Of a stretch of 36,006 nt of DNA, positions 1 through 36,006 are shown one piece after another. Made by a program: the position numbers and the translations under genes. A model generated the notes under the pieces. The model saw nothing but the letters and a program-made list of their open reading frames with translations, ran no database searches and was not told the DNA's origin. Within the stretch, counting starts at the first letter, position 1; each line of letters starts with the position of its first letter. The stretch comes from an uncultured Caulobacterales bacterium (GTDB lineage: Bacteria > Pseudomonadota > Alphaproteobacteria > Caulobacterales > Maricaulaceae): the NCBI GenBank assembly GCA_937927825.1, contig CALFWV010000196.1, positions 1 through 36,006 of the forward strand, given 5' to 3'.

Positions 1-137
1 CTGACTTTTTGCACTTGGGCTTTGCCTTGCGCCGGTAAAACATTGAGTACAACAAAGGTCGTCAGCAAGCCAATAATAACCAGCGTCACAAGAACTTCGA
101 CAAGCGTAAAGCCGTCTTCATTATGTCTATTTGTCAT
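1..137 (-). CDS. gspG: Type II secretion major pseudopilin GspG (N-terminal part, cut by window edge)
   Basis: The 45 visible codons encode a type IV pilin-like N-terminus. A short basic/acidic leader ending in Gly is followed by FTLVEVLVTLVIIGLL, the prepilin peptidase cleavage site with the invariant Glu at mature position 5 and the start of the hydrophobic helix. In the type II secretion system the major pseudopilin GspG builds the periplasmic pseudopilus that pushes substrates through the outer-membrane secretin. The ATG lies only 2 nt after the gspF stop, in the usual E-F-G order, which supports GspG rather than a minor pseudopilin or a type IV pilin. The 3' part lies outside the window, so length and C-terminal Ca-binding residues cannot be checked. 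Confidence 0.85.
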   Translation of the reverse strand, partial: MTNRHNEDGFTLVEVLVTLVIIGLLTTFVVLNVLPAQGKAQVQKV

Positions 138-139
138 AT

Positions 140-1366
140 CTAATAAGCCAATGTGTTAAGTTGAAGAATAGGCAGGAAGATAGCCGCCACGACCAGCAGT
201 ACAATACCCGCTAGCAGAATGATAATCGCAGGTTCCAGCAAGGTCAGAAAAACGGTTGTTTGCGCGTTAAACTCATCTTCCAAATAATCTGCGGATTTCG
301 CAAACATTTGTCCCATATCGCCCGACGCTTCGCCGCCCATCACCATTTGCGTGACAAGCGGCGGGAAGACGCCGGTTTCTTTGAGGGCGGCCGACATGGG
401 CGCGCCGGAGCGCACACGTTCGACCGCGCCGCTGATGGAATCGCGCATCACTGAATTGCGAAGCGTATGCTGCGCCGTGTCCATTGCCGCGAGCGCAGGT
501 GTTCCTGCACTGACCAATCCGGCCATCGTTCGCGAAAACCGGGCAGCATTCACATCGCGGTTTAAACGGCCAATGAGGGGCATGCGTAATTTAAGGCCAT
601 CCCACCGCCGCCGAATTTTCTTATTTTTCAGCGCATATCGAAACGCAAAGACGGCAGCCATAATCACGGCCAAGAGGATTAATCCATAGCTTTGCAGGAA
701 TTCAGACAGCCAAATCGTCCCGCGCGTCAAGGGCGGTAAGTCCTGCCCAAAGGTGTCAAATTGTTCGACAACTTTCGGCACGACGAAAATCATCAACACA
801 ATAATCACAATGAGCGCGACGGCGCTGAGCACGATTGGATAGGCTGTTGCGCCAGCGATTTTGCGGCGGATAGCTTGCGCCGCTTCCAAATCATCTGCGA
901 GGCGCAAAAGGACTTCCGGCAATTGACCCGACGTTTCCCCCGACGCGACCATCGCAACATAGAGGTCTGAAAACGCTTGAGGTTGACTGCGTAAGGCTTG
1001 CGATAAAGTTGCCCCCTCCACGACTTGGGAGCGGATTGAGAGCAAGATGCCCTTCATCGGGGATTTTTCAAATTGCAGGGCCGTGACGCGCAAGGCATCC
1101 TCAACGGGCGTTGCGACATCAATCAGGATGGCGAGTTGCCGCGTGGCGCGGGTTAAATCCCCATGTTTGATTTTCCCGGCGCCGAAACTCTTGGAATTCG
1201 AAATCTCTCCAGCTTTTATAGCTTTCTTGCGCGAGCGGTTGAGATCTAGCGGTGTTAGAGCACGCGCTCGAAGCAAGTCTCGGGCTTCACGCGCGCTTCC
1301 CGCCATTAGGGTCCCGGATCGTTTCACCCCGCCCGCATCAATAGCGTTATACTCAAACGCATCCAT
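140..1366 (-). CDS. gspF: Type II secretion inner-membrane platform protein GspF
   Basis: This 408-residue protein has the full GspF/PilC layout. An N-terminal segment starting MDAFEYNAIDAGG with the conserved 'F.Y.A.D..G' pattern is followed by two repeated cytoplasmic T2SSF domains (about residues 70-190 and 270-395). Hydrophobic segments lie near 170-195, 220-245 and 375-405. The 'ASGETSGQLPEVLLRLAD' and 'MGGEASGDMGQMF' stretches are the repeated family signature. GspF is the polytopic platform protein that couples the GspE ATPase to pseudopilus assembly. The gene starts 2 nt after the gspE stop and ends 2 nt before gspG, so the three genes are almost certainly one translationally linked operon. 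Length is normal and nothing looks broken. Confidence 0.93.
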   Translation of the reverse strand: MDAFEYNAIDAGGVKRSGTLMAGSAREARDLLRARALTPLDLNRSRKKAIKAGEISNSKSFGAGKIKHGDLTRATRQLAILIDVATPVEDALRVTALQFEKSPMKGILLSIRSQVVEGATLSQALRSQPQAFSDLYVAMVASGETSGQLPEVLLRLADDLEAAQAIRRKIAGATAYPIVLSAVALIVIIVLMIFVVPKVVEQFDTFGQDLPPLTRGTIWLSEFLQSYGLILLAVIMAAVFAFRYALKNKKIRRRWDGLKLRMPLIGRLNRDVNAARFSRTMAGLVSAGTPALAAMDTAQHTLRNSVMRDSISGAVERVRSGAPMSAALKETGVFPPLVTQMVMGGEASGDMGQMFAKSADYLEDEFNAQTTVFLTLLEPAIIILLAGIVLLVVAAIFLPILQLNTLAY

Positions 1367-1368
1367 AT

Positions 1369-2865
1369 TTAAATATTATCCGCGGTTTGTGCAGAGCAAA
1401 CGCGAAGAACCTCTTCGGAGCTGGTTGAACCGGATAGGACCGCATCTGCGCCGCTTTGCAAGAGGGTGTGACGAGATTTAAAAGCGTAAGCGGACATATC
1501 CGTTTCCGATGCCCCGTCATGTATCATCTGGCGGAGGGTATCATCATTGATGACCATTTCATAAAGACCCAAACGCCCTTGATAACCTATGTTCTGACAT
1601 TGCATGCAGCCAACCGCTTTGTGGAACGTCGCACCCGACCCAACGCCCAGCTCTGCACATTCAGAGGCGGTCGGAGAATAAGGTTGTTTACAATTTTCGC
1701 ACAGACGGCGGACCAAACGTTGCGCCACAAGGGCTGTCACAGTTGAGGATAACAGGAACGGCTCAACCCCCATGTCTCGCAGGCGCGCGATAGCGGCGAC
1801 GGCTGAATTCGTATGCACGGTCGAGAGAACCAAATGCCCTGTAAGCGCCGCTTGAACAGCAATCTCCGCAGTTTCGGGATCGCGAATTTCGCCCACCATG
1901 ACAACATCCGGGTCTTGCCGCAAAATAGCGCGAAGCCCGGCGGCAAAGCTCATACCGACTTTATCATTTACTTGGGTCTGACCAATACCGTCCAAAGCAT
2001 ATTCAACAGGGTCTTCTACAGTCAGCACATTTCGCGTGCCATCATTCAATCGCGATAAAGCCCCATAAAGTGTTGTTGTCTTACCGGACCCTGTTGGACC
2101 GGTGACGAGAATAATCCCATTGGGCCGCCCCAGCATGGATTGGAAATCTTCCAACATCGCAGTGTCCATACCCAGCTCTGATAAACCAATGCCTTGGCTG
2201 TCTTTTTCCAAGATTCGCATTACCAACCGTTCGCCATGACGCGCGGGTAAGGTGGAGACCCGAACATCAATTTGACGCTCGCCAAGGTTAAATGAAAACC
2301 GTCCGTCCTGAGGGACGCGCTTATTCGCAATATCGAGCCTGGCCATAACCTTTACACGGCTGACCAGCACAGGTGCCAGACGGGCGGGTAATGAGAGCTT
2401 TTCCGTGAGAGTTCCGTCAATTCGGAACCGAACAGACAGCCGTTCTTCATAAGGTTCGACATGAATATCCGATGCGCGGGCCCGAATAGCTTCCTGCAAT
2501 ATCCCGTTGATGAGGCGAATAACAGGTGCGTCATCTGCATCATCCAAAAGGTCTGAACTTTTCGGAAGGCCGGACGCGAGTTGCGACAAATCTTCAGGGT
2601 CGCCAATTGCAGCATCGGCGGAGCGGGACAGGTCGGATTGCGCATAGGTTTTGGCAATCAGACGGGAAAACTCATCGGCGCTAATTGAGGACGGCCGAAT
2701 AGGACGCCCAAACACACGACGCGCCTCCAACAAGGCCTCACGGCCGACACCGGGACGATGTGCCAAAACGGGTAATCCGCCATCCCCTTCGGCCACAACA
2801 ACACCGTGCAGACGGGCGAAGCTGTAAGATAATGGAGGCGTCGCGATGGGATTTTCTGTGTCCAT
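1369..2865 (-). CDS. gspE: Type II secretion ATPase GspE
   Basis: This is a 498-residue secretion ATPase of the GspE/PilB family. Visible motifs are Walker A GPTGSGKT (256-263), an Asp box near 284-286 (VEDP), Walker B region ending GEIRD (325-329), the His box TGHLVLSTVHTN (342-353), and a four-cysteine zinc module made of CENC (389-392) and CMQC (420-423). The zinc module is typical of GspE and PilB but absent from the twitching ATPase PilT. The N-terminal N1 domain is short, as in many alphaproteobacterial GspE proteins. It is the first gene of the minus-strand operon, and the divergent ABC transporter begins 184 nt away. GspE supplies ATP-driven energy for pseudopilus extension at the cytoplasmic face. 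A possible role for the exported enzymes of the alginate locus is only inference. Confidence 0.94.
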   Translation of the reverse strand: MDTENPIATPPLSYSFARLHGVVVAEGDGGLPVLAHRPGVGREALLEARRVFGRPIRPSSISADEFSRLIAKTYAQSDLSRSADAAIGDPEDLSQLASGLPKSSDLLDDADDAPVIRLINGILQEAIRARASDIHVEPYEERLSVRFRIDGTLTEKLSLPARLAPVLVSRVKVMARLDIANKRVPQDGRFSFNLGERQIDVRVSTLPARHGERLVMRILEKDSQGIGLSELGMDTAMLEDFQSMLGRPNGIILVTGPTGSGKTTTLYGALSRLNDGTRNVLTVEDPVEYALDGIGQTQVNDKVGMSFAAGLRAILRQDPDVVMVGEIRDPETAEIAVQAALTGHLVLSTVHTNSAVAAIARLRDMGVEPFLLSSTVTALVAQRLVRRLCENCKQPYSPTASECAELGVGSGATFHKAVGCMQCQNIGYQGRLGLYEMVINDDTLRQMIHDGASETDMSAYAFKSRHTLLQSGADAVLSGSTSSEEVLRVCSAQTADNI

Positions 2866-3049
2866 AAGTCGATAGCCTAGACTGTTGTATGCGTGCTGAA
2901 AAGCAACACTAAATTATATTTCAGTGACGTTCTTCCCTTGGAACAATAGGATTTAATTATCGTTAATCGATATTTTTTGTTGTTTTTCGATAAAATTCTG
3001 CTAGAGGCGATGCAAATTACAGGTTCTTTGAAGCGTTCGGGGGAATGTC
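2866..3049. promoter_or_regulatory. Divergent intergenic region between gspE and the ABC transporter
   Basis: This 184-nt AT-rich gap must carry the promoters of the gspE operon (minus) and the ABC/peptidase operon (plus). A 15-nt inverted repeat TATCG-N5-CGATA lies at 2958-2972, and another TCGATA occurs a little downstream. A purine-rich GGGGGA precedes the ABC ATPase start by 6 nt. I could not assign unambiguous -35 and -10 hexamers. Confidence 0.4.
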
Positions 3050-3943
3050 ATGCTGTCTATAAAAAATATCTCTAAGAGTTTCGGAGATGTCCATGCGCTT
3101 AAAAACGTGTCATTAGACCTGAAACCCGGTCTCTTTGGCCTGCTCGGCCCGAACGGCGCGGGGAAATCCACTTTGATGCGCACACTCGCAACCTTGCAAA
3201 AACCAGACACAGGCGAAATCACATTAGATAGCGTCGATATCGTATCAAACCCAACCGCCATGCGCTCGGCCCTTGGCTATCTTCCCCAAGATTTCGGTGT
3301 TTATCCCAAAATGAGCGCAAAAGCGCTTTTGGATCATATCGCTATTTTAAAGGGTGTCACGGACAAATCTGCACGGGACCAACAAATTCGATCCCTCTTG
3401 GAACATGTTAATTTGCTGACACACGCTTCGGCAAATGTCGCCACTTATTCTGGCGGCATGCGCCAGAGGTTCGGCGTTGCACAGGCCCTTCTTGGTAACC
3501 CCAAAGTCCTCATCGTGGATGAACCGACAGCAGGCCTCGACCCAACCGAACGACAACGCTTTCTAGACCTTCTCTCCGAGCAAGCCGAAACGAAAATCAT
3601 TATTCTTTCAACCCATATCATCGAAGATGTTCGCGACCTCTGCACGGATATGGCTGTCATGGGGTCTGGCCAAATTGTAGCGCGCGGCGCACCTGAAGAT
3701 CTCATCGGACGTATTGCAGGGAAGGTGTGGCGAAAACGCCTGCCGAAAGATGAGGCGGCAGCCATCAAGGCGCACAATAACTTCCTGTCATCACGACATT
3801 TGTCCGGCGGCGTGATCGTGACCGTTCTATCGAGTAGTTCGCCCGGAGAGGGCTGGGAGCAGGCCGACGCAATTCTGGAAGATGCGTATCATGCCCATCT
3901 CCACGGATTGGTTGGCAAGAAAGCGGAGCCAGTTGATGTTTAA
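3050..3943 (+). CDS. ABC transporter ATP-binding protein
   Basis: This 297-residue protein is an ABC nucleotide-binding domain of the ABC-2 (CcmA/NatA-like) type. It shows Walker A GPNGAGKST (33-41), Q-loop near LPQDFGVYP (78-86), ABC signature YSGGM (133-137), Walker B with the catalytic Glu in VLIVDEPTAGLDP (153-165), and the switch His in LSTHIIED. A roughly 80-residue C-terminal extension follows. A GGGGGA Shine-Dalgarno sequence stands 6 nt before the ATG. The stop codon overlaps the start of the downstream permease by 8 nt, so both are translated together and surely form one complex. It hydrolyses ATP in the cytoplasm to drive the partner permease. The substrate cannot be told from sequence. 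Confidence 0.92.
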   Translation: MLSIKNISKSFGDVHALKNVSLDLKPGLFGLLGPNGAGKSTLMRTLATLQKPDTGEITLDSVDIVSNPTAMRSALGYLPQDFGVYPKMSAKALLDHIAILKGVTDKSARDQQIRSLLEHVNLLTHASANVATYSGGMRQRFGVAQALLGNPKVLIVDEPTAGLDPTERQRFLDLLSEQAETKIIILSTHIIEDVRDLCTDMAVMGSGQIVARGAPEDLIGRIAGKVWRKRLPKDEAAAIKAHNNFLSSRHLSGGVIVTVLSSSSPGEGWEQADAILEDAYHAHLHGLVGKKAEPVDV

Positions 3944-6900
3944 TCGTCTCCTCAAATTTGAACTTGGCTATCAGGCCAAGCAAATTGCCTTTTGGGTCGT
4001 CATGGTTGTCATGGCGATTTATGGTATTTTTATTGTTCTCATCCCGGATGTGTTTGGTTCCGGACTGGAGGGGTCACGCTTAAAGGCTAATGGGGCACAA
4101 ATGATTGCAGGCGGCCTCGCTAATGCGTACCTCCCCGTCATTTTCTTTGGCGGTATATTCACTGTAACAGGGATTTTACGGGATAAGACGTCCAATATGT
4201 TGGAGATTGTTCACGCCACCCCGGTCTCTACCCGCGACATGACGCTATCGCGCATGATCGGCATCTTTGCGGTTATTTGCATTTCTCTTTTTGTTTTCCT
4301 GTTGATGCAATTCCTTGGACAATTCAGCCCATCTCTGGATGAACAAACGCTCGGACCGATTAATGCAATCTTTTATATTCAACCCTTCCTTTTATTGACG
4401 GTTATAAACGCGCTGTTCGTTACAGCCTTTTTCACGTTAATCGCAGGCCTAACCCAAAACCGCATGCTGGTATTAGTTTCAGCGATTGGCTTGTTCTTTT
4501 ATGCGATTATGGTCGGGTTGACGAACACCGTGGACGCGCCAAAATGGTTGCAAGCTGTCGCAGACCCATTTGCCTCATTAGCCTATACGCTGGATACCGA
4601 ATTCTGGAGTCCGGACGAGCGAAATTCCAAACTCCTGCCACTCACAGGATATGTCGGACTGAACCGTCTGGTTTGGACACTGATATCGCTGGCAACGCTG
4701 GCCTTAGTTTTCGGACGATTTAAACGCGGCTTGCTTTCCGGCAAAACAAAACTGCGTCAATTTAAGGGATTGGAAGCCACCGGCGAAGCCTATGTCGGCG
4801 CGCCTCAAAAATCCGGTTTTACCGCCGATTTAGCGGCGCTCCGGACCCGCACAAAATTTGAATATTTAACAACGGTGCGGTCAGTGCCATTCTTGATTCT
4901 CGCGAGTTTAGCGGCGGCACTTTTCGCATTCCTTATCATTGTGACAGTGTTTTTCTCGCCGCAGAAACTTGTTCCAACATCTATTTTCATGTCGAGCATT
5001 GGGTTCGGTAGCCTGTTAATTCCGATGATTTTAATCATCTCGTTTTTCTCTGCTGAGATTATGTTCCGTGACCGGGGCGCAAAATTCAACGAATTGCTGG
5101 ATTCCTCCAATGTGTCTAATTGGCCGCTACTGACATCCAAATGGTTGGCTCTAATGGGTGTCGTGATTACGCTTTGCGTTTTGGGCATGCTCATAGGGAT
5201 GTCTATCCAAGCCGTAACGGATGGTCCCCCTGTCGATGTGAATCTTTATCTACGCTTCACCTTCCTGAATGCTTTGCCAAATTATTTGTTCTTGGTGGCC
5301 CTCGCCATGATAGTGCAAATTTTTGTTCCCAATCGAATTGTTGGTATGATTGCGGCTGCCGGCGTAATTGTCGGGGTCAACTTCTTCATGAGCAATTTAC
5401 CCTTCTATCATCCATTGATGGGATATGGAGGAACGCCACCGGGTGCCGTGTCTGAAATTTCTCCTTATGGGAATTGGATCCGGTTTCGTTGGTTTAACTT
5501 CTACTGGGGCATGTTTGTTCTTGCCTTTGCCGTATTGGGCGTCTGGCTCTGGCGCCGCGGTTTACAGGTTGGGTTAATTCAACGCTTCAAAGATATGCAC
5601 AGCAAAATGAACCCCGTTTCTGGCGGTATAATGGCCTTGGCTATTGCGGGGTTTATCGGCGCTGGCATCTATATCTATCAAGCTTATGAGGCAGTTGATT
5701 GGAACAACCGCAAGACTCGCGAAGCGCGTCAGGTCCAAGCCGAAAAACTTTTTGAGCGGGAGAGAGACCTCCCCCGTCCCCATACCCGTGCAGTAAGTAT
5801 TGAAGCCGACATTCATCCGAAACGGCAAGAAGCAACCGTCAAAGGCACTATGACGCTTCAAAATTCCAGCGGAGTAGACATCACCGAGCTCTATGTTCAA
5901 CCGTCGACGCGGCACAAAGAAGATATGCGTGTCCTGACAATTGAGGGCGCGAGTGAAGTCACTGACGGCGAAAATGAAGACGGAGACAGCGTTAAAGACA
6001 TCAATAAGTTTGGCGCACGTTTGTTCCGATTTGAGCCGCCGCTCACAGATGGCCGCACGGTAAAATTAGACTTCGAAGCATTTTTCCATTCTCCGCGCTT
6101 GGCGGATGGAAGCTCTGTCTCCAAAAACGGAACCTTTATGAACAACTATGGCAGTTTTGGCGGCAGCCCGCGCGTGGTTCCCATCTTTGGTCCGCCCGAC
6201 AACCGCATTCAAAGCACAAAACGTCGCCGCAAGTTGGAGCTGGATGAGCTTCCAAAACTTCCTGAACCGACTGTTGAAGGCAGTGAAATAAACCTGTTTG
6301 GGTCTATCACTGGCCCGGCAGATCTCATCGATTTCAAGGGAAAAGTCTGCACTGACTCTCCTCAAATTCCGATTGCTCCCGGCAACCTGGTGTCTGAAGA
6401 CATCTCCGACGGCCGCATTTGCCGGACTTATGAGACGTCGCAACCAATCAGTAATTTCTTCTCTATGTTATCGGGAGAATATGCGGTGACGAAAGACAGC
6501 TGGACTTCGCCAACAGGTAAGGTCATTCCCATCAGTGTCTATCACGCGGAACATCATGATTATTCTGTCGACCAAATGATAAAAGCTGTTCAGTTCAGTC
6601 TTGGGCATTACACAGATAATTTTGCGCCTTATCAATATGATTACGTCCGGATTATGGAGGTACCCTTTATCGGCTTCGCACAAGCGTTTGCGGGGACAAT
6701 TCCTTATTCCGAGCAGGGATTTATTATGGATTCCGGTGATCCTGATGACATCAAAACTTTGGATAATACCTCCGCAACCACCATGCATGAGATGGGACAT
6801 CAATGGTTTGCCCATCAAATTGTTCCGGGCCTGAGCCGCGGATTTAATGTCCTATCGGAAGGCCTAACCTCTTACGCGACGACGGATGCGTATGAAGCGA

Positions 6901-7613
6901 TGTATGGATGGGATAAAACGCGCTATTACATTGAGAACGGCACCATCGCCCAGATGGAGGCCCTCGCCTTTATCGACAGCGAAAAGGAAGTGCCGTTGTC
7001 CAAAGCGCGCAATCAGCAATATCTGGTTTACAACAAGGCAGATTGGGTGCTCTGGGGTTTGAAACATTATATCGGACCGCAAAACCTCCGCGATGCCATG
7101 AAAGGCTTTTTAGACGATTGGGGACTAAAGGGTCCGCCTTATCCCACGACGGCCACACTGACCAAAATTTTGAAAGACGCCGCCGGACCGGAATATGAGC
7201 AATATATCACGGATCAGTGGGACCGCATGGTCTGGTGGAAATTCAGCCATGGTGAAGACGGTCCAACCGTTGCGGAAAATGCGGATGGAACGTGGCGCGT
7301 CACCATTCCCGTAAACACCGATAAAAACATCAAAACCGAAGACATGAAAACCTCTGAGAGTTGGGCGGATATGGACGGTGAAGTCCTGAACGAACCTCTG
7401 GAAATTGGTTTTTATACGGACGAGCCAAAAAAGCTGTGGAGTGCTTGGACCAATCTGGAACAAGTCTGGGTTACGAAAACCAATCAAGTCTTCACATTTG
7501 ATGTATCCGAGAAGCCAACACATATCGCTTTCGATCCCCGCCGCCTGATGCAAGAGCGCAATGTCGGAGATAATGTCAGTACCGTAAGCGAGGCACCTGC
7601 CTTAACGCGATAG
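3936..7613 (+). CDS. ABC-2 permease fused to M1-family (gluzincin) metallopeptidase domain
   Basis: This 1225-residue protein has an N-terminal half with about a dozen hydrophobic helices in two ABC-2 permease-like blocks (about 1-260 and 300-560). A last membrane segment near 560-585 is followed by a roughly 640-residue soluble part. The soluble part resembles M1 aminopeptidases: HEMGH at 951-955 with a second Glu (E975) in LSEGLTSY, 19 residues after the last His, forming the zinc site. The classical GxMEN exopeptidase motif is not obvious; the matching stretch reads AGTIPYSEQG. I chose the ATG at 3936, which has GGAG upstream and overlaps the ATPase stop, over an upstream in-frame ATG at 3882. 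Permease/M1 fusions are a recurrent bacterial family, usually beside an ABC ATPase as here, but substrates are poorly known. The peptidase most likely faces the periplasm. Confidence 0.9.
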   Translation: MFNRLLKFELGYQAKQIAFWVVMVVMAIYGIFIVLIPDVFGSGLEGSRLKANGAQMIAGGLANAYLPVIFFGGIFTVTGILRDKTSNMLEIVHATPVSTRDMTLSRMIGIFAVICISLFVFLLMQFLGQFSPSLDEQTLGPINAIFYIQPFLLLTVINALFVTAFFTLIAGLTQNRMLVLVSAIGLFFYAIMVGLTNTVDAPKWLQAVADPFASLAYTLDTEFWSPDERNSKLLPLTGYVGLNRLVWTLISLATLALVFGRFKRGLLSGKTKLRQFKGLEATGEAYVGAPQKSGFTADLAALRTRTKFEYLTTVRSVPFLILASLAAALFAFLIIVTVFFSPQKLVPTSIFMSSIGFGSLLIPMILIISFFSAEIMFRDRGAKFNELLDSSNVSNWPLLTSKWLALMGVVITLCVLGMLIGMSIQAVTDGPPVDVNLYLRFTFLNALPNYLFLVALAMIVQIFVPNRIVGMIAAAGVIVGVNFFMSNLPFYHPLMGYGGTPPGAVSEISPYGNWIRFRWFNFYWGMFVLAFAVLGVWLWRRGLQVGLIQRFKDMHSKMNPVSGGIMALAIAGFIGAGIYIYQAYEAVDWNNRKTREARQVQAEKLFERERDLPRPHTRAVSIEADIHPKRQEATVKGTMTLQNSSGVDITELYVQPSTRHKEDMRVLTIEGASEVTDGENEDGDSVKDINKFGARLFRFEPPLTDGRTVKLDFEAFFHSPRLADGSSVSKNGTFMNNYGSFGGSPRVVPIFGPPDNRIQSTKRRRKLELDELPKLPEPTVEGSEINLFGSITGPADLIDFKGKVCTDSPQIPIAPGNLVSEDISDGRICRTYETSQPISNFFSMLSGEYAVTKDSWTSPTGKVIPISVYHAEHHDYSVDQMIKAVQFSLGHYTDNFAPYQYDYVRIMEVPFIGFAQAFAGTIPYSEQGFIMDSGDPDDIKTLDNTSATTMHEMGHQWFAHQIVPGLSRGFNVLSEGLTSYATTDAYEAMYGWDKTRYYIENGTIAQMEALAFIDSEKEVPLSKARNQQYLVYNKADWVLWGLKHYIGPQNLRDAMKGFLDDWGLKGPPYPTTATLTKILKDAAGPEYEQYITDQWDRMVWWKFSHGEDGPTVAENADGTWRVTIPVNTDKNIKTEDMKTSESWADMDGEVLNEPLEIGFYTDEPKKLWSAWTNLEQVWVTKTNQVFTFDVSEKPTHIAFDPRRLMQERNVGDNVSTVSEAPALTR

Positions 7614-7636
7614 GAAATCCAGTTGACGTGATATTA

Positions 7637-7672
7637 TCAACCGCTTCCCTACGAAGCGGTTGAATTGTTTTT
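7637..7672 (+). terminator. Rho-independent terminator after the ABC/peptidase operon
   Basis: A perfect 11-bp inverted repeat (TCAACCGCTTC / GAAGCGGTTGA) with a 5-nt loop at 7637-7663 is followed by ATTGTTTTT. It sits 24 nt after the stop codon of the permease/peptidase gene and separates that operon from efp. Confidence 0.88.
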
Positions 7673-7778
7673 AGCACTCAAACGCAAGGCTGCGTGCTGC
7701 GACTTGCCCCTCTGCATCTACGCTGTTAAGGCGCGCTCATCTTTGTAATAAGATGTTTCTGATTTAAGGACCGCCACC

Positions 7779-8342
7779 ATGAAAATGAACGGCAATGAAA
7801 TTCGCCAAGGCAATATCATCAAGCACCAGGATACGCTTTGGGTTGCGGTGAAATGTAATGCAGTCAAACCCGGCAAAGGCGGCGCGTTTAATCAGGTTGA
7901 GCTGAAAAATCTCCTCGATGGACGCAAGCTCAATGAACGTTTCCGCGCAGCAGAAACGGTTGAGCGCGTACGTCTCGACCAGAAAAAGCACACCTATCTT
8001 TATCCCGAAGGCGACATGCTCGTCTTTATGAACGCTGAAAATTACGAACAAATTATGCTGCAAGCTGAATTCATCGGCGACCAAGCGCAATATCTCACCG
8101 ACGGTATGGAAGTCGAAGTTGAATTTTATGAAGAGCGGCCCATCACGATTGCGCTGCCGGAGCAGGTTGTCCTCGAAGTTGAGGACACCGAGCCTGTCGT
8201 AAAAGGCCAAACAGCGGCCAATTCATATAAACCCGCAACATTATCTAATGGCGCGCGGACAACTGTGCCGCCATTCGTCGGCGTTGGCGAGCGCCTCGTG
8301 ATTAACACAACAGATGGATCTTACGTGAAGCGTGCGGATTAG
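7779..8342 (+). CDS. efp: Elongation factor P
   Basis: This 187-residue protein matches elongation factor P along its whole length: an N-terminal KOW-like domain, then two OB-fold domains. The loop VKPGKGGAF carries Lys33, the position that EpmA beta-lysylates in enterobacteria (Lys34 in E. coli). The C-terminal domain has the family motif GDRVxVxTxxGxYxxR in the form [19 protein letters not shown] enters the ribosomal E site and rescues ribosomes stalled on polyproline. No epmA or epmB is in the window. The stop codon shares its last base with a GTG start of the next gene (TAGTG), which suggests translational coupling. Confidence 0.97.
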
Positions 8343-8560
8343 TGAATCAGCGTCAAGCCTTCAATGCGAGTTATTTAGCCACATATGAAAACCCGGCTCG
8401 CGCTAAATTTATTCATTGTGCAATATTGCTCTTTGGGGTGTTTTTAGCGTTATTTTCTTTAAGTGCTTCCCTTTGGTTGGTTGTTCTAATTACTCCCCTT
8501 CTCACTTGGATTGCTTTTTTGATTGGCGACCAATGTCTGAATAAGAAAGAAAAATCATGA
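8342..8560 (+). CDS. Small membrane protein, weakly like the DUF962/Mpo1 family
   Basis: A 72-residue product starts with GTG, sharing one base with the efp stop and overlapping the next gene by 4 nt (ATGA). That packing makes it a real translated link in a three-gene operon. It has two hydrophobic helices (about 25-42 and 44-62), a short amphipathic N-terminus and a basic C-terminus. The pattern 'YENPARAKFIHC...LIGDQCLNKKEK' resembles DUF962 (YGL010w/Mpo1-like) proteins, where a 'HxxPxNRxxH ... GHFxFEKN' framework carries metal-binding histidines. Here most of those histidines are missing, so it would be a shortened or catalytically dead relative. That assignment rests on pattern memory and is tentative. 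Confidence 0.7.
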   Translation: MNQRQAFNASYLATYENPARAKFIHCAILLFGVFLALFSLSASLWLVVLITPLLTWIAFLIGDQCLNKKEKS

Positions 8561-9378
8561 GCGGAATGTCAGCTATCATGACCGTCATGCAGACGGCGGC
8601 GCGGAAAGCCTCCCGGAGGCTGCTTCGCGATTTTAACGAGGTCGAGCATTTGCAAGTGGCCCGTAAAGGCCCTGCGGATTTCGTGTCGCGTGCGGATAAG
8701 CAATGTGAGGAAACCCTCGTCGAAATGCTGTCCGAAGCCCGTCCGGGATATAGCTTCCTGTTGGAGGAGGGCGGCGAGATTGACGGTTCTGACAAGACCC
8801 ATCGCTTCATCATCGACCCGCTGGACGGAACGACCAATTATCTCCATGGTATTCCCCATTTTGCCATTTCCATCGCATTGGAACGCGAGATCGACAACAA
8901 CCCGCGCGAGATTGTGGCGGGCATGGTCTATAATCCCATCACGGATGAAATGTTCATGGCGGAAAAAGGCAAAGGCGCTTTTGTCAATGACGGCACGCGC
9001 GGCGGGGCCGATCGCCGCCTGCGTCCCGCACGGCGCGATGTGTTTCAAGACAGTCTGTTCGCAACAGGCATCCCGTTTTTGGGACGCCCCGGTCACGCAA
9101 AATTTTTGAAAGAATTGCATAAAGTCATGGGCTCCTCCGCCGGTGTGCGCCGTCTGGGCGCGGCGAGCCTTGATCTCTGCTGGACGGCTGCCGGCCGGTA
9201 TGACGGCTTCTGGGAACGCGGGCTTCAGCCGTGGGATGTCGCCGCGGGTATCCTTATCGCGCAAGAGGCGGGATGCGCCGTCGAATCCCTGTCAGGCAGC
9301 GACTCCCCCTATATCGTCGACCCCCTCGTCACGAACGCAGCGCTACTGCCCATGTTGAAAGAGCGTTTGGCGGGTTAA
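8557..9378 (+). CDS. Inositol-monophosphatase family protein (SuhB-like)
   Basis: This 273-residue member of the Mg-dependent inositol monophosphatase family shows the first metal site EEGG (70-73), the signature FIIDPLDGTTNYLHGIPHF starting at 84 with Asp87 and Asp90 as metal ligands, and the C-terminal 'GLQPWDVAAGILIAQEAG' with the third Asp ligand. These enzymes hydrolyse inositol-1-phosphate or related sugar phosphates; E. coli SuhB also joins rRNA antitermination complexes. The ATG overlaps the preceding gene by 4 nt, and a later in-frame ATG is possible. Placement next to efp recurs in alphaproteobacteria as far as I recall. Substrate within the family cannot be decided from sequence. 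Confidence 0.92.
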   Translation: MSGMSAIMTVMQTAARKASRRLLRDFNEVEHLQVARKGPADFVSRADKQCEETLVEMLSEARPGYSFLLEEGGEIDGSDKTHRFIIDPLDGTTNYLHGIPHFAISIALEREIDNNPREIVAGMVYNPITDEMFMAEKGKGAFVNDGTRGGADRRLRPARRDVFQDSLFATGIPFLGRPGHAKFLKELHKVMGSSAGVRRLGAASLDLCWTAAGRYDGFWERGLQPWDVAAGILIAQEAGCAVESLSGSDSPYIVDPLVTNAALLPMLKERLAG

Positions 9379-10011
9379 TTTAAAGGTCACACCATCGCAA
9401 ACGCGTTGAAACGATAATTTCAACATGGTTTGGTCGGTGTCCTTTGGCTGAAAGCAAGGGTTTTTACGAATGTTATCCTGCACAAGGACGCAGTAAACTA
9501 TGAGAGGTCACACCGACGCAGCTCGGAGAGTTGCCCGGTGCCCATACCCTGAAGGTCCGGCAAAAGCCGTGGCTTCGGTTAAACCACCAAGGCTCATCCA
9601 CCAGGTCCAGTCTGACAAGCTATTTCCTTCCGCCATTTTCACGGAACGGGTACCGGACGTCCCTGCGGTCCGCGACGGTATGACGAAATATTTTTGTTCT
9701 GCGTGTCTCTGTCGTTTCGTTTGCTCTCTTATTCGAATTAAGGTGGGATGTTCGCGTGGGTGGTCAGGCTCTGGTGCAAACCAGCGTTAAAAGTGTATGT
9801 TTTCGAGCCCTCCCGGCTTATTGCCAGAAAGCCCCACGCGACGACGCCTTTTCGCACTACCGGCCTAGCTGGACAGTCTCGGTCCAATAAGCTCTCGATA
9901 GGCCACCCAACTCCACTGACGTTACCCAGCTTCGTCCAATGACAAGCGTCGCTCCTTTCCAGCCAAGCCAACGTGCACATGGCCGCCCGTTGAAAGAAGA
10001 CAAGAATAAAT
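9379..10011. other. Gene-poor interval with dense short hairpins; possible structured RNA
   Basis: No convincing protein gene is visible in these 630 nt; the open frames present have unnatural composition. Instead many small inverted repeats occur. Examples are GTTGAAA/TTTCAAC (9405-9424), CGGC-AAAA-GCCG (9558-9569), TTCCG/CGGAA (9627-9645), a nested TACCG...GGAC / GTCC...CGGTA stem (9651-9680), and CTGGT-GCAA-ACCAG (9771-9784). The last has a GNRA tetraloop when read on the plus strand. A TTCGAAT heptaloop in a 5-bp stem (9728-9744) looks like a tRNA T-arm. The stretch AGGTCACACC-N-CGCA appears twice (near 9383 and 9503). I looked for RNase P, tmRNA, SRP and 6S hallmarks and found none decisive. 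The interval may encode an unidentified ncRNA or be decayed DNA. Confidence 0.4.
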
Positions 10012-10152
10012 ATGACCCACAAAACCCAAGTCGAGGATGGAGTTTCTGAAGTTTTTTATAAGTCGTTGGAAGGCGAAGATTTTCTGTTTCTACATAGGGG
10101 CAGAAATCAGGGACACATCATCACCCGTGATGATTACTGGACACTGGCATAA
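10012..10152 (+). CDS. Putative 46-residue small protein
   Basis: An ATG-to-TAA frame of 47 codons encodes a charged, soluble peptide (MTHKTQVEDGVSEVFYKSL then a Gly/Asp/Phe-rich stretch ending RDDYWTLA). Its amino-acid composition is protein-like: aromatic residues alternate with acids and there are no long low-complexity runs. An AAGAAG purine stretch lies about 15 nt upstream, rather far for a Shine-Dalgarno sequence. The 3' end overlaps the 3' end of the convergent monooxygenase-like gene by 19 nt. I do not recognise a family. It is either a genuine small protein or chance coding in an otherwise gene-free interval. Confidence 0.4.
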   Translation: MTHKTQVEDGVSEVFYKSLEGEDFLFLHRGRNQGHIITRDDYWTLA

Positions 10153-10421
10153 GTCTGAATATCCGGCGCACCTGCCAAACAGGGGCCTAGTTTTGGTTGC
10201 GCGGCGAGGAAGTAATCTGTTTGCCCGTGAGCGGATAAAGCGGCTTTATCTTTGTATTTTTCCATAAAGACATATTCGCCGCCCTCTTTAGATTTGTAGA
10301 GCTCATACAGGACGCAACCGGGTTCATTCGCAGTGACCTGTTCGACCAAGGCTTTGGCATGGGTTTCGAATTCTGTTTCCATGCCGGATTTGACAGTCAA
10401 TTTTGCGACAACAGCAATCAT
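10134..10421 (-). CDS. Antibiotic-biosynthesis-monooxygenase (ABM) domain protein, YgiN-like
   Basis: The product is a 95-residue ABM-fold protein. The start MIAVVAKLTVKSGMETEF, the central 'EPGCVLYELYKSKEGGEYVFMEKYKDKAALSAH' and the terminal segment match the dimeric alpha+beta barrel family that includes quinol monooxygenase YgiN and LsrG-type isomerases. The start at 10421 is chosen because GGAGAG lies 5-6 nt upstream; a longer in-frame extension to 10466 would read through the neighbouring terminator. Family members act on quinols, flavonoid-like compounds or signalling molecules without cofactors, so the substrate here is unknown. It is downstream of and codirectional with kdgK, but a strong terminator separates the two. 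Confidence 0.87.
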   Translation of the reverse strand: MIAVVAKLTVKSGMETEFETHAKALVEQVTANEPGCVLYELYKSKEGGEYVFMEKYKDKAALSAHGQTDYFLAAQPKLGPCLAGAPDIQTYASVQ

Positions 10422-10466
10422 AATACTCTCCAATAATTTCAGCCAGCGTGCCCTATTCTCCCCCAT

Positions 10467-10495
10467 AAAAAAAGGGGCAAGCCAAGGCCTGCCCC
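10467..10495 (-). terminator. Rho-independent terminator of the eda-kdgK operon
   Basis: Read on the minus strand, GGGGCA (from 10495) pairs with TGCCCC (ending 10474), and the loop itself contains a GGCC/GGCT mini-stem. Seven consecutive T residues follow at 10473-10467. It begins 26 nt after the kdgK stop and ends ahead of the monooxygenase-like gene start. Confidence 0.93.
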
Positions 10496-10520
10496 TTCCT
10501 CCCCAAAGTGTCGGATGGGT

Positions 10521-11558
10521 CTAACGCTGAACGCGTCCCGATCCGTCACCTCCCATAAGCGCTTCAACCTCTTTACGGTTCACGCGGTTGAAGTCACCCA
10601 AAACGGAATGTTTCAGGGCACTGCCGGCCACAGCGAATTCGAGGCTTTGCTGACGGTCTTCATAGAGGTTCAGCCCGGCGATAAAGGCAGAGGCGAAGCT
10701 GTCGCCGCCGCCGACGCGGTCAACGATGTCTGTCAGCTCATATTTCTTGGATGACAGGAAGCCGTTTTTGCGGTCCCGCATACAGGCGGACCAGCCATTA
10801 ATATTGGCGTTCACCGCCGCGCGGAGCGTAATCGCGATGGTGTCCATACCCGGATAAATATCGAGAACTTTCTGAGACAGCTCTTCATATTTGGACAGGT
10901 CGAGATGGCCGGAGCCGCTTTCGACATCAACGTCGACAGAAATGCCGAGAGACTTCTGGCAATCTTCTTCATTGGCAATGCCAACATCGACATATTTGAC
11001 GAGGTCTTTCATGACTTCCGGTGCGGTCTTGCCATATTTCCACAGCTTGCCGCGGAAGTTAAAATCACAGGACACAGTGAGGCCCGCTTTTTGCGCGGCT
11101 TGCACACATTCCATGGACAGGTCAGCGGAGCCTTGCGACAGGGCCGGGGTGATGCCCGTGATATGCAGCCATTTCGCGCCTTTGAAGATTGTTGGCCAAT
11201 CAAAGTCACCGACTTTGGCTTCACAAATAGAGGACGCCGCGCGGTCATAAATCACTTTGGACGCCCGTTGGTTCGCCCCTGTTTCAAGATAATAAATGCC
11301 AACGCGGTCACCTTGGCGTTTGACGTGCTGCGTATTCACGCCCAAGGCGCGGAGCGAGTTGATTGCGCTTTGCCCGATATCGTTATCCGGCAATGCGGAA
11401 ATGAAACCTGCATCTAAGCCATAGTTACAAAGGGAGACGGCGACGTTGGCTTCCCCGCCACCAAATGTGGCTTCAAATGCCGGAGATTGGAAAAAGCGCT
11501 CATAGCCATTCGTCCGCAGACGCAGCATGATTTCGCCGAAAGATAGAAAGTCAGTCAT
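10521..11558 (-). CDS. kdgK: 2-keto-3-deoxygluconate kinase (PfkB family)
   Basis: This 345-residue ribokinase/PfkB-fold sugar kinase has the N-terminal 'FGEIMLRL' strand, substrate loop [12 protein letters not shown] (32-43), PfkB signature near '[10 protein letters not shown]' (164-173) and the C-terminal signature [16 protein letters not shown] (280-295), with catalytic base Asp286. The FNFRxKLW segment is typical of KDG kinases. The enzyme phosphorylates 2-keto-3-deoxy-D-gluconate to KDPG with ATP in the cytoplasm. It lies 12 nt downstream of the KDPG aldolase gene, which uses its product, with GAGGA as ribosome binding site. In this locus it handles KDG produced from alginate monomer after DEH reduction. 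I am confident of the family and fairly sure of KDG as substrate because of the neighbours. Confidence 0.92.
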
Positions 11559-11570
11559 AGGTAGGTCCTC

Positions 11571-12200
11571 TTACGCGTTTGCGATGGCGATCGCGTCTTT
11601 TGCTAATTTTGTGATGGCCGCGAAATCACCGGCTTCGATGGCCGCCGCAGGGGTGAGCCAAGAGCCGCCGCAGGCAATCACGGCGGGCACAGCTAAATAT
11701 TCGTGAAGATTGGCCGGACTGACGCCGCCAGTCGGCATAAAGCGCATGTCGCGGTAGACGGCCGATAAGGCCTTCAGCATTTTCGGGCCGCCCACGACTG
11801 ATGCCGGGAAAAGCTTGACCAGTCCAAGGCCCATATTCCGAGCGAGGAGAGCTTCCGACGGTGTCGCGATGCCCGGTAGGATTGGAATATCGGCGGCTTG
11901 GGCCACTTTGACAGAGGCCGGATCAAGACCGGGCGAGACTATAAATGTGGCGCCGCGGCGAATAACTTCTTGGCTTTGATCCGCACTAAGAACCGTCCCT
12001 GCCCCGACATGGGCATGGGGAAATTCTTTAGCAATCGCTTCGAGGCAATCAAGTGCTGCGTCCGTCCGCAAGACAACTTCGAGCACGTCCAGACCGCCCT
12101 CGAGCAAGGCTTCTGAAATTTTCAGGGCTGTTTTGGAGTCGTCTGATTGGACCAAAGGGACAACCCGTTTAGCTTCCAATGAGTTTAACAGTGCGCTCAT
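11571..12200 (-). CDS. eda: 2-keto-3-deoxy-6-phosphogluconate (KDPG) aldolase
   Basis: The product is a 209-residue class I aldolase of the Eda family. Visible residues are the general acid/base Glu41 in LEVVLRT (39-45), the phosphate and carboxylate loops GAGTV (66-70) and GIATPSEA, the Schiff-base Lys129 in VKLFPAS (128-134), and 'MPTGGVSPANL'. It splits KDPG into pyruvate and glyceraldehyde-3-phosphate, the last step of the Entner-Doudoroff branch fed by alginate. I placed the start at 12200, where GAGGAAAG stands 5 nt upstream. An upstream extension to 12290 would run through the divergent promoter and operator boxes and is unlikely. It is first in the eda-kdgK operon. Confidence 0.94.
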   Translation of the reverse strand: MSALLNSLEAKRVVPLVQSDDSKTALKISEALLEGGLDVLEVVLRTDAALDCLEAIAKEFPHAHVGAGTVLSADQSQEVIRRGATFIVSPGLDPASVKVAQAADIPILPGIATPSEALLARNMGLGLVKLFPASVVGGPKMLKALSAVYRDMRFMPTGGVSPANLHEYLAVPAVIACGGSWLTPAAAIEAGDFAAITKLAKDAIAIANA

Positions 12201-12277
12201 TAATCTTTCCTCTGTTTTGTTTGCACAGGGAATGAGGAAGCACGCCGCGCCCCAAAACTTTCCCTGCAATCTTTTTA

Positions 12278-12317
12278 TTGACAGTTCCATATTTGGAACT
12301 TAATTCCTTATTTGGAA
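12278..12317 (+). promoter_or_regulatory. Probable iclR-gene promoter with twin TTCC-N6-GGAA operators
   Basis: TTGACA at 12278-12283 is followed 17 nt later by TAATTC, a weak -10. Two near-identical 14-nt boxes, TTCCATATTTGGAA (12285-12298) and TTCCTTATTTGGAA (12304-12317), lie 19 bp apart centre to centre. The first is in the spacer and the second covers and follows the -10. IclR-family proteins bind short palindromes of this sort, so autoregulation by the adjacent regulator is likely. Confidence 0.7.
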
Positions 12318-12344
12318 TAGTGATGAAATCCATACCGATTGTCA
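12304..12344 (-). promoter_or_regulatory. Probable eda-kdgK promoter
   Basis: On the minus strand TTGACA (12344-12339) is followed by a 17-nt spacer and CACTAT (12321-12316), with the second TTCC-N6-GGAA box overlapping and directly downstream of the -10. A half-site ATACCGATT (12332-12340, plus strand), like the halves of the large palindrome ahead of the GntR gene, overlaps the -35. Binding of the IclR-type regulator here would block eda-kdgK transcription. Confidence 0.6.
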
Positions 12345-12386
12345 AGCCTTGCGCCGTGGTTTTCTAGACTGAAAGACTCAAAATTT

Positions 12387-13124
12387 ATGTCCTCTCTTGC
12401 CAATGCTTTTCACATCATCGAGCATGTCGTGGCAGAGCAAGCCAATGGGCTGAATTTTACGCAAATTCTGAAGCGTTCGAGTTTACCGCGCTCCAGCGCG
12501 CATCGCCTTTTGAAAGAGCTCACCGCGCTGGGTGTGCTTACATATGAGCCAGAGACAAAGACCTATCGCGGAGGATTTTCTCTCGCCGCATTGGGCGCGC
12601 AGGTCACATCCAATTTGGACATTCGCCAAGCTTGTCGCCCTGCCCTGAAAGCCCTGCATGAAACAGCGGGGAATGTTGTAACGCTCAGCATTTGCGGTGA
12701 GGATAGCGGCATTTATATTGATAAGATTGAAGCCAGTGATTTTGGCCTGAGGCTGCATTCCGAAATCGGAAAATCCTTTCCCCTTCACTGTACCGCAATG
12801 GGAAAAGTGCATTTGGCACACGGGTCCGATACGCTGCGCCGACGGGTTCTGAGCGGCAAATTGGAAGCCTATACCGAGGCCACGATTACGAAACCTAAGG
12901 ACCTCATGTCGGAGCTGGAACGCGTCCGCACGCAAGGCTATGCGATTGACGATGAGGAAATTTCACGCGGGCTGACCTGTATCGGCGCACCTATTTTTGG
13001 TCTCAATGGCGAGGTCATTGCCGCGATGAGCCTTACAGCGCCAAGCCATGTTTATGAAAACGGAATTTCCGGCACGGTCCTGCAATCCGTCTTGGCGCAC
13101 GCAAAACAAGCGTCACTGTCCTAA
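12387..13124 (+). CDS. IclR-family transcriptional regulator of KDG catabolism
   Basis: This 245-residue regulator has an N-terminal winged helix-turn-helix (about 5-65; 'FTQILKRSSLPRSSAHRLLKELTALGVL' is the recognition region) and a C-terminal IclR effector domain (about 80-245). The effector domain includes 'GKSFPLHCTAMGKVHLAH' and the conserved 'RGYAIDDEE' loop in the form TQGYAIDDEEISRGLTCIGAPIF. IclR-type KdgR proteins in other bacteria repress pectin and KDG genes and respond to KDG, so the divergent position next to eda-kdgK suggests the same job. The ATG at 12387 is chosen; an upstream TTG at 12339 would start inside the eda promoter. It converges with the hydratase gene, leaving 3 nt between them. 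Confidence 0.88.
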   Translation: MSSLANAFHIIEHVVAEQANGLNFTQILKRSSLPRSSAHRLLKELTALGVLTYEPETKTYRGGFSLAALGAQVTSNLDIRQACRPALKALHETAGNVVTLSICGEDSGIYIDKIEASDFGLRLHSEIGKSFPLHCTAMGKVHLAHGSDTLRRRVLSGKLEAYTEATITKPKDLMSELERVRTQGYAIDDEEISRGLTCIGAPIFGLNGEVIAAMSLTAPSHVYENGISGTVLQSVLAHAKQASLS

Positions 13125-13127
13125 CGA

Positions 13128-13940
13128 TCAGGCGGCCGGTTTGCGCGGAACCATCTTCAATTCATATTCGGCCAAATCGCCAAATTTAATCGTCGATTTC
13201 GTGCCCACGTGAGATTGATGCACGCCCGTTATCGCGCCGCTGGAAATTAAACACGTCTCCGGCAAGTCGATTTTCCCTTTTAAGCTGATGAAGTGATTCA
13301 GGATAAATCGCAGCGCGCCCAATGGTCCGTTTTCTCCTAAATTTGGCGTTGCACGGCCAATCTCGACATCATCAATGGTCAACACGACATCTATTTTCGA
13401 CAAATCCTCCAAGATAGACAGCGGCGCTTCCGGTCCCAGAACCACACCCGCATTATTACCAAGATCGGAAATGATAGAGCCCGGCCCCAAGTCATTGACC
13501 AAGAGGTTTGGCGAGCTGGCAATCTCTGCGCCCAAATGAACGCGGGAAATAAAGGCATGTGTCTCTTCGACAGTTTCGAGTGGCTTATCTAATTTGTCCA
13601 AATCTTTGAGGACAAAAACAAGCTCTGCCTCATACGCCGCGAAGCCGCCTTCAAAGACCGTAACTTCAAGCGAGTCGCCCGTTTTAACTGTATAGCGTTG
13701 GTCAGCGAACATCGGTCCGGCCAGCCAATTTGTCGGGAATTGCGCGCGCCATTTCTCCGGAACACCGCCGACTTTAAACCCGATGAGATCCGAGTCCCAT
13801 TTAGATATCGCATCCATCTGCACGGCATAGGCCTGGTCTAATGTTTGCGGTATATCCGCTGGAAATCCTTTTATCGGCTGACAGGCTCGGCGCGCGAAAA
13901 GGACGGCATCCGAAATTGGTTTTGCATTAAAATTTTTCAT
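13128..13940 (-). CDS. Fumarylacetoacetase-fold hydratase/dehydratase (2-keto-4-pentenoate hydratase-like)
   Basis: This 270-residue protein resembles the MhpD/2-keto-4-pentenoate hydratase branch of the FAH superfamily. It has IGFKVGG (53-59), a metal-binding ExE in YEAELVFVL (Glu104, Glu106), a further acidic ligand near 'HLGAEIASS', and the late 'LISSGAITGVHQSHVG' segment where hydratases carry SG..TG. The FAH fold also includes 2-keto-3-deoxy-sugar-acid dehydratases and diketo-acid hydrolases, so action on a 2-keto-3-deoxy acid derived from alginate is plausible. It is the third gene of the PL6-PL17 operon, 32 nt after PL17. It is not a standard member of alginate loci and its substrate is unknown. 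Confidence 0.85.
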   Translation of the reverse strand: MKNFNAKPISDAVLFARRACQPIKGFPADIPQTLDQAYAVQMDAISKWDSDLIGFKVGGVPEKWRAQFPTNWLAGPMFADQRYTVKTGDSLEVTVFEGGFAAYEAELVFVLKDLDKLDKPLETVEETHAFISRVHLGAEIASSPNLLVNDLGPGSIISDLGNNAGVVLGPEAPLSILEDLSKIDVVLTIDDVEIGRATPNLGENGPLGALRFILNHFISLKGKIDLPETCLISSGAITGVHQSHVGTKSTIKFGDLAEYELKMVPRKPAA

Positions 13941-13972
13941 AGAGTTATCTTGATATACGCTTGGGTTAAAAT

Positions 13973-16159
13973 TTATTTCTGTGCCGCAAGATGCGTGTCA
14001 GAATGAAAAAGTTTGAAGGGCCCCGTCCAACTCATCGTTTTTCCATTGACGTCAACACTATGTGTTCCGTCCGGATTATCTTCTGCACCCAAACCGAGGC
14101 CGACAGTCTCGCCAGCTTTCGTTTCAATCAAGATAAATTCGGCGGCGCCGCTCTCAAAATGAGAGACGGATTTCACCTGACTGTAACTTCCAATCGTATA
14201 TTCGGCGGTTGGGTTATAATCTCCATGGGGCTCAATAATCGACGCAAAAGAAACACCGCCGGTGGTCTTTGCGCGGAGCATAAATCCAGGCTCAGGTTTC
14301 AAGCTGAAATTCGGATCATTCGCGCCAATCTGTGTGAAGACAATTTTAGTGTTCTCCGGAACAGAAGATGTGAGGGAATAAAATTTCTGGTCCAGCAGCC
14401 AAGTGACTTGCGATATCTCGTTCACAGGGTCAGCTTCCGCGACTTTCCAAAGATACTGATAACCATTTTTTGTGCCCAAGGGTGAGCGCGACAAAGGGTC
14501 GGCCTGAAGCTCAAAATTGGTGTCAATCAAATGACCATTATAATGAAACGGCAAATCATAACTATGCGTGCCGTCTGCGTGCCCCTCGACAAGATCAATA
14601 ATGATGGGGCCGGAGAAGGCGGCGTCTTCAATCATTGCGACGGTCCGGCCAATCCGAACATCGTCATAAGCCGTTGAGATTTCCGCAGAGGTCCCCTTCA
14701 ATCCATCCTCATTGACGAAGCGCCCTAATGTCGGTGCATGTTGATTTCCAATGCGCACGTCCCCGTTAAAGTGGCTGGTTTCATCAACGACTAGCGCATT
14801 ATGCGCGACGGTTTGTTTAGCGTATTTATTATTTTCTGGCAGATAATGCCCGCCATATTTGGCTTCAATATTCAAGAAACGCGCGGCGCCATAATCCCGC
14901 AAAATTTCGTGTCCCGCATCATAGACAAGGATGCCCATCTTATCGAAATGCCCGTGGCCAAGACCTTGCGATGTATTTTTCGCAACCAAAACCAAGCCAT
15001 TCGGATCGGCCGAAGCCCGGAGAATATCGAGCGCACCTTGGTCGCCGTTTTGACCGTCACCCATACGCATAGACTTATAGTCAAATGGTGTCGCTTTTCC
15101 GGCCGCCAGGTCTTGAGACACCTTCCGGCTCTCGGGCGTCAGAACAAAGGTATCTTGTTCTGCCGCAATGGACAGCAAGCCGGTATCCCCCGTGAGATCA
15201 TAGACAATCGCAACGGCGTGGACCAGCTCATCCGTTCGAATACCTTTTTCTTTAATGGCATCATTAATAGGAAAGAAAAGTCCGCCATAAGCTTGATGAA
15301 TTAATCCGTAGGTCGCTTTTTTTAAAATGCCGTCGCGTTTTTCGAAAATCTTCTGTTCCGGATTATTTTTCTCAACGGCTTGAGCAAAGATGACGAATGG
15401 CTTGAGCGCGAAGCGGTGATAATAAGGGCCTTCATTATAATATCCATCCGGCGAGAAGAGGACGTCCATTTGCTTGAGGAAGCCCGCCTCCCCGGATTTA
15501 TCCAACCCCATCAAGGCCTGCTCGACATAGTCTTCATCACCAATGGCATAGCCCGTCAGGCCGACCGCTGCGGTTGCCCATGTCCCGTGATTATGGACCT
15601 TGTTAAATGTCTCTGGCGCCCCGACGGATAAGAAATCGGCCATATTACGGAGGAGGTCCGTTTCAATTTTCTCTCTTTCATCCTCTGACAATGTCTCTTT
15701 GATTGCACTATAGGTTTGAGAGATATTCAGCAGGAACATGCTTTCATTTAAATTTTGCCAGAACATTCGCCCGGGAGATTGTTCTTTCTTGGCCGGATGT
15801 AAGTCCCACTGCGGATAGACCTCCGCATAATCCAGCATAGCTTGGCCGGCGAATTCAGCATATTTCTTTTCGCCGGTCAGTTTATAGAGTTGGCCAACAT
15901 CATAGAGCATAAACCCATTCGCTTTGTGCGTTTCATGGGTATATCCGCCGCCCGGATCTTTTGGCACGGGGATGGTGAGAGGCGCTGCCATGGCGACATC
16001 CAATTTCGCCTGAGCCATCTTCAAAGTTTTATCAAACCCCGAAACAGATTGAGAGGATTTATATGTGTTTGTCATTTGGGACGGCGCATCCGAAGCCGTC
16101 TGCTGCCCACAGGCAGCGAGACTGAAAGCGGCTGTCATCAGAAGAAAAGACCGTATCAT
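13973..16159 (-). CDS. PL17 oligoalginate lyase (lipoprotein)
   Basis: This 728-residue protein carries a lipoprotein signal (MIRSFLLMTAAFSLAAC, lipid-attachment Cys17). An (alpha/alpha) toroid domain (about 40-360) is followed by a heparinase II/III-like beta-sandwich domain (about 370-720). Candidate catalytic residues match PL17 exolyases such as Alg17C: Asn190-His191 in KVHNHGTW, Tyr246/Tyr247 in NEGPYYHR, and the His pair in GLGHGHFDK (402, 404). PL17 enzymes release unsaturated monouronate from the ends of alginate oligosaccharides, which rearranges to DEH. Length fits the family. Its ATG overlaps the stop of the PL6 gene (ATGA), so the endo and exo enzymes are translationally coupled. 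Location is probably the periplasm or inner leaflet of the outer membrane. Confidence 0.93.
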   Translation of the reverse strand: MIRSFLLMTAAFSLAACGQQTASDAPSQMTNTYKSSQSVSGFDKTLKMAQAKLDVAMAAPLTIPVPKDPGGGYTHETHKANGFMLYDVGQLYKLTGEKKYAEFAGQAMLDYAEVYPQWDLHPAKKEQSPGRMFWQNLNESMFLLNISQTYSAIKETLSEDEREKIETDLLRNMADFLSVGAPETFNKVHNHGTWATAAVGLTGYAIGDEDYVEQALMGLDKSGEAGFLKQMDVLFSPDGYYNEGPYYHRFALKPFVIFAQAVEKNNPEQKIFEKRDGILKKATYGLIHQAYGGLFFPINDAIKEKGIRTDELVHAVAIVYDLTGDTGLLSIAAEQDTFVLTPESRKVSQDLAAGKATPFDYKSMRMGDGQNGDQGALDILRASADPNGLVLVAKNTSQGLGHGHFDKMGILVYDAGHEILRDYGAARFLNIEAKYGGHYLPENNKYAKQTVAHNALVVDETSHFNGDVRIGNQHAPTLGRFVNEDGLKGTSAEISTAYDDVRIGRTVAMIEDAAFSGPIIIDLVEGHADGTHSYDLPFHYNGHLIDTNFELQADPLSRSPLGTKNGYQYLWKVAEADPVNEISQVTWLLDQKFYSLTSSVPENTKIVFTQIGANDPNFSLKPEPGFMLRAKTTGGVSFASIIEPHGDYNPTAEYTIGSYSQVKSVSHFESGAAEFILIETKAGETVGLGLGAEDNPDGTHSVDVNGKTMSWTGPFKLFHSDTHLAAQK

Positions 16160-18492
16160 TTTTTCATTCCTGTATTGCCGGATAGGATGGCTGTGTTCTT
16201 TTTATCGCTATTAAGCTCGACAATGCGGGGCGTTGCTGACTGGCCGAAATCATTGTTCATTAAACGTGTTTTTGGCTCACCAACTGTATGGTCAATGATA
16301 ACAGGGCGGGCGTCCGTAAAGGTGTTGCCTTCCAAAAGAGTCACTTGCGCACCGTGCAGACGGAAACTCCCGCCCGTCTTATTCCGCTTATTGGCTCCGA
16401 TTTTGTCAAATTTTGAATTTGTGACCGTGACATGCGGACCAAAAGTACTCTCATCCGTGCCGCCCCGGTAAACGTCGGCGATCGTGCCGCCAATGTTTGA
16501 AAATTCACTATCAGAGATCGTTAGGTATTCCGCGGGATAAATGCCGTTATCATCCAATTCTCGATCAAGCCGTAAAACGTGGCCTGTCGCATCAGAGACC
16601 TTCACACGTTCTAAAGTTATATGATTTGCAAAGGTCCCTTTAGCGGCCGAAATGACATCAAAGGAATGGTTGATGTCCAAGTCCTCAAAAACCGTATCCG
16701 CAATTTCCAAACGATAGTTCTTCAACATGGAATATGGGCTCGTCCGAATGACCACATTTCCCGCACTATCGGGCGTATCGGCACCTGAGATTGTCAGACC
16801 CTCGACACGCAGACTGCCGCCGTCTTGAATTTCAAATAAGGCGTCACGTTCATATAAAATTGTCGCGCCGCCGATGCCTTCAAATTTAAGTGTGTTTTTG
16901 ATTGGAATGACGCGGTCCACAGTATGGGTTCCAGCGCGTAAACGGATTGTGTCCCCATCTTTTGCCTGCGCCACCAGCTTTGCAAGGTTTCCTTCACCGG
17001 GGGTTATCATATGGGTTTTCCCGGAACCAAACTCCGTGGCCACACCCGCTTTGGGATAATAGGACGCGCCCGTTTGATCGGCTTGAGTCACGACCAAATC
17101 CTTTGGCGCGCCAGCCGTTACGTCACCAACTGGATAGAGCAGTCCGTTTTTGGCGCGCTGGAGCTTCACGTCTTGAACATTGAATTTATTGGCCAAGGGC
17201 TTCAGCGCCACATTGCTCACATTATCCTTGAAAGTGATACCGGACATATCATCATAGACGGTCATGCTATTGCGGCCCTCCTCATGCACGACCAGATTAT
17301 TTTCCATACGTGTCCCGGTTGGCGGCGCGCTACGCTCGGCATCGCTGCCCGCGCCCAATTGAATGTTATCACTATTGATGAGGGAATTATTCGTAATGAC
17401 AGAATCGATAACCGGGTCATATCGATTGATTGGTCCGTTTGGAACGCCGTTCATAACAACCAGAGCGCCGCCAAAACGCGACCCGGTGAGGCCCTCCATA
17501 TAATTATCGCGGACGGTCTGGCGCGCATTGATAACGCGGAAGCCGCCTGTATGGTCTTCGCCTTCCCCTAAGAAAACATTGCGTTCAATCAAGCTATCAT
17601 TCCCGTGGCGTAAGGTCAGCGTGCCGCGAGATTTGTAAAATGTGTTATTGCGGAAAACATTCCCGCCGGATTTGGAGGACACAATTTCAACTTCACCATC
17701 ACAGCGGTCAAAGTAATTATTCTCAACCAGGGTGAAACTATTACTTCGAGAATAGTGGCTGGTCCCGACTCGGAGTGTCTCGCCGCCGTTTGATCCCAAA
17801 ATCGGGCGCGGGCCAAAATAATTATGGTCAATACGGTGTTTGTTTTCGCGGCTTTCCTCAGTATCCATTCGGACGGCCAAGGTGACTCCCCGATTACGCT
17901 TATTAACCAAGGTATTGTGATCGAACCGATTGTTTTTGCCATAAATCATGACCCAGAAATCAGCGGATGTCCGCTCCGTCGGATTATAGTCATCAATCAC
18001 CACGTTGTGGACGCGGGAGTTATTTGCGAGATCGCCTTTGGTGCGGCGGAAGGAGATGACTTCACGGGTTGGTGTAAATCCATCTGTAAAAACGAGGCCT
18101 GATATATCCAACCATTCTCCGGAAAGGCGAAGATTGGATTGCCCCGTGAGCAAAACCTTCCCGGGTGTTTCGGCGCTCAAACGGATAGGGGCGTCTTCGG
18201 TCCCTTTACCGGAAAATAGGATTTCAAAATCCTCCCAGCGGCCGTTTGCCAAAACGATGTGATCTCCAGGTTGGAGAGATTTAACGGCTTCCGCATATTC
18301 TTGCTGAGTCGAGACCAAGACCTGTCCCTCCTCCAATGTGGTTGATTGCACGGTTTTTTCAGGTGACGTCTCGGTTGTTGCTGGCGCGCATCCATAGAGC
18401 GCGGAAGACATCGAAAGCGCAGAGGCCATCCCAATAAATGCGAGCCGGCGACGCGCTGCGCGTGATCCAAAAAAAGATGTTTGCTGTGCCAA
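16156..18492 (-). CDS. PL6 alginate lyase, two beta-helix domains (lipoprotein)
   Basis: This roughly 778-residue PL6 polysaccharide lyase has two parallel beta-helix domains (about 55-440 and 480-770), like the two-domain lyase AlyGC. The catalytic Lys/Arg pair is visible as Lys274 in VSSKSGGN and Arg295 in LTLRHGN, 21 residues apart as in AlyGC (K220/R241) and chondroitinase B (K250/R271). The signal has RRR, a hydrophobic stretch and a lipobox LYGC (Cys35). No suitable ATG exists upstream. I chose TTG at 18492 because AGGGGA stands 6 nt before it; a TTG at 18498 is the alternative. The enzyme cleaves beta-D-mannuronate/alginate by beta-elimination and is first in the operon with PL17 and the hydratase. 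Confidence 0.92.
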   Translation of the reverse strand: MAQQTSFFGSRAARRRLAFIGMASALSMSSALYGCAPATTETSPEKTVQSTTLEEGQVLVSTQQEYAEAVKSLQPGDHIVLANGRWEDFEILFSGKGTEDAPIRLSAETPGKVLLTGQSNLRLSGEWLDISGLVFTDGFTPTREVISFRRTKGDLANNSRVHNVVIDDYNPTERTSADFWVMIYGKNNRFDHNTLVNKRNRGVTLAVRMDTEESRENKHRIDHNYFGPRPILGSNGGETLRVGTSHYSRSNSFTLVENNYFDRCDGEVEIVSSKSGGNVFRNNTFYKSRGTLTLRHGNDSLIERNVFLGEGEDHTGGFRVINARQTVRDNYMEGLTGSRFGGALVVMNGVPNGPINRYDPVIDSVITNNSLINSDNIQLGAGSDAERSAPPTGTRMENNLVVHEEGRNSMTVYDDMSGITFKDNVSNVALKPLANKFNVQDVKLQRAKNGLLYPVGDVTAGAPKDLVVTQADQTGASYYPKAGVATEFGSGKTHMITPGEGNLAKLVAQAKDGDTIRLRAGTHTVDRVIPIKNTLKFEGIGGATILYERDALFEIQDGGSLRVEGLTISGADTPDSAGNVVIRTSPYSMLKNYRLEIADTVFEDLDINHSFDVISAAKGTFANHITLERVKVSDATGHVLRLDRELDDNGIYPAEYLTISDSEFSNIGGTIADVYRGGTDESTFGPHVTVTNSKFDKIGANKRNKTGGSFRLHGAQVTLLEGNTFTDARPVIIDHTVGEPKTRLMNNDFGQSATPRIVELNSDKKNTAILSGNTGMKK

Positions 18493-18585
18493 AATCAATC
18501 CCCTGTCGTAACAGAACCGCCCGCCTCCTTTTTGGAGTCGTTATGCGATGAAGCAGATGTTGTTAAGCACGACATATGGCGAACA

Positions 18586-18622
18586 TGTCAACCAATACTT
18601 CGAACCAATTTAGGAAATTGGT
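18586..18622 (-). promoter_or_regulatory. PL6-operon promoter: inverted-repeat operator 12 nt ahead of TTGACA
   Basis: The palindrome ACCAATTTAGGAAATTGGT (plus strand, 18604-18622) has two perfect 8-nt arms around 3 nt. Reading the minus strand, 12 nt separate it from TTGACA (18591-18586), a consensus -35; a further ATTGG half-site fills that gap. The same operator, spacing and -35 occur at both receptor genes. The probable binder is the GntR regulator encoded just upstream. Confidence 0.75.
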
Positions 18623-18635
18623 CTAATGCCAGAGT

Positions 18636-19385
18636 TTACAGCAGCTGCTGAGACATTGTGTAGCGGGACCGGCTCTCAGAAGCTTTGCGCTGGACCTCTT
18701 TATAGGCCTGCTCTTCAGATTCAGTGAGTAGCGCATCAATCAGGCGCGAAAAATGCGCCCGCATGGCCAAACGCGCCCCGACGGAGTCGCGTCGCATGAG
18801 CGCTGCGAGGATGGCTTCATGTTCATCTTCACGATCGGTATTTTCATCTTTTGTGCAGGCCGTCTCATAAACCTTTTGCAGCTGAGCGGCCTCGGTGCGC
18901 ATTTTCCACAAACTATCGACAACAAATAAAATGGCGTGGTTTTTGGTTGAGCGCGCAATCGTCAGATGAAACTCCGCATCGGCTTCTTCAGCCGTCAGTT
19001 CATCTTTCACCTTACCGTTCATGATATCAATTAAATGCTGAAGGTGCTCTAATTCTTGATCCGTAATCATAGAAGCCGCCAAGGCGGCGGATTCGCCTTC
19101 GTATAAAGCGCGGGCTTCGGTCAATTCAAAGGGTCCAACCTTAGGCAAACCATAAACGGGCAAATTTGTTTGATCGAGTACATAGACGCCTGAGCCAACT
19201 TTAATCTCGACACGGCCCTGGGCCTGTAGCGCGATTTCAGCCTCTCGAATGGAAACGCGGCTGACGCCAAAACGCTTGGCGAGCTCACGCTCACCCGGCA
19301 GACGGGATCCCGGCGGGAAGACGCCGGAGTCAATCATCTCCAGTAATTTATTCGCAACCGTATGATAGAGTCTTTGCTCAGACAT
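18636..19385 (-). CDS. FadR-subfamily GntR transcriptional regulator of the alginate locus
   Basis: This 249-residue protein has an N-terminal winged helix with the classic GntR pattern 'LPGERELAKRFGVSRVSIREAEIALQAQGRVEIKVGSGVYV' (read in pieces from about residue 24 to 66) and an all-helical FCD effector domain (about 88-230). The FCD domain carries the metal/effector residues around DAEFHLTIARS. Such FadR-type regulators bind sugar acids (UxuR, ExuR, LldR relatives). AAGGGG precedes the ATG by 9 nt. The gene lies between the receptor and the PL6 operon on the same strand. Operators near 18604, 23008 and 27887, and the big palindrome at 19449, make it the best candidate for the locus regulator. 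The effector is probably a DEH- or KDG-like acid, which is inference. Confidence 0.9.
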   Translation of the reverse strand: MSEQRLYHTVANKLLEMIDSGVFPPGSRLPGERELAKRFGVSRVSIREAEIALQAQGRVEIKVGSGVYVLDQTNLPVYGLPKVGPFELTEARALYEGESAALAASMITDQELEHLQHLIDIMNGKVKDELTAEEADAEFHLTIARSTKNHAILFVVDSLWKMRTEAAQLQKVYETACTKDENTDREDEHEAILAALMRRDSVGARLAMRAHFSRLIDALLTESEEQAYKEVQRKASESRSRYTMSQQLL

Positions 19386-19448
19386 AATTCGACCCCTTCA
19401 GCCTTTACGCTACTGCAGAAGCGTTATGACGAAGACACCAAAGGATGT

Positions 19449-19496
19449 CTATACCGATTCAAAGGTGACAGCGCTGTCCGTTTGAAATCGGTATAG
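19449..19496. repeat. 48-bp nested palindrome ahead of the GntR gene
   Basis: CTATACCGATT(C)AAA at 19449 pairs with TTTGAAATCGGTATAG ending 19496, and the centre contains a perfect 12-nt palindrome GACAGCGCTGTC. It lies between the receptor stop and the GntR start. No T-run follows on either strand, so a plain terminator is unlikely. The arms ACCGATTTCAAA resemble the ACCAATTTCAAA arm of the 27887 operator, suggesting a split autoregulatory site or an mRNA stem. Confidence 0.7.
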
Positions 19497-19531
19497 CTCA
19501 CATATTCAGGCCCTCGCCATACGAAATGCGC

Positions 19532-22500
19532 TTAGAAGCGCCCGCGAACACCGAAGAAGATACGGGGACCGTAATCGTTAATCTCGTAACGATCATCATC
19601 AACAAATGCGAATTGCTCTTTAGGCTCGCTGCCAATATTGATAATTTCAGCCGATAGACGGAAATTATCGGTCAATGTGTAGGATGCACGGGCCTCCCAG
19701 ACACCCACTTCGCCGACGTAGCGAAGTCGCGTACCATCGGAGGTAAAGGGCTGGAAATACTGATCACGATATTTGTAGTTGACGGCCAGATCGAGACCAC
19801 CAATTCCGTAATAGACTTGTGCCGAAAGTGTATTTTGAGACAATCCGGGCAGGCCGGCCGGCGCAATAATGCCGGAGGCGATTTGCGTGGTTGTTCCATT
19901 TGCATTGGTAATAAACCGATCGCCATAACGGCTATCTTCAAATTCGAAATTTGAATCGACGTAGTTATAGCTGAGTTTCGCACCCAAACCGCTCAGCAAA
20001 CCCGGAAGATATGTAAAGCCATGCGAGGCGGTGACCTCGATACCGAAGAGATTGCTGGTGTCATCACTCGTTTGAGTCACTGTTACATCCCGGTCGAGGG
20101 CTTGGCCATTGACGTCAAAGGTCTCTGTCTGAACAACAGTTTCAAACCCGCCTTGGAACGCTTTGTAATATCCGCCGACAGCTAAAATGGTGTCCTGATT
20201 TGGGTACCATTCAAAGCTGGCGTCATAATTCCAGGACATGAGCGGATCAAAGCTTGGATTGCCTGTTCCGGAAATATTCCCCAACAAATCATTTAATGAC
20301 GTCGCACCTTCGTCTTCGTCGAAGTTAAAATTGAAGGTCCGGCTAAAGCCCATATCTTGCAAATCAGGACGCGACATAGCGCGGAAGACGCCCAGCCTGA
20401 CAATCTTGTCGTCGGCTACATCCATAATCAAATTCGCGCTGGGAAGAAGGCGTGTATATGAATGCTTTTCCTGCACTTGCTGTACGCCGCCCGGACGCGA
20501 GAAGGAGAAGGTTCCATCGGCCCCCTCAGTAATCGTGAAGGCTTCACGGTAGCCGGTGCCCGTCACATCTGTTTGCACCAAACGGGCGCCGATATTACCG
20601 GAAATTGGAAGGGTTCCGTCCAGCATTCCGGAGTAATTTGTCATCAAATAAGCCGTTGATGTCGACTCACGGACATCAACCGTATTTGTACGCTCTTCAA
20701 TCAATTCCGGCGTTTCTGTACTCAACGTCGGAATAATACCGATTTCATCGCCCGGCAGATCATTGATGCCAGGGTCAAGAAGTTGCGCGTTAATTTGATC
20801 CAATATTCCGTTGATCAGATTGGTGGACGTATCCGTAACACAACGAGCGTCAAAGGTTGCGAAAGAGTTTGTCCCAACGCTTTGTAAGTTACCATCAGAG
20901 TCAAAGAAGGTATTGGTGACCAAGTCGGACCCACCCCGCAAACTTCCGAGGAAATCATCTTCGACGAAATCATTTTCAAACGACCCGTCTTCATTTATCG
21001 TTCCATTGAAACAGGCTTGGTTCACCTGGCTAATGAAACCGATGTAGGTTTCATCCAGACCTGTTGCAGAATCGAAGACTTGGCGACTTTGAATTTCAAG
21101 GTCTCGGTTATCTTCAATTTCGAACGTCGTCCGGCCCGTTGAAAAATCAAACGGGTCATCGGAATCAATACCTCCGGCCAAGCTTAGATAATCACGTTGG
21201 GCAAGACGGACGCCGCCCTCTAAATTGTTAAAAAATCCGTCGCCGAGATCATAATTAAAATCTAAACGACCCGCAACAACCTCATCTGTCCGCTCGAGAT
21301 CATTATCGATACGAACCCGGAGGCGATCCACATAGTTTCCGGGGTCATTGACATCAAATTCTTCGCTGTGAAGGGTATAGAGAGGCACATCACTATTGCG
21401 CTGATCAAACTCAATCACCGGTGAATTATTGGATTGAATTCGGAATTCAAACGCACGCTCATTCCGTTCTGTTTTAGAATAAGCGAGGTCAGCGGCAACT
21501 GACAACCGATCAGACACTTCATAATCGACATTCAAACCCGCGCCAAGATAGGTTTCTTTTCGCTGGTAGTCACCGCCCTGAATTTCAATCGAGCTATCGG
21601 TGAAGGACCGCAAAACACCGCCTTGTGGTGTGGTGACTAAAGTGTCCAAAGTCGTCGTATTTACAGTCTCGCCATTTTGAATAATGTTCAAGTCCGTATC
21701 ATTGCGGCGTCCGCCGTTAAACGTCAGATCATTTCTCTGCTCTGATTGAATCCGTTCGGACCACTGCGCATCTAAATTAATGTCGACACGATCATTCGGC
21801 GCCCATTGAACGGAGCCGAAAATTGCATCGCGCTGATCACGCGTATCATTTTGGCGGAAGTGACGCTGAGACGGCGCGAAGATAAACGGAGTATCGAGGT
21901 CGGCACGGATGCCATTCGCATCTAAAGATGTATCGAATCCCTCGACAGTGCTGCCGCGGCCAAAGGCTTCTAGCTCCTCGTCCGACGGATCTCTGTCGCC
22001 GCTAAGGTCAAACCCTTCCAAATTGACGTCATCACAATCGTCATCGCCGCGGCGTTCCGTTTCAGGTTGGTTGGAGAACCCTGTGACGGTTCCGCCGGTT
22101 GTCGGTTCAATATAGCGCGCATTACCGTTTGTTATTAAGCAGGCAGGACGGGAGTTGCTTGTCGGGCCGGTTTGGCGGGCTTCGGCCTCCGGCTGGGAAA
22201 TATCGCTGGTTTGCACCCCGATCGAAAGTCCGATGTCCCCGCCGCCAAGCTCGAACTGGTCCGTATAACTGCCGGTCAGGCGGTAGCCTAAATCGCCGGC
22301 TTCGGTGTCATTTTGGTTCAATTGATCCGGGTTTACATTCCCTTTGGCTTCGAACTGAATTCGGCGCTTTCCATAATCAAGAGGCCTAACTGTCTCAATT
22401 TGGATTTGACCCGCGACGCCGCCTTCAATTTGGCTCGCATTTTGCGTCTTAAAGACGGCCAATTTATTGACGAGTTCAGACGGGAATTGCGAGAAATTCA

Positions 22501-22912
22501 CCGACCTGTCGCCGGACCCATTTGTTGCGACACGGCCGTTGACAACGGTTGAGGAAAGGTACGGACCAAGCCCACGAATTGACACTTCGGTCGCGCCGCC
22601 ATTTTCACGATGAGAGGCAACGCCCGTAATATTTTCGAGAGCTTCGCCAATGGACAAAGCCGGAATGTCACCGATTTCATCGGCGGAAAGCCCGTCTACA
22701 ATTTGCATGTTTTCACGCTTGAGCGCGATGGCGTCCTGAATAACTTGACGCGACCCTGTAACAATAATTTCGTCCTCTACCGGCGCTTGTTGCGCTAAAA
22801 CCGGCTGCGCCAACAAACTCAGCGCCAAAACAGACGCGGAGGCGGCAAAGCCTTTTTTTAAATCTGTATGGATGCGCGAAAGCTCCACACCCTGAGGTGA
22901 AGTATTGGCCAT
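19532..22912 (-). CDS. TonB-dependent receptor 1 (probable alginate-oligosaccharide importer)
   Basis: This is a 1126-residue outer-membrane receptor. After an N-terminal signal (cleavage near VLAQQA, about residue 41) comes a TonB-box-like stretch EDEIIVTGSR. A plug domain (about 55-180) follows with 'ALENITGVASHRENGGATEVSIRGLGPYL' signatures, then a 22-strand barrel ending in a C-terminal Phe (FFGVRGRF). It belongs to the long Caulobacter/Xanthomonas-type receptor class often linked to glycan uptake. AAGGGGA precedes the ATG. Its promoter carries the shared CCAAT/ATTGG operator, and it stands between the GntR gene and the reductase. It probably moves alginate oligomers into the periplasm using TonB energy. 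The substrate is inferred only from context. Confidence 0.92.
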   Translation of the reverse strand: MANTSPQGVELSRIHTDLKKGFAASASVLALSLLAQPVLAQQAPVEDEIIVTGSRQVIQDAIALKRENMQIVDGLSADEIGDIPALSIGEALENITGVASHRENGGATEVSIRGLGPYLSSTVVNGRVATNGSGDRSVNFSQFPSELVNKLAVFKTQNASQIEGGVAGQIQIETVRPLDYGKRRIQFEAKGNVNPDQLNQNDTEAGDLGYRLTGSYTDQFELGGGDIGLSIGVQTSDISQPEAEARQTGPTSNSRPACLITNGNARYIEPTTGGTVTGFSNQPETERRGDDDCDDVNLEGFDLSGDRDPSDEELEAFGRGSTVEGFDTSLDANGIRADLDTPFIFAPSQRHFRQNDTRDQRDAIFGSVQWAPNDRVDINLDAQWSERIQSEQRNDLTFNGGRRNDTDLNIIQNGETVNTTTLDTLVTTPQGGVLRSFTDSSIEIQGGDYQRKETYLGAGLNVDYEVSDRLSVAADLAYSKTERNERAFEFRIQSNNSPVIEFDQRNSDVPLYTLHSEEFDVNDPGNYVDRLRVRIDNDLERTDEVVAGRLDFNYDLGDGFFNNLEGGVRLAQRDYLSLAGGIDSDDPFDFSTGRTTFEIEDNRDLEIQSRQVFDSATGLDETYIGFISQVNQACFNGTINEDGSFENDFVEDDFLGSLRGGSDLVTNTFFDSDGNLQSVGTNSFATFDARCVTDTSTNLINGILDQINAQLLDPGINDLPGDEIGIIPTLSTETPELIEERTNTVDVRESTSTAYLMTNYSGMLDGTLPISGNIGARLVQTDVTGTGYREAFTITEGADGTFSFSRPGGVQQVQEKHSYTRLLPSANLIMDVADDKIVRLGVFRAMSRPDLQDMGFSRTFNFNFDEDEGATSLNDLLGNISGTGNPSFDPLMSWNYDASFEWYPNQDTILAVGGYYKAFQGGFETVVQTETFDVNGQALDRDVTVTQTSDDTSNLFGIEVTASHGFTYLPGLLSGLGAKLSYNYVDSNFEFEDSRYGDRFITNANGTTTQIASGIIAPAGLPGLSQNTLSAQVYYGIGGLDLAVNYKYRDQYFQPFTSDGTRLRYVGEVGVWEARASYTLTDNFRLSAEIINIGSEPKEQFAFVDDDRYEINDYGPRIFFGVRGRF

Positions 22913-22989
22913 TTTGATATCCCCTTATGATGTCAAATCTTGTGTATATTTTTTTGATTAGGGCCAGCTTGAACCAAGAGGACTAACCA

Positions 22990-23026
22990 CGTCAACTAAA
23001 TAATTGGACCAATTTCTTCTTATTGG
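22990..23026 (-). promoter_or_regulatory. TonB receptor 1 promoter: CCAAT-N8-ATTGG operator 12 nt ahead of TTGACG
   Basis: On the plus strand ACCAAT (23008-23013), 8 nt and ATTGG (23022-23026) form the operator, overlapped by a second palindrome AATTGG-A-CCAATT (23002-23014). Reading the minus strand, 12 nt separate the operator from TTGACG (22995-22990), exactly the spacing seen at the PL6 and receptor 2 promoters. It lies about 78 nt upstream of the receptor start. Confidence 0.7.
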
Positions 23027-23302
23027 CCTATCCACTAAGCGTTTGTGTCGCGTTATATTGGGGAGATTTTCCACAGGCGAGCACGCCGAATGTTTTGGGG
23101 TATTCGGACCTCATCACAGGCGATTAGGTGCGCAAGGGTTAGGATAGTACAAATTTCGTAGGTGCAAAACGCTGGTTGTTGACGCTGTTTATCGAGCCGA
23201 AAGGTTCCGAAGCTATTGTTTACATTTCCGAATTTCTAATTTGTCTGTGTCAATCCACTTAATATTTATGAATTCGGTTTTCCCGCTTTATCTGCAATCT
23301 TC

Positions 23303-23361
23303 ATTGGTATAGATAATTCGGGAGTATTGACCCAATCGTTTGGGCCAAAATGTATACCAAT
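23303..23361 (+). promoter_or_regulatory. Reductase promoter with split ATTGGTATA / TATACCAAT inverted repeat
   Basis: ATTGGTATA at 23303-23311 and its exact reverse complement TATACCAAT at 23353-23361 flank a TTGACC -35 candidate (23327-23332). About 18 nt later a -10-like TGTATA overlaps the second arm. The arms are 50 bp apart centre to centre, near five helical turns, which would suit looping by a dimeric regulator. The half-sites match those of the other locus operators. Confidence 0.55.
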
Positions 23362-23379
23362 TTTCTTGGAGTTAGAATT

Positions 23380-24261
23380 ATGTCGAAACCAACAATTGGT
23401 TTTATCGGTCTGGGCCTCATGGGCGGCAATATGGTCGAGAACCTACAAAAGCGTGGCTTTGAAGTCATCGTTATGGACTTGAACCAGGATGCGGTTGACG
23501 CGGTTTTGGCGCGGGGGAATGCCTCTCAAGCCAGCTCCCCAAAAGAACTCGCCGAGAAAAGTGACATTGTTCAATTTTGTCTGACCACATCTGCAGTGGT
23601 TGAGAAAATTGTTTATGGGGATAACGGCGTACTTGCCGGTATCAGGGAAGGGTCCGTTTTGATTGACTTCGGAACGTCCATTCCGGCGTCCACTCAAAAA
23701 ATTGGCGCTGACCTCGCGAAAAAAGGCGTGGGCATGATTGATGCGCCGCTGGGGCGGACACCGGCCCATGCAAAAGACGGATTGCTGAACATTATGGCAG
23801 CTGGCGACAAAGCCACATTCGACAAATATGAGCCGATGCTAAAGGAACAAGGCGAGAATGTTTTCTATCTCGGCAAGCTGGGCGCGGGCCATACGACCAA
23901 GCTCATCAATAACTTTATGGGCATGACAACAGTAACGGCGATGTCACAGGCCTTTGCCGCAGCGGAACTGGCCGGCGTTGATCGTCAGCAGCTTTATGAC
24001 ATCATGTCATCTGGCCCGTCCAATTCACCTTTTATGAAATTCTGTAAGAACTATGCCGTCGACGGCGTGAGCGATTTGGGCTTCTCTATCAATAATGCCA
24101 ATAAGGACTTGGGCTATTTCGCTCAGATGGTATCCGATCTCGGATCCAAATCCCTTGTCGCGGAAGCGACATCGAAAAGCCTGCAAGCCGCTGTGGATGC
24201 GGGCATGGGCGATGGCAATGTGCCGGAAATCTACGATTACTTTGTAAAACTGAAGAAGTAA
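23380..24261 (+). CDS. 3-hydroxyisobutyrate-dehydrogenase-family reductase, probable DEH reductase
   Basis: This 293-residue beta-hydroxyacid dehydrogenase has a Rossmann motif GFIGLGLMGGNM (7-18), the family signature 'DAPLGRTPAHAKDG' (121-134), catalytic Lys174 and Asn178 in GHTTKLINNFMG, and an all-alpha C-terminal domain. The family includes tartronate semialdehyde reductase and 3-hydroxyisobutyrate dehydrogenase. A member of this family serves as DEH reductase in Vibrio splendidus alginate metabolism, as I recall. The locus has no other reductase, so reduction of 4-deoxy-5-hexoseulose uronate to KDG is the best guess. The start at 23380 follows TTGGAG; an in-frame ATG at 23350 overlaps promoter elements. 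Cofactor preference is uncertain; strand 2 ends in VMDLN. Confidence 0.85.
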   Translation: MSKPTIGFIGLGLMGGNMVENLQKRGFEVIVMDLNQDAVDAVLARGNASQASSPKELAEKSDIVQFCLTTSAVVEKIVYGDNGVLAGIREGSVLIDFGTSIPASTQKIGADLAKKGVGMIDAPLGRTPAHAKDGLLNIMAAGDKATFDKYEPMLKEQGENVFYLGKLGAGHTTKLINNFMGMTTVTAMSQAFAAAELAGVDRQQLYDIMSSGPSNSPFMKFCKNYAVDGVSDLGFSINNANKDLGYFAQMVSDLGSKSLVAEATSKSLQAAVDAGMGDGNVPEIYDYFVKLKK

Positions 24262-24278
24262 CGTCCCGCCTTAATAAA

Positions 24279-24307
24279 GATCAGTGCGCGGACACAGCGC
24301 ACTGATC
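24279..24307 (+). terminator. Hairpin after the reductase gene
   Basis: A perfect 11-bp stem GATCAGTGCGC / GCGCACTGATC with a 7-nt loop starts 17 nt after the reductase stop. The usual T-run is missing (AATTGGTC follows), so it may be a weak or Rho-assisted terminator or an mRNA 3'-end stabiliser. Confidence 0.55.
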
Positions 24308-24762
24308 AATTGGTCAAGCATAGACCCTTTAAAACCCTGCACTCAGATCAAAACCTGATCTATTGATTTACACGTCTCCCAGCTCCTCCAAAACTGCGGC
24401 GCATGTCTTTGGTTTGCCCCGAGCCTTAAGCTAAGCTTATCCTCCGTTTTATGTCCGAAGCCCCGATTTTGGCTGTCGACATTTTATGGACGAACCTCTG
24501 AGCGATGCGTCCTCGTCAGGGCATCAATTCGGCAATCGGCGCCGTGGGCAGCGGATAGGCTGCACATTTCAAAAAATCACACGCCACAAAGTCTAGAACC
24601 GAGCCTCCTGCTGTCCCGACGGTCAAGCCGGGAGGATGAAGATGAAGGATTAAGACGCAAAGATATCGCCGCACAAGTGTGACCAAGGCGAGTGGGCCAA
24701 GGGCGAGTGGGCCAAGGGCGAATTTTCCCGCATCATAAGATAACCCATTATGATGCGCACAC
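24308..24762. other. Gene-free interval between reductase and receptor 2
   Basis: About 455 nt lie between convergent genes. An 82-codon open frame on the minus strand (24516-24764) has no recognisable protein features, and part of it is tandem repeat, so I do not call it. AGATCA-N5-TGATCT (24345-24361) is a short hairpin. Apart from the 15-bp repeat at 24681-24725 I see nothing else. Confidence 0.5.
24681..24725. repeat. 15-bp tandem repeat, three units
   Basis: Units begin at 24681, 24696 and 24711. The middle one reads GCCAAGGGCGAGTGG; the first differs by a few bases and the third keeps its first 11 bases. It is a small minisatellite in a gene-free interval. Confidence 0.8.
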
Positions 24763-24792
24763 AAAAAAACGCCCCACCGAAGTGAGGCGTTT
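24763..24792 (-). terminator. Rho-independent terminator of TonB receptor 2
   Basis: On the minus strand a stem AACGCCTCAC / GTGGGGCGTT with a TTCG tetraloop (24792-24767) is followed by a run of T residues (complement of A at 24763-24769). One mismatch interrupts the stem. It begins 30 nt after the receptor stop. Confidence 0.92.
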
Positions 24793-24821
24793 CAAGTTTC
24801 TTTCATCGACGAGGGAACGTC

Positions 24822-27797
24822 TTAGAAAGTATAGCTTCCACCGAAGATAACTCGGCGATCCGGATATCCTACGAAACATGTTGGCCCGGTCTCGGCCACA
24901 CAACGTTGGATGATTCTTGATTCCGTTAAGTTAACGGCTTCAACACCAATGTTGAAATTATCAGTGACATCGTAGTTGATGCTCGCATTAAGCTGTCCTC
25001 TGTCCAACGTATTGACCGGGAAACTGAATGTAGAGCTGCCTGATGTATTTGCTCCGCCGCCGAAATCTTGCGTCCGGAAGCCTTCACGCCATGTATAACG
25101 TACACGGGCCGAAAGACCATATTTTTCGTAATAACCTGTGAGGTTGTATGCATTCTTCGAGAAATCCAGCAGTCCTCGTGGAATGCTGACGTCACCAAGA
25201 ACATTCAGACCACGGCCAGATGTCGTATCTACAACTGATCCACCAGAAAAATCTTGGTATGTGTAGTTGGCAATGACACCGAAGCCAGATGCAAATCCGA
25301 GCATATCTTCAAAGGCAGAGAGATCCGATTGGAAAGCGACCTCAATACCCTGCTGTGTGGTTGTCTCAGGGTCGTTCCCAGGTTGTGTCGTGTCTACACA
25401 AAGGCCAAGACGGTTTGGATCCCCAAGCTGGTTAGGTACAACAATCGGGTTGAAAATACCACCGCCTGTACAAGCTGGGTCTGTATCCCGCGCAAAACCG
25501 CCGGTCGTTACAAATCCCTCGGGTGATGGTCCTGTAATAATCTCCGCCCCTTCAAAATTTGTCCCAAAGACATTTGTTCGCCTCTTATTGAAATAGCCAA
25601 TTGTAAAGACCGAGGCCGGAGCAAAATACCAGTCAACGGAAACGTCGAATGATTTAAAGTCTTCCGGCTCTAGACCGGGGTTACCCAATCTAACAGCGGA
25701 GTTCTCACTATCGTCAAACGAGAAGCCCGTCGTAAGTTGATTAAAGTCTGGACGCAAAATATCCTCGCTATAGGCGGCGCGTAAGACAATATCTTCGCGC
25801 GGCGTCACGCTCAAGTTTGCCCGCGGCAATAGGAAATTATAGCTGCCGGATGTGGTCACTAGCTCTCGTGTGCCGCCAATATCTGGACTAAAAGCAGTGG
25901 AGTCGATATCGGTTTCCACCCACCTTGCGCCAACGTTACCCTTGACAATGCCATGCTCAAAATTGGCTTGCGCATATATCGCTGTTGTGTCTTCCTCTAC
26001 TCTGAAGAAAGCATTTTGGTCTGACTGGACATTTAGAATATCCGGTGTCGGGTCATGTGCGATAACGGCAGCTTGCAGCGTATTGATAACGCGCTGAGGA
26101 TCAGAAAAGGCAAGATCAGGATCGACAAGCAGGAAATCGCTGACAAATAAATTCCGTCCATCTGCTGCATCGAAGTTATTCGGCCCTGCAACAAGAATAT
26201 CAGCGAAAAGAGAGCCGTTCGGGCTGTCGACAAGCTGACTAAATCCGCCGACACGGTCGCCAATGTCTTCGAATTCACTGGATGCGCTATTTCTGCGTAT
26301 ACCGGCATCAACCGATTTAATGAATGGTGCGAATTCTGACACATCATAAGACAAGTCTAGGCGAATGGCATTATCTTCATTTTCTGTCGTATTCCGACCG
26401 ACACGGAAGTCATCCAAAACAACGTTGTTTGGGTTGGTCAAATCGGCGACAGCAGGCGCGAAGGGTGAGTCAAAATTGATACCGAAAGACAATGTGTCAT
26501 CGGACAAATCATAAATGAAGGGCACACAGTTATCGTTACTTGTGCCGTCCAATGGACAGTTCGGGTTAATGAAGTTCAGTGTTGAACTCAAATTTGGGTT
26601 TACAGTTTCAGACGTCGAAGAAGCTGCCTCTAACTTGGCAGTAAAGTTACCTTTTTCCCATTCGCCACCAATGCTGATGAGACGCGTATCTGTCACGCGG
26701 GCACCTGTGTCGCTTGAGAAACGCAAGTTTGGATCATCATCATCATTCGCGAGATTTGGCTCCAAGGTACCTGTTAGAGCGGCCGGAAACTCGCACGGAC
26801 CAACGCCAAAGTCGACCGTCTCAAAGGATGTTGGAATGCTGAGTTGGCGCAACGAACTCACGCCTGAAGCTTGAATCCGGTAAGAATCCTGAGCCCGCTG
26901 CTGGTCATTGTAAATACCATCGACATAAAGTCTAAGGTTGTCAGTTGGTCTAGCCTCTACAGTACCTGCGAGGTTGATTGTCTCAAAATCAAAATTCTCT
27001 TGCTCTTGGACCAGGAACTGAATGCCGAGAAACTCAGCAGGGTTTGCGCCCGGAGGAGAGGCAACATTATCGCGATCAGTTCGTGGACGGAAAGAGACAG
27101 CTTCTTGCTTTGTATAGCTACCGCTTAGGACGACCCCGAACTCTTGGCCACGTGGATTCTCCCACTTTTTGCCTAAAGCACCTGATACACGTGGCTGGAG
27201 GCCTTCTGTGCTCAGGCTGCTGTCTTCAGCTTGGACGCGGATGGACGCCAGCGTGTCGGTGAGATCCAATGGACGAATGGTTCTAAGGTTAATTGTACCG
27301 CCAACAGACCCCTCTGTCGTGCTAGCCTCAGGTGATTTTATCACTTCTACAGCCGAAATAATGGAAGCGTTCACATCTTCGAAGCCAATACCGCCACGAC
27401 CGGAACCTGATCCAACTGTGGAGACACCATTAATTTCAACGCGGTTGTCGTCGGTACCCCTAATTTGAACGCCAGTACCGATACCAGCCGTCCGTGTGAT
27501 TTGAACACCTGTGATATTTTCCAAAACTTCCGCGAGGTTTTGGTCAGGTAGCTTGCCGATATCTTCCGCGCGGATAACCTCAATCAAGCTGTCTGCGTTA
27601 CGTTTCTCAATCAAGGCCGTTTCCAGCGCTTGACGAATACCTGTTGCAATAACAACGTCGCCATCGTCGGAATCTTGCGCGAAGGCTGAAGGGGCCATCG
27701 CTAGCATGGAAACGCTGGCGCCGAGGAGGAGCGAGCCTTTTAGCCACGCCATCTTGTGTGTGCCGGAGTCGGCAGAACGGTGAGTCATAATCTTCAT
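24822..27797 (-). CDS. TonB-dependent receptor 2
   Basis: This 991-residue outer-membrane receptor starts with a signal peptide (MAWLKGSLLLGASV..., cleavage after SAFA near 40). Then come TonB-box-like VVIATGIRQA, a plug (about 60-190; 'LPDQNLAEVLENITGVQI', 'GVQIRGTDDNRVEINGV', 'GGTINLRTIRPLDL') and a barrel ending in a C-terminal Phe (GGSYTF). It is of the same long receptor class as receptor 1 but clearly a different protein, so the two may take different alginate oligomers. A first ATG at 27797 lies very close to AGGGGA; the ATG at 27788 has better spacing and may be the true start. The promoter carries the shared operator and a consensus TTGACA. Confidence 0.92.
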   Translation of the reverse strand: MKIMTHRSADSGTHKMAWLKGSLLLGASVSMLAMAPSAFAQDSDDGDVVIATGIRQALETALIEKRNADSLIEVIRAEDIGKLPDQNLAEVLENITGVQITRTAGIGTGVQIRGTDDNRVEINGVSTVGSGSGRGGIGFEDVNASIISAVEVIKSPEASTTEGSVGGTINLRTIRPLDLTDTLASIRVQAEDSSLSTEGLQPRVSGALGKKWENPRGQEFGVVLSGSYTKQEAVSFRPRTDRDNVASPPGANPAEFLGIQFLVQEQENFDFETINLAGTVEARPTDNLRLYVDGIYNDQQRAQDSYRIQASGVSSLRQLSIPTSFETVDFGVGPCEFPAALTGTLEPNLANDDDDPNLRFSSDTGARVTDTRLISIGGEWEKGNFTAKLEAASSTSETVNPNLSSTLNFINPNCPLDGTSNDNCVPFIYDLSDDTLSFGINFDSPFAPAVADLTNPNNVVLDDFRVGRNTTENEDNAIRLDLSYDVSEFAPFIKSVDAGIRRNSASSEFEDIGDRVGGFSQLVDSPNGSLFADILVAGPNNFDAADGRNLFVSDFLLVDPDLAFSDPQRVINTLQAAVIAHDPTPDILNVQSDQNAFFRVEEDTTAIYAQANFEHGIVKGNVGARWVETDIDSTAFSPDIGGTRELVTTSGSYNFLLPRANLSVTPREDIVLRAAYSEDILRPDFNQLTTGFSFDDSENSAVRLGNPGLEPEDFKSFDVSVDWYFAPASVFTIGYFNKRRTNVFGTNFEGAEIITGPSPEGFVTTGGFARDTDPACTGGGIFNPIVVPNQLGDPNRLGLCVDTTQPGNDPETTTQQGIEVAFQSDLSAFEDMLGFASGFGVIANYTYQDFSGGSVVDTTSGRGLNVLGDVSIPRGLLDFSKNAYNLTGYYEKYGLSARVRYTWREGFRTQDFGGGANTSGSSTFSFPVNTLDRGQLNASINYDVTDNFNIGVEAVNLTESRIIQRCVAETGPTCFVGYPDRRVIFGGSYTF

Positions 27798-27868
27798 TTC
27801 CCCTGAAGTTAGATTTGGAGTTTTTATTTTACTTTTGCCAATTGGGAATGAACCAATGATTTAGAGTA

Positions 27869-27915
27869 TGTCAAGCCAATAAACGTACCAATTTTTTGAA
27901 ATTGGTAATACCAAT
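27869..27915 (-). promoter_or_regulatory. TonB receptor 2 promoter: double operator 12 nt ahead of TTGACA
   Basis: Plus-strand ACCAATTTTTTGAAATTGGT (27887-27906, 8-nt perfect arms) overlaps ATTGGTAATACCAAT (27901-27915), a 15-nt palindrome close to the TTGGTATACCAA core recalled for UxuR/ExuR-type regulators. Minus-strand TTGACA (27874-27869) follows after 12 nt. Extra half-sites CCAAT at 27853 and CCAATTGG at 27838-27845 lie downstream towards the gene. Confidence 0.75.
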
Positions 27916-28060
27916 GTCGTTATTCGATTAACTGTAGTAAATTCGCAACAGTCAACTCGCTGTTTGAACAAACAAGCGCGTTGCCCCGGTTTTTGAATGT
28001 GAGAGACGCCGCGCCAGTTTTAGGTGTGACAGCGACAGGCGACCCGCCATAAGGGCCCAC

Positions 28061-30226
28061 CTAAACCGTTTTTGGGAGCGTAATGGTGAATGTACTCCCC
28101 TCGCCGGGAGCGGATTGAACCTTGATCTCACCGCCATGCCGGGTGACCATTTTCTTGACGAGCGCTAAGCCCATTCCGCTTCCTTCGACCTCATCCCTTG
28201 GGCGAAGCGTTTGGAATATTTCGAATATTTTTTTGTGGAACGCGGGATCTATGCCCGGACCATCATCGGTTACACGAAAACTATAGTGGGATTGCGTTTC
28301 GGTCCCCGTGACGGAAATCACGCCAGCGTCTTTATCGTGATGCTTCAGGGCGTTACTAATCAGATTATTGAAGATTTGCTCTAGCGGCATGCGAGGCACA
28401 ATAATATCATCTAGATTGTCGGCAATTTTTACGACAAAGTCGGGCATCACATTTTGAACACCTCTGACATCCCTGAGCAATTCACCCGCACTGACGCGAA
28501 TCTCTTGGTCGAATTGTTTTCCGGCGCGTGAATAGTTGAGAAGCGAATTTAACAGGTCTTCCATCCGTGCCACACGGGTGCGCAGCAATGCGACGCGCAG
28601 CCTGTTTTCAGAATCCTCGTCGGGGTCCATATCATCGGCAATCCACTTGCTTAGATTGTCAATAGCCCTCAAGGGGGACTTTAAATCATGTGACGCCACA
28701 TAGGCGAAACCTTCCAAGTCCTGATTGGAGTAGACCAATTCTTGCATGGTTTTTTGCAATTGCGCTTCGGCCGTCTTCCGGCGAGAGATGTCGCGAACAA
28801 TCGTGTTGTAGAGGGTTCTACCGCCTTCAGTAATTTCAGTGGTCGAAATTTCCAACATGACATTTGAACCGTCTTTACGGCGGCCTGTGACCTCCCGCAT
28901 TTTACCGGTATAGAATGCCTTTAACATTTCCTCAGAAGGTTCAACTGTAACGACGTCATTCAGTTCAATAAAGTCTTGCTGTAAACTTCGGAAAAGACTG
29001 TCAAAGTTTTGACCAATAATTTCGTCATAACTATATTGGAAAATCTCTTGGCTGGCTTTGTTGAAATCCAGTATCTTTCCGTCTGCATCGCTTAAGATGA
29101 TGCCGTCGATGGCATTATTCGTGATATTGGTGAGGAGATTTGATTTTCCCGCATAAGCTGTTGCCATTTCCCCTGCGAACTGAACGGCCTGTCTGTTGGA
29201 ACGCGCCAGCATCACGAATAATGTGATGATCATCAATTCCACTCCCAAACCGGACAGGAGAATGATCAAAGGCTTATAATTCCGGGCCGATTCTTCGAAT
29301 GATTCGTTGGATTCAATAACAAAAAACCAATTCCTGCCATAAATCTCCTTTGTAATTTTCACGGTGTAAAGCGCTTGAGAACTTCCGTTCGTCCGTTGCG
29401 ATGTAATTTCATCAAACAAATTTACGCCGGAATCGGAGATTCGCAAGCTAACCAATCGCCTATCTGTCTCCAGAATGCCAATCATCAGCCGCTCAAAAAC
29501 AAAGGGGGCATAAACCAAATTTACAAATTTGTCTCTGCGCTCCGCCTGTGAGGACAAATCAACCCTTTCATAGTGAGGCGCGTAAAATAGAAAACCGGGC
29601 GTTTTACGCGCATCCTGAACAAGCGTTATCGGGCCTGTGATTTGCGCATCTCCGGTATCGCGCGCTTTTCTCGCACCTGCCAAGCGATTGCTCTCATGCG
29701 CTATATCTAAACCAATTGCGGCCCGATTTTCCGCGAACGGCTCAACGAAGGTGATGGGCCAGCGTTCATCCAGCTCATGCTCTGGGAAGACATTGAAGTC
29801 TGGACGCTCCATGCGGTTGAGGCTTAGGTAAGTCTCGAACTCACCGGGTTTCACGTAGTCAATGACACCAATACCATTGATCCCGGGATACTTTTTACTG
29901 ATTTCCAAGGTCTCGCTATAATTTTTCCACGCATTCGCCGTCAGTGAAACATCAAATGCGCTTAAGGCGGCGACGCCTCCCCATAGCGCGTCCTCATAGT
30001 GAGCCATACGCTCTGAAATGAGATCTACAACTTGAGCAGCCTCACGATCAAACTGGTCATTGATTTTCTGTTGATTTGAATCTCGCGCCAACTTCCAAGC
30101 GAAAATAGCAATGGCCAAGGACGCAATAATGATGACCCAATGAAACCAACGCCACCGTCCCGCCGCTTCCAGACGTTCTTTTTTGTTCAAATAGAACTCT
30201 AGGTCCTGAGGAGTTGATGCTGGCAT
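28061..30226 (-). CDS. CHASE-PAS sensor histidine kinase
   Basis: This 721-residue inner-membrane hybrid-free kinase has TM1 at about 29-47, a periplasmic CHASE domain (about 70-285, with 'YPGINGIGVIDYV' and 'GFLFYAPHY' typical), TM2 at about 320-342, a PAS domain (365-485), HisKA with phospho-acceptor His513 in FAYVASHDLKSPLRAID, and HATPase with N box NLISNALKH, G1 DDGPGID and G2 GSGMGLALVKK. CHASE domains sense small extracellular ligands. The 'SHDLKSPLRAI' H-box class commonly pairs with single-domain Rcp1-like regulators, and one lies at 32458. I start at ATG 30226 (GGAT upstream) instead of TTG 30235. No promoter is obvious. Confidence 0.93.
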   Translation of the reverse strand: MPASTPQDLEFYLNKKERLEAAGRWRWFHWVIIIASLAIAIFAWKLARDSNQQKINDQFDREAAQVVDLISERMAHYEDALWGGVAALSAFDVSLTANAWKNYSETLEISKKYPGINGIGVIDYVKPGEFETYLSLNRMERPDFNVFPEHELDERWPITFVEPFAENRAAIGLDIAHESNRLAGARKARDTGDAQITGPITLVQDARKTPGFLFYAPHYERVDLSSQAERRDKFVNLVYAPFVFERLMIGILETDRRLVSLRISDSGVNLFDEITSQRTNGSSQALYTVKITKEIYGRNWFFVIESNESFEESARNYKPLIILLSGLGVELMIITLFVMLARSNRQAVQFAGEMATAYAGKSNLLTNITNNAIDGIILSDADGKILDFNKASQEIFQYSYDEIIGQNFDSLFRSLQQDFIELNDVVTVEPSEEMLKAFYTGKMREVTGRRKDGSNVMLEISTTEITEGGRTLYNTIVRDISRRKTAEAQLQKTMQELVYSNQDLEGFAYVASHDLKSPLRAIDNLSKWIADDMDPDEDSENRLRVALLRTRVARMEDLLNSLLNYSRAGKQFDQEIRVSAGELLRDVRGVQNVMPDFVVKIADNLDDIIVPRMPLEQIFNNLISNALKHHDKDAGVISVTGTETQSHYSFRVTDDGPGIDPAFHKKIFEIFQTLRPRDEVEGSGMGLALVKKMVTRHGGEIKVQSAPGEGSTFTITLPKTV

Positions 30227-30555
30227 GCCATCCAATCAGTTGTGCAAATATTCACTATCGGGAAAAAACGGAAAAACAACGTTAAATAAGCATCGGCAAA
30301 TATGCATCGGCCATTTTGCGGAGTCAGGAAAGTCTGGAGAGATTCACACATAGCCCCGGCCTTGGGTTCGGATTTCCCAAATACATTCAATTTTAAAGTG
30401 CAAAAATTGACTTTTCAAAAATTATGATGAACAAAATGCCTTTGATAATGGTTACTAAGCCCCTTCTCAGGGCGTCTAATATTGAGATTGGAGGTCGTTC
30501 TACAGCGTTTAGAGCCTCAGACTCCCCAAAATATAAGTAAGCTCAAGGATAATAA

Positions 30556-30587
30556 TTGAAACTTCAACAAACCAATTGAATTTTCAA
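30556..30587. repeat. Two TTGAA-N2-TTCAA palindromes 20 bp apart
   Basis: TTGAAACTTCAA (30556-30567) and TTGAATTTTCAA (30576-30587) are 12-nt palindromes whose centres are 20 bp apart, about two helical turns. Another TTGAA follows at about 30592. The arrangement looks like tandem operator sites on one DNA face. Confidence 0.55.
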
Positions 30588-30661
30588 GTCATTGAAAACA
30601 ATCGATTTTTTACTGGATTAAACTGAAAAAATCACGCAGGTTGTAAAAGTTGAATGTGGGG

Positions 30662-30701
30662 CGAGACGCTTTGAAACTCTTCGGAGGTTTAAAGCGTCTC
30701 G
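30662..30701 (+). other. Long TTCG-capped hairpin
   Basis: An 18-bp stem starting CGAGACGCTTT and ending AAAGCGTCTCG, with one G-T wobble and one mismatch, is closed by a TTCG tetraloop on a C-G type closing pair. No T-run follows on either strand, so it is not a standard terminator. It lies 171 nt upstream of the receiver-like gene and may be part of its 5' leader or a separate small RNA. Confidence 0.75.
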
Positions 30702-30872
30702 GATTACCAATCAACCGCGGCAGGATGCCGAGAAACAATAATTTCGAATTACGTTCCAACGTCTTCAAGAGGTGCACGACCCCGTGCCAATCGAGCGCAT
30801 CTCGGTTCTCTTTTGTGGCGTTTGAAAGCTTACGGAAATTAAGTCTACCGTTAACGGATCAAGGAAAACAAA

Positions 30873-31301
30873 ATGGCCTCCACAGTTGCTATCATACAGT
30901 CAGACACGAACTTCGGTAACCAACTTTCACAAACCCTGCGTGATGACGGACACACGGTGCTTCCCGTCGCCCGTACACTAGAAGAAGCTTATAAAAATTT
31001 TTCAATCTATGACGCCGACATCTGCGTGATTGATGGTAACTTGCCCGAAGACACTGTCATGCGCTTATCTGATATGTTCACTTTGATGAATGTCCCCCAC
31101 GTCATTAACTACAATGACGACCTGCTTTTGCGCCGGTTACATGCCAGTCGAGCACTGTCTTCTAGCCGAATCGGCTCTCAAATTTCGAAGGTTGAGCCTC
31201 CTATGACGCAGGCTATTTCTCTGGCTGTATGGGAGCTTCACGTTAGCTTGCAAGTCTCTCGTCCTATTGAGGCTCTGTCGCCTGCATTGTCTTATATATA
31301 G
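30873..31301 (+). CDS. Degenerate receiver-domain protein
   Basis: This 142-residue protein has a response-regulator-like fold pattern: strand TVAIIQSD, helix, strand DADICVIDGNLP with Asp54 at the phospho-acceptor position, then PHVINY. Of the usual acidic pair only Asp11 remains (Gln9-Ser10 replace acids), and the conserved Lys after strand 5 is not found. Phosphorylation may therefore be abnormal or absent. No DNA-binding or enzymatic output domain follows; the tail (100-142) is a helix-like extension. AAGGA lies 8 nt upstream of the ATG. The stop shares a base with the GTG of the next gene (TAGTG), so both are probably co-translated. It sits in a cluster with a kinase and a true receiver and could act as a pathway modulator (inference). 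Confidence 0.8.
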   Translation: MASTVAIIQSDTNFGNQLSQTLRDDGHTVLPVARTLEEAYKNFSIYDADICVIDGNLPEDTVMRLSDMFTLMNVPHVINYNDDLLLRRLHASRALSSSRIGSQISKVEPPMTQAISLAVWELHVSLQVSRPIEALSPALSYI

Positions 31302-31753
31302 TGTTCAACCGGATAATCATCTACGCAATCGCATGGCTTGGAATTTTTCTAATCCAGCCAACGTCGGCATTTGCCGGAGCGTCCGACCGAGTCAGTTTCC
31401 AATTTTCTCCCAAGGTTGCGTCTCAAATTTTGGAACGCGTTGACGGGGAAACAAAAGTGCTGATTGCCTCTAATTCAGCCTTCAGCATTCAAGCAACGGG
31501 AATGATTGGATCCATAAAGGTTATGATTGAAAAAAGTGGAGAGATTAATGGCACTCAATTTGGGTCCGCTGCACAACTCCCCGGTCAGACAACAACAGAG
31601 AACTTTCTAACAAGCCCTCTTGAAACGTCTATATATCAGTCAGAAAGAAAGACAGCCCGTGATTCCGGAAACATCTTAGATCAGGCTGTCTTAGTTCGAA
31701 TTACTTACACGAGCGCCGCGCACCCGACCTTTATAATTCAACCTATGCTCTAG
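31301..31753 (+). CDS. Secreted protein of unknown function
   Basis: A 150-residue product starts with GTG in the TAGTG overlap. Residues 1-26 form a Sec signal peptide with basic Arg4, a hydrophobic core and an AFA-GA cleavage site. The mature part of about 125 residues is Ser/Thr- and Ile/Val-rich with alternating polarity, suggesting a beta-sandwich. It has no cysteines or enzymatic motif I recognise. Coupling to a degenerate receiver gene is its only contextual clue; it might be a periplasmic ligand-binding or envelope protein. I do not recognise a family. Confidence 0.75.
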   Translation: MFNRIIIYAIAWLGIFLIQPTSAFAGASDRVSFQFSPKVASQILERVDGETKVLIASNSAFSIQATGMIGSIKVMIEKSGEINGTQFGSAAQLPGQTTTENFLTSPLETSIYQSERKTARDSGNILDQAVLVRITYTSAAHPTFIIQPML

Positions 31754-31778
31754 AAATCCAAAAACTTAAAAATATTTG

Positions 31779-31814
31779 AAAAAGTACATAAAAAAGTACA
31801 TAAAAATGTGAATA
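31779..31814. repeat. 12-bp tandem repeat upstream of the MarR-family gene
   Basis: AAAAAGTACATA occurs twice in perfect tandem (31779-31802), followed by a degenerate third copy AAAATGTGAATA. It is strongly AT-rich and lies about 85-120 nt upstream of the MarR-type start, where UP-element or operator function is possible. Confidence 0.8.
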
Positions 31815-31897
31815 AATGGCTCTTATTCCTGTTATCTAGCTTTCGCTTTTTAACAGATTATTATACGAGTGCCCTCCAAGGTTGCAACGCTTAACGC

Positions 31898-32449
31898 ATG
31901 AACTTATCAAAGTGGAATCCAATGAGCTATGTAGATTTAGCAGATTTACGTTATCTTTCCTATGCGGAACGGATTTCTGGGGATTATAATGAGTTTTTGA
32001 AAAAGACGATTTTGCCGCAATTCCAGAAGCGCTTTTCACTGAAACTCCGTGAAACGCGGGTTCTCGACGCTATTGCACAATCCGAACGTCCGCCCACAGC
32101 ATCGCATATATCGGACGTTCTACGACAAGATCCTGCGACAATCACCCGATCGCTCGTCATCCTAATTGGTAAAGGCTATATCATTTCCGAAGAAGATTAT
32201 AATGACGGTCGCAGTCGCTTGCTGAGAACCACGCAGGAAGGCAAAGATGCCGCAAAATATTTCTTGGATGTATTTGACCGCGTGGTCGGGACAGCCGTGC
32301 ATTCATCCAATAGTGAGCGATTTACTCACGACCACAGCAAATTAATTCAATCTCTCGAGCTCGTTTCGAAGCGCGCGCGAGCGTTTCGGGAATCCCAGCG
32401 TATGCTAAGGCGCGCCCTGAATAATCACTCCCCTCAATCGTTCGGCTAA
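31898..32449 (+). CDS. MarR-family transcriptional regulator
   Basis: This is a 183-residue winged-helix protein. The core (about 45-115) shows 'RETRVLDAIAQSERPPTASHISDVLRQDPATITRSLVILIGKGYI' with the recognition helix at DPATITRSLVIL, then the wing 'EDYNDGRSRLLRTTQEGKDAA', the usual MarR DxRxxxxxLT segment with SRLLRTT. Helices on both ends would form the dimer interface. It probably regulates its own operon, which continues 8 nt later with a response regulator. ATG 31898 is the first start, but ATG 31922 has a nearer GGA and may be the true one. Ligand unknown. Confidence 0.88.
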   Translation: MNLSKWNPMSYVDLADLRYLSYAERISGDYNEFLKKTILPQFQKRFSLKLRETRVLDAIAQSERPPTASHISDVLRQDPATITRSLVILIGKGYIISEEDYNDGRSRLLRTTQEGKDAAKYFLDVFDRVVGTAVHSSNSERFTHDHSKLIQSLELVSKRARAFRESQRMLRRALNNHSPQSFG

Positions 32450-32457
32450 TCAGTTTT

Positions 32458-32871
32458 ATGACACCTTTAAATATTCTTATCGTCGAAGACGATGATGTCG
32501 ACATGATGAGCGTGGAACGCGCATTTAATGACTTACATCTCTGCAACCCGCTGACTCGCGCCACGGATGGGCAGGAAGCGTGGGACAAGCTGATGACGCC
32601 AGAGGATTCCGTTGGTGATGATTGCCCAGATATCATTTTACTCGACCTGAATATGCCCCGTATGGGCGGAGCAGAATTTTTAAAAAAGCTTTCCGATCTC
32701 GATATTCGCCTCGACTCAGAAATTTTTGTCTTAACAACGTCCGACTCTGACCAAGATATCATTAATGCGCATAAATATCCTATTTCCGGATACCTCTTAA
32801 AATCAGACCTGGTAGAGGGTTTGCGCGAAGCTATCGGGGATTTGGATAAACAGTGGATGTTGGTGAAATAA
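32458..32871 (+). CDS. Single-domain response regulator (Rcp1-like)
   Basis: The product is 137 residues and consists only of a receiver domain. The acidic pocket EDDD (10-13), phospho-acceptor Asp63 in IILLDLNMPRMGG, conserved Thr in FVLTTS, and Lys in GYLLKS are all present. The long beta3-preceding loop and 'LNMPRMGGAEFLKKL' are typical of Rcp1-class regulators that pair with kinases of the 'SHDLKSPLR' type, such as the CHASE-PAS kinase 2.2 kb away on the other strand. It starts 8 nt after the MarR-type gene, so both are probably one operon. With no output domain it must act by protein contact or as a phosphorelay intermediate. Confidence 0.92.
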   Translation: MTPLNILIVEDDDVDMMSVERAFNDLHLCNPLTRATDGQEAWDKLMTPEDSVGDDCPDIILLDLNMPRMGGAEFLKKLSDLDIRLDSEIFVLTTSDSDQDIINAHKYPISGYLLKSDLVEGLREAIGDLDKQWMLVK

Positions 32872-33029
32872 CCCTCACTCTTCTACGATAGCGAAACAGA
32901 AACTCGCTTTAGAGAGCCGTCTACAAACCCGGTTCTATCGATATAATTATCGGAAGTCCGAGATCTTCCACAAGACCGTCAGGTCTTACTCGTCAAAATT
33001 GGGGCAAGATAAAATAGGGCGTAAATAAT

Positions 33030-34220
33030 CTAGATAAGATTGATGATTTGAGCTAAATCTCCGGCATGTCCAGGCTCGGCATTTGGTAGGCGGCGGAGTA
33101 GGGCGTTGGCCTCTTGAAAAGGGGTCAGAAGACTGCTGTCCTGTCGCGGTAAAGATCGCACTGTTAACTTTCCATTTTGGCAGGACACCACGGCACGGAG
33201 ATAGGTTTCGCGCGGGCCATTATGGGGCAAAGTATGTGTAAGGTGCGCCTTTTTATACTCTTCTGGCGGACTCCCCATGAGGCGGCGCAAAAACAGGTAT
33301 GCACACACGATAGCAGAGGCAGGGTTACCTGGCAGGCCCAATACGGGAGTGTCGTCCAATAGACCAAACCAAGTTGGTTTTCCCGGCTTCACCGCGACGC
33401 TCTCAAAAATCATTTTACCCCCCAATTGTTTGAAAACTTTTCGCATATAGTCATAGTCCCCGACGGAGGCCCCTCCGACCGGGACGAGAATGTCAGCGCC
33501 TTTTGCGCTGTCGAACATCTTTCCGATTTCAACAGTGTCATCTTTAGCAAGTCCAACATCTGAGATATTGCCACCCCATTGATTGATAAGCGCTGACAGC
33601 GCTGAGCTATTGGAATTTACGATTTTCCCGACAGCTCTTGCACTTCCTGGCGAGATTAATTCATCTCCAGCGGCGAAAATTGCGATACGCGGCTTTGACA
33701 GGACGGAGATTTTTACGTGATTACCGGCGGCAGCTAGGGCAATCTCTTTAGGGCCGAGACGTGTTAAGGCCGGGATAATTATGTCTCCTGTAAAAAAATC
33801 CATGCCTGCCGGTCGAACAAATTGCGGTGTGTCGGAGGCCTCATGAATTCGGACGCTATCATCATATCGCTCGGCGCGTTCCTGAAGGATGATATGGTCT
33901 GCGCCATCGGGCAATGGAGACCCGGTGAATATTCTTACCGCCTCTCCAGCGTTGATTCTTTCTGCAAAGGCAGACCCAGCAGGAATTTCTCCAATAACCT
34001 TTAAACTGGCACCTGAATTTCTCACGTCCTCTAGCCGAACCGCGTAACCGTCCATAGCGGAAGCATCAACAGGCGGCCGCGTAATCTGCGCCGGAACATC
34101 CTCAGCGCAAACTCGTCCAAGCGCCGCTTCCAGTTTTACGCTCCGGCGGACCAAATGAGGCACGTAATCTGCCAATATGGATTGAGCTTGCGAAACAGAA
34201 ATCATGGAATGTTTATACAC
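33030..34220 (-). CDS. moeA: Molybdopterin molybdenumtransferase MoeA
   Basis: This 396-residue MoeA has the N-terminal segment SVSQAQSILADYV and the substrate motif PPVDASAMDGYAVR. The central MPT-binding domain has 'PVGGASVGDYDYMRKV' and 'GLPGNPASAIVCAYLFLRR', and a C-terminal beta-barrel domain IV follows. MoeA inserts molybdate into adenylated molybdopterin to complete the molybdenum cofactor. No other moa/mob genes lie in the window, so it stands alone. Neither start (34220, or the ATG five codons on at 34205) has a strong Shine-Dalgarno sequence. It converges with the response regulator gene, with about 158 nt between. Confidence 0.95.
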   Translation of the reverse strand: MYKHSMISVSQAQSILADYVPHLVRRSVKLEAALGRVCAEDVPAQITRPPVDASAMDGYAVRLEDVRNSGASLKVIGEIPAGSAFAERINAGEAVRIFTGSPLPDGADHIILQERAERYDDSVRIHEASDTPQFVRPAGMDFFTGDIIIPALTRLGPKEIALAAAGNHVKISVLSKPRIAIFAAGDELISPGSARAVGKIVNSNSSALSALINQWGGNISDVGLAKDDTVEIGKMFDSAKGADILVPVGGASVGDYDYMRKVFKQLGGKMIFESVAVKPGKPTWFGLLDDTPVLGLPGNPASAIVCAYLFLRRLMGSPPEEYKKAHLTHTLPHNGPRETYLRAVVSCQNGKLTVRSLPRQDSSLLTPFQEANALLRRLPNAEPGHAGDLAQIINLI

Positions 34221-34467
34221 ATCTCGCGGGACGGGTCAGGTTTTTCATAAGTTGGAGCTCGCTATGTCATTGTTTTCGTCTGAGCCCGCGTCGGGGCGTA
34301 ATTCACCGTACATAGCCCCGGCACCCCAGCTCATCTTGCCATTATAGTTAAAACAATAAAAATGATCTGGTGGCGCATCAAGCCTTTGTTAAGGCTTTTA
34401 ACGCTTCGTTAGGCGGCTCAACGGTAATCTTAATAGCGGTCAATAGGATATTTGCAGGAGCGGGCAT

Positions 34468-34884
34468 ATGAGTCACACCGTAAATGCCAGAGAATGGCAA
34501 AATATTTTGAAACTATTAATGCTGACGATGCTGTCCGACGGACGCGTTTATGAACGCCAAGCGGATACTTTCGTTGAGGCCTCTGTTAAGCTACGGTCAG
34601 ACATGAGAGTGAGGGGCTTTCAAACGCGTCAAATGACGATGGATTGGTATATTCGAAATCGAGAGGCACTTGTTGATATACAAACTGGTCAATCATTTGA
34701 GACCGACGTGCTGACACTCATCGACAGTATTGAAAATATCCCCGACAAAGAACCACTCATCCGCGCCCTTAAAAATCTGACGGCGCGGGAAGCGGACCAC
34801 GACAAATATTGTCTCGGAATAGCGTCTAAATTTAAAGAACGTTTGGATGGTGGCTCACGACGTATAAACGCCCACTCGACGTAA
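34468..34884 (+). CDS. TerB-like helical small protein
   Basis: This 138-residue soluble protein is predicted all-helical. The opening 'ILKLLMLTMLSDGRVYERQADTFVEASVKLRS' resembles the repeat of TerB/DnaJ-associated helical bundles, where an acidic 'aDGxvxxxE' turn binds metal; here the turn reads SDGRVYERQ. GGAG stands about 8 nt upstream of the ATG. It is divergent from moeA and convergent with the beta-helix gene, with no operon partner. TerB-like folds occur in stress and phage-resistance settings, but a function here would be guesswork. Confidence 0.75.
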   Translation: MSHTVNAREWQNILKLLMLTMLSDGRVYERQADTFVEASVKLRSDMRVRGFQTRQMTMDWYIRNREALVDIQTGQSFETDVLTLIDSIENIPDKEPLIRALKNLTAREADHDKYCLGIASKFKERLDGGSRRINAHST

Positions 34885-35030
34885 ATATTCTGACGTTTGA
34901 AGCAACCACTTCGACTTGGTGTGTGCAAAATTATGAAAACAGTTTTGGAGAAGCAACCACCCCGGATGGGTTCAAGTTTATCGTCAAACAGATACACTCT
35001 TTGAAATTTTTCAATCCCTTATCTTGACAT

Positions 35031-36006
35031 TCAATTTATCCTGGCGCGGTAAGAAATTATCGCTGTAGGATCCGGGTCACCAGGCATCATTCCACCTTTC
35101 GGATTAATACAAACATATTTCACATTCGCATCATATCCTGCGGCTGGTGCATAGTTGCAGTCATTAAAGCTCGGAGGCGGATCAACAATATTCGAATATT
35201 TTATGTCTGACGCATAGTCGAAAGATAGCCCCGCACCGGCGGTTTGTGCAAATGACACGGGATTTGTCTCTGGGCCGGCATCGTCTATATCACCATTATA
35301 AAATGTCATTTCAGCAGGGATGGTTTTGAATATTACAATCGTATCTTCTTTCGTCGTTCCGTTACCATTATTTGTAAACGTCAAAGATGAAATCACATCA
35401 TTGCCGGGAATTGCGTACAAACCCGAACCAGACGGGTCAAAAACCTCTACGGTTTCATTTGCGACGAGCTGCGTTGTTTCAGATTGAGCAACGTAATTTA
35501 AAGAAAATTCGGACGAGATATCATAGCTGTCCATCCCCGTTCTGCGGGTTGTCGTCGCTGAAATATTATCTCCAAAACTGACGGATGCATTTGCAGTAAA
35601 ACTCCCCGTGAAGTTCAAGTCTCCGCCTGCATGTAGGATATCGACAAAACCTAGATGTGTTTCGCCCTCGCCGTGTCCGCTGGGATCGGCACTTGAGTTT
35701 TTGTAAAAATCAATACGGTACTCATTGGCATTGCTTGGGACGTCGAGATTAAAGTCGTAATCTACAGATGGTGTGCCATTGGCCGTGAAGCTGTTCATCA
35801 CGGGAAAGTTCAGCAGCTCATTCCCCCCCGTGTCGCCGTCGCCGCTATCATTAGGGGTAACGCCCACTCCCCCCAAGTCGAGGCCAAGACCGGCATTATC
35901 AAATATACGATTGCCGTAAACTGCAGCCTTTGCCGTCCCGCTTGAAATCCGAATGCCCATATCTCCGTTATTAGAGATGATATTATCATAGGCAAAAAGC
36001 TGCGTC
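35031..36006 (-). CDS. C-terminal part of a large secreted beta-helix protein (partial at window edge)
   Basis: The reading frame stays open to the right window edge, so the true start lies beyond it; the ATG at 35960 is internal. The first visible residues (YDNIISNNGDMGIRISSGT...VYGNRIFDNAGLGLDLGG) are repeats of a right-handed parallel beta-helix. These are followed by Asp/Gly-rich possible calcium-binding turns (NDSGDGDTGG) and a roughly 280-residue beta-rich C-terminal region with immunoglobulin-like or DUF11-like character. Two Cys occur near the C-terminus. Such proteins are usually secreted or surface-bound adhesins or polysaccharide-binding proteins. No sorting signal is evident at the end (TAIISYRARIN). 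Confidence 0.8.
   Translation of the reverse strand, partial: TQLFAYDNIISNNGDMGIRISSGTAKAAVYGNRIFDNAGLGLDLGGVGVTPNDSGDGDTGGNELLNFPVMNSFTANGTPSVDYDFNLDVPSNANEYRIDFYKNSSADPSGHGEGETHLGFVDILHAGGDLNFTGSFTANASVSFGDNISATTTRRTGMDSYDISSEFSLNYVAQSETTQLVANETVEVFDPSGSGLYAIPGNDVISSLTFTNNGNGTTKEDTIVIFKTIPAEMTFYNGDIDDAGPETNPVSFAQTAGAGLSFDYASDIKYSNIVDPPPSFNDCNYAPAAGYDANVKYVCINPKGGMMPGDPDPTAIISYRARIN

Follow-up and report, generated by a model that had tools for sequence, protein, structure and literature searches.

Brown-algal alginate is a major food source for coastal marine bacteria, and the window considered here, the whole 36,006-nt stretch analysed from an uncultured member of the Maricaulaceae, contains genes for PL6 and PL17 lyases, KDG kinase, KDPG aldolase and TonB-dependent receptors, in agreement with the alginate context given to it by an initial annotation. 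The PL6 lyase belongs to the Chondroitinas_B family, which we take to be PL6, and its gene is presumably transcribed together with that of PL17. The window also encodes an IclR/KdgR-like regulator and a CHASE histidine kinase. The genes relevant to the promoters discussed below are:

13973..16159, minus strand: PL17-type oligoalginate lyase, 4-nt overlap with the PL6 gene
16156..18498, minus strand: PL6-type lyase, proposed regulated gene (profile match)
18636..19385, minus strand: GntR/FCD regulator, proposed binder (Pfam GntR and FCD)
19532..22912, minus strand: TonB-dependent receptor 1, proposed regulated gene (profile match)
24822..27797, minus strand: TonB-dependent receptor 2, proposed regulated gene (profile match)

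Promoter sites of the locus

Direct reading of the sequence confirms three CCAAT-N7/8-ATTGG repeats, each 12 nt upstream of a TTGAC on the minus strand, before the PL6, receptor 1 and receptor 2 genes. The first is ACCAAT-N7-ATTGGT at 18604-18622, with TTGACA at 18591-18586 and the 12-nt gap at 18592-18603. At receptor 1, ACCAAT (23008-23013), N8 and ATTGG (23022-23026) form an imperfect repeat, the outer base being C, 12 nt from TTGACG (22995-22990), and at receptor 2 ACCAAT-N8-ATTGGT (27887-27906) lies 12 nt from TTGACA (27874-27869). The half-sites noted earlier in the gaps of PL6 and receptor 2 are both present, but they are not limited to these two, as all three gaps hold one (18592 CCAAT, 23003 ATTGG, 27876 CCAAT), the receptor 1 copy in the opposite orientation. 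Likewise, both orientations do overlap at 27901, where the palindrome ATTGGTAATACCAAT occupies 27901-27915. The sites, named O1 to O4 towards the gene, are as follows:

18563..18568, minus strand: candidate -10 GCTTAA, PL6, 17-nt spacer (weak, 2/6 to TATAAT; best of three spacers 3/6)
18586..18591, minus strand: -35 TTGACA, PL6-PL17 promoter (perfect TTGACA in 21/24 family PL6 promoters with the array)
18591..18596, minus strand: O3 half-site ATTGGT, PL6, sharing the first base of the -35
18604..18609, minus strand: O2 half-site ATTGGT, PL6 (direct reading and relatives)
18617..18622, minus strand: O1 right half-site ACCAAT, PL6 (left half lacking in family PL6 promoters)
22973..22978, minus strand: O4 half-site CTTGGT (5/6), receptor 1, +17 from the -35 start
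22990..22995, minus strand: -35 TTGACG, receptor 1 promoter (direct reading)
23003..23007, minus strand: extra CCAAT half-site, receptor 1, forming ATTGGTCCAAT with O2 on the minus strand
23008..23013, minus strand: O2 half-site ATTGGT, receptor 1 (direct reading and relatives)
23022..23026, minus strand: O1 right half-site CCAAT, receptor 1, left half degenerate
27852..27857, minus strand: O4 half-site ATTGGT, receptor 2, +17 from the -35 start
27869..27874, minus strand: -35 TTGACA, receptor 2 promoter (direct reading)
27876..27880, minus strand: ATTGG half-site, receptor 2, O3-like, one base upstream of the -35 and not flush
27887..27892, minus strand: O2 half-site ATTGGT, receptor 2 (direct reading and relatives)
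27901..27915, minus strand: O1, perfect FadR-type palindrome ATTGGT-N3-ACCAAT, receptor 2 (no other perfect copy in the window with spacers of 2 or 3)

In the window CCAATN6-9ATTGG occurs four times against 0.33 expected, a number reached in 0/100 shuffles; the fourth copy (5107) lies within the reading frame 3882-7613, with TTGAC absent nearby. A search of the whole draft genome (2.55 Mb, 92% complete) for CCAATN6-9ATTGGN11-14TTGAC gives three copies, all at the alginate locus.

Conservation of the array

Within the family, receptor promoters show a common layout, ATTGGT-N3-ACCAAT, N7-9, ATTGGT, N11-12 and TTGACA, usually with GG flush with TTGACA and an ATTGGT at +17. At a score of at least 18/24, this array lies upstream of 57/64 family PL6 and TonB-receptor genes compared to 0/104 other genes of the loci, and shuffled windows give 1/640 for the family set and 0/1210 for the distant set; at a score of at least 20/24 it is found in 26/30 family and 21/62 distant loci, with none in any of five rounds of dinucleotide shuffling. 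Chance or AT-rich background is ruled out as its source by these shuffles and the gene-specificity control, although kinship among the genomes means that the counts are not independent. GG is flush with TTGACA in 24/24 family PL6 and 24/33 family receptor promoters with the array, and ATTGGT (at least 5/6) stands at +17 in 20/33 of the latter; both features lie outside the array score. The proposal of one common design, held at a fixed distance from the -35, gains support from the family. The figure of exactly 12 nt holds in the window genome; in relatives the gap, counted from ATTGGT, is mostly 11 or 12 nt and the repeat encloses 7-9 nt. A grid of spacings reaches its maximum at a junction of 8 and a gap of 12 (20/30 family and 17/62 distant loci), and cells in which junction and gap sum to 20 are raised in both sets (up to 14/30 and 7/62 beside the peak), since the first site and the -35 suffice to carry them. 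The inner spacing likewise speaks against a sharp peak, with 20/30 family loci at 3, 14 at 4 and 10 at 0 or 2.

These comparisons change what the repeat is taken to be. The initial annotation described CCAAT-N-ATTGG as a single operator in inverse orientation, but at most family receptor promoters a partner on the left completes a normal palindrome. As judged from the sequences, the repeat is the seam between two sites, where the right half of one ATTGGT-N3-ACCAAT meets the left half of the site after it. An everted operator bound by one dimer would account for the N8 repeat being kept where it brackets the -35, yet it is unlikely, because the length of the junction varies (7-9 nt) and a normal palindrome is made up by the left partner at most family receptor promoters. 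The upstream palindrome is perfect in 23/33 family receptor promoters with the array and, in the window, at receptor 2 only; it is imperfect at receptor 1, and a perfect palindrome of this TKGT-N3-ACMA type is found in 0/24 family PL6, 5/33 distant receptor and 0/16 distant PL6 promoters.

Conservation at orthologous promoters, whose failure would have counted against the original proposal, is therefore found inside the family and only partly outside it, where the CCAAT half is degenerate. The distant set comprises 62 of 80 named loci, 18 (L124-L139, L173, L180) having been initially excluded as copies of family loci, and is itself partly inside the family, as L176 (Maricaulis maris) seems to correspond to family genome G062; L128 and L129, excluded yet matching no retrieved contig in length, both have the array where scorable. 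A looser form precedes 49/121 distant PL6 and TonB-receptor genes, with 72/121 lacking the array, compared to 4/156 other genes (score at least 18/24), three labels judged false (L142 PL6, L172 TBDR, L203 PL6) being retained in the 49/121, the tree and the half-site counts. Among scoring distant promoters the CCAAT half (at least 5/6) is mostly gone (present in 9/33 receptor and 5/16 PL6 promoters) and GG is flush in 4/16 PL6 promoters, but the first ATTGGT is kept, as is the distance separating it from TTGACA, which is constant from the window's family to the Erythrobacteraceae and Woeseiaceae. In 8/20 other loci checked, ACCAAT-N8-ATTGGT brackets TTGAC itself.

Genome-wide searches with TTGGTNNNACCAN9-11TTGGN12-13TTGAC found no match beyond the window genome in 385 genomes of the class and 398 of the phylum, samples which overlap and from which other family members are absent. 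A sample of the order gave 31 matches outside the family against 8 there for the reversed control. Five of these 31 (L213, L216-L219) were examined and lie before an autotransporter gene (one), a PL6 gene (one), PF05426 lyase genes (two) and a DUF2891 gene (one). In L214 and L215, from family genomes without the close GntR, loose matches seemingly fall within TonB-receptor genes.

The GntR protein and comparable operators

The protein encoded beside the PL6 promoter has a GntR winged-helix N-terminus (PF00392, E 1.1e-19, 70.3 bits, cut-off 27) and an FCD effector domain (PF07729, E 2.6e-19, 70.3 bits, cut-off 24.3). Strict array matches occur in 27/30 family genomes with a close homologue of it (at least 63% identical) and in 0/107 without, a co-occurrence that upholds the earlier suggestion of this FadR-type protein as the likely binder. 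IclR was considered as binder and set aside, being present in only 2/32 family loci, many of which are incomplete. The two best NCBIfam matches are the E. coli hexuronate regulators ExuR and UxuR, but the equivalog cut-offs are missed (130.5 vs 396 and 104.6 vs 442 bits), indicating kin of these regulators but a different protein. ExuR and UxuR recognise an ATTGGT-type half-site with the core TTGGTATACCAA, and AlgO of Sphingomonas sp. A1 is reportedly a GntR repressor.

Among alginate systems, the parts of a review consulted (PMC8286568) place algO in an alphaproteobacterial alginate cluster, although strain A1 uses a pit transport system, and describe AusR of the flavobacterium Zobellia galactanivorans as a GntR repressor of alginate genes. 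In the accessible portion of Suvorova, Korostelev and Gelfand 2015 (PMC4494728), FadR-subfamily operators consist of a TKGT/ACMA-box palindrome accompanied, 7-12 nt away, by an additional and weaker half-site, whose function the authors leave open. The window and family array is similar, with ATTGGT-N3-ACCAAT and a further ATTGGT across a junction that spans 7-9 nt and at receptors is mostly 8; the paper also measures this distance from the site centre, in which case the window box would start 16 nt away. Unlike the array, the operators in that portion show neither a fixed -35 register nor half-sites abutting the -35 or -10, and the word 'alginate' is absent from the paper's main text. The DNA-contacting residues Arg35, Arg45 and Arg49 of FadR, given in its Table 1, align with the invariant Arg33, Arg43 and Arg47 if the match (13-67 on 15-69) is ungapped. 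E. coli NanR, in the sections seen of PMC8012715, is a GntR repressor of which several dimers occupy a (GGTATA)3 operator, with an N-terminal extension for cooperativity. Repeated GGT-type half-sites for several dimers at a promoter are common to both; however, the array has spacings of about 23 and 13 bp, is not GGTATA throughout and has a full palindrome at family receptors, the protein misses the NanR cut-off (101.2 vs 260 bits), and no N-terminal extension is seen, the match to NanR starting from its residue 28, at profile position 2. GntR operators with extra half-sites are already known, but in the open literature searched we found no -35-locked array, in line with the earlier statement that such a promoter grammar was undescribed for alginate loci, and no regulator-site pair for proteobacterial TonB-receptor alginate loci.

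Mode of control and meaning

We consider it probable that the three promoters carry ATTGGT half-site arrays for the neighbouring FCD-type GntR protein, which would repress them until released by DEH or KDG. Binding to the array, cooperativity, repression, the inducer and promoter use are what we infer from the array, its conservation and spacing, the genes it precedes and its co-occurrence with GntR. At each promoter the half-sites stand in register with a sigma-70-like -35; in a typical family promoter O1 begins some 41 nt upstream of TTGACA, with ACCAAT as its partner at -32, O2 begins 18 nt upstream, O3 is flush against TTGACA and O4, at receptors, is at +17. Without alginate, GntR dimers may fill the array with mutual assistance, although the 13 bp between O2 and O3 are insufficient for two full palindromic dimers, and the occupied promoter half-sites would exclude RNA polymerase; binding of unsaturated uronate products (DEH or KDG) by the FCD domain would then free the protein, so that PL6-PL17 and the two receptors are opened jointly. 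The reported action of AusR as an alginate GntR repressor (PMC8286568, in the parts consulted) supports this reading.

Activation or looping from a site upstream of the -35, as first proposed, now appears less likely, since the family array reaches into the promoter and the repeat brackets the -35 in some relatives; half-sites abutting promoter elements favour repression. At relatives' PL6 promoters, many with GATATT at the -10 position, a -10 of at least 4/6 is seen in 16/24 and 9/14 (shuffled fraction 0.27 and 0.12), so an activator is not obviously needed. Receptor -10 elements hardly exceed shuffled ones (7/33 vs 0.28; 6/32 vs 0.18), L142, L172 and L203 being omitted from all -10 counts. 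In the window itself no -10 candidate at a spacer of 16-18 nt exceeds 3/6 and GG is flush at PL6 only, being one base off at receptor 2 and AG at receptor 1, and the occlusion argument therefore leans more on the relatives.

A possible but doubtful alternative is that GntR is an activator or dual regulator, with contact between O1/O2 and polymerase (the alpha C-terminal domain or sigma) fixing the spacing while the downstream half-sites tune or repress. Touching polymerase likewise demands a fixed distance to the -35, such as the one kept as far as the Erythrobacteraceae and Woeseiaceae, and would suit the weak -10 elements of the receptor promoters and the window. The E. coli FadR site for fabA activation presumably adjoins the -35. 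That fabA is positively regulated by FadR is stated in the portion of PMC4537474 consulted. Against activation stand the family half-sites that directly abut the -35 or lie at +17, the fair -10 at many relatives' PL6 promoters, the bracketed -35 in eight loci, and the tolerance for junctions of 7, 8 or 9 nt and gaps of 11 or 12. Rather unlikely, in our estimate, is a broader scheme in which the -35-locked multi-dimer array is a portable control module for the uptake and cleavage of alginate, its register preserved across Alpha- and some Gammaproteobacteria. In this scheme the one protein would contact polymerase from O1/O2 and block it from O3/O4; receptor promoters would consequently switch from active repression to activation and lyase promoters would simply be released, and an FCD-GntR protein would, if this is true, have a dual mechanism specific to promoter class.

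It is improbable that GntR is a mere neighbour and the binder is the IclR/KdgR-like regulator, a response regulator partnered by the CHASE histidine kinase, or some factor encoded elsewhere: in L217 and L218, from another family of the order, a related motif does precede a lyase gene, with no GntR hit in 13-15 kb, but the 27/30 versus 0/107 association, the scarcity of IclR and the fit of the half-sites to FadR-subfamily TKGT/ACMA boxes, GT and AC lying 3 nt apart (PMC4494728, in the portion seen), all favour GntR. A reading of the repeats as a feature of AT-rich promoters or as inherited flanking sequence, devoid of regulatory meaning, is very improbable, for although family promoters are AT-rich and the genomes kin, conservation is specific to spacing and to genes and shuffles come close to zero.

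The array predicts regulon members and in relatives already points to additional lyases and receptors as well as to autotransporters and a transhydrogenase-like subunit. Its recurrence over several orders amounts to a natural experiment on why extra GntR half-sites stay in promoter register, a question that the consulted part of PMC4494728 leaves unanswered. In seaweed-eating marine bacteria, the genes for alginate capture and cutting seem to be controlled by precisely spaced sites, most likely through one repressor, and much of this spacing recurs in relatives from several orders.

Locus content and the GntR regulator

The window is the entire contig C196 of a draft genome of 2.55 Mb, and its locus encodes the following proteins.

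Minus strand, PfkB kinase, KDG kinase-like
Minus strand, KDPG aldolase
Minus strand, PL17
Minus strand, PL6
Minus strand, GntR/FCD regulator
Minus strand, TonB receptor 1
Minus strand, TonB receptor 2
Plus strand, IclR regulator
Plus strand, 6PGDH-type reductase, perhaps a DEH reductase (a name that we infer)

Adjoining PL17 is a 270-aa protein (13128–13940) without a Pfam or NCBIfam match, homologues of which (35–78%) occur in six of the relatives’ loci examined. A CHASE-PAS histidine kinase (28061–30235) adjoins receptor 2; relatives’ loci gave only 23–24% matches to it (L070, L176), and many of these stretches may stop short of its place. A single reading frame at 3882–7613 has ABC-2 permease matches fused to a peptidase M1 domain.

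The regulator, which has GntR and FCD domains, scores under the family cut-offs of ExuR, UxuR and NanR and, judging from its sequence, appears to keep the DNA-contacting FadR arginines.

Architecture and conservation of the half-site array

The initial annotation described CCAAT-N7/8-ATTGG repeats lying 12 nt upstream of TTGAC at the PL6, receptor 1 and receptor 2 promoters, and direct reading of the sequence bears this out; half-sites inside the gaps, claimed for two, are present in all three. CCAATN6–9ATTGG occurs four times in the window, against 0.33 expected (0/100 shuffles had as many), and the three copies in the genome with TTGAC 11–14 nt on are all in the window.

Aligned on TTGACA, family receptor promoters read ATTGGT-N3-ACCAAT, 7–9 nt, ATTGGT, 11–12 nt, TTGACA, often with ATTGGTTC at +17, and the PL6 class has TATACCAATT, a short spacer, AATTGGT and then typically ATATTGG abutting TTGACA, with GATATT 17 nt on in many genomes. 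These aligned layouts indicate that the everted repeat, real but proposed earlier as an operator of inverse orientation, reads as the seam joining two FadR-type sites of normal orientation. Among family promoters with the array, GG directly precedes TTGACA in 24/24 PL6 and 24/33 receptors, and ATTGGT stands at +17 in 20/33 receptors (every other offset ≤2); as neither entered the score described below, both are independent support for the array. In the window, GG is flush with TTGACA at PL6 only, receptor 2 being off by one base and receptor 1 having AG. A paralogous GntR-receptor locus (L066:4300–4400) carries ATTGGTCTAAACTTAAAGGTTGRCA in tandem copies, resembling a duplicated promoter.

Promoters were scored (maximum 24, threshold ≥18) against ATTGGT-N3-ACCAAT, N7–9, ATTGGT, N11–13, TTGACA. 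In the family set (the window and 31 family loci) the threshold was reached upstream of 33/36 receptors and 24/28 PL6 genes, 0/104 other locus genes and 1/640 shuffled windows. The distant set, 62 other named loci not wholly outside the family, with GntR proteins about 48–59% identical, gave 33/72 receptors, 16/49 PL6 genes, 4/156 other genes and 0/1210 shuffled windows. The spacing was chosen without the distant set, where a spacing grid peaked at junction 8 and gap 12, with 17/62 loci at ≥20/24 and none in five rounds of shuffles. Among its scoring promoters, the first ATTGGT (≥5/6) is kept in 31/33 receptors and 13/16 PL6, the second half-site, O2, in 20/33 receptors, and the CCAAT half of the first-noted repeat in only 9/33 and 5/16; GG is flush with TTGACA in 30/33 receptors but 4/16 PL6. 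Conservation of motif and spacing, the check originally suggested, thus holds within the family, but farther relatives mostly lose the CCAAT half, and these sequences point to ATTGGT at a set distance from TTGACA as the feature that is robust over long range. Distant examples with most array parts are Pontixanthobacter (L152, Erythrobacteraceae), Woeseiaceae (L170, Gammaproteobacteria), L174, from an uncultured proteobacterium, and a locus of Hyphomonadaceae (L142), the array of the last pointing toward the contig end, with no gene assigned.

A tree was built from 90 GntR proteins; loci labelled as having the array make up 29/32 rows of the clade holding the window, Hyphomonas, Hirschia and Aquisalinus, 21/27 of a mostly Erythrobacter-like clade, 2/9 of a mainly gammaproteobacterial clade and 2/14 of a Xanthomonas-type clade, where both labels are probably false. 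Litorimonas is placed by NCBI in the Maricaulales, Robiginitomaculaceae.

Across 137 family genomes a loose pattern gave 69 matches, in 42 genomes, and its reversed control two. The strict form (junction 7–9, ATTGGT, 12–13 nt counted from ATTGG) gave 53, found in 27/30 genomes with a GntR ≥63% identical, fragments included, versus 0/107 others, a comparison in which the Fisher test ignores relatedness. For G044, which is among these 27, the strict match adjoins a second GntR, 57% identical. Of the three genomes without a match, G038 and G111 have a GntR gene truncated by the contig end, and G040 has a diverged array (22/24) at the receptor 1 promoter.

Repression, activation and known GntR operators

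Palindromes of GntR proteins that are accompanied by a further half-site, 7–12 nt away, are already known, according to the accessible text of PMC4494728, and NanR places multiple dimers on repeated half-sites (accessible text of PMC8012715); what would be new is the -35 lock at alginate loci. No description of it was found in the open-access papers searched, and to that extent the earlier claim of an undescribed promoter grammar stands. We therefore regard the array as a variant on known GntR operators.

On balance we favour repression by the proposed GntR array, which would extend over the -35 and, in receptor promoters, over the stretch leading to the -10, with DEH or KDG giving relief. This preference is based on half-sites that abut promoter elements in the family; on the often fair -10 elements of relatives’ PL6 promoters (≥4/6 in 16/24 and 9/14; shuffled fractions 0.27 and 0.12); on ACCAAT-N8-ATTGGT bracketing the -35 in 8/20 loci checked, all in the Xanthomonas and Stenotrophomonas clade, 6/14 of which lack it; and on AusR, a GntR-family alginate regulator that is a repressor in the accessible text of PMC8286568. 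Activation, put forward at the outset with looping in place of simple blocking, is rather unlikely, although the set distance to the -35 would also fit an activator and receptor -10 elements are weak (≥4/6 in 7/33 and 6/32). Because the window’s own -10 candidates reach 3/6 at most and flush GG is missing at its receptors, our confidence in repression was lowered and activation given more weight.

Other genes with the array

The array also lies upstream of a PL6 from another family (L216) and of additional receptors (L204, L205, L208, L209, L212). It precedes large autotransporters with a PF03797 beta-domain (L206:6690–9653, L210:1895–4804, L213:6158–9145; one genome is of another family), where its form is PL6-like; these are possibly alginate-linked surface proteins. 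A related form stands upstream of PF05426 alginate lyases in another family of the same order (L217:5851, L218:7700), reading CCAAT, 7–8 nt, ATTGG, 12 nt, TTGAC, with an additional CCAAT immediately ahead of the -35; no GntR match was found in the fetched stretches around these lyases. One family genome (G018) has a full receptor-class array at an AlaDh/PNT, transhydrogenase alpha-like gene (L207:4645–5787), which would link redox balance with alginate use.
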